Origin: Nitrospirota bacterium
GTDB lineage: Bacteria; Nitrospirota; Thermodesulfovibrionia; Thermodesulfovibrionales; UBA1546
Length of the DNA: 64,000 nucleotides
Reading direction: 5' to 3'
Assembly: GCA_009773185.1 (NCBI GenBank)
Contig: WPIF01000009.1
Location: forward strand, 5,001-69,000
A program made the position numbers and the translations under genes. Numbering within the stretch: position 1 is the first letter of the stretch; each line of letters starts with the position of its first letter. Below the pieces are notes generated by a model. That model ran no database searches. It saw only the letters and a list, made by a program, of their open reading frames with translations, and was not told where the DNA came from. Of the stretch, positions 1 to 64,000 are shown one piece after another.

Positions 1-221
1 GCATCAGTCTCATCCTTAAGCTCCGTAATACCACCGACATGGTCAAAATGAGCATGTGTGCATATAATATATTTTACCTTCAGGTCGTTCCCTTTTATTA
101 CGTCAATTATCCTGTCGGGTTCATCGCCCGGGTCTATGACCATGGATTCTCCGGTCTTTTCATCCGCAATAACAAAACAATTCACCTGAAGCGGCCCGAC
201 CACAAGGCTTTTTATGAGCAT
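1..221 (-). CDS. Metallo-beta-lactamase fold hydrolase (glyoxalase II-like), 3' part outside window
   Basis: The first 73 residues are visible and the gene runs off the left edge. The zinc-binding motif HAHFDHVGG lies near residue 60, preceded by a typical N-terminal strand pattern (VGPLQVNCFVI, then MVIDPGDEPD). These match the glyoxalase II / MBL-fold hydrolase family. The ATG at 219-221 lies just after the murJ stop on the same strand, so it is probably translated with murJ. Substrate cannot be told from the fragment. Confidence 0.85.
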   Translation of the reverse strand, partial: MLIKSLVVGPLQVNCFVIADEKTGESMVIDPGDEPDRIIDVIKGNDLKVKYIICTHAHFDHVGGITELKDETD

Positions 222-222
222 A

Positions 223-1821
223 TTATTTTCCCCCTTGAATCTTTTTCTTTACCATATTCACTAGATATTCCATCTCCTCGCTTTTAAGCAGATAGCTCAT
301 GAAAAAATAAAGCGCCGTGCACATTATAATTACACCTGAAAGATAACCTGCCTTTTCCATGCTCCTGCCGCCCTGCCTCCAGAGTTCGCCGTGAAGCAAA
401 AACCAGCCCGCACTCCCCATAATCACAGAGGAGATAGAAATCTTTGCAAAGGACCTTATTATCCTTCTTGCGCCGATACGCTTCAGGCGCTTTCTTAGAA
501 AATAAAAAAGAAGAAAGAAGTTGACACTGGAAGCAAGTGCAGTTGCAAAGGCAAGCCCGCTGTGTTTCAAAGGCCTCATCAATATAAGGCTGAGAATAAT
601 ATTTGTTACCATTGCTACAACAGCAACTTTAACTGGAGTTTTTGTATCCTGCATTGAATAAAAACTGGCGGTGACGACCCTCACGCCTACTATGGCCCAT
701 ATCCCGAAAGAATAAAAGAGAAGCGCCTCTGCCGTGCCTGCTGTAGCGGCATAATCAAATCTGCCTCTCTGAAAAAGTAAATTTACAATCGGCTCTCTTA
801 ATGCAATCAGACCAGCCATGGCAGGAATCGTTATAAAAAAGAGCAGCCTCAGGGCAAATGAGAAATCATCCCTGAGCTTATCAAACTCTCCTTTCACCGC
901 GTGTTCTGAAAGGGCCGGCAATACAGCCATTCCCATTGCAACGCCGAATATGCCGATAGGGAACTGGATAAGCCGCATTGAATAATAAAGATATGTAATG
1001 CTTCCTTCCTGGAGATATGACGCAAGTATTGTGCTTATAAAAATATTTATCTGGGCCACAGCCAGTCCCAGTGTTGCAGGAAGAACCAGCATGGACATTT
1101 TTTTGAGCCCGGGGTGCCTGAAACCATATTCCGGTTTAAGGCTGTATCCATTCCTGAAAAAAGACGGGAGTTGGAAAGCGAACTGTACAAAACCTCCCAG
1201 GGCAACGCCTATTGCAACAGCGATAATAGGCTGTTCCATTTTCTGGGCAAGTAAAAGCACAGCGGCGATTATTGCTATATTAAGCATTGCAGGCGCAAGC
1301 GCCGGAACAAAAAAAACACGCCTTGTATTTAAGGCCCCCATAACAAGGGCTGCGAGACTTATAAACAAAAGGAAAGGGAACATCACCCTTGTCAGCAGGA
1401 CAGTTAATGAAAACTGTGCTGACATCTTGAGAAAGCCGGGTGCAATTGCCGCAACTATTGCCGGGGCAAATATAATTCCGGCAAGGCAGATTAAGCCCAC
1501 AAAAATACTGATAAATGTAAATGTAATCCTGACAAGCCTCTTTGCCTCCTCTGCTCCGTGCCTTGTCTGGTGCTCTGTAAGAACAGGTATAAATGCGGAA
1601 GACATGGAACCTTCGGCAAAAAGCTCTCTTAAAAGATTCGGTATCCTGAAGGCAACAAAGAATGTATCAGAAAGCCCGGTTGCGCCAAAAAAAACAGCCA
1701 GTATCATGTCCTTTACATAGCCGAGAACACGGCTTATGAACGTGGCTATGGACATAATGCCTGCAGCCCTGGCTATATGTTTTTTCCCATCTCCGGGAGT
1801 CACAGACAATTCAGCGCTCAT
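223..1821 (-). CDS. murJ: Lipid II flippase MurJ (MviN)
   Basis: 532 residues, the usual length for MurJ, with about 14 hydrophobic segments and the family N-terminus (AAGIMSIATFISRVLGYVKDM) followed by GLSDTFFVAFRIPNLLRELFAEG. MurJ moves lipid II across the inner membrane for peptidoglycan synthesis. The start codon overlaps the stop of the upstream channel gene (ATGA), and its stop is one base from the start of the hydrolase gene downstream. The three genes therefore look like one operon. Confidence 0.96.
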   Translation of the reverse strand: MSAELSVTPGDGKKHIARAAGIMSIATFISRVLGYVKDMILAVFFGATGLSDTFFVAFRIPNLLRELFAEGSMSSAFIPVLTEHQTRHGAEEAKRLVRITFTFISIFVGLICLAGIIFAPAIVAAIAPGFLKMSAQFSLTVLLTRVMFPFLLFISLAALVMGALNTRRVFFVPALAPAMLNIAIIAAVLLLAQKMEQPIIAVAIGVALGGFVQFAFQLPSFFRNGYSLKPEYGFRHPGLKKMSMLVLPATLGLAVAQINIFISTILASYLQEGSITYLYYSMRLIQFPIGIFGVAMGMAVLPALSEHAVKGEFDKLRDDFSFALRLLFFITIPAMAGLIALREPIVNLLFQRGRFDYAATAGTAEALLFYSFGIWAIVGVRVVTASFYSMQDTKTPVKVAVVAMVTNIILSLILMRPLKHSGLAFATALASSVNFFLLFYFLRKRLKRIGARRIIRSFAKISISSVIMGSAGWFLLHGELWRQGGRSMEKAGYLSGVIIMCTALYFFMSYLLKSEEMEYLVNMVKKKIQGGK

Positions 1822-2804
1822 CCTTGACTTATCTTCATCTCTCTTATGCTTTTGGTTTCGCCAATGAGTATTAATACATCCCCTGCTTCAAGCATTTCGT
1901 TTCCGTCAGGATTAAATACATACCTTTCTCCTTTTTTTACTGCAACAACACTTACTCCTTTCCTGTCCAAAAGTCCTGAGGCCTTTAATGTCTTGCCTCC
2001 AAAGACAGAATCAGCAGCCACATTTATATCCTCCACCCTGTACGTCTCATCCTGGCCCTTCAGCATCTTATCAAGAAAAGTAACTGCCTCCGGTCTGATC
2101 ATTGCGGAAGCCATCCTGAGTCCGCCGATATATTTTGGGAGAACCACTCCATCAGCGCCGGCCCTTTTCATCTTGTCTTCTGATTCGTCTTCCTCGGCCT
2201 TTGAAACAATCTTTAATGAGGGCTTTATTCCTTTTGCCGTCAGAATAAGGAGAAGGTTTTCAGCATCAGTATGCAGTGAACAGAAAACTCCTTTTGCATT
2301 TGCAGCATTTGCAGACTTAAGGACTGAGCTGCTTGTTGCATCACCCTTAACAAAAAGCATCCCCTTTTCAGCCAGTCCCCTGCACAGATCTTCATTCGCA
2401 TCTATCGCCACAAAGGACCTGCCTGTTTTATGGAGTTCATCAATAACATGCCTTCCGACCGTGCCTATTCCGCAGACAATATAGTGCTCTTTTAATCCTG
2501 AGATACTTTTCTCCATCTTTCGCCTCCTAAGTATTTCGCTCAACTCGCCTTCAACCAGAAAAGCAGTGAAGGTTGAAATCCCGAACAGCAGAACGCCCAT
2601 CCCGAATATAATCAGGAATATGGTGAATATCCTGCCATGCGGTGAAAGGGGGTTCACTTCCATATACCCGACAGAGGCTATGGTAATAATCGTCATATAC
2701 AGTGAATCGGGAATATTCCATCCCTCTATCCACATGTAACCGAAAATTCCCGCCTCAACAACAAGGGCAAGCAAAAAAAGCGCTAATATAATCCTCTTAA
2801 CCAT
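1818..2804 (-). CDS. Two-TM potassium channel with RCK (TrkA-N/TrkA-C) domains
   Basis: Starting from the Met of MVKRIILALF the protein has 328 residues. An upstream Met at 2841-2843 exists but adds a non-conserved tail. Residues 1-85 hold two transmembrane helices with a pore loop and the filter-like sequence TIASVGYMEV. Then comes a Rossmann RCK domain (HYIVCGIGTVGRHVIDEL) and a C-terminal TrkA-C domain. This is the plan of MthK-like ligand-gated K+ channels. The filter reads GYME where most K+ channels have GYGD or GYGE, so ion selectivity is uncertain. It overlaps murJ by 4 bases. Confidence 0.88.
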   Translation of the reverse strand: MVKRIILALFLLALVVEAGIFGYMWIEGWNIPDSLYMTIITIASVGYMEVNPLSPHGRIFTIFLIIFGMGVLLFGISTFTAFLVEGELSEILRRRKMEKSISGLKEHYIVCGIGTVGRHVIDELHKTGRSFVAIDANEDLCRGLAEKGMLFVKGDATSSSVLKSANAANAKGVFCSLHTDAENLLLILTAKGIKPSLKIVSKAEEDESEDKMKRAGADGVVLPKYIGGLRMASAMIRPEAVTFLDKMLKGQDETYRVEDINVAADSVFGGKTLKASGLLDRKGVSVVAVKKGERYVFNPDGNEMLEAGDVLILIGETKSIREMKISQG

Positions 2805-2904
2805 TGTGGAATTATAGCAAAAAAGTATCTGAAAAGAATGCAATAAGAGCTAAGCATGTTATGGGAATTTGCAAAATATGAGGCCGTTTCTATAAAATCC
2901 TCTC

Positions 2905-3687
2905 ATGGGAATCCTGGATGAGATAGTTGCAAAGAAAAAGGAAAGGTTGAGCCTTGCAAAGAGCCGGGTGCCTTTAAGCGCCCTCAAGCCAAGGATTTCT
3001 GATATTGAAAAACCAAGGGATTTCAAGGCTGCACTGAAGCGGAAACAGGGCGAAAAAATCAAGCTGGTTGCCGAAATAAAAAAAGCCTCGCCATCAAAAG
3101 GTGTCATAAGAAAAAATTTCGAACCGCTGGAAATAGCAAAGATTTATGAAAAGCAGGCAAATGCCATATCAATACTCACAGAAGAAGATTTTTTTCAGGG
3201 CAATATCGAATTTATCTCAAAGGTTAAAAAGGTTACAACGATACCGCTGCTAAGAAAAGATTTCATATTCGATGAATACCAGATTTACGAATCACGGGCA
3301 AACGAGGCAGATGCAATACTTCTGATTGCCGCAATACTCGATAAAAACCAGGCCAAAGAATACCTCCACATCGCAAAAGAACTTGGGCTTTCGGTGCTTT
3401 TCGAAGTTCATGACCATAAAGAACTCGGGATGGCGCTTTTTATAGATGCAGACATAACCGGGATTAACAACAGGAATCTTAACACCTTAAAGATAGACAT
3501 TAATACTACTTTTGAGATTAAAAAAGAGATTCCCTCCGGACAGATTGTTGTGAGTGAGAGTGGGATAAAGACCCGTGATGATATCTTGCGCCTTGAATCA
3601 GCAGGCATAGACGCTGTTCTCATCGGCACGTCGTTCATGGAAGCAGCGGATATAGGGAAGAAGATAGAAGAGTTGTTCGGTTCTTAG
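2905..3687 (+). CDS. trpC: Indole-3-glycerol phosphate synthase
   Basis: 260 residues, normal for the single-domain (beta/alpha)8 enzyme that closes the indole ring in tryptophan synthesis. Family motifs are present in order: AEIKKASPSKG (active-site lysine), LTEEDFFQG, LLRKDFIFDEYQIYESRA, VLFEVHD, GINNRNL and VSESGI. It is divergent from the channel-murJ operon and convergent with the thioredoxin-like gene, and no other trp gene is next to it. Confidence 0.97.
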   Translation: MGILDEIVAKKKERLSLAKSRVPLSALKPRISDIEKPRDFKAALKRKQGEKIKLVAEIKKASPSKGVIRKNFEPLEIAKIYEKQANAISILTEEDFFQGNIEFISKVKKVTTIPLLRKDFIFDEYQIYESRANEADAILLIAAILDKNQAKEYLHIAKELGLSVLFEVHDHKELGMALFIDADITGINNRNLNTLKIDINTTFEIKKEIPSGQIVVSESGIKTRDDILRLESAGIDAVLIGTSFMEAADIGKKIEELFGS

Positions 3688-3689
3688 GT

Positions 3690-4151
3690 CTATTTGCTTG
3701 CTTTACTTTTTACCTGATCAAGATACTTGATAAAAACCTCAGGTTCCACCCTATCAGCAAAACACATCTTTCCGCCTTCGGGGTCTTTTATCATATTCCC
3801 CTCATAATCCAGAAAAAGAAGCAGGCAGTCGCTCTTGTAATCATATTTTTCTCCGAGGGCCTTTTCTTCATGCGTAAGGTCTTTCCCAAGGTCAATAAAT
3901 ACCGGAATAAAATCTGAATTTATTTTCTCCACGATTTTATCGCTGCTGTAAACACTCTTCTGCAGGAATTCACATCTCGGGCATCCTTTTACTACACCGA
4001 AATCCACTAAAAGAGGCTTTTTCTCCAGTCTGGCCTTTGCCATCCCATCCTTTAATGAATGCCAGTTCACCTTCCCGGCATATTTTTCTTCTGCCGATAG
4101 ATTCCCTGCACAGATAAAGAAAAAAAAGGTTATGAGGATTGCAGCTTTCAT
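3690..4151 (-). CDS. Exported thioredoxin-like protein
   Basis: Using the Met of MKAAILITFF (153 residues), the N-terminus is a signal peptide ending near residue 18-20 (AGNLSAEE). A thioredoxin-fold domain follows with a CPRC redox motif in GCPRCEFLQKS. It resembles the thioredoxin_7/DUF255-type periplasmic proteins. The likely role is thiol-disulfide exchange outside the cytoplasm; the partner is unknown. A longer reading frame to 4181 adds ten residues before the signal peptide and is less likely. Confidence 0.78.
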   Translation of the reverse strand: MKAAILITFFFFICAGNLSAEEKYAGKVNWHSLKDGMAKARLEKKPLLVDFGVVKGCPRCEFLQKSVYSSDKIVEKINSDFIPVFIDLGKDLTHEEKALGEKYDYKSDCLLLFLDYEGNMIKDPEGGKMCFADRVEPEVFIKYLDQVKSKASK

Positions 4152-4194
4152 ATACTTATTATACACCTCTAATAGATCCAAAAAAATATAAAAT

Positions 4195-4221
4195 CAGGCA
4201 ATAGGATTGGCCTATTGCCTG
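4195..4221 (-). terminator. Rho-independent terminator after the YkgJ-like gene
   Basis: A hairpin with perfect 11-bp arms (CAGGCAATAGG / CCTATTGCCTG) and a 5-base loop is followed on the minus strand by a T-rich run (ATTTTATATTTTTTT). It lies 9 bases past the stop of the 4230-4628 gene. Confidence 0.85.
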
Positions 4222-4229
4222 AGGAATAG

Positions 4230-4628
4230 TCATGCTGAATTCATCTCCAGCAGTTTCCGCCTTAACCCCTGCAAGTCCTGCAAAACAGATATAAAAGACT
4301 TGTATTCCTTAGCGCTGTCAGCTCTCATTGACTCAAGCAGCTTCTCGCAAAAATACCACGTGCAGCGGAAAGGCCTTTTGTATCTTGGCAAAAAGCAGCC
4401 ATCTTCCTGAAGAAACCTGCATGGGTCTGTATCCGGTTTGTCAGACTTATTATCAGCGCTGTCTAAACCAAGCGCCCTGATAAAAACCATATCCACTTCA
4501 TCATAATTGCCATGTTTGTTGATGCAGCAGACTTTTGAACATGAAGGGCAGACCTTTGACGTATGTCTCTGTATATACGGGCTGACTGCATTAAAGGCTT
4601 TTTTTAAATCAGACTGTATCTTTTCCAT
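4230..4628 (-). CDS. YkgJ-like Cys-cluster protein
   Basis: 132 residues with a metal-binding Cys pattern: CPSCSKVCC near residue 27, then C-x7-C (CRFLQEDGC) and C-x4-C (CTWYFC). This resembles the YkgJ / CxxCxxCC family, thought to bind iron or zinc. The function of the family is not established. The start overlaps the end of the upstream DUF1284 gene by 20 bases, so the two are translationally coupled and may act together. Confidence 0.68.
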   Translation of the reverse strand: MEKIQSDLKKAFNAVSPYIQRHTSKVCPSCSKVCCINKHGNYDEVDMVFIRALGLDSADNKSDKPDTDPCRFLQEDGCFLPRYKRPFRCTWYFCEKLLESMRADSAKEYKSFISVLQDLQGLRRKLLEMNSA

Positions 4629-5028
4629 ACTTCAACTTCCTGTAAAGAGAATCTTCCCTGCATGCATTTTCCCAAAGGCATTTTTTACAATATCTCTCAA
4701 GCCAAAAATTAAATATTTCAGGGATTATTTCTTTTATGCCATGCCATTTTGTTTTAGCGCCCGGGGTCTTCTTAAGCAAACCAAGAGCAAACTTATCCAT
4801 CTCCATTATTTCATCATTGGAATGCTCATCAGATAAACATTTCCCAGCCTTGAGATAAGGGCATTTCCGGCATACATCATCAGCTCCGATTGAAACCTCT
4901 GCCCCACAGCCTTCTGCCTTTTTCAGAGTATTTTTCAGGTTTTCAACAAACTCCCGGTTATAGCCTTTACCGTTGAAAAAGTGCAGGCAGATAAGATGAT
5001 GCCCTCTTAGTTTAGGGATACCGGACAT
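4609..5028 (-). CDS. DUF1284 domain protein
   Basis: From the Met of MSGIPKLRGHHL the protein has 139 residues. The family hallmark LRGHHLICLHFFNGKGYNREF is at the N-terminus, followed by a C-x2-C pair (CRKC) and a C-terminal CKKC cluster, suggesting a metal or Fe-S site. The function is unknown. The frame is open 25 codons further upstream, but that extension is basic and unlike the family. Confidence 0.72.
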   Translation of the reverse strand: MSGIPKLRGHHLICLHFFNGKGYNREFVENLKNTLKKAEGCGAEVSIGADDVCRKCPYLKAGKCLSDEHSNDEIMEMDKFALGLLKKTPGAKTKWHGIKEIIPEIFNFWLERYCKKCLWENACREDSLYRKLKYGKDTV

Positions 5029-5102
5029 TCTAAAGTATAACAGATTACGCCTATGCCGGCAGGTGCCTTCTTTTTGACGGCCTGTTATGTTAAACTTTTT
5101 CA

Positions 5103-5618
5103 ATGTCTATTTTAATCCCCATAGAAAATATCAAGGATAATATAGAACTAATACTCTGCGACAGCATGACAGCAGAACAGGCTCACAAAGAACTGTTCCG
5201 TTTCAGTGACAGCGCATATGTAACCACAGATGAGCCAGTAAACCTTTTTGCTGCTGTTTCAAACATTATTAACACCTGCAATTCTTTAACAACTCATTCC
5301 GGAAAAATTCACGTAGTCCTGAACTGGTCAAATCTTTTACAGGTCTCTTTATGGCAGGCATCGAGGCCAATTATCGGCGATGTATTTACACTCCTTAAAA
5401 ACAACGGGGTCAGCCCGCAGGAACTTCAGCCTTTCAAGGCCTCGGACATAAATGACATCTTCCCATGGCTGTACTATGGCAAAAGGTTTGATGTCCTTAG
5501 AAAAATATGCCGCGTTGCAAAGAGAAAGCTCGAAAGCAATTTCAAAAATCAGCTCACCAGGGTTGAGTGCCACGTCATTGCCGAAGATACAAAAAAGATT
5601 GTAGCAAGCAGTCTTTGA
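5103..5618 (+). CDS. Hypothetical protein
   Basis: 171 residues with no recognised domain, signal peptide or membrane segment. The sequence is a mixed alpha/beta globular type with a basic C-terminal helix (KRKLESNFKNQL). It is divergent from the DUF1284/YkgJ pair and is the last host gene before the prophage. Even codon use and length favour a real gene. Confidence 0.6.
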   Translation: MSILIPIENIKDNIELILCDSMTAEQAHKELFRFSDSAYVTTDEPVNLFAAVSNIINTCNSLTTHSGKIHVVLNWSNLLQVSLWQASRPIIGDVFTLLKNNGVSPQELQPFKASDINDIFPWLYYGKRFDVLRKICRVAKRKLESNFKNQLTRVECHVIAEDTKKIVASSL

Positions 5619-5688
5619 AGGTGCTGATTGCCTCCTCCGTGCGGGGAGAAGAACTTACCCCATCCGAAAATATTTTTGTCACATGTCA

Positions 5689-5813
5689 CAGGAGGGAATT
5701 GTCTTTGAGCGGTTTATTTTGCCGATAGCCACGCTGTAGACATAAAGATTTAAAGAGGCAAAATCCTCGGAGGGCGATAGCCCGAGAATGAGCGAAAAGA
5801 TTGTTCCCTCCTG
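5689..5813. repeat. Interspersed inverted-repeat element, copy 1 (MITE/REP-like)
   Basis: A 125-bp element bounded by perfect 10-bp inverted termini (CAGGAGGGAA / TTCCCTCCTG). Inside, GGCAAAAT and ATTTTGCC can form a second stem. A second copy lies at 58909-59027 in the opposite orientation, between smc and ruvA, and matches over almost its whole length except for a shorter central loop. No open reading frame is carried, so it would be a non-autonomous element or a structured RNA. Confidence 0.75.
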
Positions 5814-5911
5814 TTATAATCTTTCAGGTAATTTGAGAAAAGGAAAGCGAGCGTCAGCGAAGCTATAACTCTTTGTTTTTATTATCTTTTCCTCTACTTA
5901 ATCCCTTTAAA

Positions 5912-5925
5912 GCCAGTTTGAGAAA
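5912..5925 (+). repeat. Left-end inverted repeat of the prophage
   Basis: GCCAGTTTGAGAAA here is an exact reverse complement of 46884-46897 at the right end. Such sites fit transposase-binding sequences close to the phage termini. A related TTTGAGAAAAGG lies upstream near 5832 and CAATTTAAGAAAG downstream near 5954. These may be further binding sites or chance. Confidence 0.6.
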
Positions 5926-5982
5926 AAATACACAAAATACACGGTTTTTACACTCAATTTAAGAAAGTCTTAATAGCAGCTT

Positions 5983-6137
5983 AAGAGCCTTTTCAGAACC
6001 GCCGCGGGATGTCGATTTTTCCCACGTGGGAAAAATAAGAGGGCTTTAAGAGCCTTTTAAAAACGGCCGCCGACCATCACAAATTACCCACGTGGGTAAT
6101 TTGAAAGAGGTTAAATGGCCTTTTAAAAAACGGCTAC
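5983..6137. repeat. 65-bp tandem repeat carrying perfect palindromes
   Basis: Units begin at 5983, 6048 and 6113 (AAGAGCCTTTT..., AAGAGCCTTTT..., AAATGGCCTTTT...), an exact 65-bp period with the third unit partial. Units 1 and 2 each contain a perfect palindrome with the core CCCACGTGGG: 6015-6036 with arms ATTTTT/AAAAAT, and 6080-6103 with arms CAAATTA/TAATTTG. The region 5619-6133 has no gene. Besides this repeat it holds the element at 5689-5813 and the left-end inverted repeat. Confidence 0.85.
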
Positions 6138-7258
6138 TGCCCAAAAACCTCTACTTTTTTAGTTCCTACAGCCCACATTTTTCCGTCTTCGGACATAGAA
6201 ACCACTGGTCTTATGTTATATTCTTTTGCCCATATTGGAGTCCCATTTTTATCAAAAGCGACAGCTTCATAATTCATAGCCTCTACAATAGAGAAGCCGC
6301 TTTTACTTATAGAAAGACATCGCTTACCACAGTAAGATGCAACATACTTATCTGACTTCCATAAGAGATCGCCATTAATAGAAAACATTGCAACATAACC
6401 CTCTTTTCTGCCAATAATATAATCATCATTTGCAGCGAAATATCCACCATATTCCCCTGCCCATACTTTACTGCCATTTTTAAGTTTAAGGGTTGTCATT
6501 GTTCCCCCGTCATCACCAACAATTACGAGGTCTTTTTTTTCCAGAATCTTTACACATATAGCCGGTTTAGTGGTTTTAAATTCCCACAAGAGTTTCCCTT
6601 TTTGATTATATAGGGAAACACCATCAAAGCCGCTATGCTCTACGGTTGTCTGGGTGATTTTGTCAAATCCACCTTTTGCCACTGCAATATACTTGCCGCT
6701 TTCCGAAACAGATACGTCAATGCCGACACTGTTATTAAACTTAATTCCCTTCTCACCATCTAATATTTCAATGGCCAATAAACCGGGCTTATCGTCAGGA
6801 GGCCGCGTAACAACTGCCACTGTGGCCAAGTCTTCGGTTGAATCCATACTATAGGCATCTTTTATTTCCGTGGCCCAAGTAGAATTTTTTTTATCATCAA
6901 TAATCCCTAAAATTTTTCCACCCATAAATCTAAAAACTGCCTTATCTCCGATGGCAGATGAAATAACGTCCGAAATCGGAAGATTTAGATTATTAATAGA
7001 GGTAGAGAGAGCCTTGCCTGTGTGTATACTTATGAATGAAAGTTTATTATCCATTGCTGCAATGACCTTCTGTCCATCCCTGGATATACTGACGGCGCTC
7101 ACAAATTTGTCAGCATTATCTTTTTCAAAAACCAAGCGAACACCTCTTTGTCCTTGCCCTTGCACTGCGGATATATTCTTGTCAGGTGACTGATTGCAAC
7201 TACTAAGACCTAATACTAAAAGAAGGATGAAAATAAGAAATTGAGATGTCTGTCTCAT
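6134..7258 (-). CDS. Exported lipoprotein with beta-propeller-like repeats (prophage cargo)
   Basis: 374 residues. The N-terminus is a lipoprotein signal with lipobox LGLSSC (Cys21). The rest consists of repeated beta-strand blades of PQQ/WD40 style (for example KLLWEFKTTKPAI, GSKVWAGEYGG, GDLLWKSDKY, GTPIWAKEYN). It is translated with the small YHYH-type gene upstream (4-base overlap). The gene lies beside the phage repressor on the same strand, where lysogenic conversion genes often sit. Function unknown; a surface-exposed or periplasmic scaffold role in the lysogen is an inference. Confidence 0.72.
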   Translation of the reverse strand: MRQTSQFLIFILLLVLGLSSCNQSPDKNISAVQGQGQRGVRLVFEKDNADKFVSAVSISRDGQKVIAAMDNKLSFISIHTGKALSTSINNLNLPISDVISSAIGDKAVFRFMGGKILGIIDDKKNSTWATEIKDAYSMDSTEDLATVAVVTRPPDDKPGLLAIEILDGEKGIKFNNSVGIDVSVSESGKYIAVAKGGFDKITQTTVEHSGFDGVSLYNQKGKLLWEFKTTKPAICVKILEKKDLVIVGDDGGTMTTLKLKNGSKVWAGEYGGYFAANDDYIIGRKEGYVAMFSINGDLLWKSDKYVASYCGKRCLSISKSGFSIVEAMNYEAVAFDKNGTPIWAKEYNIRPVVSMSEDGKMWAVGTKKVEVFGQ

Positions 7259-7494
7259 CGGCTACTCCCCTTCTTTTTACTGTTCTCTTTTTTCTTTTGA
7301 GTGCCGCCCTCGTCTTTCTTACATTCCGGAGCATCAGGGTTGCAGGCACAATACTTCGAATAATTGTGAACATGGTAGCCACTGTGCTTTCTGTCATTAT
7401 GACCGCCGCAGCTGTCAGTTCTACCGCCGTGTGCCCAGACGGCGGATGATGCGAAAAACAAACCGATAACTACAGAGAAAAATAAGCTTTTCAT
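7255..7494 (-). CDS. Small secreted His/Cys-rich protein, YHYH-domain type
   Basis: 79 residues: a signal peptide ending at SAVWA, then HGGRTDSCGGHNDRKHSGYHVHN, which matches the pattern of small YHYH-domain exported proteins. Two further Cys in CACNPDAPEC and a Lys-rich tail follow. Its stop overlaps the lipoprotein start, suggesting co-expression. Function unknown; metal binding by the His/Cys cluster is plausible. Confidence 0.65.
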   Translation of the reverse strand: MKSLFFSVVIGLFFASSAVWAHGGRTDSCGGHNDRKHSGYHVHNYSKYCACNPDAPECKKDEGGTQKKKENSKKKGSSR

Positions 7495-7506
7495 AAACCC
7501 TCCTCT

Positions 7507-7764
7507 TCACTCATACATAATATTATAGGCCCTGATTAAATACTCCTGCAGACAGTGCTGCCCTTGCCTGCAACCCTCTCCGCGTTTTATTTCAAATATG
7601 CGCTCCACAAGAACTTTCTGTAATAGCTTCCATGTAACTGCCTTGCAATATTCGCACTTATAATCAGGGAATAGGTCAAGCTGACTTTTGTTTGCTTTCC
7701 TTACCCTGAAAGGAGCGAGACTCCCTCTCTTCTTCCTCCTTTTTGCGAGCTTTGATGTCGTCAA
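7507..7764 (-). CDS. Small CxxC protein downstream of the repressor (start uncertain)
   Basis: The clear part is the C-terminal 55 residues with CEYCKAVTWKLLQ and a second Cys pair (CRQGQHC). The only in-frame initiator is a TTG at 7764 inside the repressor gene with no ribosome binding site. Either the start is unusual or this is the remnant of a longer gene. It is not recognised. Confidence 0.4.
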   Translation of the reverse strand: MTTSKLAKRRKKRGSLAPFRVRKANKSQLDLFPDYKCEYCKAVTWKLLQKVLVERIFEIKRGEGCRQGQHCLQEYLIRAYNIMYE

Positions 7765-8137
7765 TAATATTTTCTATCGCGCCGCGTAATTTCGACTGCT
7801 CCTCAAAAGTTCCTTCATTATATATAAGGGTTAACTTTTCTATCAATGCCTGGACACGAGGAGGCATCGAAGTATATTCAGCAGGCGGCTCCTTAACTGC
7901 ATCAGAATATGTGGTCATAACCGGCAACTCGCCAGTGAGAAGCTCCTCCATTGATTTTTTAAGCGATTGTGCAATTTTATATAAAATAGGGGCCTCAGGT
8001 ATCCGCCCCTCCTTGATATATGTGCCGATGGCCGAAGGCGATGCTCCTATAGTATCGGCCAGTTTTTTCTTTGAAAAACCAGCAGATTTCATCATATACT
8101 CTAACCTTTTGCCAAATTCAGGGTTTTTATCGGCCAT
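7676..8137 (-). CDS. Prophage repressor, XRE-type HTH protein
   Basis: From the Met of MADKNPEFGKRL the protein has 153 residues. An N-terminal helix-turn-helix (residues 8-60: FSKKKLADTIGASPSAIGTYIKEGRIP) is followed by an acidic-basic C-terminal helix (RKKEEEERESR). It is divergent from the Ner-like gene across 44 bp. That is the position of the Mu c repressor, so it most likely maintains lysogeny. Confidence 0.8.
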   Translation of the reverse strand: MADKNPEFGKRLEYMMKSAGFSKKKLADTIGASPSAIGTYIKEGRIPEAPILYKIAQSLKKSMEELLTGELPVMTTYSDAVKEPPAEYTSMPPRVQALIEKLTLIYNEGTFEEQSKLRGAIENIIDDIKARKKEEEERESRSFQGKESKQKSA

Positions 8138-8181
8138 AAGAATAATTCTCAATCGTGTAATTTCTCATATAGGTAAACGAA
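8138..8181. promoter_or_regulatory. Divergent lysogeny/lytic control region
   Basis: Only 44 bp separate the repressor and Ner starts, so both promoters must extend into coding sequence. Two direct copies of a TAATTCTCA / TAATTTCTCA motif lie here, about 17 bp apart. They are candidate operators. On the other strand they read TGAGAATTA and TGAGAAATTA and share the TGAGAA core of the repeats at the prophage ends. Confidence 0.55.
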
Positions 8182-8382
8182 ATGTTAAGGAACGGGACAA
8201 AAAAAGACCTATACAGAATCAACATCACAGCCCTTGCGAAACGCATCGGCCGCACACGCACATGGGTCTCGCTTGTTATAAACGGCCATGAGACCAGCCC
8301 GGTCACGAGGGAGCTTATAGCATCCGCCTTGGGAGTAAGAGTTGCAGACCTCTGGCCGGACAAGCACAGGAAAGCAGCATAG
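8182..8382 (+). CDS. Ner/Cro-like DNA-binding protein
   Basis: 66 residues made almost entirely of one helix-turn-helix (NITALAKRIGRTRTWVSLVIN) with the C-terminal ALGVRVADLWPDK typical of Ner and other XRE proteins. In Mu, Ner turns down early and repressor transcription. Its place as first rightward gene, divergent from the repressor, supports that role. Confidence 0.78.
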   Translation: MLRNGTKKDLYRINITALAKRIGRTRTWVSLVINGHETSPVTRELIASALGVRVADLWPDKHRKAA

Positions 8383-8428
8383 ATGACACAAAACTCAAAA
8401 TTCAATCCATTCTCCCTTAAGGCGTCAT

Positions 8429-8457
8429 GGTGCCAGCCAGCGGCGCCCTCTTTTTTT
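8429..8457 (+). terminator. Terminator or attenuator after the Ner-like gene
   Basis: A stem GGTGCC / GGCGCC (one G-T pair) with a 7-base loop is followed by CTCTTTTTTT. It sits between the Ner-like gene and the early operon, where partial termination could set early gene level. Confidence 0.5.
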
Positions 8458-8494
8458 ATAGCTCTAAGTATAAAAAATTTTGGGCGGTTAAGCA

Positions 8495-9004
8495 ATGACT
8501 AAGTTGAAAAAGAAATCGTCAACCCCTGAGACATTGTCGTTATTTGATTATCTTAAAAAAGTAGAGACGCTGAGCAGCCAGACAACACAGCCCGTTAAAG
8601 GCTCTCTTGATATAGACGCCGAGCTGAGGGCCGCAATATCAGAAGACATCAAACACGCAGTTGTGTCCTGCACCGGCAGAGAGCTTTCCCGGTATGAAGT
8701 TGCTGCGAAGATGTCCGAGCTTGTCGGCCACGAAATCACTAAATCACAACTTGATAATTGGAGCGCGGAGTCACACGAGAAGCACCGCTTTCCATCTCAA
8801 TATCTGCCCGCATTCGTCATAGCAACCGGCGGACAGCGGCGCACCTTCGAGGTGCTAAGCCGAAGATCAGGGCTCTTCGCCCTTCCCGGACCAGAGGCGC
8901 TGCGGGCAGAGATTCACAGGATTGATGAAGACATTAAGAGAAAGAAGTCTGAAAAATTCAAAAGGGAAATATTTTTAAAGGAGATAGAGGGCAATGGGCA
9001 TTAA
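8495..9004 (+). CDS. Conserved Mu-like phage early protein
   Basis: 169 residues. The pattern KGSLDIDAELRAAISEDIKHA, then LSRYEVAAKMSELVGHEITKSQLDNWSAESHE, then RFPSQYLPAF is one I know as a conserved protein upstream of muA in Mu-like phages. It contains an HTH-like segment (YEVAAKMSELVGHEITKSQL) and a coiled basic C-terminus. The role is not established; a regulatory DNA-binding function is likely. It overlaps the next gene by 11 bases. Confidence 0.62.
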   Translation: MTKLKKKSSTPETLSLFDYLKKVETLSSQTTQPVKGSLDIDAELRAAISEDIKHAVVSCTGRELSRYEVAAKMSELVGHEITKSQLDNWSAESHEKHRFPSQYLPAFVIATGGQRRTFEVLSRRSGLFALPGPEALRAEIHRIDEDIKRKKSEKFKREIFLKEIEGNGH

Positions 9005-9194
9005 TTATGTCGGACAGAAGCTTCTATATGGCGATACGAAATTTAAGGTCACAGAAAGAGCTGCGGGATTTGTCCGCGGCAGATGGGCGAAAGAAACCGG
9101 TTACTGGGTGCAGGTCACAGGCGGAACTTATAAGGGATACAAAAAAGGTGAGGAGCTATTAATGTCACGCAAGGAAATCGAAAATGGGAAATGA
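8994..9194 (+). CDS. Small hypothetical phage protein
   Basis: 66 residues, beta-rich with a high content of Gly, Tyr and Lys (GYWVQVTGGTYKGYKKGEEL), suggesting a small barrel of KOW/SH3 type. It starts inside the end of the preceding gene and overlaps the next short gene, as expected for an early phage operon. Confidence 0.5.
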   Translation: MGINYVGQKLLYGDTKFKVTERAAGFVRGRWAKETGYWVQVTGGTYKGYKKGEELLMSRKEIENGK

Positions 9195-9315
9195 CCTGAC
9201 CCTCATATGCGCATGGTGCCGAGGTGTAATACACCAAGGCAATACCGAGATGGCCTCGCACGGCATCTGTAAAAAATGCAGGGCAATACATTTTCCGAGC
9301 ACAATCAAAAAATAA
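9184..9315 (+). CDS. 43-residue zinc-ribbon protein
   Basis: A short frame with two CxxC knuckles (CAWC at residues 9-12, CKKC at 29-32) in a SHGICKKC context common to small zinc ribbons. It overlaps the previous gene by 11 bases. The role is unknown; nucleic acid or protein binding is likely. Confidence 0.6.
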   Translation: MGNDLTLICAWCRGVIHQGNTEMASHGICKKCRAIHFPSTIKK

Positions 9316-9343
9316 ATTCATACACGTACATACAGGAGGACTC

Positions 9344-10138
9344 ATGCCGAAGAAAAAGGAAGCCAAATCAAAGAAAGCCGCAGGTAAAGACGATTCAGAG
9401 AGCAGAGAACTTACAACTCACATCGAAGGCGATCTGCCTTACAGCCGCGATGCATATATCAGCCAGATAAAGCTTCTCATTAGGCGGTCTGTTGAAGATG
9501 TTCTTGACGCAGGAAAGAGGCTGCTTATTCTGAAGGAGAAAGAAGGGCACGGCAAATTCGTAAAAATAGTCGAAGATGAAATTGGCATCCCAACCTCAAC
9601 AGCTTACAGATTTATGAATGCGGCATTAAAGGCCGGAAAATTTCCGCAGATCAAGTTCGAAGATTTTTCACGCATAGGAAAGGTCTATGCACTGCTGGAG
9701 GCCCCTGAGCAAGATCTGAAGGAACTCGAAGAAAAAGGCGTCCTCGCAGGGAAGAATATAGACGAGCTTCATACCATGTCCGTGCTCGAAATGAGAGACA
9801 CAATAAAAACTCTCCGCGACAACACAGATGAGATTGTCAAGGAAAAGACCGAGGAGATCAGGCGCGAAAATAAAACACTCAAAAAAGAACTCGGCGAGCT
9901 TCAGGAGATGGTCCCGACATCCCCGGACGGCTCCTGGGCGGAGAAGCCTCTCACAATGATACAGGAGGCATTTATCCGGATTGATAACCTGCTATCCTCC
10001 TTTGCCTTCGACCCCTCGATCATCGGCAACGACAAGCTCCAGGCCAAAGTCGAGGGCTTCAGGGTCGAGATGGAAAAACGCGCGGTACTCTTCATCGAGA
10101 GATGGGAGTCGCATACAGGGAAGAAGGTCGGTAAATGA
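9344..10138 (+). CDS. DUF3102-like early phage protein
   Basis: 264 residues: a Lys-rich N-terminus, then a domain with DVLDAGKRLLILKEKEGHGKF and GIPTSTAYRFMNAALKAGKF, resembling the DUF3102 pattern of phage and plasmid proteins. A long coiled coil follows at about residues 155-190, then a C-terminal helical region. A strong AGGAGG lies before the ATG. Its stop overlaps the muA start (ATGA), so the two are coupled. The role is unknown. Confidence 0.55.
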   Translation: MPKKKEAKSKKAAGKDDSESRELTTHIEGDLPYSRDAYISQIKLLIRRSVEDVLDAGKRLLILKEKEGHGKFVKIVEDEIGIPTSTAYRFMNAALKAGKFPQIKFEDFSRIGKVYALLEAPEQDLKELEEKGVLAGKNIDELHTMSVLEMRDTIKTLRDNTDEIVKEKTEEIRRENKTLKKELGELQEMVPTSPDGSWAEKPLTMIQEAFIRIDNLLSSFAFDPSIIGNDKLQAKVEGFRVEMEKRAVLFIERWESHTGKKVGK

Positions 10139-12153
10139 GAACCCTGGCAAACATATCGCCCATGATCAGGATGAATAATAATATCTCTATCGTATGCGAG
10201 GATGTAAAGGGCAAGAATGAAAACCTTCCGGCGATTACAGATGATGGCATGTCCGCAAAGTCCCGGCAGGTTGCGCTTGCCCGTATGGACATGCTTAGGG
10301 CATGGGAAGAATACAGGCGCACACACGAGGGCAATCAAACCGATCTCGATCAGGAATTTGAAAAAGCATATAACACCGGAATAGTCCTACGGAACATTCG
10401 CGCCGTGCTCGGCGAGACCTCGGTAAAGACACTGTATCGCTGGAAGAAAACCCTGAATTGCACCGGCGACTGGAAACTCCTTGCGCCTCAATACAACCGG
10501 CAGCAGTCGCAGAGGCTATTCGGAGCTGAGGAAAAAATATTTCTCGGTTGCCTCCTCAGCGCAAACAAGATCTCCATCGGCGAGGCAACACGCCTCACAA
10601 AATTCATCTTGAAAAGCAGAGGCATCCCCACAACAAAAGCAGACATGACCTTCAGGCGCTATGCCGAAGACTTCATGGCCAAAAAATATGACGTGTGGAT
10701 TCTCATGCGCGAGGGACAGAAGGCTCTCAAGGATAAGGTCGAGCCATACATCAAGCGCGACCCATCACTTCTGAATGTGGGCGATGCGCTTGTCGCAGAC
10801 GGCCACCGGCTGAACTTCCAGATTATCAATCCATATACCGGCAAGCCCTGCCGCGCAACGCTGGTGGCATACATAGACTGGAAGTCCTTTGACCTTGCGG
10901 GATACGAAATAATGGTGGAAGAAAACACACAGTGCATTGCATCTGCTCTGCGGAATTCGATTATTAGCCTCGGCAAAAAGCCGGTTGTCTCATATCAGGA
11001 TAACGGCAAGGCATTCAGGTCGCGGTTTTTCACCGGCTCTCCAAGCCTCGAAGAATCCGGACTCACGGGCCTCTTCGGCAGGCTCGGAGTAATCCCTGTT
11101 TACGCGACTCCCTATAACGCCCGCGCCAAGGTCATTGAAAGGTGGTTTAAAGAGTTTTCAAACACCTTCGAAAGGCTGCTGCCGTCTTTTATCGGTTCAT
11201 CTATCACGGATAAACCGGCATACATGATGCGCAACGAGAAATTTCATAAGGCCCTTCATAACGAATACATCCCCACGATAGAAGAGACAGTGCAGCTAAT
11301 TCAGATGTGGCTTGAATTTCACCACGCTCAGGAATGCCCGCACGTAAAGGGTAAATCCATAGGAGAGGTATTCAGCGAAGGCAAGGGGCCCGGCGTGGAG
11401 ATAAACGAGCTTGACGATCTCATGATGGACGTCACAATAAAAAATATCAGGAGGAACGGCATCACATTTTTAAATGCTGATTACTATGATGACAATCTCT
11501 ACGGCCTCAGAGAGCAGGTGATGATCAGGTACAGCCTCTTTGATCTGTCTCATATAAAGGTATATGCGCTGACAGGAGAATTCGTCTGCACTGCAAAGCG
11601 CGTGATGAGCGTTCATCCTTTAGCGCGCGTCATGGGCACGCCGAAAGACATGGCAGATCTCAAACACGGCCTCTCAATGCAGCGCAAGGCAGAGAAGAAA
11701 ACAATACAGGGAGCGAAGGAACTGATCGGCCTCGGAGAGGCCGCTAAACTTGACTGGCAGAAGGTCGTGGAGATATCCCCTCGCATTGCAGATAAACTTG
11801 AAAAAGAAAATATATCGCTGCCTGCAATCGAGGAGATGATACCGGAGGAGTGTGTGGGGCAACATAACGCCCCCCTGTCTGACGACATTCCCCCTCTTAG
11901 CTTAAGAGGGGGCGAGGGGGAGTTATTGAATACGGGCGAACAATCACGAACACAGGCGGATATCACCCGGCTTGAGCCGCAGAGCCGCCCGCTCTTCACT
12001 GACAACACCGAGCGTTATCAGTGGCATCTCACTTACGGAGTTTTCACAGAGGAGGATGCTGCATGGTGCAACTGGTTTCAAACAACATCTGATTTCAAGA
12101 TGCTTTTTACATTTTTTGAAAAACAGCAGCACAAAGAGGAGGTGAAAGGATAA
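10135..12153 (+). CDS. MuA-type DDE transposase
   Basis: 672 residues, close to Mu A. The integrase-fold core holds the catalytic triad D222 (VADGHR), D289 (YQDNGKAF) and E335 (AKVIERWF). The N-terminal part (residues 70-170) has HTH-like segments for end binding. The Mu-type C-terminal beta-barrel lies at about 435-490 (NADYYDDNLYGLREQV...YALTGEFVCTA). The protein cuts and joins phage ends during transposition. An in-frame palindromic repeat (residues 584-598, PPLSLRGGEGEL) sits in the C-terminal region, where MuA contacts MuB and ClpX. Confidence 0.95.
   Translation: MRTLANISPMIRMNNNISIVCEDVKGKNENLPAITDDGMSAKSRQVALARMDMLRAWEEYRRTHEGNQTDLDQEFEKAYNTGIVLRNIRAVLGETSVKTLYRWKKTLNCTGDWKLLAPQYNRQQSQRLFGAEEKIFLGCLLSANKISIGEATRLTKFILKSRGIPTTKADMTFRRYAEDFMAKKYDVWILMREGQKALKDKVEPYIKRDPSLLNVGDALVADGHRLNFQIINPYTGKPCRATLVAYIDWKSFDLAGYEIMVEENTQCIASALRNSIISLGKKPVVSYQDNGKAFRSRFFTGSPSLEESGLTGLFGRLGVIPVYATPYNARAKVIERWFKEFSNTFERLLPSFIGSSITDKPAYMMRNEKFHKALHNEYIPTIEETVQLIQMWLEFHHAQECPHVKGKSIGEVFSEGKGPGVEINELDDLMMDVTIKNIRRNGITFLNADYYDDNLYGLREQVMIRYSLFDLSHIKVYALTGEFVCTAKRVMSVHPLARVMGTPKDMADLKHGLSMQRKAEKKTIQGAKELIGLGEAAKLDWQKVVEISPRIADKLEKENISLPAIEEMIPEECVGQHNAPLSDDIPPLSLRGGEGELLNTGEQSRTQADITRLEPQSRPLFTDNTERYQWHLTYGVFTEEDAAWCNWFQTTSDFKMLFTFFEKQQHKEEVKG
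11888..11925. repeat. Palindromic repeat, C-rich family, inside muA
   Basis: CCCCCTCTTA / TAAGAGGGGG arms, followed by GCGAGGGGGAG. The repeat is read through in frame as PPLSLRGGEGEL. The same family recurs at 37042-37095 and, in variant forms, at other places in the prophage. Confidence 0.75.
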
Positions 12154-12155
12154 AA

Positions 12156-12452
12156 ATGCAAATACGCAGAGTACAAAAGGATGGCAGTATAAGATTGGAG
12201 GGGAGAGACTATTTGTCTTCTGATCTACTCCCATTAGCTGGAGAATTCATCAAGACATTTATTGATAATTCTGTCGGCGGGGCCGACGCTGTTTGTTTTT
12301 CTCTCTCTGGTGAATTTATCACGAACGCGCAAAACTCAAAGCTATGGACAGAGATGACGGCGGCAGCCGTTAGACGGGCGTTAAATAATATTGCCACAAA
12401 AAAAGAAGGCCGCATAAGCGGCCCAGTCCAGAAATACTCAGGAGGATTATAA
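12156..12452 (+). CDS. Stand-alone MuA-type beta-barrel domain protein
   Basis: 98 residues. The stretch DGSIRLEGRDYLSSDLLPLAG followed by CFSLSGEFITNA lines up residue for residue with the C-terminal beta-barrel of the adjacent MuA (NGITFLNADYYDDNLYGLRE, then VYALTGEFVCTA). No catalytic or HTH domain is present. It lies between muA and muB, 2 bases after muA. I infer a duplicated accessory domain that could modulate transposase or MuB contacts. Confidence 0.6.
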   Translation: MQIRRVQKDGSIRLEGRDYLSSDLLPLAGEFIKTFIDNSVGGADAVCFSLSGEFITNAQNSKLWTEMTAAAVRRALNNIATKKEGRISGPVQKYSGGL

Positions 12453-12456
12453 CAGA

Positions 12457-13146
12457 ATGAAAAAAGTTTTTGCAAAGACCTCAAACGTAACGAACTTTGT
12501 CTCAGCAATGAACCGCCTGGTGAACCGGCAGGACGGCATCCCCGGTATGGCTCTCATATTCGGTGAACCGGGTCTTGGCAAGACACGCACAACCCTCTGG
12601 TGGGCCGCGCAGAACGAAAATGACGGTGTATTCATTCGCACAAAAAAACTCATGACCGGCCGCTGGCTCCTCGAGGAGGTTGTAGCCGAGCTCGGAGAGG
12701 CTCCCATGAGGAGAACGTCAGATCTCTTCCGGCAGGCAGTTGACCAACTCCTTGACCGTCCGCGGACGCTTTTTATTGACGAGGCAGATTATCTCGCTCA
12801 TGATGCGCGCGTGCTCGAAACGCTCAGAGACCTGCACGATACGACTAACACCCCGGTTGTCCTGATAGGTATGGATAAAGCGGATCAAAAACTGATGAGA
12901 TATAAACATCTCTACGATAGATTTGCCGTGATCGTTAAATTTGAACCGCTTGTGCTCTCGGATATTAAGGCCATTGCAGACCAGATGTGTGATATAAAGC
13001 TCAGTGATGATGCTGTGCAGCACATTCACAAACAGGCAAATAGATTCAGACGCGTTGTAGTGCAGTTGTATAAGGCCGAGGCCATAGCAAGGACAAACAG
13101 TCTCAAGGAAGTGACGGCAGCGCATCTGCAAGGGGTGAAAAAATGA
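12457..13146 (+). CDS. MuB-like AAA+ ATPase
   Basis: 229 residues with Walker A GEPGLGKT (36-43), Walker B TLFIDEAD (104-111) and a C-terminal helical lid (RFRRVVVQLYKAEAI). MuB binds target DNA and delivers it to MuA while protecting phage DNA from self-integration. The N-terminal HTH domain of Mu B (312 residues) is missing, as in many MuB relatives. It follows the beta-barrel gene by 4 bases with a clear AGGAGG. Confidence 0.9.
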   Translation: MKKVFAKTSNVTNFVSAMNRLVNRQDGIPGMALIFGEPGLGKTRTTLWWAAQNENDGVFIRTKKLMTGRWLLEEVVAELGEAPMRRTSDLFRQAVDQLLDRPRTLFIDEADYLAHDARVLETLRDLHDTTNTPVVLIGMDKADQKLMRYKHLYDRFAVIVKFEPLVLSDIKAIADQMCDIKLSDDAVQHIHKQANRFRRVVVQLYKAEAIARTNSLKEVTAAHLQGVKK

Positions 13147-13607
13147 CAGCCATACTAAACAACCGGCCGCGCAAGAAAGAGACGGAGTCTTTGCGCAACA
13201 GAGAAAAGATATGGAAAGTGATCAGGGTGTTGAGGGAGTTCAGTGTTGAGGAAGTTTCAACGCTAACGGAACTCATATATAAGGTTGTTTCAGGTTATGT
13301 GTTTCATCTTTACAATGCGGGTTATGTCCGTCAGGCGGGGAAACGCAAAGAAGGTGACGGCAGAAATCGCGTGCTATGGCGGATTGCGAAAAACACGGGC
13401 CCCAAAGCACCGGTGATATGCAGGTGTCTATACGACCCTAATATTGACAATCTTATGCAACTCAAAGACGACAAGCCCTCCCTTAATAATCCACCCCAAC
13501 CCTCGCTTAAATTAAGAGAGAGTGAAAGGGATGGGAAAAAGGTTTTCCATCCTATTGGCGGCGGACTGCTTGAGCGCATGGGCAGGAGGAGGAAGCATGT
13601 GGATTGA
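13143..13607 (+). CDS. Winged-helix early phage protein
   Basis: 154 residues. Residues 15-75 look like a winged helix (IWKVIRVLREFSVEEVSTLTELIYKVVSGYVFHLYNAGYVRQAG). The C-terminal third (PSLNNPPQPSLKLRESERDG) is read from a palindromic repeat and is probably not part of the ancestral fold. It overlaps muB by 4 bases. Likely a DNA-binding regulator. Confidence 0.58.
   Translation: MTAILNNRPRKKETESLRNREKIWKVIRVLREFSVEEVSTLTELIYKVVSGYVFHLYNAGYVRQAGKRKEGDGRNRVLWRIAKNTGPKAPVICRCLYDPNIDNLMQLKDDKPSLNNPPQPSLKLRESERDGKKVFHPIGGGLLERMGRRRKHVD
13475..13530. repeat. C-rich palindromic repeat (degenerate) inside a phage gene
   Basis: CCTCCCTTAATAATCCACCCC followed by CCTCGCTTAA / TTAAGAGAG. It is a weakened relative of the repeats at 11888 and 37042 and is read in frame near the C-terminus of the 13143-13607 gene. 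Confidence 0.5.
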
Positions 13608-13914
13608 AATATTAAGGCGTGAAGTAGAAGCTAAGGGACCTAAGCAGGTCGGAAAGGAACTCGGCATCTCACGCTCTGCCGTTGATCTCGTCTGCCAGGG
13701 AAAATACAACGCATCCACAGCCAAGATAGAGCAGCGCGTTAAAAAGATTTACGGCAATGACAACGGCGGCATCACCTGCCCGGTGCTCGGCGCTATCTCG
13801 CCTAATACATGCAGCGAAAAATGGAACCTCGCAAAGAAGATCGGGATGAAGGCTGGCAACCCGGAAACGCTGAAGCTCTATAAAACCTGTACGAACTGTT
13901 CGGTGAGGAAATAA
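13597..13914 (+). CDS. Small HTH protein with C-terminal Cys cluster
   Basis: From the ATG after AGGAGGAGG the protein has 105 residues. An HTH (PKQVGKELGISRSAVDLVCQGKY) is followed by four Cys (CPVLGAISPNTC, then CTNC) that could bind zinc. Similar HTH proteins occur in the early region of Mu-like phages. It overlaps the GemA gene by 1 base. Probably a regulator. Confidence 0.6.
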   Translation: MWIEILRREVEAKGPKQVGKELGISRSAVDLVCQGKYNASTAKIEQRVKKIYGNDNGGITCPVLGAISPNTCSEKWNLAKKIGMKAGNPETLKLYKTCTNCSVRK

Positions 13915-14519
13915 TGGAAAGCGCGGTAGAGCATAACACCCCTCTTTGTCATTCCCGCGAAGGTGGGAATCCAGAACTGGATGCCCGATTACAGTCCTCG
14001 GGCATGACGGGAAAAAGCGAAATTGACAAAGGCCAGATTAAAAAAATCCACACGCTGGAACATGCATTGAAGCTGACGAAGGAAGAATACGGCGACCGCA
14101 TTATGGAAAAACACGGCTTCAGCCGCAGTTGTAAAGACCTCTCTTATGACGAAGCAGAGCAACTCATCAAAGCATGGGAGCAAGAGGCTATGAGCAAAGG
14201 CGTGTGGGCAACCGGCAAAGAAAAGTATGAAGACCTCGACAATCGCCAGGGCATGGCGGCCCCCTCAAAGCTCAGGATGATAGAGGCCATGTGGGTCAAT
14301 ATCTCCTATGTGCATGACGCGCACAAGAGAGAACAGGCTCTTAGAAAATTCTTATTCAAGATCGCTCATGTGGATGACCTTGCATTTCTGACAGCAGACG
14401 GCGCGGACAAGGTAATCAATGCGCTCAGGCACATCAAGGGAAGACACGGGAATAAGTCCTATAAGTCGAATTCGACCTATGAACCGCAGGTCTACAGAGA
14501 CCGCTCGAATAATTTTTAA
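13914..14519 (+). CDS. GemA / Mu gp16-like regulatory protein (DUF1018)
   Basis: 201 residues. The conserved region begins at IKKIHTLEHALKLTKEEY and ends with LRKFLFKIAHVDDLAFLTADGADKVINALRHI, the GemA/gp16 pattern. In Mu, GemA affects host gyrase-linked genes. Residues 12-31 (SREGGNPELDARLQSSGMT) come from an inserted palindromic repeat between the start codon and the conserved domain. Confidence 0.78.
   Translation: MESAVEHNTPLCHSREGGNPELDARLQSSGMTGKSEIDKGQIKKIHTLEHALKLTKEEYGDRIMEKHGFSRSCKDLSYDEAEQLIKAWEQEAMSKGVWATGKEKYEDLDNRQGMAAPSKLRMIEAMWVNISYVHDAHKREQALRKFLFKIAHVDDLAFLTADGADKVINALRHIKGRHGNKSYKSNSTYEPQVYRDRSNNF
13948..14008. repeat. GTCATTCCCGCGAA-family double-hairpin repeat
   Basis: Two hairpins in tandem: ATTCCC/GGGAAT and ATGCCCGA/TCGGGCAT. 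Translated in frame as HSREGGNPELDARLQSSGMT. Other copies lie at 15386-15450 and (half) 19907-19932. This repeat type is common in bacterial genomes as interspersed copies. Confidence 0.85.
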
Positions 14520-14525
14520 GGAGGA

Positions 14526-14723
14526 ATGATGGGAAGGGAATATAGAAGGATGACTTTGAAGGTTAAAAAGAAGCTGGCCTCGGAGAGGCAGCTTGCCAAC
14601 ACCGATCACCACTTTTGCCATGTGCGGCAGGAACATATATCAGACGATGTTTGCGTTGTCGAGCAGGTTAGAAAATCAAAGGACTGCATGGCAGGCATCG
14701 GCTGCCGGCACTACGGAGGGTAA
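14526..14723 (+). CDS. Small hypothetical phage protein
   Basis: 65 residues, basic N-terminus and four Cys/His groups (HHFCHVRQEH, DDVC, CMAGIGCRHY) that could bind a metal. AAGGAGG stands right before the start. Not recognised. Confidence 0.5.
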   Translation: MMGREYRRMTLKVKKKLASERQLANTDHHFCHVRQEHISDDVCVVEQVRKSKDCMAGIGCRHYGG

Positions 14724-14724
14724 G

Positions 14725-14919
14725 ATGAAATTTTGTCCACTCACCAGAGGATTATGTCAGCACTCAAAAATGAAGGACGGAAAACTTGTCTGTGTCAAAG
14801 CAGGTGCGGACACGGCGGGTTGCCCTTCGGAGGGCAGACACGTAGGTCTGCCCCTACAAGACATGACTATATGTCCGCTCGTAAAGAATCCGCCGTATGT
14901 AGAACACCTGGGGATATAG
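14725..14919 (+). CDS. Small Cys-rich phage protein
   Basis: 64 residues starting MKFCPLTRGLC. Cysteines are arranged as CPLTRGLC ... C ... CP ... CPL, suggesting a zinc or Fe-S site. The middle (CPSEGRHVGLPLQ) is read from an inserted hairpin repeat at 14831-14857. It starts 1 base after the previous stop. Confidence 0.5.
   Translation: MKFCPLTRGLCQHSKMKDGKLVCVKAGADTAGCPSEGRHVGLPLQDMTICPLVKNPPYVEHLGI
14831..14857. repeat. GGGCAGAC/GTCTGCCC hairpin repeat
   Basis: Perfect 8-bp arms with a 6-base loop, read in frame within the small Cys-rich gene. Another family of interspersed palindromic repeats. Confidence 0.7.
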
Positions 14920-14928
14920 GAGGCAGCG

Positions 14929-15201
14929 ATGGAAATTGCAAAAGTAGAATGCGACAACAAGAGATGCCGTGCGCCGATGAACGGCAGCGGATATTATCTC
15001 TCGCACGTAACAGTCACAGTCGCAGGTGCAATCAGCATGGTAATCATTAAGAGCGAGAACAACCCGCCCGGAGACTGGATGCATCACTATTGCGGGAAGG
15101 CGTGTTTGATGTTGGCGCTTAATGAGTTTGTGGATGAAATTGCTATTAGCTCCCCGCCTATTTTAGGAGGGGATAAAGGGGTGGTAAATGCAGAACAATA
15201 A
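14929..15201 (+). CDS. Small zinc-finger-like phage protein
   Basis: 90 residues. CDNKRC near the N-terminus and HHYCGKAC in the middle form a probable four-Cys zinc site. The last 18 residues (SSPPILGGDKGVVNAEQ) are encoded by a C-rich palindromic repeat, which has replaced or extended the original C-terminus. AGGAGG precedes the ATG. Confidence 0.5.
   Translation: MEIAKVECDNKRCRAPMNGSGYYLSHVTVTVAGAISMVIIKSENNPPGDWMHHYCGKACLMLALNEFVDEIAISSPPILGGDKGVVNAEQ
15149..15187. repeat. C-rich palindromic repeat at a gene junction
   Basis: CTCCCCGCCTATTTTAGGAG followed by GGGATAAAGGGGTGG. It encodes the C-terminus of one gene and supplies the AGGAGGGG that precedes the start of the next gene at 15188. 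Confidence 0.7.
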
Positions 15202-15472
15202 AACTTTAAGAGAAATATGCTCCGAGATTGAAGTGAATGTGAAGAGGATATCAACGAGCATAAGTGAGATGTCGAAGAGCATCTATGAAATGTATTTCAT
15301 GCTCATGTGTTTTGCGGTGATGATGGCTTTCTGCATCGGCATGCTGGTCGGCGGAGAGATAATCTCAAGGAAATATAAAAACGCTGTCATTCCCGCGGAG
15401 GCGGGAATCCAGAAAAAAGTGGATGCCCGATTACAGTCATCGGGCATGACAACAAAAGAAGGAGGCAATTGA
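15188..15472 (+). CDS. Small membrane protein
   Basis: 94 residues: an amphipathic coiled-coil start (REICSEIEVNVKRISTSISEMSKS), one hydrophobic span (FMLMCFAVMMAFCIGMLVGGEII), then a C-terminal part (VIPAEAGIQKKVDARLQSSGMT) read from an inserted double-hairpin repeat. The role is unknown. Confidence 0.5.
   Translation: MQNNKTLREICSEIEVNVKRISTSISEMSKSIYEMYFMLMCFAVMMAFCIGMLVGGEIISRKYKNAVIPAEAGIQKKVDARLQSSGMTTKEGGN
15386..15450. repeat. GTCATTCCCGCG-family double-hairpin repeat, copy 2
   Basis: Same layout as 13948-14008: ATTCCCGC/GCGGGAAT, then ATGCCCGA/TCGGGCAT. Read in frame in the 15188-15472 gene. Confidence 0.85.
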
Positions 15473-15786
15473 TGGACACGATAATAAAAATAATGAAAGA
15501 CAATCAATACACAGGGCATCTCGTTGTTATTGATGATGAGGTGTATATGCAGGGGCTGTGCGGAGGATTTGAAAAGGATGAAAGGGATTTTAATACAATT
15601 TTGGAATTACTGAAGGGATGTGTATTACAGGTGAAGACGATGAGCGTAAGGGATTTTGAGAAGGCGTTGTTGGGAATCATAGAAGAAGAAAAAGCCGATA
15701 ATCCTATGCTCCATGTTGATACAGAGAAAGACTTCCCCTCTTCCCCGCTTGCAGACTTGCAGATTAAAGAAAAGGAGGCAGCGTGA
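15472..15786 (+). CDS. Small hypothetical phage protein
   Basis: 104 residues from MDTIIKIMKDN. A beta strand pair (GHLVVIDDEVYMQG) is followed by an acidic helical C-terminus ending KEKEAA. The terminal codons and stop form the shared junction AAAGGAGGCAGCGTGATG that also starts Gam. Not recognised. Confidence 0.5.
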   Translation: MDTIIKIMKDNQYTGHLVVIDDEVYMQGLCGGFEKDERDFNTILELLKGCVLQVKTMSVRDFEKALLGIIEEEKADNPMLHVDTEKDFPSSPLADLQIKEKEAA

Positions 15787-16319
15787 TGGCAACAATGAAT
15801 GAGATAGAGAAAAAGACAAAAGACTATGCAGCTGCCCGCGAGGTGCTCTCGCTCAGAGTGCAGAACCTTCACAACCAGATAGAGGCCGCCAAGAGGACAC
15901 TGCTTCCGGGCATCAAGAAGGCTGTTCAGGTTGCCTCTGAGAAAAAGGCCGCACTGAGCGAGGCAATAAAAGAATCCCCTGAACTATTCGACAGACCACG
16001 GACAGTAGTTATTAGCGGCATTAAAGTCGGACTTGAAAAAGGCAAAGGCAAAATCGAGTGGGAGGATGATGCTCAGGTCGTTAAGCTCATAGAAAAACAT
16101 TTCCCCAAACAGTCGGACATGCTCATTAAAACAACAAAGAAGCCCCTGAAAAAATCTCTCGCGCAGCTCTCGGTTGCCGAACTCAAAAAACTCGGCATCG
16201 TTGTGGATGAGACCGGAGACCAGGTTGTTATCAAAGGGACTGACTCTGATGTTGATAAATTGGTTAAGGCGTTTTTGAAAGAAGACGAGAACGAGGAAGT
16301 AAGAGAGGAGGCGGCGTGA
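15786..16319 (+). CDS. gam: Host-nuclease inhibitor protein Gam
   Basis: 177 residues with the Mu Gam layout: an N-terminal long coiled coil (RVQNLHNQIEAAKRTLLPGIKK), then the core strand region FDRPRTVVISGIKVGLEKGKGKIEW and the C-terminal EDDAQVVKLIEKHFP. Gam binds the ends of linear DNA as a Ku-like dimer and blocks RecBCD-type nucleases. The ATG overlaps the preceding stop. Confidence 0.88.
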   Translation: MATMNEIEKKTKDYAAAREVLSLRVQNLHNQIEAAKRTLLPGIKKAVQVASEKKAALSEAIKESPELFDRPRTVVISGIKVGLEKGKGKIEWEDDAQVVKLIEKHFPKQSDMLIKTTKKPLKKSLAQLSVAELKKLGIVVDETGDQVVIKGTDSDVDKLVKAFLKEDENEEVREEAA

Positions 16320-16510
16320 AAATCGGTGACGAAATATTATTGAGAGCTAAGGTTGTAGATTTCGATTCTAACCCACATGGCGCTGCAGTAAGGGTTCAGG
16401 TGATAGGGTATGACCCTGAAATATGTGTTGATTCGTTTATACATAACATTAGATTCTGGGTACATCGGCTTGATCAGCCTGCTGTTATTGTGGCAAAGGA
16501 GGCGGCGTGA
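16316..16510 (+). CDS. Small hypothetical phage protein (GTG start)
   Basis: 64 residues, beta-rich (GDEILLRAKVVDF, AAVRVQVIGY). The GTG start overlaps the gam stop within GAGGAGGCGGCGTGA. Ends AKEAA. Not recognised. Confidence 0.45.
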   Translation: MKIGDEILLRAKVVDFDSNPHGAAVRVQVIGYDPEICVDSFIHNIRFWVHRLDQPAVIVAKEAA

Positions 16511-16833
16511 AAAATAAAAGCGTGGATGTTCAGAAAAAATATAATAGGTGGGTCACCATCCGACTAAACATCAGAAGATATTGTCATATTGCAATCACAA
16601 AAGGGATGAAAGTCTTTTATTGGGGCAAGCCAGACATATGTGCGTGGTATGGAATGGTGCTTTTGGGGACTCATCAACAAATGCTAAAAACAGAGGATGC
16701 CTGGGTGAAAGCGGGCGGTCAATGGTATAGGCGTAAGCCGGGAGGCGCATGGGATGTGCCGGATACAGTTGAGGAAGTTAAAAAATGCGAGGCTACTTGT
16801 AACTATAAATGCAGATATAAGGAGGCGGCGTGA
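16507..16833 (+). CDS. Small hypothetical phage protein (GTG start)
   Basis: 108 residues with many aromatic residues (AWYGMVLLG, GGQWYRRKPGGAWDVPDT) and three Cys near the C-terminus (CEATCNYKC). Starts and ends with the same AAGGAGGCGGCGTGA junction as its neighbours. Not recognised. Confidence 0.45.
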   Translation: MKNKSVDVQKKYNRWVTIRLNIRRYCHIAITKGMKVFYWGKPDICAWYGMVLLGTHQQMLKTEDAWVKAGGQWYRRKPGGAWDVPDTVEEVKKCEATCNYKCRYKEAA

Positions 16834-17138
16834 GCAGCTACACAACAGACAAACATGAACATGACCGTTTTCTTTATTTAAAAGATGGATTTATGCACTT
16901 TGGATGTATAAATCCTTTTTGTATGCATGGGAATCCGGGGTTGCCCCATTACTGGAGGCTTCCGATGGATACCACGGATTGGTCTCTTTCCATCTCGCAT
17001 AAAGACCGGAAGCTCCACATTGTTGTTACCCTAAAAGTGTCAGGAAAAACCTTTAAGGCCGGAGAAGAGATAACGATAATTGCAGATGACAATCTTGAAT
17101 CCTGCAGTAAGGAATTCAAGAAAAGGTTCACGGTGTAG
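16830..17138 (+). CDS. Small hypothetical phage protein (GTG start)
   Basis: 102 residues, with a His/Cys-rich start (HFGCINPFCMHGNPGLPHYWRLP) and a beta-rich C-terminal half (LHIVVTLKVSGKTFKAGEEITII). It starts in the shared junction AAGGAGGCGGCGTGA. Not recognised. Confidence 0.45.
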   Translation: MSSYTTDKHEHDRFLYLKDGFMHFGCINPFCMHGNPGLPHYWRLPMDTTDWSLSISHKDRKLHIVVTLKVSGKTFKAGEEITIIADDNLESCSKEFKKRFTV

Positions 17139-17139
17139 C

Positions 17140-17688
17140 GTGAGACCGGCACATCTTAAATCAGCTGCGGAGCTCGGGGCCCATAAGCCGCATGGGACAC
17201 GCATGCGCTATATGGCAGGGTGCAAGTGCATGCTCTGCAGGGCAGCCAACAGCAGCTACGAGACAGGACGCGCTGCGCTCCGCAGGCAGGGGCTTGTTAA
17301 CGGCATCATCTCAGCTAAACGCGCTCAGGCTCATTTAGTGAAACTCTCGAAAATGGGAATAGGCAGGAGAGCCGTACATGCCGCATCAGGCGTTAATAAG
17401 TCAATAATCCGGCTTATAAGAAAAGGCACTCGCACTCATATCCGTAAAAATACAGAGAGACGTATACTCGCAGTCACTATAAGCGCAGCACGTCCGCATA
17501 CAGTCATAAGCGCAGCGCGTGTATGGGCGTTGATAAAAAAGTTGTTAAAGTCAGGATTTTCAAAACGCGCGCTTGCAATGAGACTCGGATATAAAAATTC
17601 TCTGCAACTTAATGAGAATCGTGTCATTGCGAAAAATGCGGTCAAGGTTTTCAGATTTTATAAATTGATAATGCAAGGAGGTGAATAG
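17140..17688 (+). CDS. HTH repeat protein with HGTR-CxCxxC motif
   Basis: 182 residues from a GTG at 17140, which is 1 base after the previous stop. The N-terminus has PHGTRMRYMAGCKCMLCRAAN, a Cys motif seen in phage and actinobacterial DNA-binding proteins. Two similar HTH-like units follow (KMGIGRRAVHAASGVNKSIIR and KSGFSKRALAMRLGYKNSL). Very basic, so likely a DNA-binding regulator. The frame is open further upstream but overlaps the previous gene. Confidence 0.55.
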   Translation: MRPAHLKSAAELGAHKPHGTRMRYMAGCKCMLCRAANSSYETGRAALRRQGLVNGIISAKRAQAHLVKLSKMGIGRRAVHAASGVNKSIIRLIRKGTRTHIRKNTERRILAVTISAARPHTVISAARVWALIKKLLKSGFSKRALAMRLGYKNSLQLNENRVIAKNAVKVFRFYKLIMQGGE

Positions 17689-17689
17689 G

Positions 17690-17989
17690 ATGAACACAAA
17701 AAAATTGGTTAATGAGGTGGCACGGATATCAGGCATAAAAAAAGCAGGTATAGGGCACATAATCAATACAGCAATCTATCTTGTCTATACGACCCTCAGC
17801 TCCGGAGAGGACGTAAAGTTAGCAGGTCTCGGCGTATTCAAGATTAAAAAGACCAAGGCTCGTACAGGCCGGAATCCGAAGACAGGTGAGGCAGTGCAGA
17901 TTCCTGCAAAAAAGAAGGTCACATTTACAGCAGCAAAGTTTTTGAAATCGTTAATTATGAAAGGAGGTAAAAAGGATGGAACCGATTGA
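17690..17989 (+). CDS. HU-family DNA-bending protein
   Basis: 99 residues with the HU/IHF fold signature (MNTKKLVNEVARISGIKKAGIG, VKLAGLGVFKIKKTKARTGRNPKTGE). The beta-arm contains GRNPKTGEAVQIPAKK. Host HU is needed to assemble the Mu transpososome, so a phage copy beside transposition genes could serve that step. The ATG follows GGAGGTGAATAGG. A GTG 9 bases upstream lies inside the ribosome binding site and is rejected. Confidence 0.88.
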   Translation: MNTKKLVNEVARISGIKKAGIGHIINTAIYLVYTTLSSGEDVKLAGLGVFKIKKTKARTGRNPKTGEAVQIPAKKKVTFTAAKFLKSLIMKGGKKDGTD

Positions 17990-18299
17990 CAGAAAATTTG
18001 TATTCCACGCGATATGCATAGAGCATAAGCATGAACATTCGCATCAAGATGCTATGGTCTTCCTTGCGAAAGACAAGGCATTACCCGAGACGCTTAAGTT
18101 CTATTATCAGGAATGCTATCGTCTCGGCGCAAAACCTGAGCAACTCGAAGGGATAAGACTTTTAATAGAGCGCGTTGAGCGTTATCAGGTAGAGAACGCT
18201 GAGAAGGTAAAGGTTGCCGACATAGATATTCCTGAAGGTGCGGAAATTCTTTTGCCGAATGACAAACTAAAACACTATAACGAGGGGTCGAAAGGTTAA
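17976..18299 (+). CDS. Small hypothetical phage protein
   Basis: 107 residues; starts within the end of the HU gene with AAAGGAGG before it. It has a His-rich segment (CIEHKHEHSHQD) and a helical middle (LKFYYQECYRLGAKPEQLEGIRLLIERVERYQ). Resembles small conserved Mu-phage early proteins but is not identified. Confidence 0.5.
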   Translation: MEPIDRKFVFHAICIEHKHEHSHQDAMVFLAKDKALPETLKFYYQECYRLGAKPEQLEGIRLLIERVERYQVENAEKVKVADIDIPEGAEILLPNDKLKHYNEGSKG

Positions 18300-18306
18300 A
18301 GCCGAA

Positions 18307-18327
18307 ATACCCCACAGTGTGGGGTAT
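18307..18327. repeat. Perfect palindrome ATACCCCACA-G-TGTGGGGTAT
   Basis: 10-bp arms around a single central base, directly downstream of the 17976-18299 gene and upstream of the next. No T-run follows, so a binding site is more likely than a terminator. Its CCCAC/GTGGG arms recall the palindromes at the left end. Confidence 0.6.
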
Positions 18328-18376
18328 CTGTCCGTAATGCGGTTACTGAGGAGGCTAAGGATGAATGGAGATGACT

Positions 18377-18592
18377 ATGAGCGAAAAAGAAAAAGCTGAA
18401 AACGTGGCACGGCCCCGGCGAGTCGCGCTGGATATATTTATTGTGGCCTGTATTGTCATTGTCTCTTATTGCTTTGGAGCTTGGATAGGGTACGAGAATG
18501 GCGTGAAAGACCAAGCCATTAGAGATATGATCCAATATCAGAAAGACTGGCCGGACGAAGTGAAAGCGATTAAGGAAATGGTGTGCCCGTAA
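18377..18592 (+). CDS. Small single-pass membrane protein
   Basis: 71 residues from MSEKEKAEN. One hydrophobic span (LDIFIVACIVIVSYCFGAWIGYENG) with a positively charged N-terminal flank (ARPRRVA). Starts at 18365 or 18371 are also possible. Unknown role. Confidence 0.45.
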   Translation: MSEKEKAENVARPRRVALDIFIVACIVIVSYCFGAWIGYENGVKDQAIRDMIQYQKDWPDEVKAIKEMVCP

Positions 18593-18594
18593 CC

Positions 18595-18780
18595 ATGAAA
18601 ATTGAAAAAGATATATCTTCCTGCTCCGAATGCAAGAGCTCCTGCAAGTGTGGGATGAAGAGTCCGATGCATGCGCACTCTACCACCCCTTTTTCCCCTC
18701 CTAATCAAGGCGGGGAGATAGATGCGACTGTGATATTGTTGTGTCAGTGGTGCAGCGAGAACAAGGATGAAGGACATTAG
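18595..18780 (+). CDS. Small Cys-rich protein carrying a repeat
   Basis: 61 residues. CSECKSSCKC forms a compact Cys cluster, with CQWC near the C-terminus. The centre (TTPFSPPNQGGEI) is read from a C-rich palindromic repeat. Not recognised. Confidence 0.42.
   Translation: MKIEKDISSCSECKSSCKCGMKSPMHAHSTTPFSPPNQGGEIDATVILLCQWCSENKDEGH
18680..18720. repeat. C-rich palindromic repeat inside a small gene
   Basis: TACCACCCCTTTTTCCCCTC followed by CTAATCAAGGCGGGGAGATA. The same family as 15149-15187, in the opposite orientation, read in frame. Confidence 0.65.
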
Positions 18781-19174
18781 CGGGAACCAGATAGGGTTTG
18801 ATTTTACACAACCGCCCCGGCCTGCGGCCACCCCGCCTTATCAATGCGGGGAGCTTACAAACGAGGAGATGGAGATTTTGAGATTGTTACAGAGAGGGAA
18901 AGAAAATGCAGTGAAGGAAAAGACGCTCGCAGCGGCAACAGGGATGAAGGGCGTTGCAGTGAGAGAAAAAATCAGGCACTTGATTATGGATCACGGCGTT
19001 TTAATTGCATCATGTGACGCAGGTTTCTTCATAGCTGAGACAGAGGATGAAATCAAGGCAGCAACCCGCAGCCTCAGGCACAGGGGAATCATGATTTTAA
19101 TGCGGGCAGCCAAGCTGCAAAAGATTTCATTAGAGGATATTTTTCATCAGGCGAGGATTGAGTATGGAGCGTAA
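18767..19174 (+). CDS. Winged-helix-like phage protein
   Basis: 135 residues. LTNEEMEILRLLQRGKENAVKEKTLAAATGMKGVAVREKIRHLIMDHG reads as a winged helix used for DNA binding, followed by LIASCDAGFFIAETEDEIKAA. This pattern occurs in small phage replication or regulatory proteins. The N-terminal RPAATPPYQCGEL segment is supplied by a repeat. Confidence 0.52.
   Translation: MKDISGNQIGFDFTQPPRPAATPPYQCGELTNEEMEILRLLQRGKENAVKEKTLAAATGMKGVAVREKIRHLIMDHGVLIASCDAGFFIAETEDEIKAATRSLRHRGIMILMRAAKLQKISLEDIFHQARIEYGA
18811..18855. repeat. C-rich palindromic repeat inside a small gene
   Basis: CCCCGGCCTGCGGCCACCCC and then GCCTTATCAATGCGGGGAGC. The same two-part layout recurs at 22131-22224. Confidence 0.65.
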
Positions 19175-19334
19175 AAAAGAGAAGCTTTTTAAAGCAGTTC
19201 AGCGGAAATGTTCTATGCGGGATGAAAAAGGTATTTGCAAGGGGACGCTGCGAGGGCTTCGATGTGATGAGGGTATGTGCGATAGAATTAATGCCCAATA
19301 TGAGATTGAAGAGAGGATTAAATATGGAGTATAA
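19164..19334 (+). CDS. 56-residue Cys-containing protein
   Basis: Starts inside the end of the previous gene. Cysteines in KCSMRDEKGICKG and RCDEGMC suggest a small metal-binding protein. It overlaps the next gene by 11 bases. Unknown role. Confidence 0.42.
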   Translation: MERKKEKLFKAVQRKCSMRDEKGICKGTLRGLRCDEGMCDRINAQYEIEERIKYGV

Positions 19335-19524
19335 GCAGAAATTTGAAATATATTATTCCATCGCCTGCAAACACATGATCGAATGCACGGCCAAAAGGCC
19401 GAAGGGATTATTAGGTATAAGGGTTGATGATGATATATGGGCGCGCAGATATCGCGCTTGGGATAAGGCGGCAATGGATGTACTACACCGGATAGTAAGG
19501 GGCATGGGATATGGGCGAGATTAA
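19324..19524 (+). CDS. Small hypothetical phage protein
   Basis: 66 residues from MEYKQKFEIYY; helical, charged, no motif recognised. It overlaps genes on both sides, typical of a tightly packed phage operon. Confidence 0.42.
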   Translation: MEYKQKFEIYYSIACKHMIECTAKRPKGLLGIRVDDDIWARRYRAWDKAAMDVLHRIVRGMGYGRD

Positions 19525-20062
19525 ATGCCGCCTCTGCGGCGGAGAAACGAATGATAAGGAGTTTTGTATTGTATGCCGTAAATTCCGAGCGGATGAAGTC
19601 GAGGCATTACATAAAATTGATAATCCAAAGGGGACAGGCTTGAAGAAAGCTGCGGCGGTTGGAAGGTCGAACAAGGCGAACTTAGCTGACGAATGCCCCA
19701 TAACAAACACAATGCCGGCCGGGCCTCGGGTTATCTCCCGGCCGGAAAATAAAAACACAGGAGGTGTGAAGGTGAAAGGATTCAGAGAATGTCCGGCGTG
19801 CAATACGCTGAATGGAACAAAGTTGAAGGCATGCAAAGCCTGCGGAGAGGTGTTCACTATGAAAGCAACGGTTAAGAAAAAGAAATTCGGTCGGCCACAA
19901 AAGTCTGTCATTCCCGCGAAGGCGGGAATCCAACAAAACAAAAGAGGCAATGGCGACTATGACGGCATCATGCTGAAACTTATCACCAGAAAAAGCGAGT
20001 ATCAGCAGAAAGTCACAGAGATAGACAGCGCAATCGAGGTATTGAAAAAATATGCAGCATAA
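19511..20062 (+). CDS. Double zinc-ribbon phage protein
   Basis: 183 residues with two zinc ribbons: CRLCGGETNDKEFCIVC at residues 6-22 and CPACNTLNGTKLKACKAC at about 94-111. The segment SVIPAKAGIQQNK near 132-144 is a repeat insertion. The C-terminus is a coiled coil. Function unknown. Confidence 0.5.
   Translation: MGEIKCRLCGGETNDKEFCIVCRKFRADEVEALHKIDNPKGTGLKKAAAVGRSNKANLADECPITNTMPAGPRVISRPENKNTGGVKVKGFRECPACNTLNGTKLKACKACGEVFTMKATVKKKKFGRPQKSVIPAKAGIQQNKRGNGDYDGIMLKLITRKSEYQQKVTEIDSAIEVLKKYAA
19907..19932. repeat. GTCATTCCCGCG-family repeat, first half only
   Basis: ATTCCCGC/GCGGGAAT hairpin, read in frame as VIPAKAGIQ. The second hairpin of the full unit is absent. Confidence 0.75.
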
Positions 20063-20074
20063 GGGAGGCAATAA

Positions 20075-20218
20075 ATGAAACAATGGCTTAAACAATTTTT
20101 AAGCGATTATATTCATATGACCCAAGGGGAATTACTCCTGAATTATTGGCATGTCTGGCTGCTGCTTTTTATTATTTGCTATGTCGTGATATGCAAACTG
20201 AGGAGGACAGAAAAATGA
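20075..20218 (+). CDS. 47-residue membrane protein
   Basis: A short frame with GGGAGG before it, an amphipathic N-terminal half and one transmembrane span (VWLLLFIICYVVICKLRR). It overlaps the next gene by ATGA. A holin-like role cannot be excluded, but it is away from the lysis genes. Confidence 0.45.
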   Translation: MKQWLKQFLSDYIHMTQGELLLNYWHVWLLLFIICYVVICKLRRTEK

Positions 20219-20568
20219 TTAGAAAAATTTTCATTTTTTGCTCTGTTTCGCTGCTGCTCTTTTGCTCTGCAGCTGCAGCTGCTCACTTATATCCAGAAAA
20301 GGATTATCAAAGAAAATGGTGCGCCGAGCATAACGGCGTTACGGAGCATGTTCTCGATGACGACGCGCGCGTTGACTGCCTTACGGATGAATATGCCATT
20401 GAGTTTGATTTTGCTTCCAAGTGGGCAGAGGCGATAGGCCAGTCCCTATATTATGCGGAGAAGACCGGCAAGAAGCCGGGCATTGTTTTAATCCTCGAAA
20501 AAGACGGAGATAAGAGGCATTTAAGGAGGCTTTTAAAGGTGTCTGAAAAATATCATATCAGGGTCTAG
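20215..20568 (+). CDS. Exported nuclease-like protein
   Basis: 117 residues. Residues 1-23 form a signal peptide (MIRKIFIFCSVSLLLFCSAA). The mature part has D54 (RVDC), E63-F-D65, K69 and a Q76-S-L-Y-Y motif, followed by the strand GIVLIL. This arrangement resembles the core of PD-(D/E)XK nucleases, although the lysine is displaced from the usual EXK. Two Cys (C36, C55) could form a disulfide in the periplasm. It is coupled to the small membrane protein upstream. Confidence 0.55.
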   Translation: MIRKIFIFCSVSLLLFCSAAAAAHLYPEKDYQRKWCAEHNGVTEHVLDDDARVDCLTDEYAIEFDFASKWAEAIGQSLYYAEKTGKKPGIVLILEKDGDKRHLRRLLKVSEKYHIRV

Positions 20569-20594
20569 ACAATGAAGCCGGGAGATTTGAGAAA

Positions 20595-21089
20595 ATGATA
20601 GCGACAACAATCAAGAAACAATACCTCGATGATATCGAGGCGAGAAAGAAGCCGGTAGATTACAGGGCATGCAATGAATTCTGGAAAAAGAAGATTGAGG
20701 GCAAGCGTCACGGAGCGATATTATTCTTGTGCGGCCAGAGGTGCAGGGCTTTTAAAATCAAAAAAATAACCGTTGTCCCCACACCGGAGGAGCTGAGGCA
20801 CGTAATCAGCACACCGACATCTTATGCCATCCACTTGGGGGGGGCATATCACTGGCCGAGGCAGATAGAAATGTTTAAGAAGATGGGCGTTATAGAATTT
20901 GCAGAAAAGTTTTTCCCTGAATTCCGGCTTAATCTATACCAGAAAAAACTTTTAAAAGCGATTGAGAAAGAAGAGGTAAGGCATGGAGCCAGAGGCTACG
21001 GGAAAACAACCTGCTGGAAGATATATGGCTCATATTTAAAATCCAGAAAAACCAGGGCGTTTCTGGACCATGGAGCTATGGAATTATAA
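20595..21089 (+). CDS. ASCH/PUA-like domain protein
   Basis: 164 residues. The N-terminal half (MIATTIKKQYLDDIEARKKPVDYR, then GAILFLCGQRCRAFKIKKITVV) fits the ASCH/PUA-like fold of RNA-binding or nucleotide-related proteins. The C-terminal part is basic and helical. Single ASCH-type proteins are common in phages; the role is unknown. Confidence 0.5.
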   Translation: MIATTIKKQYLDDIEARKKPVDYRACNEFWKKKIEGKRHGAILFLCGQRCRAFKIKKITVVPTPEELRHVISTPTSYAIHLGGAYHWPRQIEMFKKMGVIEFAEKFFPEFRLNLYQKKLLKAIEKEEVRHGARGYGKTTCWKIYGSYLKSRKTRAFLDHGAMEL

Positions 21090-21090
21090 T

Positions 21091-21408
21091 ATGGACTGGA
21101 TCAAGGAAATAGGCGAAGAAAAAATCAGGGCAATATTAGAGAAAGATGTGGCGCTGATCTATCAGGAGTGCGGGCTTGATGTTCTTCTCGTGCTTTGGCA
21201 AAAGCTCAAAGGATTGAATCTATATATCAGCGAGGCTGCGCTTTTTGAATTGAAGCGCATATATATCAGGGGACATTATAATCCCAACGACCCGCACGGC
21301 ATGAAACTCCTCGCAGTTAAATTGGATTGCAGCCAGAAGTTTGTTCAGGAAGCCCTTGCAACGACAGACGAGAAAGGTGATGACCCCAGACAGGGGAAAC
21401 TGATATAA
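21091..21408 (+). CDS. Mor-like transcription activator
   Basis: 105 residues from MDWIKEIGEE (a Met 21 bases upstream overlaps the previous gene). The layout matches Mu Mor/C: a dimerisation helix (GLDVLLVLWQKLKGLNLYIS) and a C-terminal HTH (MKLLAVKLDCSQKFVQEAL), with a conserved GLxLYI turn. Mor switches on middle/late transcription. Its place at the end of the early block and before the late genes supports this. Confidence 0.7.
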   Translation: MDWIKEIGEEKIRAILEKDVALIYQECGLDVLLVLWQKLKGLNLYISEAALFELKRIYIRGHYNPNDPHGMKLLAVKLDCSQKFVQEALATTDEKGDDPRQGKLI

Positions 21409-21430
21409 TGGAAACAAGGAGGTAAATGAT

Positions 21431-21613
21431 ATGCAGGGGGAAGAAATGATAGAATTTAAAATGATGGGTAAAGCAATGACCTGGGGTGAATTCAAAAAAG
21501 CGGTAGAAGGCGCCGGAGTAATAGATTCTTATTTAATTGACTATATCGATTTTAACTGGGAAGTTGATAAAATACTCGTAGACCACAAAAAGAAAAATTT
21601 CAGCATCACTTAA
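21431..21613 (+). CDS. Small hypothetical phage protein
   Basis: 60 residues after a clear AAGGAGG; acidic, no motif. Its stop overlaps the stop of the minus-strand gpG-like gene, so this is the convergent junction of the inverted packaging block. Confidence 0.45.
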   Translation: MQGEEMIEFKMMGKAMTWGEFKKAVEGAGVIDSYLIDYIDFNWEVDKILVDHKKKNFSIT

Positions 21614-22152
21614 TCCTTCAATAAATAATCCCTTGCCGCATCTTTAATTTTTTCCTTGCCTCCATCAGTAATTATCATGAACGGCCTCGCAGGAATCTTC
21701 ATATGCCGGGTGTGCGCCTTTGAGGTTCCGATGCCTTTGGCAATAATCTTTTTCCCGCTCTTTACATCTCTGGACTTCACCTTCGTTGTGTGCTGCTTGA
21801 CATTGACAGTTTTATCTACTCCGTAGTGCTGCGCTGCGGCATAGATTTTGTTTGAACCTACAACAGATTTGTCATTATCGGAATCAGCTGATATCTTTGC
21901 AAGCTGGCCTGACTTATGAAGGGTCTTGCCTCCCTCTTTCTCTGCCCGCTTTGATTTCTCCCATTGTGTAGGACGTCCTTCCTGCTCGAAGTTTTGTTCG
22001 ACTTCGTCTTTCATTATCCCGGCGATGTTGCGCATAAGAGGGCGTTTGTCTTTGCACTTATGACTGACTTTGGTCAGGAGCTCGTGGATTGCACGGTCTT
22101 CGACTTTCAGTTCGATTGCGTCAGGCACAATACCACCCCGGCCTTCGGCCAC
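21610..22152 (-). CDS. Virion morphogenesis protein (Mu gpG/gp31-like)
   Basis: Up to 180 residues. RPLMRNIAGIMKDEVEQNFEQEGRPTQW, LHKSGQLAKIS and HMKIPARPFM are hallmarks of the phage virion morphogenesis family. The first possible start is a GTG inside a palindromic repeat; a GTG at 22128 (VPDAIELKV) would drop eight repeat-encoded residues. It is last in the inverted packaging block, as gp31 follows gp30 in Mu. Confidence 0.82.
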   Translation of the reverse strand: MAEGRGGIVPDAIELKVEDRAIHELLTKVSHKCKDKRPLMRNIAGIMKDEVEQNFEQEGRPTQWEKSKRAEKEGGKTLHKSGQLAKISADSDNDKSVVGSNKIYAAAQHYGVDKTVNVKQHTTKVKSRDVKSGKKIIAKGIGTSKAHTRHMKIPARPFMIITDGGKEKIKDAARDYLLKD

Positions 22153-22224
22153 CCCTCCTAAAATAGGCGGGGATATTTTTTTTAAAAGCTCCCCTCCTTG
22201 ATAAGGAGGGGTAGGGGTGGTTGA
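22131..22224. repeat. Composite C-rich palindromic repeat
   Basis: Part one reads CACCCCGGCCTTCGGCCACC and CCTCCTAAAATAGGCGGGG; part two is CTCCCCTCCTTGATAAGGAGGGG. It covers the intergenic gap and the start of the gpG-like gene and carries AGGAGGGG before that start. Confidence 0.75.
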
Positions 22225-22232
22225 TTAATGGA

Positions 22233-23009
22233 TTACAATTTTCTGATATCAGAATCATACCCTTTCATATCAGGCGTCCAGGCTGCCTTGCCGGGATTAT
22301 AATCCCATCCAACGTCAGGAGATATCTTATACCCGGTGAAAGGATCCGTATATCTTGCCACTTCCACAAGCTCGCCTGTTTTTTTCGATACAAGCATTTC
22401 AACTTTGTCCATCCTGCCCTCGGATGATTCGATATCCAGCCCGTACTCTTTGATGTCCTGCCTGCTCACGGCGCGCACGCGGCACCTGCAGCGGAAGCCG
22501 TTTGGCGGATAAAAGGAATTCCAGAACGGATCGTCATACCTGAAGACCTTTCCGTTCAATGCAGCATGCGCCGGCCGCGTTTTGGAATCCCTTAGAGCAA
22601 CGTACATCCAGTAAGGCCGGTTATCTACGTTGGCGATATCGAATTTATACCTGCCGACATTAAGCGCAGTCTGCATATTGACCTCGTAGATTGTCTTCAT
22701 GCGCCATGGCTCTGCAAGCTTCATGGTCTCCATGTCCACGCCTGAGGGCCCCCAGCCTTTTCTCGCGAGTGTAGGCAGCAGGTCTTTTTTGAATTGTTGT
22801 AAAGTTGTGCCTTCCTTCAGGGCTTTCTGAATTGAATTTCTGATGTCCTCGAGGATATCCATCCGGGTGACCTTAGCGACTGTGAAGGCTTTGGCGTGAG
22901 CTTCCTGCCAGATGTCATACCAGTCCCATGAAATAGCAAAGCCCTTGCTTTTGAAATATTCTATTGCCTTCTCAGGAGGAAGGCCGAAGATATATTTGAG
23001 ATCAATCAT
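22233..23009 (-). CDS. Mu F-like minor head protein (gp30)
   Basis: 258 residues. The Mu F/SPP1 gp7 family signature is clear: TIYEVNMQTALNVGRY, LRDSKTRPAHAALNGKVF and FYPPNGFRCRCRVRAV. This protein sits at the portal and assists head assembly. The ATG (23007-23009) lies in the first bases of a CATAGGTCATA-type repeat. Confidence 0.9.
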   Translation of the reverse strand: MIDLKYIFGLPPEKAIEYFKSKGFAISWDWYDIWQEAHAKAFTVAKVTRMDILEDIRNSIQKALKEGTTLQQFKKDLLPTLARKGWGPSGVDMETMKLAEPWRMKTIYEVNMQTALNVGRYKFDIANVDNRPYWMYVALRDSKTRPAHAALNGKVFRYDDPFWNSFYPPNGFRCRCRVRAVSRQDIKEYGLDIESSEGRMDKVEMLVSKKTGELVEVARYTDPFTGYKISPDVGWDYNPGKAAWTPDMKGYDSDIRKL

Positions 23010-23036
23010 AGGTCATACAGGTCGTATAAGACCTAT
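23007..23036. repeat. CATAGGTCATA-family repeat
   Basis: CATAGGTCATACAGG and TCGTATAAGACCTAT; ends are inverted (ATAGGTC / GACCTAT). Fills the gap between portal and F-like genes and includes the start codon of the latter. Confidence 0.8.
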
Positions 23037-24574
23037 TTCTCCTTCTCTGCATTTAGCCTTCCCCACAACTCACTCACAAATATCGCCCTTGCAAGCATAT
23101 CTTCCAATGCAGTTGAATCCATATCAGGGAATGTCTTTAAAAGTTCTGCCATGATGGAGTTGAAATCCTTGCCATTTTCTATGAGGTCAATGATGGGCTT
23201 CAAAATCCCGCTCATCTGTTTCTGGATTTCTTCCGGTGTGATGGAAGCCATTGCGTTATCGAGGGCCTGTTGATCAGGAAAAAGCTCCTCCATCTTTTCA
23301 GCAAATTCCGCTGCGCTTAACCCCTCCTCTGTCCTCCCCTTACCAAGGGGAGGATTAGGTGGGGGTACCACTTCAATATCCTCTTCCTCAAATCCGTAGT
23401 TTTTAGTGAAGTATTTTTTTGTGAACTTCACCTGGCCGGTTTCCGACAGGTTCTTGTCTCGCTCGGAAAGAGTCAGGTCAACGTCTTCTTCTTCCCATAG
23501 GCTAAAGACAGGGACCTCGCCGGTTCCGAAATTATATTCATATATCCATTTTATGAGCTGGTTAAAAGTGGATTCAACGAGCTTCTTATCGCCCCATACG
23601 ATTTCGTCCCTTACTTTCATATGCGTCTTAGATGCAGAGTAGCTGCCTTTGCTTCCGATCTCAGTTGTAAGAGTTTGTCCTACCAGTGCCTTCGATACCT
23701 CGCCGTCTCCGTATTTCAGAAGGCTTTCATAAAGAGCCGAAGACCCTCCGCCTCCTCCGCCCTTGTCTTTGCCTGTGAGCATTTCTATGCTGCCATCATC
23801 AGGAATAACTGCCACAGCGTCCTGCACCATATTTTTCAATGTCTCCGCAAAATCGTCATAGTCTTTCTGCTCAAGTCCCCGAGGAAGTTTTCCCATAAGG
23901 AAGGGCATCCCGTATTTTTCGGTGAAGATGACCCAAAACTTATAACCGCCCCTCTTGAACGTCACCGGCCAGAAGCACCGGGAGAGCAGAGGGAAGCCGT
24001 AAGGGTTTTCATATTCCCACTCATATGTAGGGAATAAAAACTTTCTCTCAGGCAGCTCTTCTCCGAGCGTCATGTTTGTTTTTGTGAGGAACCTCGGCTT
24101 ATTATCTTCGTCATATACAAACCATCTCTGAGGCTTGCCGACTATATCTCTTGGAAGCCACCAGTTGGTCCGTTTCCACATTACCTCCAATGGCTGATTC
24201 CCAAAAAGCGGGGCATTGAGTATCTCGCCGGTTATCCTCTCGATATCGAGGTCTTTGAATACATCTTCTATTATTTTTGCCTGCCTCGACTTTGCCTTTC
24301 CCCTGTCAATTGACCAGTTCAGGGACTTGACCCCTGCCTTCCGGTTGATTTCACATGCTCCAACATGGGCATCCGAGAGCAGCTCTTTGTAGACCTGAAT
24401 GTCTTTTCCCATTTTTTTAAGCACAGGGTCGGGGTTCGGAAGGTACATTCCGAGGTTGTAAAAATCAATAGACCGCCCCCTCGAGGCAATCTCCTGGCTT
24501 AAAGGGACTGTCGTATTTTTATCAAACTCCACAAATGTATGTTCATTGACCCATAAACCTCTTTTATTTGACAT
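23033..24574 (-). CDS. Portal protein (Mu gp29-like, DUF935)
   Basis: 513 residues. DUF935 features: GACEINRKAGVKSLNW, RITGEILNAPLFGNQPLEVMW, YGMPFLMGKLPRG and STFNQLIKWIYEYNFG. Forms the dodecameric DNA channel. Residues PPPNPPLGKGRTEEGL near 400 are read from a C-rich palindromic repeat. AAAGGAGGTTTTTTG precedes the ATG. Confidence 0.93.
   Translation of the reverse strand: MSNKRGLWVNEHTFVEFDKNTTVPLSQEIASRGRSIDFYNLGMYLPNPDPVLKKMGKDIQVYKELLSDAHVGACEINRKAGVKSLNWSIDRGKAKSRQAKIIEDVFKDLDIERITGEILNAPLFGNQPLEVMWKRTNWWLPRDIVGKPQRWFVYDEDNKPRFLTKTNMTLGEELPERKFLFPTYEWEYENPYGFPLLSRCFWPVTFKRGGYKFWVIFTEKYGMPFLMGKLPRGLEQKDYDDFAETLKNMVQDAVAVIPDDGSIEMLTGKDKGGGGGGSSALYESLLKYGDGEVSKALVGQTLTTEIGSKGSYSASKTHMKVRDEIVWGDKKLVESTFNQLIKWIYEYNFGTGEVPVFSLWEEEDVDLTLSERDKNLSETGQVKFTKKYFTKNYGFEEEDIEVVPPPNPPLGKGRTEEGLSAAEFAEKMEELFPDQQALDNAMASITPEEIQKQMSGILKPIIDLIENGKDFNSIMAELLKTFPDMDSTALEDMLARAIFVSELWGRLNAEKEK
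23319..23370. repeat. C-rich palindromic repeat inside the portal gene
   Basis: CTCCCCTTACCAAGGGGAGG hairpin with flanking CCCCTCCT and AGGTGGGGG. Read in frame as the proline/glycine segment of the portal protein. Confidence 0.8.
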
Positions 24575-24596
24575 CAAAAAACCTCCTTTTTCTGAA

Positions 24597-24627
24597 CATA
24601 GGCCATATAAGTCACATGCGACCTATG
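24597..24627. repeat. CATAGGTCATA-family repeat
   Basis: CATAGGCCATATAAGTCACA then TGCGACCTATG, with complementary ends. Lies upstream of the portal gene in the 184-bp gap between the terminase and portal genes; the rest of that gap shows nothing else except the repeat at 24700. Confidence 0.8.
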
Positions 24628-24699
24628 CATTTTGCTGCACTACCTTCAAAATTTTAGCCCTGACCCTTTTAAACTCTTTAAATTTCAGCCCAACTTCAA

Positions 24700-24729
24700 C
24701 ATAGGTCATATACGCCGCATAAGACCTAT
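24700..24729. repeat. CATAGGTCATA-family repeat
   Basis: CATAGGTCATATACG and CCGCATAAGACCTAT, just downstream of the terminase gene. Confidence 0.8.
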
Positions 24730-24758
24730 AATCGCTTAGAAGCGATTTAAAAGCCTCG

Positions 24759-26402
24759 CTAATAACCCTTAGTAATCTCACTTGCCTCCCTCTTCCTGCC
24801 ATGTGCCACCTTTATCGGGCCTGATGCTGCCTTTGACCTCGCCTGTATGGCCAATGCCTTGGCCCAGAAATGGTCTGCGTGGCCGGTTGCATCCGTGCGC
24901 TCGGCATCAAATCTCTGGTGCCCGGTCTCTGTCGAAGTCTTTTTAACGCTGTGCAGGCTCTGCCTTATGGTCATGTCAGCAGGGATGCGGTCTTTCTGGT
25001 CCTCGAAGCTTTTCTTAATGCCGTGGGCGAGAGATTCCTTGTTCGCGTTCGAGAAGTCTATACCTTCGACTCTACTCCCAAAGACCTCTATTGCCTTTTC
25101 CGCCATCTCCTCGCCAATGCCTGTCTTGTCAATACAGGCCCTTCTGAACCTCTGGAGTTTCATTAACGAGAAGAAGACGATCCTCTGAACACCGAAGGGT
25201 TGTTTTTTAAGCTCGATAACAGCGCGTGTCCAGTAGATGGAATACACTTCCTCATCAAGCCAGATGATAGATAAGTCTCTCCTCCGCGCAACGTCAAAGC
25301 CGAGATACAGATCTCCGATAAAAGGCACTTCCTCGCGGAGCCATGTCGAATCATAGGCAGGCGGTGTTTCGAGATGCTTATATTTTTTATGATGATCTAC
25401 CGCCTCATTGATAAGCCTTTCCACCCATGACGGGTCTTTGATGATCCTCTGCTCCTCGACTGTTTCGATAAGGTCATAGGGCAGCCATGCCGTTGTCTCA
25501 TCGAGAAACTCGACTAATGCCTCCTGATGCCATGCCTCGTCATCATTGATCATCAGGCGCAATTCCTCCGCATCCGAAGGGTTGCCCTCTTCATCAAGCA
25601 ACTCCAGCCCCATGTCTATAGCCTGATGGATCGTCACACTATGCTTCGACCAGCCGCCTTTTTCTCCGACATACTTGTAATCGGGCCCGTCGAACTCCTG
25701 AAGAACCTTGGCTGTCCACTGCTCGTAGAATTTGTTCTTCTTTCCCTGAGGCGTCGATATAATGCGGATTTTTTTCCCGCGCGTTACAGTAAAAGATAGC
25801 GCCTTCCATATCTCACGCGAGTCCTTATGGAATGCGAACTCATCGAGAAGGATGTGCGCGCTATGGCCTCTGGCCGTATTAGGATTCGCGGGCAGCCCGA
25901 TAATGCGAGAGCCGTTCGGGAATATTATCTCAAGCTGTTTATATTCTGTTTTGTCTTCGGCCTTAAATGTGTCGGTGAGCTCCTGGATAGCAAGATTAAT
26001 GGCCCGCGCATGGATTGCGGCCGTGCGCATCAGCTCTTTTGATTGCCTCTCTCCCGCTGAGAGGAATACCCATGTTGTTCCTGGATGCTCAAAACAATCC
26101 TTTACCGCCTCGAGAGACGTTGCAAAGGACTTACCAGCCTGGCGTGACCACTTGCCGATCTTAAAACGGGATTTATCTTCTACCCATCGCTTTTGATACT
26201 CCGTGAGCTTGACTATGGGGTCAATTGTGGATTGAGACGTTATTACCGCGGCTGGTTGTTTTTTGCCTGTCTTGATTATTCCCTTTGCCTTTCCCAGAGT
26301 CGGTGTTGCAAGCGCAGGCAGTGGCCCAACAATGAGCAGCAGCCCCAATGCCAGGAGCAAAGAAAAAAGAAAAGTTTTTGTGCGGTTAAGCTTTAAGGCC
26401 AT
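24759..26402 (-). CDS. Terminase large subunit (Mu gp28-like) with a signal-peptide-like N-terminus
   Basis: 547 residues from MALKLNRTKTFLF. ATPase motifs: Walker A-like SRQAGKS near 86-92 and Walker B ILLDEFAF at 184-191. The nuclease domain begins at DLYLGFDVARRRDLSIIWLD. It packages phage DNA into heads. Unusually, residues 1-32 form a textbook signal peptide (basic start, hydrophobic core FLFSLLLALGLLLIVG, then PLPALA). No ATG exists between this segment and the conserved domain. The frame is open to 26519 but overlaps the terminase small subunit gene. Confidence 0.9.
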   Translation of the reverse strand: MALKLNRTKTFLFSLLLALGLLLIVGPLPALATPTLGKAKGIIKTGKKQPAAVITSQSTIDPIVKLTEYQKRWVEDKSRFKIGKWSRQAGKSFATSLEAVKDCFEHPGTTWVFLSAGERQSKELMRTAAIHARAINLAIQELTDTFKAEDKTEYKQLEIIFPNGSRIIGLPANPNTARGHSAHILLDEFAFHKDSREIWKALSFTVTRGKKIRIISTPQGKKNKFYEQWTAKVLQEFDGPDYKYVGEKGGWSKHSVTIHQAIDMGLELLDEEGNPSDAEELRLMINDDEAWHQEALVEFLDETTAWLPYDLIETVEEQRIIKDPSWVERLINEAVDHHKKYKHLETPPAYDSTWLREEVPFIGDLYLGFDVARRRDLSIIWLDEEVYSIYWTRAVIELKKQPFGVQRIVFFSLMKLQRFRRACIDKTGIGEEMAEKAIEVFGSRVEGIDFSNANKESLAHGIKKSFEDQKDRIPADMTIRQSLHSVKKTSTETGHQRFDAERTDATGHADHFWAKALAIQARSKAASGPIKVAHGRKREASEITKGY

Positions 26403-26802
26403 ATATCGCCTGAATGGTCTCTGACACTTTTTTGAGATTCTCAGGCGAGAAATTATCCTTTCCGCCTTTCTCATCTGCGGTCCCTTCGAATGACGGCCGG
26501 ATACCGCCGTAACTTTCATATGCCTGTATGCTCCGGAGAAGAGCGAGAATATTTTTAGGGGTCGGATTTGCCGTGGCGTTTTTGAGGGTGAGATCTACAA
26601 GGTCTTTTAGTTGTGTTTTGATTTCCTTGGTCTGCTCAAGGTACTCTTTCCTTTTTGCCTCCCACTGTCCGTCAACTTTCCAGTTAAACAATGTCTTGCG
26701 GGAAACTTTTTTATCGAGCATGCCGAGGATAGCGTCAATGGAAAAGCCCTCCCTCACAAAAAGGCGTTTTGCTTCGTCGTTGTAGAGAGCGAGTTTACCC
26801 AT
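26386..26802 (-). CDS. Terminase small subunit-like protein (Mu gp27 position)
   Basis: 138 residues. An N-terminal HTH (AKRLFVREGFSIDAILGMLDKKVSRKTLFNWK) for DNA recognition is followed by a helical C-terminus. This is the pattern of DUF1804/DUF3486-type terminase partners. It overlaps the large subunit start and the upstream gp26-like gene. Confidence 0.8.
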   Translation of the reverse strand: MGKLALYNDEAKRLFVREGFSIDAILGMLDKKVSRKTLFNWKVDGQWEAKRKEYLEQTKEIKTQLKDLVDLTLKNATANPTPKNILALLRSIQAYESYGGIRPSFEGTADEKGGKDNFSPENLKKVSETIQAIYGLKA

Positions 26803-27049
26803 TTAATTCTCGCTCCATCCTGGCAATCTCGGCCTTCAGCGCGAGCTTCTCTTCGTTGAGAGAAACAAAATCTTCGAGCGTGATCTGCGCCCTGCAGAGG
26901 TCAAGGTCGTTTGAATCTTCTGTCGCCGGATCAATGATGTCTCTGAGGATGATAATATAATTTTCAGCCCGGAGATTGAGCGTAGCGAGCCGTTTCTTTT
27001 TTTCGTCAAGTCGGGCCTTGTGCAGAATTACATCTTTGCCTATGCTCAT
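26795..27049 (-). CDS. Mu gp26-like small protein
   Basis: 84 residues, fully helical with heptad character (KARLDEKKKRLATLNLRAENY, EEKLALKAEIARMEREL). In Mu the equivalent position is gp26. It overlaps both neighbours. Function not known. Confidence 0.6.
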   Translation of the reverse strand: MSIGKDVILHKARLDEKKKRLATLNLRAENYIIILRDIIDPATEDSNDLDLCRAQITLEDFVSLNEEKLALKAEIARMERELNG

Positions 27050-27381
27050 TCCACTACCTCCACTCTAACTTTTCTGCCGGGAAGTAGAAGCGGGCATTGT
27101 GCGGGGGTTTCGAGTTTTGAGCCAATGCGGTCGAGAACTCCTGTGAGTGTGGTCTTATAATCCTGTTCATCTCTTAAAATTTGGATCAACGTCTCGGAGA
27201 GCTTTGTATGTTTTTCGAACGCTTCCTTGGATGTGCTGTTCGCAAGGGCAACAGCTTCCTTTGCAGTATTAATTGAGTCCTTGTTCTGCTCGCTTAGTTT
27301 TTTGAACGTAACTAAAAAAACTATGAACATTGCGACCGCTGCCCCGCCCTGAATTGCAAGTTTAATTATTTCTAAGTCCAT
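27046..27381 (-). CDS. Membrane-anchored coiled-coil protein (Mu gp25 position)
   Basis: 111 residues: an N-terminal hydrophobic span (AIQGGAAVAMFIVFLVTFKKL), then a long charged helix. First gene of the inverted packaging block. The Mu-family equivalent is gp25 (DUF2730-like). Exact role unknown. Confidence 0.55.
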   Translation of the reverse strand: MDLEIIKLAIQGGAAVAMFIVFLVTFKKLSEQNKDSINTAKEAVALANSTSKEAFEKHTKLSETLIQILRDEQDYKTTLTGVLDRIGSKLETPAQCPLLLPGRKVRVEVVE

Positions 27382-27576
27382 ACACCCTCCGGGTTTTTAT
27401 CCCGTCCCGATATTCGGGACGGGATATTATTTTCTTCCCTCAACAATACGTTTTTTAAATTACTGCCTCTATGGAATCGCTCCATAGAGAAGGTTTGTCA
27501 GGTCTTGTAATCTCAGAACGTGAAGCATAAGTCGCATGAGACCTATAAGACTTATTTTTTTTAAAGGAGGTTTTTG
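27382..27576. promoter_or_regulatory. Divergent late control region with hairpins
   Basis: It separates the minus-strand packaging block from the plus-strand capsid-tail block, so it should hold both late promoters. It contains a 12-bp-arm inverted repeat at 27399-27425 (ATCCCGTCCCGA / TCGGGACGGGAT), a 7-bp-arm hairpin at 27469-27487 (CTATGGA / TCCATAG) and a CATAGGTCATA-type repeat at 27526-27556. A strong AAAGGAGG precedes the protease gene. Confidence 0.6.
27526..27556. repeat. CATAGGTCATA-family repeat (variant)
   Basis: CATAAGTCGCATGAGACCTA followed by TAAGACTTATT, between the two late blocks. Confidence 0.65.
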
Positions 27577-28569
27577 ATGGCAGCTAAAAAATTAGTCTCC
27601 GCGCTCCGCATCGGCACCTTCAAAGATTCAAACGGCGAGGAGCATACATTCGATGTTAAAAGGCTCGATGCAATCGCATCTGCCTATAATCCTCAGTTCA
27701 ACGAGGCCCCTGAAGTTATCGGCCATCCGAAAACAGATGATCCCGCGTGGGGATGGATCAAGTCTTTTAAAAGAGAAGGCGATATCCTCTTCTACGAATA
27801 CCGAGACCGCGTCCCTGCATTTCAGCAGATGATAGACCTCAAGATGTTTAAGCACCGCTCTATCAAGCTTGGAGCTGACGGCATCACGGTCAAGCATGTG
27901 GGCTGGCTCGGCGCAAAAGCCCCAGCAGTGAAGGGGCTGCCGGTGACATTCAAGGCTGAGGATGAAGGGGTAACTATCGAATTCTCAGAAGATGAGGGAG
28001 ACATTGGAGTAATGGAAAAAATGAAAAAGATGTTGATGGAGATGATGGATATGATCTCCGGAAAAAAGAAACAGGCTGATGGCCCGCCTGAAAAAGGCAA
28101 AATGCAAATGGAGGAAAAGGAGGAAGGTATGGGAGAAATTGACGAGCTTAAGAAAAAGCTCACAGAACATGAAGGTAAGATCGCCGAGTTCTCGGAGAGG
28201 GACAGCGCTAAAGACGCAGAGATTGCGTGCCTGAGAAAAGATCTCGCCGATAAGACCGCCGCGGAGCGGAAGCAGAGTTTTGCCGCATTCTGCGAAAGCA
28301 AGGAGATGGAGGGTAAGATACCGCCTGCAGTAAAGCCGGTAGTCATCGAGTTCATGGAAATTCTGTCAGGGACACAGGAGTTCGAGTTCTCTGAGGGAGA
28401 CGGCAAGCTGAAGGCACAGCCGGTCGAGAGATTTAAGACGCTTTTAAGTGGTCTTAAAAAGACGATCGAGTTTTCAGAGGTAGCGACAAAGGGCAGCGCA
28501 GGAATAAAGACAGAAGATTCGGTGGTTGACGGAATAGCATCCGCATCACCTAAAGAAGGAGGGAAATAA
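27577..28569 (+). CDS. Prohead protease/scaffold (Mu gpI/gp32-like)
   Basis: 330 residues from MAAKKLVSALRIG. The N-terminal domain (FDVKRLDAIASAYNPQFNEAPEVIGHPKTDDPAWGW) is the Mu I-type protease, with KHRSIKLGADG. A Met/Glu/Lys-rich coiled coil (145-225) acts as scaffold. As in Mu, one gene supplies protease and, from an internal start, scaffold. An AAAGGAGG stands before the ATG. Confidence 0.85.
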   Translation: MAAKKLVSALRIGTFKDSNGEEHTFDVKRLDAIASAYNPQFNEAPEVIGHPKTDDPAWGWIKSFKREGDILFYEYRDRVPAFQQMIDLKMFKHRSIKLGADGITVKHVGWLGAKAPAVKGLPVTFKAEDEGVTIEFSEDEGDIGVMEKMKKMLMEMMDMISGKKKQADGPPEKGKMQMEEKEEGMGEIDELKKKLTEHEGKIAEFSERDSAKDAEIACLRKDLADKTAAERKQSFAAFCESKEMEGKIPPAVKPVVIEFMEILSGTQEFEFSEGDGKLKAQPVERFKTLLSGLKKTIEFSEVATKGSAGIKTEDSVVDGIASASPKEGGK

Positions 28570-29223
28570 ATGCCTAAGAATTATGGAATGACAGAAGAAG
28601 CGTATACTCCCGACAGCCTTGTCGCGGGAGATAAGGTCATAACCAAAAACGGAACTCTGCTCACAGGCGAGAACCGCGCAAGGGGCGCATTGCTTGGAAA
28701 AATCACGCTCGGTGCAGTCTCTGAGACTCATGCAGGCAATACAGGCAATGGCGTGCTCACTCCTGACGCGGCCACCCCAATTCTCGCAAACGCGCAGGCC
28801 GGAGTATATAAAGCTGCCTGCATCGCAGCCGCTGTAAACGGCGGGACATTCAGGGTATCAGACCCTAAGGGTAATGTTCTCGGCGATGTTGCGGTGGGAG
28901 TGGCCTTTGCAAACCAGATAAAGTTCGTAATTGCTGACGGCGCGGCTGACTTTATTGTTGGCGACACGTTTCTGATCACCGTTGCGCCAGGGTCGCTGAA
29001 ATACAAGCTCTCTGCAGCCGCGGCAGTTGACGGCTCCCAGGTCCCGGACTCAATTCTCGTTGAGGCCACAGATGCGACCGCAGCGGACATAGACGTAGGT
29101 CTTTATGTCGGCGGCGAGTTCAATGAGAACGCAATCACCTTCGGCGCAGGGCACACAGCAGACAGCGTGAGGGACGCCCTCAGAGATAAGGGCATAATTC
29201 TAAAGAAGGGAGTCCCGGCGTAA
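28570..29223 (+). CDS. Head decoration protein
   Basis: 217 residues, starting in AGGAGGGAAATAA-ATG context. N-terminal GDKVITKNGTLLTGENRARGALLGKITLG and C-terminal YVGGEFNENAITFGAG match the HDPD-type phage decoration family. The middle (about 60-140) is an inserted beta domain (GGTFRVSDPKGNVLGDVAVG, then FIVGDTFLITVAPG) resembling one in the tail sheath. Confidence 0.78.
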   Translation: MPKNYGMTEEAYTPDSLVAGDKVITKNGTLLTGENRARGALLGKITLGAVSETHAGNTGNGVLTPDAATPILANAQAGVYKAACIAAAVNGGTFRVSDPKGNVLGDVAVGVAFANQIKFVIADGAADFIVGDTFLITVAPGSLKYKLSAAAAVDGSQVPDSILVEATDATAADIDVGLYVGGEFNENAITFGAGHTADSVRDALRDKGIILKKGVPA

Positions 29224-29251
29224 GCCAGGATTAAAAGGAGGTATAAAAATC

Positions 29252-30433
29252 ATGAAAAAAGGCAACTCAGTATTCGGCGCCCTATGCGTATGGATGCTTC
29301 TCCTTGTGGGCAGTATCTTTAGCATCGGGTTTTTAGGCGTCACGGCAACTCTGGCATCGGCAACTGCTCCCAAAGCACTGAAAGAGCTTGCGTGGATAAT
29401 ACCGTTCGCCGTATTCGGGAATATCTCAATGTTCGAAACCCGTACCATGCTCGCTGCTATGGAAAAGATGTTTTTTCCAAAGACGTTCCTTCTCGATCTA
29501 TTTTTCAAGGTCAAAAATACATTTACGACTGAGAACGTGGATATAGACATCATAAAAGGGAAACGAAGGCTCGCTCCCTTTGTAAGTCCGATGGTGCAGG
29601 GCAAGGTAATTGATAGGACAGGGTTTGTGACAAGGTCAATAAAGCCGCCTTATATCAAAGAGAAGATGCCGTTCTCCGGCGCAGACATATTAAAACGACA
29701 GGCAGGCGAGACAATCTATCAGGGTAATAGCGATCCTGCAACTCGCGCGCAGCAGCAGTTAGGCAAGGATCTGCTTGAACTGGACGGCATGATCACGAGG
29801 CGTGAGGAATGGATGGCGGCCAAAGCACTTTTTGATGGGAAGGTGCAGTGCAAAGGCGACGGTATAGATGTGCAGGTTGATTTTTTGAGAGACGCAAGCC
29901 TCACAATCACCCTGGGCGCGCTTTTCTGGGGGGCTGCGGACGGAGTGCCCATTACAAATCTGAGGACATGGAAGCAGCTTGTAGGTAAGCTCTCAGGTGT
30001 TGTTCCCGATTCGCTTATACTGGCCGGCGATGTTGTAATGCCGTTCCTCGCAAACGCCGAGGTACAGAAATTTATGGATAAGACGAAGATCACCCTGGGG
30101 CAGATAGATCCAAAGGCCCTTCCGTCCGGCGCAACTTATTACGGTAACGTTGACGGACTGGACATTTACTCTTATGACGAATGGTATCTCGATGATGCCG
30201 GTGTGCTTCAGCCGATGGTGCCTGCAAAGAAGATACTCATTGGTTCCACAAAAGCAAGATGTGAGTGTTTATACGGCGCAATACAGGACTTGAAGGCCAC
30301 GGCTGCTGTTGCCCGCTTCCCGAAATCATGGGAAGAGGAAGACCCTTCAGTCAGGTGGATAATGCTCCAGTCCGCCCCAATACCTGCAACGCTGGATACC
30401 GATGCGTTTTTAACCGCAACGGTTCTGCAGTAG
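29252..30433 (+). CDS. Major capsid protein (E-type) with hydrophobic N-terminal extension
   Basis: 393 residues. From residue 60 the E-type capsid pattern is clear: MLAAMEKMFFPKTFLLDLFF, TTENVDIDIIKGKRRLAPFV and KQAGETIYQGN-like LKRQAGETIY. Residues 1-59 are not typical: a basic start (MKKGN), a long hydrophobic segment ending ATLASA, then a second hydrophobic patch (AWIIPFAVFG). AAAAGGAGG lies before the first ATG. The ATG at residue 60 has only a weak CGGGAA upstream. Initiation at 29252 is therefore likely. Confidence 0.88.
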   Translation: MKKGNSVFGALCVWMLLLVGSIFSIGFLGVTATLASATAPKALKELAWIIPFAVFGNISMFETRTMLAAMEKMFFPKTFLLDLFFKVKNTFTTENVDIDIIKGKRRLAPFVSPMVQGKVIDRTGFVTRSIKPPYIKEKMPFSGADILKRQAGETIYQGNSDPATRAQQQLGKDLLELDGMITRREEWMAAKALFDGKVQCKGDGIDVQVDFLRDASLTITLGALFWGAADGVPITNLRTWKQLVGKLSGVVPDSLILAGDVVMPFLANAEVQKFMDKTKITLGQIDPKALPSGATYYGNVDGLDIYSYDEWYLDDAGVLQPMVPAKKILIGSTKARCECLYGAIQDLKATAAVARFPKSWEEEDPSVRWIMLQSAPIPATLDTDAFLTATVLQ

Positions 30434-30444
30434 AAGGAGGATGA

Positions 30445-30765
30445 ATGAGACTTAAGGCTATTCATAGGATCGAAGGTAAGGAAGTTGTAGAGCCGGGCGC
30501 GGAGTTCGACTCAACGGATGAGGCCGGGAAGAGATTGATATCTCTCGGTGCGGCCATGGAGATTAAGACCCCTAAGGACGAATCCAAAACCTCGGGCGCC
30601 GGAGCATCCACTCAAAAACTTTCGGCTGAGGAAGCCATTGCCAAAATCAATGAGTGTAAGACCATTGAAGAGGTGAAGGTATTCTTCAAGGGTGAAGAGC
30701 GGGTGACCGTGGTTGAGGCAGCCAGGGCAAAGATTAAGATGCTCAAGGATGCGGAGAAAAAATAA
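30445..30765 (+). CDS. Small head protein (Mu gp35 position)
   Basis: 106 residues. MRLKAIHRIEGKEVVEPGAEFD followed by EAGKRLISLGAA is a pattern of small proteins that lie after the capsid gene in Mu-like phages. The C-terminal half is a SAP-like helical motif (SAEEAIAKINECKTIEEVKVF). Role unknown. Confidence 0.6.
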   Translation: MRLKAIHRIEGKEVVEPGAEFDSTDEAGKRLISLGAAMEIKTPKDESKTSGAGASTQKLSAEEAIAKINECKTIEEVKVFFKGEERVTVVEAARAKIKMLKDAEKK

Positions 30766-31202
30766 TGCCCTACTGTGCGCTTGCAGATATTATTGACCAG
30801 GTGCCGGAGCAGAAGGTCATCGAGCTTACGGACGATGAGAATACCGGTCAGGTCAATACATCGCGCGTGGATAAGGCCATCGCAACAGCAGGCAGTATCA
30901 TTGACGGATATCTGAGGGGAAGGTATACCCTTCCCCTCTCAACCGTGCCTGAGCTTATTAAAACAATCTCCATTGACATCTCGGTCTTCAAGCTCTACGA
31001 GCGCAGGCGCGAGATGGATATGCCTGAGTCCCTGACTAATCGTTATAAGAACGCTGTGAAGCTTTTAGAGCAGATACAGAAGGGGCTTATCTCCCTCGGC
31101 ATAGAGGCCGAGGCGTCTGCAGCAGGATCAGCCGGGAGTTATAAGACAAACAAGACGGCGGACGACAGGGAATTTACGAAAGAGAAGTTGAAGACGTTTT
31201 AG
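30765..31202 (+). CDS. Head-tail joining protein (Mu gp36-like, DUF1320)
   Basis: 145 residues with the DUF1320 pattern: MPYCALADIIDQVPEQKVIELTDD, VDKAIATAGSIIDGYLRGRYTLPL and SIDISVFKLYERR. The start overlaps the previous stop by one base. Confidence 0.85.
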   Translation: MPYCALADIIDQVPEQKVIELTDDENTGQVNTSRVDKAIATAGSIIDGYLRGRYTLPLSTVPELIKTISIDISVFKLYERRREMDMPESLTNRYKNAVKLLEQIQKGLISLGIEAEASAAGSAGSYKTNKTADDREFTKEKLKTF

Positions 31203-31211
31203 GAGGGTTTT

Positions 31212-31478
31212 ATGACAGGACTAAAAAAATACATTATACGGTTTGGTGGGCTGAGCGTTGTATCTATGATTCTATTGACGGTGCTCGCGGGGCTCCTGAG
31301 CGATAAGGTCAGAATGGTGCTGTTAGGATTCGGCATCGCAGAGTTAATCTGGGCGCTCTGGTTTAAACCTATATTCGGAAAAGTGGAGGCTTTAGAGGAT
31401 GCAAAACTTATTGCGGTGCTCCTTTTCAGGGGCATTCTTATTGCTGCTATCATTCTCGGTCTTACAATCGGAATGTAG
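31212..31478 (+). CDS. Putative holin (three-TM membrane protein)
   Basis: 88 residues with three hydrophobic spans (GLSVVSMILLTVLAGLL, MVLLGFGIAELIWALWF, LLFRGILIAAIILGLTIGM). It overlaps the transglycosylase gene by 80 bases and lies directly before it, the usual holin position. The assignment rests on topology and context. Confidence 0.58.
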   Translation: MTGLKKYIIRFGGLSVVSMILLTVLAGLLSDKVRMVLLGFGIAELIWALWFKPIFGKVEALEDAKLIAVLLFRGILIAAIILGLTIGM

Positions 31479-32010
31479 CGCGGCAGACAGATGCCTGAAG
31501 TTCTACCGGCAGGTATATAAAGAGTCCCGGTATTTTATCGGCGCGGACGCGCCTGCTCATTACTTCATGGGGCAGGTAGATCAGGAGTCGCGCTGTAGGG
31601 AAGGGATCACTGCCTTTGATGGCGGGATGGGCCTTGGACAATTTATGCCGGATACCGCCGCATGGATGCAGGCGAGGGAGGCTGCACTTAAGGAATTCGG
31701 CATTGACCCTCAGCCTTATAATCCCAGGTGGGCGATAAGGGCCTTGATCCTCTATGACCGCTATCTCTACAAGGAAGCTCCCTGTGAAGGATGGTATTTT
31801 GCATTTCGTGCATATAACGGCGGGATGGGGAATTTGAGCAAAGAGATAAGGCTTGCAAACTCATGCATCGAAAAAGATATCGAGAGGAGATGTAAAAGGC
31901 GTGTGCTCAGACTTAAAAGCGGCGCATTATTGGATATGTGCAAAGTCAATATTGAGTATCCGTATCTGATATTTCAAAAAGCGGAGAAATACAAGAGGGG
32001 AATGAACTGA
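31399..32010 (+). CDS. Exported lytic transglycosylase (endolysin)
   Basis: 203 residues: a signal sequence (FSGAFLLLLSFSVLQSECSA), then an SLT-type fold with catalytic Glu in GQVDQESRCREGITAFDGGMGLGQFMPDTA, and YFAFRAYNGGMGN. It cleaves peptidoglycan at lysis. The export signal means it may not need a holin for passage. It overlaps the holin candidate. Confidence 0.85.
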   Translation: MQNLLRCSFSGAFLLLLSFSVLQSECSAADRCLKFYRQVYKESRYFIGADAPAHYFMGQVDQESRCREGITAFDGGMGLGQFMPDTAAWMQAREAALKEFGIDPQPYNPRWAIRALILYDRYLYKEAPCEGWYFAFRAYNGGMGNLSKEIRLANSCIEKDIERRCKRRVLRLKSGALLDMCKVNIEYPYLIFQKAEKYKRGMN

Positions 32011-32015
32011 CCGCG

Positions 32016-32177
32016 ATGGAACGAATCAATATAGATAAATTCTACAGGTGGGCAGCCGAGGGATTAAAGAACCCTAAGGTATGCCACGTTGATGGAGAGA
32101 GTTGTAAGGCGAGATATGCGCTAACAAAATGCAAAGAATGTTTTTTAAAGGCGACCTCTAAGGGGGCAGCGAAATGA
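32016..32177 (+). CDS. 53-residue Cys-containing protein
   Basis: Reads MERINIDKFYRWAAEGLKNP then CHVDGESC and CKEC, so four Cys able to bind a metal. It lies inside the lysis cassette and overlaps the spanin gene by ATGA. Unknown role. Confidence 0.5.
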   Translation: MERINIDKFYRWAAEGLKNPKVCHVDGESCKARYALTKCKECFLKATSKGAAK

Positions 32178-32596
32178 TACCCTGGGCAGAGATAGCAAAG
32201 CTTTTGTGGAAGAACAAAACATCTATAGGTCTTATATGCCTTATAGGACTTATTTGGTACCAACATAACCAGATTGAGACCCTCAAGCTCTCAGTTGAAA
32301 AAGAGCATGAAAAAGTCCTGACTGAAAGAGTAGAGAATAAAAAAATAAAAGCCTCGATACAAGTCCAGAATGACGCCATCGAGCAGTGGCAAAAAGAAGG
32401 CGAGAAACAAAAAGAGAGAGTTAAAGAGACAAACAGGCGGATTGGTGAGCTATCCGCTGCTTACCAGAAAGAGATAGACGCTCTGAAAAACAGCAGCGTC
32501 ATAGTGCAGGAAATAACCCTGCCATGTAACGCGATAAGAAAGGATGGCAGTCAGTGGATGCAGGAAGAATGGCAAAAGCTATTTTTGCAGCAATAG
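32174..32596 (+). CDS. Inner-membrane spanin (Rz-like)
   Basis: 140 residues: an N-terminal membrane anchor (GLICLIGLIWYQ) and a long periplasmic coiled coil (about 35-115). Its 3' end overlaps the small lipoprotein gene in another frame, the classic Rz/Rz1 layout. The two proteins join inner and outer membrane to complete lysis. The anchor is encoded by a CATAGGTCATA-type repeat. Confidence 0.78.
   Translation: MIPWAEIAKLLWKNKTSIGLICLIGLIWYQHNQIETLKLSVEKEHEKVLTERVENKKIKASIQVQNDAIEQWQKEGEKQKERVKETNRRIGELSAAYQKEIDALKNSSVIVQEITLPCNAIRKDGSQWMQEEWQKLFLQQ
32224..32253. repeat. CATAGGTCATA-family repeat within the spanin gene
   Basis: TATAGGTCTTATATGCCTTA and TAGGACTTAT; read in frame as GLICLIGLI, the membrane anchor. 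Confidence 0.7.
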
Positions 32597-32877
32597 GTCT
32601 TATAGGATTTATGGGACTTATGGCCTGCACTCCTGAGGTGCGGCATGAGCCAGTCGAGGTAAAAGTGCCTGTGGCTGTGCAATGTCCGGAGCCGCCTGTA
32701 ATCGAAAGGCCCGTGCTGCCGGTTGAGTATGTGCATTACCTCTCCCCTGCGGATGAAAAGGGAATCGGCTGCATGGACGAGAGTAGCTTTAAAAATTTAA
32801 TGGAGATGATCATGAGGCAAAACCTCTATATCAAAAAATTAGAAGAAAGCCTGAAGGCGTATATGAGGGGCAACTGA
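32569..32877 (+). CDS. Outer-membrane spanin lipoprotein (Rz1-like)
   Basis: 102 residues from MAKAIFAAIG. Lipobox GLMAC followed by a Pro/Val-rich stretch (EPVEVKVPVAVQCPEPPVIERPVLP), typical of Rz1-type o-spanins. It is nested in the end of the Rz-like gene. The hydrophobic signal (IGLIGFMGLMA) is encoded by another CATAGGTCATA-type repeat. Confidence 0.75.
   Translation: MAKAIFAAIGLIGFMGLMACTPEVRHEPVEVKVPVAVQCPEPPVIERPVLPVEYVHYLSPADEKGIGCMDESSFKNLMEMIMRQNLYIKKLEESLKAYMRGN
32592..32622. repeat. CATAGGTCATA-family repeat within the Rz1-like gene
   Basis: AATAGGTCTTATAGGATTTA then TGGGACTTATGG; supplies the lipoprotein signal's hydrophobic core. Confidence 0.65.
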
Positions 32878-32878
32878 T

Positions 32879-33244
32879 ATGTTGGAGCTGATAGATACCA
32901 CCACAGGCATGTCAATAGGCTCGCAGCAGTTTGTCAAAGGCGAGACTAAAACGATAAGCCTCCAGTTAAAGGAAAACGGCATTGCAAAAAATATTACCGG
33001 ATACACTTTTAAATTTGCCGGAAAGGCAAAACACAGCGATACAGCTTACAAGATACCAGTGATAAACGGCGCTATTACCGATGCTGCGAACGGCAAGTTT
33101 TCATTTACGATAAATGCCGCCGATGTCGCCGCAGTCTTTAGTGGAGTTTTTGAAATCGCAATGTATGATGCCTTGCTTAAAAAAACAGTGTTAACGCCGC
33201 CGCGAGGAACGCCTGTTACGGTGCACGAGGACATAATTGATTGA
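32879..33244 (+). CDS. Small beta-sandwich phage protein
   Basis: 121 residues, all-beta: KGETKTISLQLKENGIAKNITGYTFKFAGKA, then GKFSFTINAADVAAVFSGVFEIAMYDA. This is the pattern of baseplate upper-protein-like (BppU-type) immunoglobulin domains in phage tail and head proteins. Virion part or assembly role not known. Confidence 0.55.
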   Translation: MLELIDTTTGMSIGSQQFVKGETKTISLQLKENGIAKNITGYTFKFAGKAKHSDTAYKIPVINGAITDAANGKFSFTINAADVAAVFSGVFEIAMYDALLKKTVLTPPRGTPVTVHEDIID

Positions 33245-33245
33245 G

Positions 33246-33779
33246 ATGAACGAGCTAAGGATGTATTCCAACATTGAGAAGGCTGTAGAGACGAGGATAG
33301 AGTCAAAACTGGAATCCGTGCGGGATGTAAAAATCCAGAAGGGCCCAAAGAATAATCTCCTTAATCCCGGAGTCTTTGTCTCTGTGGAAGAGGGAGTGTT
33401 CGAAGCGGTAGGCCGGGGATGGAAGCAGAAGCTCGACGTCTATGTCGAGATTGAATTTGAAAACCTGCGGGATGAAGAGCAGAGGCGCGTAGGCGCATTC
33501 CTAATACTCTCTGCGATTATTCAATACCTCTGTGGCCAGAACCTTGGCCTTAATATATCTGAGTTGAAACCTTCAAAATGGCAGAACGTAACTGGAGAGG
33601 AAGATCATAAGGCCAGTAAAACGCGCTTTCAAATCGTATTTAAAACCGCATTTAACATCGAGCCGGTCAGCGATGAGGTTGTAACCGACCTGCTTAAAGT
33701 CGGTCTTGATTATTACCTTAAGCCCGGAGATGAGACTAAAGATGCATCGGATGAGGTGACGCTCGAGGGAGGCGCATAA
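33246..33779 (+). CDS. Mu gp37-like tail protein (DUF1834)
   Basis: 177 residues from MNELRMYSNIEKAV. DUF1834 pattern with GVFVSVEEGVFEAVGRGWKQKLDVYVEIEFENLRDEEQRR and TRFQIVFKTAFNIEP. In Mu-like phages it lies between gp36 and the tail sheath and is needed for tail completion. It starts next to the stop of the gene before. Confidence 0.8.
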   Translation: MNELRMYSNIEKAVETRIESKLESVRDVKIQKGPKNNLLNPGVFVSVEEGVFEAVGRGWKQKLDVYVEIEFENLRDEEQRRVGAFLILSAIIQYLCGQNLGLNISELKPSKWQNVTGEEDHKASKTRFQIVFKTAFNIEPVSDEVVTDLLKVGLDYYLKPGDETKDASDEVTLEGGA

Positions 33780-34093
33780 TGGCATGGCCTAAAGGTTTTA
33801 GCTGGACAAAAGGACACTGGGAGGAAACAACGAATCCGGACAGCACTATCTCAAAGATGTATGTCCACACCGGGCCGTTTTTCTGGCTGCCGGTTCAGAT
33901 AACAAGCAATTTCCGCATAGAGATATATGCGGGGTTCCGGCCCACTCCGACATGGGGCGTGGGCTACGGCAATGAGGGTGACGGTAAGGTATTCACAAAG
34001 ATAGGGCAGTGGATGAAAAACAAAGGCTGGGGGAATCTCGGCTTTGCATTCAGATTTAAAAAAGCCCCGATATTATCGGGGCAAGGAGGATAA
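33779..34093 (+). CDS. Small hypothetical tail-region protein
   Basis: 104 residues rich in Trp and Gly (AWPKGFSWTKGHWEE, TPTWGVGYGNEGDG). No motif recognised. The C-terminal KAPILSGQGG is read from a palindrome. Lies between gp37- and gp38-like genes. Confidence 0.5.
   Translation: MAWPKGFSWTKGHWEETTNPDSTISKMYVHTGPFFWLPVQITSNFRIEIYAGFRPTPTWGVGYGNEGDGKVFTKIGQWMKNKGWGNLGFAFRFKKAPILSGQGG
34064..34082. repeat. Palindrome GCCCCGATA-T-TATCGGGGC
   Basis: 9-bp arms around one base at the end of the preceding gene. Related to the ATCCCGTCCCGA palindrome at 27399. Confidence 0.7.
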
Positions 34094-34097
34094 AGAT

Positions 34098-34322
34098 ATG
34101 AAAGTTTTAGCAGCGAAAGGGCTTAAATGCCCGATGGAAGGGAAGCCCCGCACTTATATCCCGGACAGCGGGGAGCCGGTTGAAGTGTCGGATGGTTCGA
34201 CATATTACAGGAGATTGATTGCTGACGGGTCGCTGGTTTTAGAAGCGCAGGATAGCAGCAGCGCAATAGAGCAGAAGTCAGAGCAGAAGCCGACAGAAAA
34301 AGATAAGGGAGGTAGAAAATAA
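34098..34322 (+). CDS. Mu gp38-like protein (DUF2635)
   Basis: 74 residues from MKVLAAKGLKCPMEGKPRTYIPD, with YYRRLIADGSLVL: the DUF2635 pattern. AAGGAGG before the ATG. It immediately precedes the sheath gene, as in Mu. Confidence 0.8.
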   Translation: MKVLAAKGLKCPMEGKPRTYIPDSGEPVEVSDGSTYYRRLIADGSLVLEAQDSSSAIEQKSEQKPTEKDKGGRK

Positions 34323-36037
34323 TGGTTGACTTCAATGAAATTCCATCTAATATCAGAATTCCTGGAGTATATGCTGAATTAGATAAATCTAATGCGAGCA
34401 ACACGCTCCCTCAGGAATTACAAAGCATGCTCGTTATCGCTCAGAGACTCAAATCTATGATTTGTCCCGCCATTTTTCAGGGCGGCACTCTCAATAATAT
34501 GACGAGCGGCGGTGCATATACGGGTGCCGCCGTTAAGAACTTTAGAGTGAAGGTATCTACCGCAGCGGCCACGGATAAGTTTAAGTGGTCAACGGACGGC
34601 GGCAATACGTGGTCTGCTGAGATCAGTGTCACCGGAGCAGCCCAGGCACTAAGCGATGGTGTTACCGTTACATTTGCAGCCATAACGGGACATGCGGTCA
34701 ATGACGAATGGCGGTTCTCCGCATATCCGGAACCCTCAATAGCCCAAAAAATTGCAACGAAAGTTTACTCTGACGCAGAGGCTGCCAAATACGCTGGCTA
34801 TGGATCAAAAATACATCTTATGATCAGGGCCGCAATAAAGGCATATGAATATCTCGATCTGACAATTGTCAGTCTTGATGACGCAGCCGCCAGTGTCGCA
34901 GCTACAGGCATGATAACATTCACCGGCAATGCGGCGTCATCAGGAGTTTTGAGTTTGTATATTGCGAGCAAGCAGGTGAAAATATTGATATCAAAAGACG
35001 ACACACCTTCGGAAATGGCAACTCTTTTATGTAATGAGATATCCATGATGCCTGATCTCCCTGTTGTTGCGTCGAACCTTGCAGGCGTAGTAACGCTCAA
35101 GGCGAAAAACAAGGGCATAGTCGGAAATTCAATTGGACTTGGTTATGACATTGCGGGTGCAGCAGGAGTGGCAGTCGCAATCGTTGAAATGGCAAACGGT
35201 TTAGGCAGTCCCGACATTCAGGATGCTCTTACTATTGTAGCGGGCAAAAGATATCACATATATGTGAGTCAATTCAATGATGCGGATTCTCGCACTAAGT
35301 TGCGTGATCATTTGACATTTGTATCTAATGCTGTTGAGCAGCGGCCGGGAGTGGGTGTATTCGGGTTGAATGGTTCGCTCGCCGAGGCTACAACTCTGGC
35401 TGCCGGCGAAACTAATGAAATCCGTCTCCAATGTGCATGGCTCAGATATACATCCGAGACCAAACGGAAGTACATGCCCTGTGAAATCGCAGCGGCCAAG
35501 GCCGCAATTACGGCGTTTGCGCATTCAGTCAAGGTCGGTAACTCCGAAACGGATCTCGAAGTTAGGGGTGTTCCATTGCCTGCAATAGCCGACAGATTAA
35601 CAACGACGGAAAAACAGACTTGCCTCTATAATGGCGTTTCTTATCTGTATGTTGGCAAGGGTGAACGCCTGCTGGTCGGGAGATCTATTACAACTTACGT
35701 ATCTGATGCCAATGGCGCGCTTGATCCTGCATTCCTTGACGTTGGTGTGATGGTCACTACCGATTACTGTCGCGCAGCATGGGTTGATGATGTTAAGCGC
35801 AAATTCCAGAGGCAGAAAAAATCCGCACGCACAAAAACCCGCCTCCGCAGCGCCATCATAGCAAAAGCCTATCAGCTTCAGGAATACGAGTTAATACAAG
35901 ATGTTGATAAACATAAGAATGGGATCATCGTGTCGGACAATCTTACTGATGCGACCCGGCTCGATGTTGAAATTCCGACGGCGATAATTCCGGGGCTTGA
36001 AATTATCGGTATGAAGATAAAAATCTTAGTCTACTAA
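34322..36037 (+). CDS. Tail sheath protein (Mu gpL-like)
   Basis: 571 residues. GVPLPAIADRLTTTEKQTCLYNGVSYLYV and VMVTTDYCRAAWVDDVKRKFQRQK, plus the C-terminal VEIPTAIIPGLEIIGMKI, fit Mu-type sheath proteins of contractile tails. Residues 60-140 (KFKWSTDGGNTWSAEISVTG, then HAVNDEWRFSA) form an inserted beta-sandwich domain probably exposed on the tail surface. Confidence 0.9.
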   Translation: MVDFNEIPSNIRIPGVYAELDKSNASNTLPQELQSMLVIAQRLKSMICPAIFQGGTLNNMTSGGAYTGAAVKNFRVKVSTAAATDKFKWSTDGGNTWSAEISVTGAAQALSDGVTVTFAAITGHAVNDEWRFSAYPEPSIAQKIATKVYSDAEAAKYAGYGSKIHLMIRAAIKAYEYLDLTIVSLDDAAASVAATGMITFTGNAASSGVLSLYIASKQVKILISKDDTPSEMATLLCNEISMMPDLPVVASNLAGVVTLKAKNKGIVGNSIGLGYDIAGAAGVAVAIVEMANGLGSPDIQDALTIVAGKRYHIYVSQFNDADSRTKLRDHLTFVSNAVEQRPGVGVFGLNGSLAEATTLAAGETNEIRLQCAWLRYTSETKRKYMPCEIAAAKAAITAFAHSVKVGNSETDLEVRGVPLPAIADRLTTTEKQTCLYNGVSYLYVGKGERLLVGRSITTYVSDANGALDPAFLDVGVMVTTDYCRAAWVDDVKRKFQRQKKSARTKTRLRSAIIAKAYQLQEYELIQDVDKHKNGIIVSDNLTDATRLDVEIPTAIIPGLEIIGMKIKILVY

Positions 36038-36041
36038 AAAA

Positions 36042-36090
36042 ATACCTCCCCAGTCCCCTCCTTGCCAAGGAGGGGATTTAGGGGCGGTTA
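36042..36090. repeat. C-rich palindromic repeat between sheath and tube genes
   Basis: TCCCCTCCTTG and CAAGGAGGGGA arms around a single C, with CCTCCCCAG before and TTTAGGGGCGG after. Intergenic. Confidence 0.8.
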
Positions 36091-36102
36091 TAAGGAGGAT
36101 TT

Positions 36103-36459
36103 ATGGAATATGTCTCGAAAGCAACACTCGAAGTAAACGGGCAGCTCGTTGACGATATCAATTCCGTTACGGAAAAAAAGGTTGAAGTGAGAAAGGCCAT
36201 CAAGCTCATGAATAAGACCGGCGTGGTCAAGGGCACGCCGCAGTACGGGATGCAGGTTGAATATGTTCTTCCGAAAGACGCTCCTGAATTCGACTGGGAA
36301 GAAGTCGAAAACGGCACACTCACAGTAGACAAGGAAAACGGGGTGAGGGTTACTTTCACCGGCGTTTATACGCTCGAAGTCGGAGACGCGAAATACGACG
36401 GCGAGAAAGAAACCACAAGGAACATCGAGCTTGTAGCTATGGGGAGGGTTAAGGAATGA
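36103..36459 (+). CDS. Tail tube protein (Mu gpM-like)
   Basis: 118 residues, beta-rich: SKATLEVNGQLVDDINSVTEKKVEVRKAIKLMNKTG and a C-terminal YTLEVGDAKYDGEKETTRNIELVAMG. It has the length and position of Mu gp40. AAGGAGG before the ATG. Confidence 0.82.
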   Translation: MEYVSKATLEVNGQLVDDINSVTEKKVEVRKAIKLMNKTGVVKGTPQYGMQVEYVLPKDAPEFDWEEVENGTLTVDKENGVRVTFTGVYTLEVGDAKYDGEKETTRNIELVAMGRVKE

Positions 36460-36971
36460 GCCTTCTGGAAAAACTCAAGGCCGGGAAGAAAAACAAAAAC
36501 ACGATTAAATTTCCCGGCACTGATCAGGATATTATTATCTCTGTTTTATCCGAGGCGGACATCCAGGCCGCGCACTTCGAGTCAGAGAGGCTATTTAAGA
36601 AAAACGGGATAGAGGTCTCTATGTCAACGGTTGATGCTTACGAGGCCGAGAAAACTACACAGATACTTTTCCGGGCATGCAGCGATACTGACGGGAAGCC
36701 TCTCTCAAAAACAGTGGACGAATTCCGCTCGCAGATACTGAAGGCCGAGAAGGATATCCTTGTGGATGAGTATAACTCTCTTGAACAGGAATGCTCTCCG
36801 AATCCTGAAAAGATATCCACAGAGGACATGGAAAAAATAATTGACGAGGTAAAAAAAAGACCGGAGATGATTGGGAGCGTTTCAAATATCGTTATAGCGA
36901 GAAAGCTAATAGTCTCTTTGGCCTCCCGGCTTCAGAACTCACAACAGGGCAGTGGCTCTACATCTTCGTGA
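36456..36971 (+). CDS. Tail assembly chaperone, zero-frame product (Mu gp41-like)
   Basis: 171 residues. An N-terminal domain (FPGTDQDIIISVLSEADIQAAHFESERLF) is followed by a helical C-terminus. In contractile-tail phages this protein and its frameshift extension guide assembly of the tail tube around the tape measure. It lies immediately before the tape measure gene. See the frameshift product for the alternative end. Confidence 0.78.
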   Translation: MSLLEKLKAGKKNKNTIKFPGTDQDIIISVLSEADIQAAHFESERLFKKNGIEVSMSTVDAYEAEKTTQILFRACSDTDGKPLSKTVDEFRSQILKAEKDILVDEYNSLEQECSPNPEKISTEDMEKIIDEVKKRPEMIGSVSNIVIARKLIVSLASRLQNSQQGSGSTSS

Positions 36972-37027
36972 TGGAGATGCCCAAAGACTCAAAATCAAAG
37001 ACATACAAGGTAAGAAAGAAAAGATGA
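36456..37027 (+). CDS. Tail assembly chaperone, predicted -1 frameshift product
   Basis: A run of eight A at 36851-36858 gives the in-frame slippery heptamer A-AAA-AAA followed by G. Slipping by -1 joins the first 134 codons to an open frame of 56 codons ending at 37027. That frame encodes DDWERFKYRYSEKAN and SLFGLPASELTTGQWLYIF, the sort of sequence seen in the extension of phage tail chaperones. This matches the known Mu gp41/gp42 and P2 E/E' strategy. Confidence 0.72.
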
Positions 37028-37041
37028 ACAGCAAGATAATA

Positions 37042-37095
37042 ACGCCCCCGCCTTCGTCACCCCCTCTTAAGTTAAGAGGGGGATGGGGGAGTTAT
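37042..37095. repeat. C-rich palindromic repeat before the tape measure gene
   Basis: CCCCCTCTTAA / TTAAGAGGGGG arms with CCCCCGCC before and ATGGGGGAG after. The GGGGGAG lies 5 bases before the tape-measure ATG and is the only visible ribosome binding site. Confidence 0.8.
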
Positions 37096-38818
37096 GTCTA
37101 ATATTCTTGAGCTTATTTTAAGAGGCCGTGCGGACCAGCTCGATAGTGTTATCAGGAGCAGCGGCAAGAATATCGAGACCTTCGGCAGGAAGAGCATTGC
37201 CGCGTTCCAGCGCGTGGGCAGCACGATAAACACCCTGAGCGACAGGTATCTGAACAGGTTCACAAGCGTCCTTGGTGGCGCAAGTCTCCTTTATGCAGGC
37301 AAGGGCGTGATAGACCTCGATGCGCGGCTGGCGCGACTGGCTATAACAGCAGGCGGGGGCGCAAAAATGTTGGTTGGAATGAAAAAAGAACTTTTTGAGA
37401 TTTCCGCAATAACATATACACCTGTAGGTGAGCTGGTCACGTATATCAAAACAATAGTTGCCAGAACTGGAGACATTAAATTTGCAATGGCGACCATTAA
37501 AGATGTAGGCCTTGCCTCGGCTGCAACGGAAACAAGCATGGCCGATATGGGTGAGGTGGTCGCTAATCTTAAGGAAAAACTGAAGCTTAAGCCCGAAGAG
37601 ATATTACCGGCCTTAGACATATTAAATCTTGGAGCAAAGGCAGGCGCAGTAGAGTTCAGCGATTTCGCCAAACAAATGGTTGTTATGGCGTCATCTACCG
37701 GTAGATTCAATCTTGAGGGTCTTAAAGGTGTCCGCATTATCAGCGCGTGGGCGCAGATGGCGTTTAAAAGCAATTCGTCTTCGGACGAAATGGCGACTTC
37801 AATTAAGGATGCTGTCTCTGAAATGCTGACGCTCGAAAAAATAAAAAAAATGCAGAAACTTGGATTCAACCCTATTGATACCGTAGCATCAAAGAAGGCG
37901 GGAGTGACCGTAATGAAAGATATCGAGGATGTAATTAAGGGCATTGTTAAGGCCACAAAGGGGGATGAGATAAAGCTCGGTCAGATATTCGGATTGCGCA
38001 GTATCACGGCCTTTAGTGATATGGCAAGGGAATTTCGTGCAACCGGTAAGTTTGATACATTCGATAAGTTTGCGCAGCAGGGCGGAGATAGTGTTGAGAC
38101 TATGAAGGATTTTCATTTCTGGACAAAACAGACTGCCGCTCAGATTACAAATATAAAAACGGGACTGTCTAAACTTACAAACGAAAATCTGGATTGGCCC
38201 ATAAAAAAGCTTAATGCTGCGCTCACGTTTTTAAATAATCATCCTATTATTACAAAGGGCGGGCTGGGGACAATTCTTGGTATCGGAGCCGTCGCTGTGG
38301 CATTCAAAGGAATTTTTGGGCTTATAGATATATGGGGGAGATTATCAGGCAAAGGCAGTAAGGGGATTCCCGGTATCGGCGGTCTGGGACTCCCCGGAGC
38401 AGGCAAGGGGCCCATTCCCGTGTATATCGTCAACAAACATCTCTCGATGCTTCCGGGTGGATACCAGTTCCCCGGCGGCGATATCCCGGGCGGTGGAATC
38501 CCAGGGGGCGGCAAATTCGGCAAGTTGGCCGGTATTGCAGGCAAGGCATCAATGGTCGCAGGCGTTGGGATTGCGGGGTATCAGGCAGGCACGCTTATCA
38601 ATAAGGGCATGGGCAAACTCACAGGCAAGGGCGAGGGATGGCTTGGTGAGATGCTCTATGATCTCCTGCATCCATCCGAATCCTCTAAAGGCAAACAGCC
38701 GGAAATAAAAAACAACAATGAAATTAATCTGACCTTAAGCGTAGATCAAAGCGGCAAGGTGATATCGAATACAAACGACATGAACACAAAAATTAATCTC
38801 AAAAGGACAGGCTTTTAA
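37094..38818 (+). CDS. Tail tape measure protein
   Basis: 574 residues: an N-terminal helical part (ILELILRGRADQLDSVIRSSGKN), a TMP-like middle (TYTPVGELVTYIKTIVARTGDIKFAM), a hydrophobic patch near 400, a Gly/Pro-rich linker (KGIPGIGGLGLPGAG, PGGDIPGGGIPGGG) and an Asn-rich C-terminus. Sets tail length. It is short compared with many tape measures, so the tail should be fairly short. Confidence 0.85.
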   Translation: MSNILELILRGRADQLDSVIRSSGKNIETFGRKSIAAFQRVGSTINTLSDRYLNRFTSVLGGASLLYAGKGVIDLDARLARLAITAGGGAKMLVGMKKELFEISAITYTPVGELVTYIKTIVARTGDIKFAMATIKDVGLASAATETSMADMGEVVANLKEKLKLKPEEILPALDILNLGAKAGAVEFSDFAKQMVVMASSTGRFNLEGLKGVRIISAWAQMAFKSNSSSDEMATSIKDAVSEMLTLEKIKKMQKLGFNPIDTVASKKAGVTVMKDIEDVIKGIVKATKGDEIKLGQIFGLRSITAFSDMAREFRATGKFDTFDKFAQQGGDSVETMKDFHFWTKQTAAQITNIKTGLSKLTNENLDWPIKKLNAALTFLNNHPIITKGGLGTILGIGAVAVAFKGIFGLIDIWGRLSGKGSKGIPGIGGLGLPGAGKGPIPVYIVNKHLSMLPGGYQFPGGDIPGGGIPGGGKFGKLAGIAGKASMVAGVGIAGYQAGTLINKGMGKLTGKGEGWLGEMLYDLLHPSESSKGKQPEIKNNNEINLTLSVDQSGKVISNTNDMNTKINLKRTGF

Positions 38819-39780
38819 TGGCAGAGAAAAAAGACAGATATGACGCATTCATATATCCTTCATGGAAGCTTGAGATCGAGAACATCGAGGACAATTTTGA
38901 AAAGTCCATAGTCGAACATGAGTTCCCCTATAAGGACGGCGCGATGCTTGAAGACATGGGAGAGAAGGCGCGTCAAATCAGGTTCCGCTGCTATTTCTAC
39001 AACGGAAATTATGAATCGCATATCGAGTTGATTAATTTTCTCAAACAAAAAGACCTGATCGAGATGTCTCACCCGAAATACGGGATCGTAGAGGGAAAAG
39101 TAAAAACAATATCTGTGCGTCATGACTACAAGGAAAAGACAGCAGAGATAGACATTGCATTCGTAGAGAACCTCAGGGGCGAAATAGAGGTTCAGGCTTA
39201 TGTGGATGTCCAGATGGCCGGAGAAGAGGCTTATGTTAACGGCTGGAGCGATATGATAAGCGATTTTGAGTTGGACGCGAAGAATGAACTCGGGCCGCAG
39301 GCGGAGGGCATACTCAAAAAAGAACTCGACCCTTCCAAAAGCACCATGCTTGAGCAGTTCACTAATTTGACCACTCCGGCGCGCGGATGGATTAAGAAGG
39401 TGGATACTTACGTAAAGACGATGCAGGGCACCCTGAATAAAATATCAAACCCTGCGAACTCGATAACTTCGATGCTTAAGTTCAGCACGAATCTTCCGGG
39501 TACGACGATAGGCTCTGTTGCAAAGACGGTCGAGAGGTATGGCATATCTCTTTCGACCCTGCGGAGTTCTCCCGCGAGGTTTGTATCGAGCTATGTAGGA
39601 GGCATGAAGGGGTTGGAAAAAAGCTCAGGGTCATTTTCAAAATATACAAAGATAGGCGGCGCGCTCGGCTGCGGCTTGCACACATCTCAGATATTTAAGT
39701 CGGATCAGTTAAATCAAAATGCGATGATATCACTGGCTAAGGCAAAATCTTTTGATGCGCTGGGAAGGTTTTTAAAGTAA
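38818..39780 (+). CDS. Mu gp43-like tail protein (DNA circularisation N-terminal family)
   Basis: 320 residues. The N-terminal domain (YPSWKLEIENIEDNFEKSIVEHEFPYKDGAMLEDMG, then RQIRFRCYFY) is the family labelled DNA circularisation protein N, which is a baseplate/tail component in Mu. ATG overlaps the tape measure stop. Confidence 0.78.
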   Translation: MAEKKDRYDAFIYPSWKLEIENIEDNFEKSIVEHEFPYKDGAMLEDMGEKARQIRFRCYFYNGNYESHIELINFLKQKDLIEMSHPKYGIVEGKVKTISVRHDYKEKTAEIDIAFVENLRGEIEVQAYVDVQMAGEEAYVNGWSDMISDFELDAKNELGPQAEGILKKELDPSKSTMLEQFTNLTTPARGWIKKVDTYVKTMQGTLNKISNPANSITSMLKFSTNLPGTTIGSVAKTVERYGISLSTLRSSPARFVSSYVGGMKGLEKSSGSFSKYTKIGGALGCGLHTSQIFKSDQLNQNAMISLAKAKSFDALGRFLK

Positions 39781-40091
39781 TGGAACTGTTGACGATTAAC
39801 GAGATAGAAAAATCGCTCGCCGAGGCGAGATCTTACATCCAGGAGGCCATTGATGCATCGAGAGGCATAGATAGCCTGAAAAAAATGGCTGCCGCGCTGT
39901 TGGATCACGCAAATAATATTAAGCTCGAAAGGGAAAAGATTATCAAGGTCGAGGAAGACGTGCCTATTCCTCTGCACCTTGTCTGTTTAAAGCACGGCCT
40001 TCCATATAATGACGCCGAGAGGATTTTGGCAATTAATAGCATAAAAAACCCGAATTTTGTTTCAGGGGAGATAAGCATCTATGCGAGATAA
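39780..40091 (+). CDS. LysM-like tail protein
   Basis: 103 residues. A helical N-terminal half is followed by VPIPLHLVCLKHGLPYNDAERILAINSIKNPNFVSGEISIYAR, which has the LysM-like pattern of gpX-type tail proteins that help link the hub to the baseplate. It overlaps neighbours on both sides. Confidence 0.6.
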   Translation: MELLTINEIEKSLAEARSYIQEAIDASRGIDSLKKMAAALLDHANNIKLEREKIIKVEEDVPIPLHLVCLKHGLPYNDAERILAINSIKNPNFVSGEISIYAR

Positions 40092-41136
40092 GATAAGCCT
40101 TATTGTAGGCGGATATAAAGTCGAAAACTTCATATCATACACAATAGACTCAGACCTCTATGTTGCGGATGATGCGTTCAGCCTTGAGCTTGCAAATCCG
40201 GAAGTAACGATCTACAAGGGATCCCGATGCGAGCTTTACGTGAATGATATTCTCGAAATGACAGGGATCATCGATAAGATAACACCGAGTTACGACAAAT
40301 CCGGCAACAAGCTCAGGGTCGAAGGCAGAGACCTTATGGGGCTGTTGACAGATTCCTGTTGTGAGGAATTCATTACGCTCCAGGGGGTAACACTCAAAGC
40401 CCTCACAGAAAGGCTTCTTAAAAAAACTCCCTTCATCAGCACGAAAGATATCGTCTATCAGGAGAATGTCGTAGGGAAACTAAAGAGTAAAAAACATTCG
40501 AAGTCTGCGGCATGGGACACCTCGCAGAATTTTTCGCAGATAGAACCGGGCATGACTATAGTGGAGGCACTGAAAGAATATGCCCGCAGCCGCGGGGTGA
40601 TATTTTGGTCGATGCCGGATGGCACATTCGTATTTGGCCGTCCGTTAGTTTCAGGAGAGCCTGCATTCCGGCTTACCAATCGCAAGGACGGGAAAGAAAA
40701 TAATATCAAAGAGGGAGAGAAGACAGAGGATATCTCAAAGCAATATTCCTCTATAACAGTTATGGGACAGCAGCAGGGAACAGACGCTACAGCGACAAGC
40801 TCAATCAATACAAAGGCCACGGTTGCAAACGATGCCGTGCCATTCTACAAGCCTTTTGTGGTCAAGAATAATAACGATGCTCAAAGCCCGAAGGCGCACG
40901 GCCAGATGCTTCTCGATAAGCAGAGGCAGGAAGGCTTTCAGCTGAGATACAAGGTTGCCGGACACAGCCAGAACGGAAAAAACTGGACGATAAACCAAAT
41001 CTGCCACGTAGAAGATGAGGCCCCGAATTTCAATCTCAAGGACTCATATCTAATCTACGGAAGGACATTTGAGTTATCAAAAGATAAGGGTGTGGTCACA
41101 ACGCTGAGGCTTGGATATCCGGGGGTGATTCAGTGA
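40081..41136 (+). CDS. Baseplate hub protein (Mu gpP/gp44-like)
   Basis: 351 residues in the gp44/late-control D fold: ISLIVGGYKVENFISYTI, TGIIDKITPSYDKSGNKLRVEGRDLMGLLTD and PFVVKNNNDAQSPKAHGQMLLDKQRQEGF. Forms the trimeric hub on which the spike sits. Confidence 0.87.
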   Translation: MRDKISLIVGGYKVENFISYTIDSDLYVADDAFSLELANPEVTIYKGSRCELYVNDILEMTGIIDKITPSYDKSGNKLRVEGRDLMGLLTDSCCEEFITLQGVTLKALTERLLKKTPFISTKDIVYQENVVGKLKSKKHSKSAAWDTSQNFSQIEPGMTIVEALKEYARSRGVIFWSMPDGTFVFGRPLVSGEPAFRLTNRKDGKENNIKEGEKTEDISKQYSSITVMGQQQGTDATATSSINTKATVANDAVPFYKPFVVKNNNDAQSPKAHGQMLLDKQRQEGFQLRYKVAGHSQNGKNWTINQICHVEDEAPNFNLKDSYLIYGRTFELSKDKGVVTTLRLGYPGVIQ

Positions 41137-41483
41137 GCCGTTTTAAACTTTTGATTGTGGGGACTCCGCCTGTCAGGGATGAGATTTACTTTCTGACTCG
41201 CTCCGCACCGGCCGTTCTTTGTGTCCTTAATGAACCTCTCGGCGGCAAAACTGTCAGTGGTAATGGTGATAGTCTCCTTGCCGAGATCATAGGTCATATA
41301 AGCCCTATTAGACTTATACTCAATAGATTTAACCCTGTTGGCCTCAAGGGTGATAGAGGATTCCTTGTCATGCGGGACAGACTGAAAATGCACGGACTTG
41401 GTGTAGCAGGGAAGCTCAGCAGCGAGCGCGGTAGAGCTGAAGAGAAAAAGAAAAACATAGGTCATATATGTCCTGTAAGTCAT
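41130..41483 (-). CDS. Small secreted protein encoded against the tail operon
   Basis: 117 residues from MTYRTYMTYVFLFLF, preceded on the minus strand by GAAGAGGGAT. A signal peptide (VFLFLFSSTALAAELP) is followed by a beta-rich mature part (SSITLEANRVKSIEY, MTYDLGKETITITTD) with two Cys. Two segments (MTYRTYMTYV and NRAYMTYDLG) are encoded by CATAGGTCATA-type repeats. The overlapping plus-strand frame looks less protein-like. Probably an accessory gene inserted between gp44 and gp45. Confidence 0.55.
   Translation of the reverse strand: MTYRTYMTYVFLFLFSSTALAAELPCYTKSVHFQSVPHDKESSITLEANRVKSIEYKSNRAYMTYDLGKETITITTDSFAAERFIKDTKNGRCGASQKVNLIPDRRSPHNQKFKTAH
41288..41317. repeat. CATAGGTCATA-family repeat
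   Basis: CATAGGTCATATAAGCCCTA then TTAGACTTAT, inside the minus-strand secreted protein gene. Confidence 0.7.
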
Positions 41484-41485
41484 AT
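41456..41485. repeat. CATAGGTCATA-family repeat
   Basis: CATAGGTCATATATGTCCTG then TAAGTCATAT, covering the start of the minus-strand secreted protein gene. Confidence 0.7.
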
Positions 41486-41509
41486 CCCTCTTCATAAGGA
41501 AATCATATC

Positions 41510-42220
41510 ATGATACGGGCAATTATACAATCCGTATTCGAAGGCGTGATCAAACGTTTAACCGCCTCGGGCCGCTCCGATGAAATAATCGAGAACCGCG
41601 AGTATTTTCAGCATTACGGTTTTACCTCGAGGCCCCTCTCAGGAGCTGAGGCAATACTCATACAGGACGGCAACCATATCGTGATGCTCGCCTCTGACGA
41701 CCGCAGATACCGCCTCGCCATCGAGGACGGCGAGGTTGCTCTTTACACGGATGAAGGCGACCATATCCTTTTTAAACGCGGGAAAGAGATTTATATCAAG
41801 AGCGGCAATAAGCTTAAGGCGGACATCGAGAATGACGTGGAGATCAACACGAAAAGGATAAAGGCCATCGCTACGGAATCCGCAGATATAAATACTGCCT
41901 TGCTTACCGCGCATGCAACCACATCCGCAACATTGAAATCTCCTATCGTTAATCTACAGTCAGATGCTATTACAATGACGGCATACACTGCCGGAGTTAT
42001 GCCGCTTGCGCGGCTTGTCGGCAATATGCAGATAGAAGGCAGCACAGAGATAAACCTTGCTGATATGAGGGCGAATCTCAGGAGATTGATAGACGAGAGG
42101 TTTAGGGTGCTGTTTAACGCGCACGTGCATTCAGGCTGCGGCGGATCGGTTAATTCAGGGCCTCCGACACAGACGCTTGAGTTCGCCGATCATGCCACAG
42201 ACATTATGAGGGCAAAATAA
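41510..42220 (+). CDS. Baseplate spike protein (Mu gp45-like)
   Basis: 236 residues. The N-terminal OB-like domain (GFTSRPLSGAEAILIQDGNHIVMLASDDRRYRL) and a C-terminal triple-helix part ending in VHSGCGGSVNSGPPTQ. The latter His/Cys-bearing tip could bind a metal, as in Mu gp45. It pierces the outer membrane. Confidence 0.87.
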   Translation: MIRAIIQSVFEGVIKRLTASGRSDEIIENREYFQHYGFTSRPLSGAEAILIQDGNHIVMLASDDRRYRLAIEDGEVALYTDEGDHILFKRGKEIYIKSGNKLKADIENDVEINTKRIKAIATESADINTALLTAHATTSATLKSPIVNLQSDAITMTAYTAGVMPLARLVGNMQIEGSTEINLADMRANLRRLIDERFRVLFNAHVHSGCGGSVNSGPPTQTLEFADHATDIMRAK

Positions 42221-42585
42221 TGGATTTTAAAATTGACATTGAGCAGGGCACAGGAATGGGAGCGATGACCTTCAATAAAGCCGATAACATTATGAATAAT
42301 ATTTTTCTGTCTCTATCCGTCAAAAAAGGCTCATTCTTTCAGAATCCGGATTTCGGACTTGATCTCCCTTCACGCGCAAAAAACACAGCGCAGACAGCAG
42401 CCCTGATAGAGGAGAGATTTAGACAGGCGCTGCGCTGGCTGCTCGATACCGGCAGGGCAACGAAGATTGATGTTTACAGCGAAAGAGACAGGCTTCAGGA
42501 TCTAAACAGATTAAAGGTTCTTGTCGAGGCGACTCAGGCAGATGGGCGGAAAGTATCCTTTGAAACATTCGCGGAGGTGGTATGA
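42220..42585 (+). CDS. Baseplate protein (Mu gp46, gpW/gp25-like)
   Basis: 121 residues with the gp25-like fold: VKKGSFFQNPDFGLDL, AALIEERFRQALRWLLDTGRA and VYSERDRLQDLNRLKVLVEA. Contributes to the sheath-initiating ring of the baseplate. Overlaps neighbours at both ends. Confidence 0.85.
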   Translation: MDFKIDIEQGTGMGAMTFNKADNIMNNIFLSLSVKKGSFFQNPDFGLDLPSRAKNTAQTAALIEERFRQALRWLLDTGRATKIDVYSERDRLQDLNRLKVLVEATQADGRKVSFETFAEVV

Positions 42586-43790
42586 TTAATCCTTTTTCAA
42601 AGTCGTTTGATGAGATATTAAATGGCATTTTAACAGACTATAAAAACCAATTTCCCGAAGCAGACACTTCACAGGGAAGCCTTATTTTTATCAAATCATC
42701 CTGTATGGCCAGCGCCCTGTGGGGGATTCATAAGGGTATAGAATGGACAGGAGATCAGATATTCCCTGATACCTCCTCTACAGAGAACCTTGAGCATCAC
42801 GCATGGGTGCGGGGAATAGAGCGCACTTACGAAGAGACTGATGAGGCATATCTGGCGCGGCTGCTTGATTGGATCAGAAGGCCGCCTGCAGGTGGCAATA
42901 AATACGATTATGTAAAATGGGCTCTTGAGATAGATAACGTGGCAGCGGCCTATTATTTTCCCCTCGCTCAGGGACTTGGCACGGGAGATGTGGTTGTAGT
43001 TGCCAATGAAACAAACACCGGCTCGGAGATACCGAGTTCCTCTGCCCGCATCGGCAGGATCACAGCAATATCAGCAGGCAAGCTTATAGACGGCGCGGCA
43101 AATTTTACAGAGGCCGGACATCCGGTCTCTGTCGGAGATATCGTGCGGAATCCGGTATCCGGCATAGAGACAACGGTCGTATCTATTGACAGTGCAACCC
43201 AGCTTACCCTCACAGATGATATTTTCAAGGCCGTTAGCGAGAGCTATATCCTTCATAACCACACAGGCTTAAGCACGGCAGTTTCCACAGGGAAGTTGGT
43301 GGACGCAAACGCAAAATTTAACGATGCTACATGGACGATTAAAAAGGGCGATAAGGTTGAAAATATCACGGATGGGACAGAGACAACGGTCGTCTCTGTG
43401 GACAGCATACAGCAGCTTACGCTTACAGATGATATTTTCAAGGCTGCGGCAAAAAAATATGTGGTCAAATCCATTATTGCGGAGGTCAAATCGCACATAG
43501 AAGATTTAAGACCTGTAACAGCATCTGTATCGCGTATTCTGCCGCCGACAATACTCACGCAGGCTGTTACAATGGCCGTCACCGGGCAGAATGCGAATAA
43601 GTCACAGGCAGCAGCAGACATCGAGGCATACCTTAAGACCCTGATACCGGGGCAGACTCTCTATAAATCGCAGCTCGTCAATATAGCGATAGATAATGGA
43701 GCGGATGATGTAACCATAACAACGCCTGCCAATAATATTGTGCCTGGCGCATACGAGATGATACGGCCGGGGGTAATCAGTGTTACATAA
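42582..43790 (+). CDS. Baseplate J-like protein (Mu gp47) with a duplicated insert
   Basis: 402 residues. J-family features: ADTSQGSLIFIKSSCMASALWGI, TSSTENLEHHAWVRGI, EAYLARLLDWIRRPPAGGNKYDYVKWAL and VTITTPANN. Between about 150 and 300 an inserted tandem repeat of some 75 residues appears twice (ISAGKLIDGAANF ... TQLTLTDDIF and VSTGKLVDANAKF ... QQLTLTDDIF). It is wedge protein of the baseplate. Confidence 0.9.
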   Translation: MINPFSKSFDEILNGILTDYKNQFPEADTSQGSLIFIKSSCMASALWGIHKGIEWTGDQIFPDTSSTENLEHHAWVRGIERTYEETDEAYLARLLDWIRRPPAGGNKYDYVKWALEIDNVAAAYYFPLAQGLGTGDVVVVANETNTGSEIPSSSARIGRITAISAGKLIDGAANFTEAGHPVSVGDIVRNPVSGIETTVVSIDSATQLTLTDDIFKAVSESYILHNHTGLSTAVSTGKLVDANAKFNDATWTIKKGDKVENITDGTETTVVSVDSIQQLTLTDDIFKAAAKKYVVKSIIAEVKSHIEDLRPVTASVSRILPPTILTQAVTMAVTGQNANKSQAAADIEAYLKTLIPGQTLYKSQLVNIAIDNGADDVTITTPANNIVPGAYEMIRPGVISVT

Positions 43791-44328
43791 AGACGCACTT
43801 AAGCTTTTATTTCCGCTTGATCTGGGCGGCGAGTTCGAAAGGGACATCGAGCTTGAAGGCAAGCAGCTCGATCTCGCCCAGGCGAGAGTTGATGATCTGC
43901 TTAAAGAGATGTTCCCGGATGGGGCCTATGAGCTTCTATGCTGTTGGGAGAGGGTCTGCGGCATCACACCCGGAGCCGACGACACATTACAGATGAGGCG
44001 GGACACCGTTATACGGAAGCTCCGAGAGATCGGCAGACTCGACAGAAAATATTTCATCGATGTCGCTGCTGCGATGGGATACACAATCACTATCGAGGAG
44101 CTTCATCCGTTCATGGCAGGTCTCAGTTACGCAGGCGATACTCTTTATGTCGAAGAGAGCATTTTTATATGGCTGGTGCGGATAGCGGGACAGTCTCTCT
44201 ATTATTTCAGAGCAGGGCAATCATCCGCCGGGGAGCGGCTTCTGTGGTGGCCCGTGCAGACCGTATTGGAAAATATTCTCAATGACTTAAAACCGGCGCA
44301 CACGTACATAATTTTTGACTATAGTTAA
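43780..44328 (+). CDS. Baseplate/tail protein (Mu gp48, DUF2313)
   Basis: 182 residues from a GTG inside the end of gp47. YELLCCWERVCGITPGADDTLQMRRDTVIRKLREIG and the C-terminal LNDLKPAHTYIIFDY match DUF2313. It connects fibres to the baseplate in Mu. Confidence 0.85.
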   Translation: MLHKDALKLLFPLDLGGEFERDIELEGKQLDLAQARVDDLLKEMFPDGAYELLCCWERVCGITPGADDTLQMRRDTVIRKLREIGRLDRKYFIDVAAAMGYTITIEELHPFMAGLSYAGDTLYVEESIFIWLVRIAGQSLYYFRAGQSSAGERLLWWPVQTVLENILNDLKPAHTYIIFDYS

Positions 44329-44342
44329 GGAGGAATAACGAT

Positions 44343-45464
44343 ATGGCAAAAACAAATTTCGTAGATGGAGACCCGCAGCAAGGGGTACAGGGGACAAGAG
44401 TACTTGCCGCATTTTTAAATAAGCTTTTCGGCACGTCAGGCCATCGGCATGACGGCCTGGATGCAGACGGCAGCGCAGCGATTGATTACGCAGCCGACAC
44501 CGGCGCGGCGAATGCCTATGCGATAGCTCTCGTTCCTGCTCTCACGCAGTATGTGGTCGGTATGCCGATACAATTTATGGCTGCCAACGCAAACACGGGG
44601 GCTTCAACGCTCAATGTCAATGGACTTGGGGTAAAGGATATCAGTAAGAATTTTGATCAGCCCCTTGCATCAGGCGATATCAAAGCAGGACAGATCATAA
44701 CAGTTGTATATGACGGCGTGGATTTTCAGATGGTCAGCGCCTTCTCGCCTGATTACATAACAAATGGTTTTCGCAACCTTGTCATTAAAAACAATACGGC
44801 AAGTCAGCTTAGTATTACCGCGGATGGGATCGTTCTGCAGGACACAGCAGGGAAGGCATTAAAAGTATCAGGTGTTAATCATATTGCAGATATTACAGTA
44901 GCTGGGGTCAACGGGTTAGACACCGGCGCGGAAGCGGCATCTACATGGTATCACATCTGGGAAATAGCAAAAGCAGATGGCACAAAAGCAGCGTTGCTTT
45001 CAGCCTCAGCGACCACGCCTATAATGCCGGACGGATTTATATATAGGACGTATCTGGGGGCTATCTACAATGATTCCTCGGGCAATTTCAAAACAACTGT
45101 ACAGTTCAATAATAGGGTTTTTCTCCTGCCGACGGAAAATGTCGTAGCTACCAGCGTAACAGCTCCAGCCTCTTTTACATCACAAAATATTTCCTTAATG
45201 GTGCCTATTACTGCTCGCACCGCAACCGTAATAATCGGCACCGCGACTACATTATACAGAGTCCATGCGGTCGCTGGCGATGCAAGTGGTCTTGGCGGAA
45301 GCATAGTCCCAGCAGGACAAGGAGGAGGCGGAACCGTTGAAGGTTTTTATTCGGCGGGAATAACTCCCGATATTCCTCTTTCAACAGTACAAACCATTTA
45401 TTGGAAGGCAGAAAACCCCATAACCAATGGGCACAGGCTCTTAATTTCTGGTTGGACATATTAA
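44343..45464 (+). CDS. Tail fibre protein
   Basis: 373 residues. The N-terminal part has FGTSGHRHDGLDADGSAAIDY, found in fibre proteins at the baseplate end. The middle and C-terminus are beta-rich and Ala/Thr/Gly-rich, ending in a receptor-binding-like domain. It follows the baseplate genes with AAGGAGG. Host-range function is inferred. Confidence 0.8.
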   Translation: MAKTNFVDGDPQQGVQGTRVLAAFLNKLFGTSGHRHDGLDADGSAAIDYAADTGAANAYAIALVPALTQYVVGMPIQFMAANANTGASTLNVNGLGVKDISKNFDQPLASGDIKAGQIITVVYDGVDFQMVSAFSPDYITNGFRNLVIKNNTASQLSITADGIVLQDTAGKALKVSGVNHIADITVAGVNGLDTGAEAASTWYHIWEIAKADGTKAALLSASATTPIMPDGFIYRTYLGAIYNDSSGNFKTTVQFNNRVFLLPTENVVATSVTAPASFTSQNISLMVPITARTATVIIGTATTLYRVHAVAGDASGLGGSIVPAGQGGGGTVEGFYSAGITPDIPLSTVQTIYWKAENPITNGHRLLISGWTY

Positions 45465-45487
45465 CGCGTGAGAGGAGGTAAAAATAA

Positions 45488-45880
45488 ATGATAGCATACA
45501 AAATTCAGACAGACGGGCGGGCAATAGATTTGAGATTCGTAAATTCAATAGAGCCGGGAGATATAGCAATTGAGGGTGACGTGATACCCGACATACATAC
45601 CTTACATTCCCTGAGCTATATAAAAAATCTAAAAATTTCTGCGGTCAAAGCCGAGGCATCTAAAAAAATAGATGTAACATTGCCCGACTGGCAGGTTCGG
45701 CGGCATCACGATCAGGTCGAGCTTGGGGTGGCCACCACACTGACAACGGCCAACTATACAGCGAAACAACAGACATGCCAGGCGATCAGAGACGCGTCTA
45801 ACACTATCGAGACTGAAATACAGGTATCGAGTGATCCCAATTCAATCGACATAGCGAATCACACGGCCTGGCCGGTTTGA
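45488..45880 (+). CDS. Hypothetical protein after the fibre gene
   Basis: 130 residues with GAGGAGG before the ATG. No motif recognised. TLPDWQVRRHHDQVELGVATTL and the following helix (TAKQQTCQAIRDASNTIETEI) might form a small fibre-associated or assembly protein, by position. Confidence 0.52.
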   Translation: MIAYKIQTDGRAIDLRFVNSIEPGDIAIEGDVIPDIHTLHSLSYIKNLKISAVKAEASKKIDVTLPDWQVRRHHDQVELGVATTLTTANYTAKQQTCQAIRDASNTIETEIQVSSDPNSIDIANHTAWPV

Positions 45881-45885
45881 TTTTA

Positions 45886-45987
45886 GGAGTAGGGAGCAGG
45901 CGTCCCGCGGCAAACGGGACACCGATCTATGCACTAACATAGACCACAGGAACCCCTACTACTCCCCGTCGTCCGGACCGGAACGAC
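45886..45987 (+). ncRNA. Predicted multi-stem structured RNA upstream of the methylase gene
   Basis: An outer stem GGAGTAGGG (45886-45894) pairs with CCCTAC...TACTCC (45954-45965, one 3-base bulge). It encloses two perfect 6-bp hairpins: GTCCCG/CGGGAC (45902-45920) and TCTATG/CATAGA (45926-45943). A further hairpin, GTCGT/ACGAC, follows at 45968-45987. The region has no open frame and leads to the methylase ribosome binding site at 46014-46020. Whether it is a separate RNA or a 5' leader cannot be told. Confidence 0.55.
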
Positions 45988-46027
45988 ATGGGAATTATAG
46001 CAGGCAGGATAAAAAGGAGTCTATGTT

Positions 46028-46813
46028 ATGAACAGCTTTCTCGCATGGATTGGCGGTAAGCGTATCCTCGCCAAAACAATCATCTCAATGATGCCTGAGC
46101 ATAAAACTTATGTTGAGGTATTCGGCGGAGCAGGATGGGTGCTCTTCAGGAAGCAACCCTCAGAAGTCGAAGTCTGGAACGATATAAATTCAGACCTGGT
46201 CAATCTCTTCAGAATTGTCAGAAATAAGCTCCATATTTTTAAGAGAAGACAGTATTTCCTCTTATCAAGCAGGGAAGAATATTTCACCTTTCAAAAGGCG
46301 ATTAAAACAGGGAAATTCAAGGATGATGTAGACAGGGCAATAGCCTTTTATTATTGCATTAGAAACAGCTTCGGTTCTGGTATATTTACGGGCTATGCCT
46401 TTGGCCCTAATCGGGGGCCGAAATACTGTGAAGGGATAGAAAAACTTGAAGCGGCCAGAGATAGGTTGAAGAATGTGTATATTGATAATCTGTCCTTTAA
46501 CAGGCTTATCCCGAACTACGACAGAAAAGAGACGCTGTTCTATTGCGACCCGCCATATCGTATGCTGCTTGATAAGCCGTGCGGTAAGCAATACTACCAA
46601 CATACCTTCACGGTTGAGGATCATACGAGGCTCAGGGACACACTAAAAGGCATATCTGTCCGGTTCGTATTATCATATGATGACCACCCTGAGGTTAGGA
46701 AACTCTATAAGCGGTTCAAGGTGGTAGAAACCGAGCCGGTGCTTTATAGCATGAACAACCGGCAAAACTCACTGGCCAGACGAGTCGGAGAGTTGATAAT
46801 AACCAATTATTGA
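46028..46813 (+). CDS. D12-class DNA adenine methyltransferase (Dam-like)
   Basis: 261 residues: SAM-binding motif (FLAWIGGKRILAKTI, VEVFGGAGWVLF) and catalytic DPPY (FYCDPPYRML) with LSYDDHPEVR after it. Methylates adenine N6. As the last phage gene it could protect phage DNA from host restriction or modify regulation, a place held by mom in Mu. AAGGAGT lies 7 bases before the ATG. Confidence 0.92.
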   Translation: MNSFLAWIGGKRILAKTIISMMPEHKTYVEVFGGAGWVLFRKQPSEVEVWNDINSDLVNLFRIVRNKLHIFKRRQYFLLSSREEYFTFQKAIKTGKFKDDVDRAIAFYYCIRNSFGSGIFTGYAFGPNRGPKYCEGIEKLEAARDRLKNVYIDNLSFNRLIPNYDRKETLFYCDPPYRMLLDKPCGKQYYQHTFTVEDHTRLRDTLKGISVRFVLSYDDHPEVRKLYKRFKVVETEPVLYSMNNRQNSLARRVGELIITNY

Positions 46814-46819
46814 GAATTT

Positions 46820-46866
46820 AAACGGCTATTAAAGGCCGCCCGAAGGGGTCAAAAAGCCGTTTTTCT
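46820..46866 (+). terminator. Terminator after the methylase gene
   Basis: AAACGGCT / AGCCGTTT stem closing a loop that contains a smaller GC-rich stem, followed by TTCTCATTTT. It ends late transcription close to the right prophage end. Confidence 0.65.
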
Positions 46867-46883
46867 CATTTTGCCTGTTACAA

Positions 46884-46897
46884 TTTCTCAAACTGGC
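46884..46897 (-). repeat. Right-end inverted repeat of the prophage
   Basis: TTTCTCAAACTGGC, the exact reverse complement of 5912-5925. A related motif GGCAAAATGAGAAA (minus strand) lies about 15 bases further inside, as expected for a second transposase site. The phage-host joint should lie between here and about 46980. Confidence 0.6.
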
Positions 46898-46934
46898 GGT
46901 TAGGTTATACCTGTATAAATGCAAAAGTTTCCTT

Positions 46935-46975
46935 TTGCCTGTTTATTAATCACTCTCTGCTTAAAAAACAGGCAA
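46935..46975. repeat. Inverted repeat TTGCCTGTTT / AAACAGGCAA
   Basis: 10-bp arms with a 21-base spacer; TTTTGCCTGTT also occurs once more at 46869. It lies between the prophage end and the amidotransferase gene. It may be a transposase site or host regulatory palindrome. The 240-bp stretch 46814-47053 otherwise holds only the terminator and end repeat. Confidence 0.5.
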
Positions 46976-47053
46976 TTCCAACACGGTTCAAATCAAATAG
47001 CCTTATTTATCAATGCATTGTTATTGGCATGCTTATTGTAATTGCAAACTGCA

Positions 47054-47746
47054 ATGTCAGTCTTAATTTTGAAAAACATAAGGACAGAAGGCCCGGGAAC
47101 TATTGTGGATTTTCTCAGAGAAAATAATGTACCTTATGAGGTTATAGAGCTTGAGAGCGAAAGAGTCCCTGATACAGCAATGTTTGACACGCTTGTTATA
47201 ATGGGCGGCCCGATGAGCGTGAATGAGAGCGATACATATACGTTCATAAAAAAAGAAGAAGAGCTCGTCAGAGATTTCCTAAAAGCCAATAAAAAAATTC
47301 TTGGTATATGCCTGGGCGCCCAGATTATGGCAAAGGCTCTCGGGGCAAAGGTTTATAAAGGTCCGGCACCGGAAATCGGCTGGCATGACATTGAGCTTAC
47401 GGAGGCGGGGATAAGAGATACTATGATGAAAAAAATTGCGCTGCATCCAAAGGCAGGGGATTTCTGGAAAAAGTTCAAGGTGTTTCACTGGCATGGAGAA
47501 ACATTCGACATCCCCTCGGAAGCCGACAGGCTTGCAAAATCAAGCCTGTATCCAAACCAGGCATTCAAATACGGAAATGATGCTTATGCATTCCAGTTCC
47601 ACATAGAGGTAACAAAAAATATGGTGTATGACTGGCTGAAGAACGAACCGGTGGATATAAAGACTGATACTGAAAAATTTTATGAAACGTATCACGGCAG
47701 GGCCGTGAATTTTTATAAGGCATTTTTTAAAAGAATTATAGCGTAA
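47054..47746 (+). CDS. Class I glutamine amidotransferase-like protein
   Basis: 230 residues from MSVLILKNIRTEGPG. Nucleophile Cys in LGICLGAQIM and the His/Glu pair in FQFHIEV form the GATase triad; MGGPMSVNE is also typical of the GMP-synthase-like family without a synthase domain. Substrate unknown. It is upstream of glnB-glnA, suggesting a nitrogen metabolism link. The prophage right end lies 150 bases upstream and may have replaced its promoter. Confidence 0.85.
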   Translation: MSVLILKNIRTEGPGTIVDFLRENNVPYEVIELESERVPDTAMFDTLVIMGGPMSVNESDTYTFIKKEEELVRDFLKANKKILGICLGAQIMAKALGAKVYKGPAPEIGWHDIELTEAGIRDTMMKKIALHPKAGDFWKKFKVFHWHGETFDIPSEADRLAKSSLYPNQAFKYGNDAYAFQFHIEVTKNMVYDWLKNEPVDIKTDTEKFYETYHGRAVNFYKAFFKRIIA

Positions 47747-47786
47747 CGCAATAACTCTATAACGCGATAAACACAATAACAGGAGG
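47741..47786. repeat. GCGTTA-type intergenic repeat, copy 1
   Basis: GCGTAACGCAATAACTCTAT followed by AACGCGATAAACACAATAAC, between amidotransferase and glnB. Segments recur at 48132-48199 and 52412-52472. Confidence 0.7.
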
Positions 47787-47789
47787 TGA

Positions 47790-48131
<342 letters not shown>

Positions 48132-48199
48132 GCGTAAGGCGTTATAGCGCAGAGCGTTAAGTGTTATAGCGCAACGCAATAACGCAATAACTCTATAAC
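48132..48199. repeat. GCGTTA-type intergenic repeat, copy 2
   Basis: AGCGTAAGGCGTTATAGCGC, then GCAACGCAATAACGC and AATAACTCTATAAC. Fills the glnB-glnA gap. Confidence 0.7.
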
Positions 48200-48218
48200 T
48201 AAAATTAAAGGAGGAAGA

Positions 48219-49631
48219 ATGACACCAAAGGACGTAATCAAAATGGCTCAGGAAAACAAGGCTGTTATGGCAAATTTCAAATTCCTTGATTTTCCCGGAA
48301 TCTGGCAGCATTTTGCTGTTCCGATATCAGAATTAAGAGAGGAGATATTTGAAGAGGGGCTTGGTTTTGACGGCTCTTCAATAAGGGGATGGCAGGCGAT
48401 TCACACATCAGACATGCTCATAATTCCTGATGCAACAACTGCATTTATGGACCCCTTTATGGAGTATCCGACAATAAGCCTGATCTGCAATATCGTAGAT
48501 CCGATAACAAAAGAGTTCTATTCCAGAGACCCGCGGTATATTGCTCAGAAGGCAGAAGCTTATCTCAAATCAACCGGTATAGGCGATACAGCCTATTTCG
48601 GACCTGAGGCAGAGTTCTTTATTTTCGATAATATAAGATTTGCCCAGAACTCAAACAGCGGATACTATTTCATCGACTCGGTTGAGGGGATATGGAATTC
48701 AGGAAAAGAAGAGAACCCTAATCTTGGCTACAAGCCAAGACACAAGGAAGGCTATTTCCCTGTGCCTCCGACAGACAGTCAGGTAAACCTCAGGACAGAG
48801 ATGGTCATGGAGATGCAGAAATGCGGCATTTACATTGAAAGAGAACACCATGAGGTTGCAACAGCAGGACAGGCAGAGATTGATATGAGATTTGATTCGA
48901 TGGTCAGAATGGCTGATAAACTGATGCTCTTTAAATACATAATCAAAAATGTGGCAAAGAGGCACAATAAAACAGTGACCTTTATGCCAAAACCATTATT
49001 CGGCGACAACGGCTCAGGCATGCACGTGCACCAAAGCATATGGAAAAAGGACAAACCTTTGTTTGCAGGAAATGGTTATGCCGGCTTAAGCGAGCTTGCT
49101 ATTTACTATATCGGCGGAATACTGAAACATGCTCCGGCACTCGCTGCGCTTACAAACCCTACAACAAATTCATACAAGAGACTCACCCCTGGGTTTGAGG
49201 CGCCTGTAAATCTCGCATATTCAGCAAGAAACCGTTCAGCATGCATAAGGATACCGACCTATTCCGCAAGCCCCAAGGCAAAGAGAACCGAAGTCAGGTT
49301 CCCTGACCCTTCATGCAATGGATACCTTGCGTTTGCAGCGATGCTCATGGCAGGGTTGGACGGCATAGAGAACAAGATACACCCTGGCGAACCTCTCGAC
49401 AAGGATATCTATGAGCTTGGGCCTGAAGAACTTGCATCTGTTCCGACAATGCCTGCAAGCCTTGAAGAGGCATTGGATAATCTTGAGGCTGACAATGATT
49501 TCCTTAGGAAAGGAAATGTTTTCACAGAGGATGCCTTAGAGACATGGATAAGCTACAAGAGGTCCAAGGAAGTAGATGCATTAAGATTGAGACCTCACCC
49601 ATACGAGTTCTTCCTGTATTACGATATTTAA
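48219..49631 (+). CDS. glnA: Glutamine synthetase type I
   Basis: 470 residues. GSI motifs: [30 protein letters not shown] written here as [23 protein letters not shown] and [12 protein letters not shown]. Tyr398 in [10 protein letters not shown] is the adenylylation site of the GSI-beta class, so activity is probably controlled by GlnE and PII. Downstream terminator at 49652. Confidence 0.98.
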
Positions 49632-49651
49632 AAATTTTAGCAAAGATATAA

Positions 49652-49680
49652 AAAAGGGAGGCAGTTCATGCCTCCCTTTT
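49652..49680 (+). terminator. Terminator after glnA
   Basis: AAAAGGGAGGC / GCCTCCCTTTT arms with a 7-base loop and a T-run following. Confidence 0.93.
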
Positions 49681-49735
49681 TTATTGCCCTCAGGAATTTA
49701 ATGCAAGCATATTAATTTCCGCCGCTAAAAATAAA

Positions 49736-49766
49736 AATCCCCCTTGCTTCTTCAGCAAGGGGGATT
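49736..49766 (-). terminator. Terminator after the cold-shock gene
   Basis: AATCCCCCTTGC / GCAAGGGGGATT arms, 7-base loop, followed on the minus strand by TTTATTTTTA. Confidence 0.9.
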
Positions 49767-49777
49767 CTGCAGGTCAA

Positions 49778-49978
49778 TTACAGTTTTGCTACATTGATTG
49801 CCTTGGGGCCTTTCGGTCCCTTTTCGGTATCAAAGCTCACTGAGTCACCCTCGGCAAGGCTTTTAAAGCCGTTGCCCTGGATTGAAGTGTGGTGGACAAA
49901 TACATCGCTGCCGTCTTCGCTTGTAATAAAACCGAAGCCTTTTGCGTCATTAAACCACTTTACTGTTCCATTAGCCAT
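49778..49978 (-). CDS. Cold-shock protein (CspA family)
   Basis: 66 residues, one cold-shock domain: [15 protein letters not shown] (RNP1 KGFGFI) and VFVHHTSI (RNP2). Binds single-stranded RNA/DNA as a chaperone. A strong AAGGAGG precedes it. The leader is about 160 bases to the previous gene, as usual for csp genes. Confidence 0.97.
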
Positions 49979-50037
49979 TTCTTTTACCTCCTTTTTTATA
50001 AACTCAAATCTCAGAAGGTCTCAACAAATAAAAAAAA

Positions 50038-50062
50038 CCACAAAGTTGAAAAGTCTTTGTGG
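50038..50062 (-). terminator. Terminator after pth
   Basis: CCACAAAG / CTTTGTGG arms, 9-base loop, followed on the minus strand by eight T in TTTTTTT-rich sequence. Separates pth from the cold-shock gene. Confidence 0.85.
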
Positions 50063-50141
50063 CCTCATAAACTGCAAAAACTTCTAAAATTCTAGACTTA
50101 GAGTAACACGTCCCCGACCAATTAGTCAAGATAATTAAAAC

Positions 50142-50699
50142 CTACTTCACATTAAATCTGTTCATCGCCTTTGAAACACCTTCGGAGACAATCACGGCAA
50201 TGGCATCTGCTGCACGTTTAATGGCATCCTTGATTAATGGGAGTTCATCCCTTTTGAATTTCCTGAGGACATAATCTTCAGCCGGCGTCCCGATTTCCCT
50301 GCCAATGCCAATCTTCACTCTTATAAATTCCTTTGTGCCGATATTCTGGATTACTGACTCTATTCCCCTGTGCCCGCCTGAGGAGCCGTCCTTTCTAATC
50401 TTTAGTTTCCCTGTTTCCATATCAAGGTCGTCATGTATCACTATCAGATTTTCGGGAGGAATATTGTGCCTCTTAAGAACGTCTCTTACAGCAAGTCCGC
50501 TGTTGTTCATAAACGTCAAAGGCTCTATGAGGAAAACACCATCTCCTTCCATAGAGCCTTTTCCTATCAGATAATCTCTCTTTTCTTTTAAATCTGTATC
50601 GAGAAAATCAGCAATTGTATCCAGCACCATAAAACCAAGGTTGTGCCGGGTCTTTGCATATTTACTGCCATAGTTGCCGAGTCCGACTATAGCCCACAA
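50142..50699 (-). CDS. pth: Peptidyl-tRNA hydrolase
   Basis: 185 residues. Active-site residues are visible: Asn in VGLGNYGSKYAKTRHNLGF together with the catalytic His of TRHN, FMNNSGLAV and IHDDLDM. It recycles peptidyl-tRNAs dropped by ribosomes. It directly follows the L25 gene with no gap, a common pairing. Confidence 0.97.
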   Translation of the reverse strand: MWAIVGLGNYGSKYAKTRHNLGFMVLDTIADFLDTDLKEKRDYLIGKGSMEGDGVFLIEPLTFMNNSGLAVRDVLKRHNIPPENLIVIHDDLDMETGKLKIRKDGSSGGHRGIESVIQNIGTKEFIRVKIGIGREIGTPAEDYVLRKFKRDELPLIKDAIKRAADAIAVIVSEGVSKAMNRFNVK

Positions 50700-51413
50700 C
50701 TATTTTTTCTCCGCCTTCCCTTTTTTCTCTGTTTTCTCTGCTTTCTCCGCTCCCTCTTCTTTTTCTTCTTTCTTGCCTTTCTTTACGACCTCCGGCTCTA
50801 CCATTTCAGGAGCAACTGCAACAACACCTTCAGCAGGCGCTGCCTCTTCTTTCTCAACAGCAGGAACAATAACATTGACAATAATCTCATCAGGTTCAGT
50901 AAGCACCTTTATGCCTTCTCCGACACTGATGTCTTTAACATGTACGGCCTGCCCTGTCTCAAGCTTTGATATATCAATCTCAAAATGGCCGGGGATCTTA
51001 TCAGGAAGACATTCGATTTCTACCTCCCTGAGCACATGCTGCAGGATGCCGCCGTCACGTTTGACACCAATCGGTTCACCAATTGTCATAATTCGCACAT
51101 TCACGGTTACCTTCTCTGTCAGAGAAACCTCAAAAAAATCAGTGTGCAGGATATCTCCTTTCAGCGGGTCGAGCTGAAATTCCTTAAGGATTGCCAGCTT
51201 CTTGTCACCATCCGAGAAGTTGAGGTTAACAACTGTGTGCTCCCCTGATGTAGCGTCAATAAATTCTGCCATAGCCTTTTTCGAGATAGATATCGGAAGC
51301 GAACCTCCATCCCTGTAAATAACCGCGGGTATCATCCCCTGCCGCCTGAGCGACCTGGCTATGCCTTTTCCGGCCTTATCTCTTTTTTCTACGTTTAGTG
51401 TAGCCCTTTCCAT
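50700..51413 (-). CDS. rplY: Ribosomal protein L25 (Ctc/TL5 long form)
   Basis: 237 residues: the 5S rRNA-binding N-terminal domain (MERATLNVEKRDKAGKGIAR, GMIPAVIYRDG), the TL5-type C-terminal beta domain (GILQHVLREVEIECLPDKIP), and a Lys/Glu low-complexity tail of about 40 residues. The tail is longer than in most homologues. Confidence 0.95.
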   Translation of the reverse strand: MERATLNVEKRDKAGKGIARSLRRQGMIPAVIYRDGGSLPISISKKAMAEFIDATSGEHTVVNLNFSDGDKKLAILKEFQLDPLKGDILHTDFFEVSLTEKVTVNVRIMTIGEPIGVKRDGGILQHVLREVEIECLPDKIPGHFEIDISKLETGQAVHVKDISVGEGIKVLTEPDEIIVNVIVPAVEKEEAAPAEGVVAVAPEMVEPEVVKKGKKEEKEEGAEKAEKTEKKGKAEKK

Positions 51414-51453
51414 CTATTCCTCCTTTACCCCGCAGGAAATTTTTCAAGCGGGT

Positions 51454-52395
51454 TTATACAAAAAGCGAACTTATCGAAGATTCTTCATGAATCCTTTTTA
51501 TGGCCTCACCGAGCAGAGGCGCAATGCTCAATACCTTGAGCTTTTTACATTTTTCCTTTTTGCTGTCCAATGGTATCGTATTAGTTACAATCAGCTCCTC
51601 TATAACTGAATTATTAATCCTGTCTATAGCAGGCCCTGAGAGCACAGCGTGTGTGCATGCCGCCAGCACCTTTTTGGCGCCTTTCTCCTTAAGCGCAGAT
51701 GCAGCCTGGGTAATTGTGCCTGCCGTATCTATCATATCATCGAGAATAATTGTTTCCTTGCCTTTAACCTCTCCTATAACATTCATCACCTCTGATACAT
51801 TTGCCCTCTCCCGCCTTTTATCTATTATGGCCAGCGAGGCATTAAGCCTCTTTCCAAATGCCCTGGCCCTCTCCACACCTCCTGCATCAGGAGAAACTAT
51901 GACAAGGTCTTTAAAATCACATTGCCTTATATAATCGAGCAGGACAGGCGATGCATAAAGATGATCAACAGGGATATTGAAAAAACCCTGTATCTGGCCT
52001 GCATGCAGGTCAACCGTCAAAACCCTGTTCGTGCCGGCAACGGTTATGAGGTCAGCCACAAGCTTCGAGGATATTGGAACTCTCGGCTGCACCTTTCTGT
52101 CCTGCCTTGCATATCCATAATAAGGGACGACTGCGGTTATCCTTCCTGCAGACGCCCTTTTCAGGGCATCGGTCAGCAGCAGGAGTTCCATAATGTTGTC
52201 ATTAACAGGAGTAGATGTTGACTGCAAAACAAATATATCCGACCCCCTTACATTCTCATCTATCTGAACCATAATCTCGCCATCGCTGAATGAAGTTATT
52301 GTTGTTTCGCATACAGGTATTCCGAGATATTCGGCGACTTCTTTTGCAAGCCCTTTGCTTGCATTCCCTGTTAGAAGTTTTATTCCATTATGCAT
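51454..52395 (-). CDS. prs: Ribose-phosphate pyrophosphokinase
   Basis: 313 residues from [13 protein letters not shown] with GGAGGG before the ATG. Family motifs: [35 protein letters not shown] then [14 protein letters not shown], and the PRPP loop [13 protein letters not shown]. It makes PRPP for nucleotides, His and Trp. It forms a minus-strand cluster with rplY and pth. Confidence 0.97.
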
Positions 52396-52411
52396 TTTCC
52401 CTCCAATGTTC

Positions 52412-52472
52412 GTTAAGCGTAAGGCGTTATAACACAAAGACTAACGCGATAAACGCTATAACCCAATAACGC
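52412..52472. repeat. GCGTTA-type intergenic repeat, copy 3
   Basis: TTAAGCGTAAGGCGTTATAA, then TAACGCGATAAACGCTATAA. Shares one half with copy 1 and the other with copy 2. Lies between prs and tRNA-Gln. Confidence 0.7.
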
Positions 52473-52487
52473 TTTAAACGCTCTTGC

Positions 52488-52562
52488 TGGCTGGGGCGGG
52501 AGGATTCGAACCTCCATATGGGAGATCCAAAATCTCCTGACTTGCCGTTTGTCGACGCCCCA
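52488..52562 (-). tRNA. tRNA-Gln(TTG)
   Basis: 75 nucleotides with encoded CCA. Acceptor TGGGGCG / CGCCCCA, anticodon arm GGAGA-TTTTGGA-TCTCC with anticodon TTG, and T-arm GGAGG-TTCGAAT-CCTCC. Upstream of prs on the same strand. Confidence 0.97.
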
Positions 52563-52643
52563 TATAATATAGTTTAAATAGTTTAAACAGTTTAAATAGG
52601 TCAATTTCTTCTTAACCTTTTTGAACTTCTTAAGCTATTTCAC

Positions 52644-53507
52644 CTAAATAAGCGTTTCAACAATCCTGCACCAATTGGGCTTCATTGCCCCGGCAGCCTT
52701 TTCTGCTGTTCCCCTGCTGTCAAACACGCCAAAGACAGTTGGCCCGCTTCCGCTCATCAGAGAAGCCCGTGCCCCGTTTGCAAGCATCCTGTCCTTCAGT
52801 TCGCCTATAACCTCAAATTCCCTGATAACAGGAATTTCAAGGTCGTTTTTCATCATAACAGCAATGGATTTAAAATCCTGCCTATCGAGGGTTTGACTGA
52901 AAAGTTTAATATTATTCTCTTTCTTTGTCAACTCCGGCGGTAACCCGGTTTCGATTCGCAATGCCCTGCTCATCTCTGAATAGGCCCATTTTGTTGATAC
53001 ACTCAGATCTGGCTTTACAAGCAGAATAATGTTAGGGGTATTGGCATTTAACTGCGTAACTATCTCCCCCCTGCCTTCAACTGCAGCAAAAGGCCCCTTA
53101 AAGAAAAAGGGTATGTCAGAGCCGAGCACGCCCCCTAAACCTGCAAGCTCGTCCTTGCTTAGCTCAAGCCCCCACAGCCTGTTCAACCCCGTCAGTGTGC
53201 ATGCTGCGTCACTGCTCCCTCCTCCGAGACCGGCAGACATGGGAATCTCTTTTTTTAATGTTATAACTGCGCCCTTTTTGACTGACAGCCTTTCTTTCAT
53301 AAGAACTGCCGCCTTATAAACAAGGTTTTCTTCTAATGATATTTCAGCATCCGTTATTATCCCGATTTTTTCAGACTGTTCGAACGTGAGATAATCATAG
53401 AGAGCAACGCTTTGCATAAGACTCGATATCTCATGATATCCGTCTTCTCTCTTTCGCAGGACTGATAGAAACCAGTTTATCTTTGCAGGTGTCTTAAGGG
53501 TGAACAT
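52644..53507 (-). CDS. ispE: 4-diphosphocytidyl-2-C-methyl-D-erythritol kinase
   Basis: 287 residues of GHMP kinase fold: TPAKINWFLSVLRKREDGYHEISSLMQSV, the ATP loop PMSAGLGGGSSDAA and MSGSGPTVFGVF. Fourth enzyme of the MEP isoprenoid pathway. Next to prs and tRNA-Gln, as in many bacteria. Confidence 0.97.
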   Translation of the reverse strand: MFTLKTPAKINWFLSVLRKREDGYHEISSLMQSVALYDYLTFEQSEKIGIITDAEISLEENLVYKAAVLMKERLSVKKGAVITLKKEIPMSAGLGGGSSDAACTLTGLNRLWGLELSKDELAGLGGVLGSDIPFFFKGPFAAVEGRGEIVTQLNANTPNIILLVKPDLSVSTKWAYSEMSRALRIETGLPPELTKKENNIKLFSQTLDRQDFKSIAVMMKNDLEIPVIREFEVIGELKDRMLANGARASLMSGSGPTVFGVFDSRGTAEKAAGAMKPNWCRIVETLI

Positions 53508-53576
53508 AAGATAGCTTTCAGCTATAAGCTGTCAGCCTTAAGCCTCCAGGGTATTTGCTGAGGGCCGGGCGCTTCA

Positions 53577-55271
53577 TCATTTAATTTTTAATTTTAAATC
53601 TTGAATTTTCTTCTCTACCCTTTCCTTAAGCCCCTCTTCTTTTTCATGGAGCTCGACAGCCTTCTTCCATGCATCCAGCGCATTCTGGCTATCCCCCCCG
53701 GAAAAGTATGCATCTCCAAGATGTTCATATATTACAGGGTCATTATTTATTATGTCCACGGCCTTCCTGAGAATTTCTATTGCCTCATCATATTGCCCCA
53801 TCTTAAAATAGACCCAGCCCAGACTGTCAACTATATAGCCGCTGCCAGGTTTTAAATCAAGCGCCTTTTTTACAAGAGATAATGCCTCTTTCAGATTTAT
53901 GCCTTTATCTGCATAACTGTACCCAAGATAATTAAGCGCATCAGCGTGTTCAGGATTTATCCCGATTGTGTGTTTCAGGGCTTTGACCATCTCATCAAAC
54001 CTGCCTGTCTTTTCATATAATACCGACATATTAAAATTCAATTCGGCGTCATCAGGGAAAAGCCCCAGGCCTTCTGAAAATACTGCCTCTGTCTTCTTGT
54101 AGTCCTTCATCTGCATGTAGCTCAACCCCAGGTATACATATATCTCAGGCTTGCCTTTCTCAAAGCTCAATATCTCTTCATATATCTTCGCTGCTTCATC
54201 ATTCATCCCGTCCTTTGAGTAGATAAATCCAAGATGGAGAAACGCATTTATGTGCTTGGGGTTCAGAGATACTACCTTTTTGAACTCTTCCATTGCCTCT
54301 TTATACCTGTCTATTTCCTCAAGGGTAATTGCCAGGTAGTATCTGGCGGGCACATCCGCAGGATTGGCCTCAAGGACAATCCTGAACTCTTCTATTGCCC
54401 TTTCATACTGCTTTTCTTCGATATAGAGAAATCCGAGCCTTCTGTGCACATCCACATTGGCCGGTTCCTGAAGGCTCATCTTCCTGAGCTGTTCTATGGC
54501 CTTATCAACTGTTTTTTCCTTGAGATAAATCTGAGTGAGCCGCTCAAGTGCAATGGTGTTATGAGGATTAATCGCCGTGCTTTGCCTGTAATATTCCTCT
54601 GCCTGTTTCAGGTCTTCCTTTATTTCGCTTATTATTCCAAGGTTAACGTAAGCAGCATCAAAATTAGGTTTTATCTCAACCGCCCTCTTAAAATATTCCG
54701 CAGCTTTATCATAAGCCTCCAGATCAATATTTATGAGGCCGAGATAATACAGCCCCATAACATTATCAGAATCTATCTTAAGCAGGGACTCAAGAACATC
54801 TATTGCCTCGCCATTTCTGTGTTTTGCGGCATACAAGACAGCCAGGTAGAGGTATGCATCATCCTGCGCCGGCGCCAGTTTCAGCACCTTCTCAAAAATT
54901 TTTATTGCCCCGTCAGTATTTTTCTGGCTGTTATACAATTCACCAAGCAGCATAAGGGCAGGGACATTATCAGGATTTGTCTTCAAGGTCTCCTCTGCCA
55001 TTGCAATGGCGTCAGAAACCTTGCCTGTCCTTAACAGCATGGAACTCATCTGTGTCCTGACATAAGGAGATGTTGGGTCTATATCAAGGACATTTGAATA
55101 GTATTTTAATGCATCTTCCCATCTGCCGGAAATCTCCGCTTCGTAACCCAGCATATAATTATAATAGGCATCATTCGAAAAAAAAGGCCTTTCCGCCCGG
55201 GTCTCTGAGTGCCTTGTCATACACGAAAAAGCAGAGAAAACCAGCATTATTAATATGATTTTTTTGGGCAT
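53577..55271 (-). CDS. TPR-repeat lipoprotein
   Basis: 564 residues from MPKKIILIMLVFSAFSC, a lipoprotein signal with Cys17. About fourteen TPR units follow across the rest (for example GRWEDALKYYSNVLDIDPTS, AYDKAAEYFKRAVEIKPN). Likely an outer-membrane or periplasmic protein-interaction scaffold. An ATG at 55310 would place 13 extra residues before the signal and is less likely. Confidence 0.88.
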   Translation of the reverse strand: MPKKIILIMLVFSAFSCMTRHSETRAERPFFSNDAYYNYMLGYEAEISGRWEDALKYYSNVLDIDPTSPYVRTQMSSMLLRTGKVSDAIAMAEETLKTNPDNVPALMLLGELYNSQKNTDGAIKIFEKVLKLAPAQDDAYLYLAVLYAAKHRNGEAIDVLESLLKIDSDNVMGLYYLGLINIDLEAYDKAAEYFKRAVEIKPNFDAAYVNLGIISEIKEDLKQAEEYYRQSTAINPHNTIALERLTQIYLKEKTVDKAIEQLRKMSLQEPANVDVHRRLGFLYIEEKQYERAIEEFRIVLEANPADVPARYYLAITLEEIDRYKEAMEEFKKVVSLNPKHINAFLHLGFIYSKDGMNDEAAKIYEEILSFEKGKPEIYVYLGLSYMQMKDYKKTEAVFSEGLGLFPDDAELNFNMSVLYEKTGRFDEMVKALKHTIGINPEHADALNYLGYSYADKGINLKEALSLVKKALDLKPGSGYIVDSLGWVYFKMGQYDEAIEILRKAVDIINNDPVIYEHLGDAYFSGGDSQNALDAWKKAVELHEKEEGLKERVEKKIQDLKLKIK

Positions 55272-55388
55272 GTTGTTATTATGACACAGAAATAATGAGG
55301 GGTCAAACAAACAGACTTGTCATGAATAAATTCTTAGGTTATACTACATGAGGCAAAAAAATAAAAATTCAATATTTCTTTATTTCTT

Positions 55389-58300
55389 ATGCGAATAGAA
55401 AAAATCGAACTTATAGGATTTAAGTCTTTCTCCGAGAGAACTGCGTTCAATCTTCATCCGGGGATAACCTGCATAGTCGGCCCCAACGGCTGCGGCAAGA
55501 GCAACATAGTTGATTCCTTCCGCTGGGTCCTTGGCGAGCAGAGCGCAAAAAGCCTAAGGGGCGAGAAGATGGAAGAAGTGATATTCAACGGCTCCGCAAC
55601 AAAAAAACCCAAGGGCATGGCCGAGGTTACCCTTGTCATGTCAGGAATAGGCGACCCAACCCAGGACAACGGAGATGATGCCCAGAATATGACATCCGTC
55701 ACAAGACGGCTCTACAGGTCAGGTGAAAGTGAGTATATGGCAAATAAAGCCGTATGCAGGCTAAAGGATATAAAGGACCTGTTCCTTGACACAGGGCTCG
55801 AGGTCAAAAGCTACTCAATACTCGAGCAGGACAGGATAGCGGCAATACTCAGCTCAAAGCCTCAGGACAGGAGATTCCTGATAGAGGAAGTCGCAGGCGT
55901 AATGAAATACAAGGTGAGAAGGACAGAGGCCCAGAACAAGCTTGAGGCATCAAGATTTAATCTCCAGAGAATTAACGATATTGTCTCTGAGGTAAAGAGA
56001 CAGATAAACGCCCTCGACCGGCAGGCAAAAAAGGCAGAGAGATATAAGAAGCTGTCAGCCGAGATGCGGGCCATAGAACTGAAGGTTGCAAAAAAGGACT
56101 ACCAGGACCTTAAAGAATCTCTGGAAAAAATACTTACTGAATATAACGCCCTCAAAGAAAATGAAGCATTAAAAAGGGCAGAACTCACAGGCATAGAAAA
56201 TACCACAGAAAAAGACCGCATCGAACTCCTTGAAAAAGAAAAATTCCTTGAAACTCTCCAGCAGGAATTCAGGGATATAGAAAAGGCAATAGCCGAGACC
56301 GAGAGATTGATTGCCGTATCAAATACCGACAGTGATAACCTGAAAGAATATCTTGTAAAACTGCATTCCCAGAAAAACGAGTTTGGGACAAAAAGAGCAG
56401 AGCTATCCCAAAAACAGGAAGAGCTGAAGAGTATTGAAATAAAGCTCTCTGCAGATATAGAAGGGCTTAAAGAAGAGCTTAAGGCCAAGAATGACCTTAT
56501 TGAAACGCTGGAAAATGAACTCGGAGAAAAAGAAAGTATCGTAGAGGCAAAAAGGAGAGAAATCTTCAGAATATCCGAAGAACTGAGCAATCTCAGGAAT
56601 GAAACAGGCAGGATGCAGGCCTCGCTTGAAGCATTAGAGCGGAAAGAGGCTGCATTGATAAAAGAGTCTGAAGATTCAAGGAGGGCCCTTAATGAAATAG
56701 ATTCATCCATAAACGACGTTGAGGGTTCGCTCAGGAATAAAAATAATGACATCCTCATGCTTAATGAAAAGAAGGGCCTGTATATCTCGGAACTCTCTTC
56801 AGCCAGAGAAAAAACAGAGAATCTCAGGAACCAATTATCAGGGACAAAGGAAGATATCGCCTCAAACATCTCCCGCCTGGAATCCCTGAAAGAACTCATC
56901 CTGGATGCCCCAACCCGTGAAATTCTTTCTGAGGGGTCAAATCTCCACATCATCTCATCTCTCTCGGATATCCTCAGCGTTGAACCTGAATATGAAAAGG
57001 CCGTTGAAAATGCCCTTTCAGAAAAGATTAATTCTTTTATACTTAAATCCCCTGAGGATATTGAACTTGCCATTTCAACATTAAAGGCAAAGGGCATTGG
57101 CAGGATGGCCTTTATGCCCCTTACACCAAAGGCAGTTGAGGATGCAGCAGATGTGCCTGCAGGCATAATAGGCAGGGCAGCAGATTTCGTAAAGGTAGAT
57201 GCCGGGTTTGCAGACATAGCGAAAAACCTTCTGTCCAATGTCCTGATAGTAAAGGACCTGAGGACAGCCCTTGCAATAAGAGAATCAGGGACCAAGGCAT
57301 TGCTTGTAACGCTTGACGGCGAGATATCGGAACCTTCGGGGGCAGTTATCGGCGGAGAGGGCAGAGGGGTCCTGAAAAGAAAAAGAGAGATCAGGGAGAT
57401 TGAGGAAATCATTGAGCAGAAGAAAATTTTCATAGCCCGCATGCAGGAAGACTTTAACAGGCTGCAGTTGGGGATTACGGAGAAAGAATCAGGCATCAGG
57501 GATATTGAATCGGTAATTGTTAATACGGAAAAAGAGATGTCACTTTCCAAGCTCACTTCTGAAAACTACAGGGAAGAAAAAGAAAGAATAGACAGAAAAC
57601 TTGCATACCTCTCGATAGAACTTGAAGAGATCGCAAGGGAAAAAGAAGCGGTCAAAAAACTGCTTCTCGAAAAGGAAACCGTAATAAACGCAGGAGAATC
57701 AAAAAAACATATTACGGAAAAAGACATGTCAGACCTCCTCGAAATGATAACCCGGGAAAAAATAAATTATGAAGAACAGCGTACGCATATAACAGACCTG
57801 AGGCTCTCAATAACATCCCTCAGGGAAAAAATCGAGTCAATACAGAAAGAGGAAGACTCAGCCGGCAGCGCTGTCGAAGAACTGTTACAGAAGAACAATT
57901 CTGTGAATGACGAGATAAAGTCAGTTGAAGACCGCATATCACAGAGAGGAAAAGAGACAGGCGGACACCAGGAAAAGATTAAGGGCATGGTGCTGAATGC
58001 AGACGAACTCAGAGAAAAGATATCCGCAAAAAAAGAGGCCATTGACCAGGATAACCAGAAACTCCTTGCATACGAGCAGGGCATCAAGACACTGAGGCAT
58101 GAGGTGGACTCTCTTTCAGCAAAAATATCGGAACTTGACATCGAAAAGACCGAGCACAGGATGAGGATCGAAAGCCTCACCGAAAATATAAGACAGAACT
58201 ACGGCGCCGAGATAGATACGCTGGCTGCCGAGCCTCTGCTCCCCGAGGATGAAGAACGTTTGAACGAACTGAAAACAAAGATACAGGAACTTGGGCAGGT

Positions 58301-58889
58301 AAATCTCGGCACACTTGAAGAATATGAAGAACTCAGCACAAGGTACGAGTTTCTTTCAAAACAGCAGGAAGACCTTAGTAAATCCATAGCAGAGCTTGAA
58401 GAAGCCATAACAAAAATAAACAGCACAACAAAGAAAAAACTGAGAGAGGCCTTTGAGGAATTAAAAGTAAAATTCTCGGAGGTATTCGTTAAACTGTTCG
58501 GAGGCGGGAAGGCCGAGCTTATCATGACAGATGAAAACAATATTCTTGAAACAGGGATTGACATCATCGCCCAGCCGCCGGGCAAAAAATTCCAGAACAT
58601 CACTCTTATGTCAGGGGGTGAAAAGGCGCTTACAGCCCTCTCGCTCCTCTTTGCAAGCTTCCTTATAAAACCGACTCCCCTTTGTATTCTTGACGAAGCA
58701 GATGCGCCGCTGGATGATTCCAATACGGCAAGATTTGCAAATATGCTGCGGGAACTTTCAAACACTATTCAATTCATAGTGATAACCCATAACAGGGTAA
58801 CAATGGAGGCGTCTGATTACATCTATGGGATAACAATGGAAGAACCCGGAATATCAAAGGTTATCTCGATGCAGCTTAGCGAGGCATAG
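55389..58889 (+). CDS. smc: Chromosome segregation protein SMC
   Basis: 1166 residues. Walker A GPNGCGKSN at 31-39, coiled coils at about 170-500 and 665-1000, hinge near 510-660 (EILSEGSNLHIISSLSDIL ... GEISEPSGAVIGGEG), signature LMSGGEKALTALSLLFA and Walker B PLCILDEADAPLDD. Condenses chromosomes with ScpAB, whose genes are not nearby. Confidence 0.97.
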   Translation: MRIEKIELIGFKSFSERTAFNLHPGITCIVGPNGCGKSNIVDSFRWVLGEQSAKSLRGEKMEEVIFNGSATKKPKGMAEVTLVMSGIGDPTQDNGDDAQNMTSVTRRLYRSGESEYMANKAVCRLKDIKDLFLDTGLEVKSYSILEQDRIAAILSSKPQDRRFLIEEVAGVMKYKVRRTEAQNKLEASRFNLQRINDIVSEVKRQINALDRQAKKAERYKKLSAEMRAIELKVAKKDYQDLKESLEKILTEYNALKENEALKRAELTGIENTTEKDRIELLEKEKFLETLQQEFRDIEKAIAETERLIAVSNTDSDNLKEYLVKLHSQKNEFGTKRAELSQKQEELKSIEIKLSADIEGLKEELKAKNDLIETLENELGEKESIVEAKRREIFRISEELSNLRNETGRMQASLEALERKEAALIKESEDSRRALNEIDSSINDVEGSLRNKNNDILMLNEKKGLYISELSSAREKTENLRNQLSGTKEDIASNISRLESLKELILDAPTREILSEGSNLHIISSLSDILSVEPEYEKAVENALSEKINSFILKSPEDIELAISTLKAKGIGRMAFMPLTPKAVEDAADVPAGIIGRAADFVKVDAGFADIAKNLLSNVLIVKDLRTALAIRESGTKALLVTLDGEISEPSGAVIGGEGRGVLKRKREIREIEEIIEQKKIFIARMQEDFNRLQLGITEKESGIRDIESVIVNTEKEMSLSKLTSENYREEKERIDRKLAYLSIELEEIAREKEAVKKLLLEKETVINAGESKKHITEKDMSDLLEMITREKINYEEQRTHITDLRLSITSLREKIESIQKEEDSAGSAVEELLQKNNSVNDEIKSVEDRISQRGKETGGHQEKIKGMVLNADELREKISAKKEAIDQDNQKLLAYEQGIKTLRHEVDSLSAKISELDIEKTEHRMRIESLTENIRQNYGAEIDTLAAEPLLPEDEERLNELKTKIQELGQVNLGTLEEYEELSTRYEFLSKQQEDLSKSIAELEEAITKINSTTKKKLREAFEELKVKFSEVFVKLFGGGKAELIMTDENNILETGIDIIAQPPGKKFQNITLMSGGEKALTALSLLFASFLIKPTPLCILDEADAPLDDSNTARFANMLRELSNTIQFIVITHNRVTMEASDYIYGITMEEPGISKVISMQLSEA

Positions 58890-58908
58890 CGTTATGAACT
58901 CATACCCA

Positions 58909-59027
58909 CAGGAAGGAACAACCTTTTCGCTCATTCTCGCTGCGCTCCGAGGATTTTGCCTCTTTATTTTTGGAGTAGATTTTATGGACTATCGGCAAAA
59001 CAAACCGCTCAAAGACAGTTCTTTCTG
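58909..59027. repeat. Interspersed inverted-repeat element, copy 2
   Basis: 119 bp, bounded by CAGGAAGGAAC / GTTCTTTCTG. Reverse orientation relative to 5689-5813. Shared blocks include TTTTCGCTCATTCTCG, CTCCGAGGATTTTGCCTCTT and TATCGGCAAAA. It fills the gap between smc and ruvA. Confidence 0.75.
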
Positions 59028-59041
59028 TATGAAATAAGGGG

Positions 59042-59647
59042 ATGATAGGCTCACTAAGAGGAAGATTGATTTCGAGAAGGCCTGATAATGTTATCGTCGA
59101 GGTCAATGGCGTCGGCTATCACGTAAATGTCCCTATGAACATCCTCTCAAACCTGCCCGAAGAAGGGAGTAATGTATTTCTTCATACCTATACACACGTG
59201 AGGGAAGATGCCCTTCAGCTCTACGGCTTTTCAACAGAAGATGAAAAAAAGATATTCACAACCTTACTCGGGATAACAGGCGTTGGCCCGAAGATGGCAT
59301 TGAACATACTTTCGGGCATATCCCGTAATGATTTCGTTGAGGCTATAGAAAAAGAAGATGTGGCCCTTCTCTGCAGGATACCGGGCCTTGGCAAAAAAAC
59401 AGCACACAGGCTGATACTTGAACTCAGGGACAAACTTCCTTCAGCGGAAAAACCAAAAGACAGGGTCTTTGAAGATACTCTCTCAGCCCTTGTCAATCTC
59501 GGCTATAAAAAATCAGATGCACAGGCATCCCTTGAAATGGCCTATAAAAAAGGGATTAAAGGGATAGAGGGCCTTCTTAAAGAATCCCTGAAATACCTGA
59601 CAGGTAATGCAACAGACTCGGGAAGAGACAAAGGGGCTGACAACTGA
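59042..59647 (+). CDS. ruvA: Holliday junction branch migration protein RuvA
   Basis: 201 residues: OB domain (MIGSLRGRLISRRPDNVIVEVNGVGYHVNVP), HhH motifs (LLGITGVGPKMALNILSG, LCRIPGLGKKTAHRLILELRDKL) and C-terminal UBA-like domain (ALVNLGYKKSDAQASLEMA). Partners with RuvB, encoded 25 bases downstream. Confidence 0.98.
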   Translation: MIGSLRGRLISRRPDNVIVEVNGVGYHVNVPMNILSNLPEEGSNVFLHTYTHVREDALQLYGFSTEDEKKIFTTLLGITGVGPKMALNILSGISRNDFVEAIEKEDVALLCRIPGLGKKTAHRLILELRDKLPSAEKPKDRVFEDTLSALVNLGYKKSDAQASLEMAYKKGIKGIEGLLKESLKYLTGNATDSGRDKGADN

Positions 59648-59672
59648 AAACTAAAAACTGTAAACTACTATT

Positions 59673-60698
59673 ATGATTCGCAAGGACGACGAGCCGGAAA
59701 GGACCTTAACCCCTGACATAAAGGATGAGGATATCTCTTTTGAACTTAACCTGAGGCCCAAAACCTTCAGTGATTTTGTGGGGCAGGAAAAGATAAAGGA
59801 AAACCTCAAGGTATTCATCACCGCAACAAAACAGAGAAATGAGCCGCTGGACCATGTCCTCTTCTGCGGCCCGCCCGGGCTTGGAAAGACAACCCTTGCC
59901 GCAATAATTGCAAACGAGCTTAAGGTGAATATAAGGTCCACATCAGGTCCTGTCCTTGAAAGGCCGGGTGACCTTGCCGCAATACTCACAAACCTCTCAG
60001 ACTTTGACATACTTTTTATAGATGAGATACACCGGCTTCCTAGGATTGTCGAAGAAGTGCTCTACCCTGCAATGGAGGATTATCAGCTCGATATTATCAT
60101 CGGACAGGGGCCGAATGCAAGGACCCTGAAACTGAATCTGCCGAAATTCACACTCATCGGAGCAACAACAAGGACAGGGCTTCTTACATCCCCATTAAGA
60201 GACAGGTTCGGTGTAATAAACAGGCTTGAATTCTATGAGCCTTTGGAACTGAAAAAAATAGTTTTGCGGTCAGCAGGGATTCTCGGGATAGAGATTAAGG
60301 ATGATGCCAGCCTTGAGATTGCTATGCGCTCGCGCGGGACACCCAGGATTTCAAACAGGCTTTTAAGAAGGATAAGAGATTTTGCGCAGGTCAAAGGCGA
60401 TGGAGCAATAGACCTGAAGATAACAAAGGGCTCATTGCTCTCTCTTGATGTTGATGAAAAAGGCCTTGATGATATTGACAGGAAACTCCTTTCAACAATC
60501 ATAGAGAAATTCGGCGGCGGCCCTGTTGGCGTAGATACGCTCTCCGCTGCGATGCGGGAAGATAAAGAAACGATTGAAGATGTTTATGAACCCTATCTGC
60601 TTCAGGAAGGTTTTCTCGAAAGAACGCCGCGCGGAAGGCTCGCCACAAAAAATGCATACCAGCATCTTGGAATTACCATACCGCAAGGGTTGTTTTGA
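59673..60698 (+). CDS. ruvB: Holliday junction helicase RuvB
   Basis: 341 residues. Walker [11 protein letters not shown], Walker [10 protein letters not shown], sensor/arginine regions ([18 protein letters not shown]) and C-terminal winged helix ([17 protein letters not shown]). Drives branch migration with RuvA. Confidence 0.98.
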
Positions 60699-60718
60699 AA
60701 AAGCAAAAAGGCAGAATA

Positions 60719-61702
60719 CTAAGCTGATTTGTCTTTGCCCGGCAGAGAGGAAACCATATTTTTCCCTGCATCCTTCGCCCTGTAAAGCGCCATGTCTGCC
60801 CTTACAATAACATCATCAAGGTCTTTTATCCCCTTATGAAACTCTGCCACCCCAATGCTTACAGTGATATTTATAGCCTCAGTTCCGGTCTGGAAAACTT
60901 TCGACTCGACCTTCTTTCTCATTATCTCAGCTGCCTTTACGCCGCCTGCCTCATCAGTGTTCGGAAGTATTACGGCAAACTCTTCGCCGCCATACCTTGC
61001 CACTGTTTCCCCTTTTCTGAAGTTATTCTTCAGAAGGGCCGTAAATTCCCTGAGCACTAAATCTCCTGTAAGATGCCCCATGCAGTCGTTTATTGATTTA
61101 AAATTATCAATATCCAGTATAATAACCGAGAGTTTAAGGCCATAGCGGGCTGCCTGGTTTATGCCCTCCTCAAGCTTTTCAAAAAAATACCTCCTGTTGT
61201 ATGCGCCTGTGAGGTCGTCAGTCACGGACAGCGCCCTCAGCCTCTCGTTGGCTGAAGTGAGCTGGGCTGTCTTTTTTTCCACCAGCTTCTCCAGCCCCTC
61301 GGAATATTCCATCAGTTTTATAAGAAACCTGTTTCTCTCGTCTCTTAAGCCGAGCTTGTCCTCTGCCTCTTTTATAGAGCAGATTAAATCTTCTATCTCA
61401 AATGGTTTTCTTAAATAGCGAAGGGCCCCAAGGTCAGGGCAGTACGGGGCATCCTGGCTCATAAACAGAATTATCTCTACATTCTCATTATCAAGCTCCC
61501 TGACTTTTTTTATAAAGTCTGTGCTTCCATTCATGGTCATATCCACCAGGATAATGCCGGGCTTGAATTTATTGCAGAGAGCAATGCCCTTTTTCGTGTC
61601 TTTAGAAATCAAGGTATCGTAACCATTGCTATCCAGAGTCAGCTTCACTGACTCTGCCAGATGTTCCTCGCCTTCCAATAAAAGGATTGTTCCTCTTTCC
61701 AT
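60719..61702 (-). CDS. Response regulator with diguanylate cyclase (GGDEF) domain
   Basis: 327 residues. Receiver domain 1-115 with phosphoacceptor D54 (ILVDMTM) and RKPF; the usual acidic pair is Glu-rich (LLEGEE). A linker coiled coil follows at 125-160, then the GGDEF domain with GGEEF at 238-242. No RxxD inhibitory site precedes it (RKGE there), so product inhibition may be absent. It makes c-di-GMP; the partner kinase is not in the window. Confidence 0.93.
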   Translation of the reverse strand: MERGTILLLEGEEHLAESVKLTLDSNGYDTLISKDTKKGIALCNKFKPGIILVDMTMNGSTDFIKKVRELDNENVEIILFMSQDAPYCPDLGALRYLRKPFEIEDLICSIKEAEDKLGLRDERNRFLIKLMEYSEGLEKLVEKKTAQLTSANERLRALSVTDDLTGAYNRRYFFEKLEEGINQAARYGLKLSVIILDIDNFKSINDCMGHLTGDLVLREFTALLKNNFRKGETVARYGGEEFAVILPNTDEAGGVKAAEIMRKKVESKVFQTGTEAINITVSIGVAEFHKGIKDLDDVIVRADMALYRAKDAGKNMVSSLPGKDKSA

Positions 61703-61747
61703 ACGGCTGTATTATAGACAAGGCTACAGACAGAATTCAACAGACGA

Positions 61748-63022
61748 TTAGTGCACAGAGCATGAGATGCAGGGGTCATAAGACCTGACAAGCATCTCTG
61801 CCAATAACTCGATATCCCTGTCCTTCATTCCTTCAGATGCATATTTCCCTGCAAGCTCCTCAAGGTCATGCTGGATATTTGCGTGGTTCTGGCTAGTTGG
61901 TATTACACAGTCGCATTTCACAATATGCCCTGCCTCATCAAATTCATAACAGTGATAAAGAATCCCGCGCGGCACCTCCACTGCGCCCACTCCTGTGCCT
62001 TTTTGGAAGACAACCTCCTGTCTCGGCCCGGTCCATTCAGAATCAAGAAGTTCTTCAATCAAACCAAGAGATTCATTCACCACATGAACACACTCAACCA
62101 TCTGGGCGATATTATTCATGTACGGATTATGCGTCAGGGGCTTAAGTCCAAAACTTAGAGATACTTCCCTGGCAGCAGGATGAAGAAATTCAAAATTATT
62201 GTTTATCCTGGCAAGGGCGCCCACGGCAAATGACCTGCGGGAAAGCCGTGACCACTTTGATGTTGACTGGCCCACAATGTATTCATTTGTCATCTGTTTG
62301 TATTCCTGTTCTTTTTTAGTCACGCCGTCTGTTGATATCAGGCCGCCGCCTATAAAGGGATAATTCCCATCCCCTTTCAGAGATACGAATTCTGTTTCTC
62401 TGACAAAATCAGGGATATTAAATGTCCTGAAAAGTTCAGCGGTGAATAAAAGGCCGTTTACTACATCCTGCAAACGTTCCCTGAATTTTATTAATTCTTT
62501 TTTGTCAGGCAGCATCGTGAATCCGCCCACAACCGGCCTTGTGGGATGCATGCGCCTTCCCCCGATACAATCGCACATATCATTGGCGAGCTTTTTGATG
62601 CCTGCGGCCTTTATCACAATATCTGGATGTGATTTTATCAGCGGGAATACACTCCCGGCATTTAAGAAATCAGGCGCTGACAGGAAATAAAGATGGAGTA
62701 TATGGCTCTGGAGTGTTTCCATGTGCTTTAAAAGCAGCCGCAGTTTCTGTGTTTGAGCTGCCGGAATAATCCCGAAGGCATTCTCAACAGCGCGGATACT
62801 CGCCAGTGTGTGCCCTATGGAACAGATGCCGCATATCCTTCCGCATATCCATGGCGCATTGTCCCACTTCTTGCCCACAAGTATTGCCTCAAAAAATCTT
62901 GGGGTCTCAACAACCTCCCACTTTGCCTCCTGAAGTTTCCCGTCATGTATCTTAATCCTGATATTCCCATGCCCTTCTACACGCGCAAGATGGTGTATAT
63001 TTATATTGCAATCTACCTTCAT
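61748..63022 (-). CDS. NiFe hydrogenase large subunit (group 3, HydA/MvhA type) without C-terminal tail
   Basis: 424 residues. Proximal ligands in ICGRICGICSIGH (Cys64, Cys67) and distal ligands in DPCISCSVH at 416-424. Context with HydD- and HydG-like genes points to an NAD(P)-linked cytoplasmic hydrogenase (group 3b, sulfhydrogenase type). The frame stops immediately after the final His, so no cleavable C-terminal peptide is encoded. Starts inside the end of the small subunit gene (ATGA overlap). Confidence 0.92.
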   Translation of the reverse strand: MKVDCNINIHHLARVEGHGNIRIKIHDGKLQEAKWEVVETPRFFEAILVGKKWDNAPWICGRICGICSIGHTLASIRAVENAFGIIPAAQTQKLRLLLKHMETLQSHILHLYFLSAPDFLNAGSVFPLIKSHPDIVIKAAGIKKLANDMCDCIGGRRMHPTRPVVGGFTMLPDKKELIKFRERLQDVVNGLLFTAELFRTFNIPDFVRETEFVSLKGDGNYPFIGGGLISTDGVTKKEQEYKQMTNEYIVGQSTSKWSRLSRRSFAVGALARINNNFEFLHPAAREVSLSFGLKPLTHNPYMNNIAQMVECVHVVNESLGLIEELLDSEWTGPRQEVVFQKGTGVGAVEVPRGILYHCYEFDEAGHIVKCDCVIPTSQNHANIQHDLEELAGKYASEGMKDRDIELLAEMLVRSYDPCISCSVH

Positions 63023-63834
63023 GCGCTTGTCCCCTTATTTTTTTCACCGGATTTCCTGAGTGTATCTGCAAATGCAGAGAACCCTCCAAAACATTCCAGG
63101 CGGTCAAGTATTGTATCTTCCGAAAAACCATATTCCTTCATGATTTTTTTGAGCTGCTCCACATTTGCATCTTCTGCAGGGCCGCGGCAGCCCCAGCAGC
63201 CAAATCTGCTGTTAGGGCACCATGAATCACAGCCGCCCCGTGTAATCGGCCCAAGGCATGGCTCACCAAGGTCGAAAAGGCAGATATTTTCATTAGCCTT
63301 GCATTCAGTGCATACAGGATATTTCGGGTGGGCCACGGCCTTCCCAACCGCAATATTAGTGACAATCTTTTCCACTTCTTCCTTTTTAACAGGGCATCCG
63401 AATATCTTAAGGTCCACCCTGACCACATCCCCCAGAGGCCTGACAGGTTCTGTTTCTACGGGTGAGTTTCCGTAGACCTCTTTTTTGACCCAGTCAAGGC
63501 TGAAGCGGTTTTTGAGCTGGTTCACTCCTCCAAAGCAGGCACATGAACCTAAGGCCACAAGAACCTTTGCCTTTGACCGGATATCTTTCAGCCTTTCCGC
63601 CTCGTCACTCCTGGTTATGCTCCCTTCAACAAAGGCGATCTCATAATCATCGGCCTTCTCTTTCATCGCCTCACGGAAATTTACCACATCCACCAGGGCC
63701 AGGAAGTCCAATAAAGAAGACTCATTATTTAAGAGCTGAAGCTGGCAGCCTTCACATGATGAGAATTCGAAAAAAGCCACCTTAGGGCGGTACAGCGGCA
63801 CACCGAGATATGTCCTCACAAGGCCTGCATCCAT
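63019..63834 (-). CDS. NiFe hydrogenase small subunit (HydD/MvhG-like)
   Basis: 271 residues. Proximal cluster motif SSCEGCQ (Cys27, Cys30), GSCACFGG, then two more clusters (CTECKANENIC, CLGP ... CDSWCPNSRFGCWGCRGP). Passes electrons from the active site. No Tat signal, so cytoplasmic. Coupled to the large subunit gene, and its start overlaps the region just past the HydG-like stop. Confidence 0.93.
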   Translation of the reverse strand: MDAGLVRTYLGVPLYRPKVAFFEFSSCEGCQLQLLNNESSLLDFLALVDVVNFREAMKEKADDYEIAFVEGSITRSDEAERLKDIRSKAKVLVALGSCACFGGVNQLKNRFSLDWVKKEVYGNSPVETEPVRPLGDVVRVDLKIFGCPVKKEEVEKIVTNIAVGKAVAHPKYPVCTECKANENICLFDLGEPCLGPITRGGCDSWCPNSRFGCWGCRGPAEDANVEQLKKIMKEYGFSEDTILDRLECFGGFSAFADTLRKSGEKNKGTSA

Positions 63835-64000
63835 CTATATCGCCTCCTTCAGGTTCATTACAGTCCAGTAGTCAAACACAGGGCCGTTAAGGCATGTATA
63901 AGTTGAACCCACATTGCAGCGGCAGCATTTGCCCATGCCGCAGTGCATCCTGCGCTCCAGAGAAACAAACATCTTCTGCATCGGGATATCCTTCTGGTTA
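63835..64000 (-). CDS. Hydrogenase gamma subunit, FAD/[2Fe-2S] (HydG/PyrK-like), C-terminal part
   Basis: The last 54 residues are visible; the gene runs off the right edge. [17 protein letters not shown] and [10 protein letters not shown] are the [2Fe-2S] binding C-terminus of PyrK-like FAD/NAD(P) subunits. With the two genes downstream it forms the HydG-HydD-HydA order of sulfhydrogenases. Confidence 0.87.

Follow-up and report, generated by a model that had tools for sequence, protein, structure and literature searches.

A predicted membrane-targeting leader on the major capsid protein of a Mu-like prophage and on gpE- and gpT-type relatives

Introduction

Why would the major capsid protein of a tailed phage begin with a hydrophobic segment? 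Capsid assembly of the lambda and Mu types is generally regarded as cytoplasmic. The question is raised by a Mu-like prophage in the 64,000-nucleotide stretch of Nitrospirota DNA analysed here (the window), for which the initial annotation had proposed that heads assemble on the membrane or that the extension is a removable peptide cut by a gpI-like protease. The prophage combines a lambda-type gpD/gpE shell with a Mu-type portal and terminase; its terminase and portal are encoded on the minus strand (21610-27381), its protease, capsid and tail proteins on the plus strand (27574-46000).

Results

The capsid gene of the window

The major capsid protein is encoded at 29252-30433 on the plus strand, from an ATG at 29252, and has 393 amino acids. 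Pfam Phage_cap_E (PF03864) spans residues 63-391 (E 1.6e-71, profile positions 2-329 of 329), and residues 2-338 of lambda gpE (PDB 7vi9) align with residues 59-389; approximately the first 59 residues are therefore extra. These results uphold the 59-residue hydrophobic extension of the initial annotation, its coordinates and its placement of the known fold near residue 60. PF03864 is the only family matched, and PF05065, the family of the HK97 delta-domain capsids, is not. In an AlphaFold model (mean pLDDT 86, alignment of 51 rows) the HK97 fold begins at about residue 61; a helix at residues 6-34 stands separate from it, and residues 40-53 form short helices of low confidence. Foldseek searches with this model gave the capsids of Chi, YSD1 and lambda as best matches. 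The host genome has a single capsid gene of the gpE type, so the heads of an active prophage must be made from the leader-bearing protein.

The strong ribosome binding site claimed for the leader was also borne out: an AGGAGG lies 10 bases before the ATG, with an anti-Shine-Dalgarno (SD) duplex energy of -12.9 kcal/mol, versus -4.3 kcal/mol at the internal ATG at 29429 (residue 60). The leader runs from a positively charged n-region through a long hydrophobic helix and an Ala-x-Ala site to a second hydrophobic patch; the previously reported ATLASA and AWIIPFAVFG are residues 32-37 and 47-56. It is atypical in that both its hydrophobic stretch, of about 27 residues, and its loop charge of +1 are less typical than in relatives. 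This long stretch may remain uncut as an anchor, and on these two features a lasting anchor is as likely in the window as a cleaved peptide. Coordinates are given in Table 1; an Rfam search of 24000-33000 found no element.

Table 1. Features of the prophage head region in the window
Feature	Position	Strand	Basis or remark
Terminase large subunit (TerL)	24759..26402	-	Pfam Terminase_6N and 6C
TerL signal-peptide-like leader, 65 codons	26208..26402	-	Weak SD at ATG; start position backed by relatives
Head maturation protease, gpI-like, candidate leader-remover	27574..28569	+	phrog_976
Head decoration protein, lambda gpD type, without leader	28570..29223	+	Pfam HDPD
SD sequence AGGAGG for the leader ATG	29236..29241	+	Sequence; anti-SD duplex -12.9 kcal/mol
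Capsid membrane-targeting leader (predicted), 59 codons	29252..29428	+	Homologous layout in the leaders of 65 other capsid proteins
Long hydrophobic segment of capsid leader, residues 8-34	29273..29353	+	Hydropathy; helix 6-34 in AlphaFold model
Ala-Ser-Ala, residues 35-37, putative signal peptidase site	29354..29362	+	Sequence; motif counts among relatives
Second hydrophobic patch of capsid leader, residues 46-56	29387..29419	+	Leader alignment; patch hydropathy
gpE-type HK97-fold capsid domain and stop codon	29432..30433	+	Pfam PF03864; PDB matches

At 31212-32010 the window encodes a SLT-type lysozyme (31399-32010) with a signal or anchor start, which overlaps the end of a small two-span holin-like protein (31212-31478) by 80 bases in another frame. 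Small proteins of 137-147 amino acids that begin in the manner of signal peptides and match nothing in Pfam or PHROG are encoded in three other loci (L277:16013-16456, L237:15814-16227 and L307:12316-12735), in the first two of which the gene comes after the capsid gene.

Occurrence of the leader in other capsid proteins

Homologue comparison, suggested in the initial annotation, revealed that the extension is not peculiar to the window phage. Leaders of matching layout, hydrophobic and 36-60 residues long, were found on 66 distinct capsid proteins, 34 of the gpE type and 32 of the Mu gpT type; as 66 of about 254 this is not a natural frequency, since sampling favoured leader-bearing queries, and the sequences come from metagenomic contigs, mostly without named hosts. 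L162/L235, at 60% identity over the protein, have a leader of the window layout behind a strong SD. The same layout and a strong SD occur in a Desulfuromonadales MAG (L002) and in L036/L043, L080, L087, L182, L192, L209 and L230. More diverged gpE-type families (L277, L243, L290, L292; L238-L241) also carry a leader, as do gpT-type capsids (PF10124) of L242, L343, L330 and others. A W..LLL..AV..FP core and a ..PLL.FG patch are common to several leaders across families, and many leaders of the gpT group are alike in physical pattern only. Dozens of relatives have the layout, charge pattern, reading frame and start signal in common, and we rejected chance or a single-contig artefact. In one relative (L025:3314-3490) the SD-preceded ATG of the capsid leader is out of frame and overlaps an in-frame ATG (TGATG), reflecting either translational coupling or a frameshift in the contig.

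In the majority of relatives (Pseudomonas, Bacillota) the protein begins directly at the fold. Three further gpE-type capsids from the window's own class match only from residue 58-59 on, and the capsid of gut phage MT835710 (L404) lacks a leader. So do those in the annotated Chi and KLER1-1 records that we inspected, where apparent extensions were tblastn alignments that continued upstream of the annotated start of the capsid into the gene for the decoration protein. In 277 genomes from the class of the L002 host, gpT-type capsids occur with a leader (L464, L466, L467, L468, L470) and without one (L462, L469), and none of the readable HK97-gp5-type capsids (PF05065) has it, several loci read on the wrong strand being excluded from that count; the leader is thus not a general trait of the phages of one host class. 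Within 8 kb we found no partner gene that convincingly co-varies with the leader, in clusters that include out-of-frame ORFs. In the open-access literature we found no account of a tailed-phage capsid protein with a signal peptide. The leader-bearing form of gpE and gpT capsids is a widespread and apparently undescribed variant.

Translation and selection

Use of a start at residue 60 alone, which the initial annotation named as counting against its own reading, would make the leader an annotation artefact. An internal ATG is indeed present there, but its SD is weak, the corresponding codon is not ATG, GTG or TTG in 46 of the 66 leader-bearing relatives, and the leader is under selection, so we give this reading almost no credence. 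In 15 close pairs the dN/dS of the leader was 0.06-0.60, below 1 in every pair, versus 0.01-0.16 for the capsid core; the leader thus evolves faster than the core, and the ratios indicate that it is under purifying selection. At the level of sequence, this selection and the lost native starts establish that the leader is translated.

Signal-peptide-like layout

Scored by a simple hydropathy and charge rule, all 66 leaders have a positive n-region (net charge +1 to +3) and a hydrophobic core. The segment after the Ala-x-Ala site is negative in 53 leaders, neutral in 9 and positive in 4 (p 6e-12, uncorrected for relatedness). An Ala-x-Ala-type site is present in 63/66, only moderately above the number expected from composition (about 52 from shuffles). 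Mean Kyte-Doolittle hydropathy of the second patch exceeds 1.6 in 53/66, and this patch is short for a membrane span. The predicted layout, with a signal peptide, a short loop on the outside and then a second hydrophobic segment, is that of the M13 procoat, and these features provide good support for a membrane-targeting role.

Gain and loss of the leader

Relative to leaderless L397, L399 and L400, sisters about 85% identical in which the SD and ATG are conserved, the leader of L403 is a 135-bp indel, clean and in frame, that lies after the ATG and before the native second or third codon. L402 is also leaderless, with a less clean alignment, and clean alignments were not obtained for other families. 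Relatives with and without the leader were found together within single metagenomes: 3300040744 (L403, L400), 3300022666 (L394, L402) and 3300044712 (L391, L397). In the gpE-type tree (111 rows, 31 of them leader-bearing) 12 changes are required, no fewer than 10 of which fall on well-supported branches; in the gpT-type tree, built by a quick method (101 rows, 30 of them leader-bearing), 14 changes are required, with a lower bound of 9; the leader has therefore often been gained or lost. Alignments and trees together make the case for a cassette that is recurrently gained and lost, and the close leaderless relatives in the same samples imply that it is dispensable for making heads.

The terminase leader

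TerL also has a signal-peptide-like start (MALKLNRTKTFLFSLLLALGLLLIVGPLPALATP), in agreement with the claim that both capsid and terminase begin in a membrane-like way. This leader differs from that of the capsid and, as it has no second patch, the topology of TerL is not accounted for by a hairpin. Counting the window's own, 18 distinct TerL proteins have such a start, with an Ala-x-Ala-type site in 17, and dN/dS of the leader is 0.11-0.88 where synonymous change is measurable. Where both genes are present at a locus, a leader-bearing capsid accompanies 9 of 10 leader-bearing TerL versus 8 of 27 leaderless TerL (Fisher p 0.002); this co-occurrence rests on only two phylogenetically independent comparisons, so the linkage is unproven and we do not count it as evidence. 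Two loci that combine a leader-bearing terminase with another capsid type encode, upstream of the terminase, a small membrane protein in which a signal-peptide-like start has been added to a second membrane span (L233:6852-7304, L307:6741-7187).

Discussion

For the insertion, topology, cleavage and assembly role of the capsid leader, and for the protease that would cleave it, we infer the following course. The translated 59-residue leader would be recognised like a signal peptide and inserted as a hairpin, with the N-terminus inside, the hydrophobic helix across the membrane, a short loop outside and the second patch turning back. The HK97-fold domain would stay cytoplasmic yet tethered at the inner membrane, where heads would nucleate. 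Cleavage, by the head maturation protease or, after Ala-x-Ala, by host signal peptidase, would then free the heads for DNA packaging; in the window phage the long hydrophobic stretch may keep the protein anchored until it is cut by the phage protease. The gpI-like protease proposed in the initial annotation is present nearby. Host signal peptidase is predicted to be at least as likely a cutting enzyme as the phage protease, because the n-region is positive in 66/66 leaders, the loop is negative in 53 versus positive in 4, and Ala-x-Ala occurs in 63/66. Membrane targeting with hairpin insertion, a cytoplasmic capsid domain, head assembly at the membrane and proteolytic release is the best explanation that we have, at an even chance of being right, and membrane head assembly fits the window phage best. 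It is plausible, somewhat short of an even chance, that many lambda-like and Mu-like phages target the capsid, and some the terminase, to the inner membrane by a signal-peptide cassette that is gained and lost, independently of the portal route of T4.

The leader could instead be an assembly propeptide that acts in the procapsid, either as a short hydrophobic scaffold or in place of a delta domain, and is cut by the phage head protease with no part for the membrane. The position of that protease two genes upstream of the capsid agrees with this, as does the distribution in one host class, where gpT-type capsids often have a leader and the readable HK97-gp5-type capsids, a type with its own N-terminal domain or protease fusion, have none. 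Charge asymmetry and Ala-x-Ala are, however, features of signal peptides for which a scaffold has no evident need, and sisters about 85% identical manage with no leader at all, and we regard a propeptide as unlikely. Capsid and terminase are known triggers of bacterial defence sensors, and the leader might hold both at the membrane, away from cytoplasmic sensors and interference, while heads assemble in the normal way. Frequent gain and loss, leader-plus and leader-minus relatives in shared samples, faster evolution than the core, and the presence of leaders on capsid and, in the window phage, terminase would all suit such evasion. Portal and protease, by the simple rule, lack such a start, and the joint occurrence of the two leaders lacks phylogenetic independence; evasion is less probable still than a propeptide. 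In another reading some of the capsid protein goes to the periplasm or cell surface in an envelope role, for instance phage exclusion, and a shorter product makes the heads; this would account for a signal-peptide layout with Ala-x-Ala. But there is one capsid gene, mostly with no usable internal start, so all of the capsid protein would bear the leader, and as the capsid domain folds fast its export would put an end to head formation; we consider this role very improbable.

If membrane targeting is correct, some phages may build heads on the cell membrane in a seemingly undescribed way, and a membrane tag toggled between close relatives, at an exact site behind the start codon, would make the site of head building testable with matched natural pairs. 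The leader might also bear on how capsid and terminase are hidden from immune sensors. Annotations that place the capsid start at residue 60 would be in error.

Comparison with known systems

From residue 61 the window capsid resembles the lambda gpE-type capsids (PF03864; lambda, Chi, YSD1) in fold and sequence, and decoration protein D adjoins the capsid gene in both; lambda gpE starts where the window leader ends. A subset of Mu gpT-type major head proteins (PF10124) have a leader of the same layout, although the window capsid is not gpT. The delta domain of HK97 is an N-terminal capsid extension of about 100 residues that is hydrophilic and is removed in maturation; like the leader it precedes the HK97 fold, whereas the leader is hydrophobic and has 36-60 residues.

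The M13 procoat has a signal peptide, a short acidic loop, a hydrophobic segment and a C-terminal part in the cytoplasm, an arrangement that the window capsid would share if the membrane-targeting model is right. The M13 coat, from a filamentous phage, is nevertheless small and spans the membrane once, and it has no homology to the window capsid. Membrane anchoring of coat proteins is described in PMC3185693. The heads of T4 and SPN3US begin on the inner membrane and detach after proteolysis, and the T4 prohead is attached via the portal gp20 and YidC (PMC9026906). T4 attaches by its portal and YidC rather than by the capsid protein; together T4 and SPN3US provide a precedent for the membrane head assembly with proteolytic release that we propose for the window phage.
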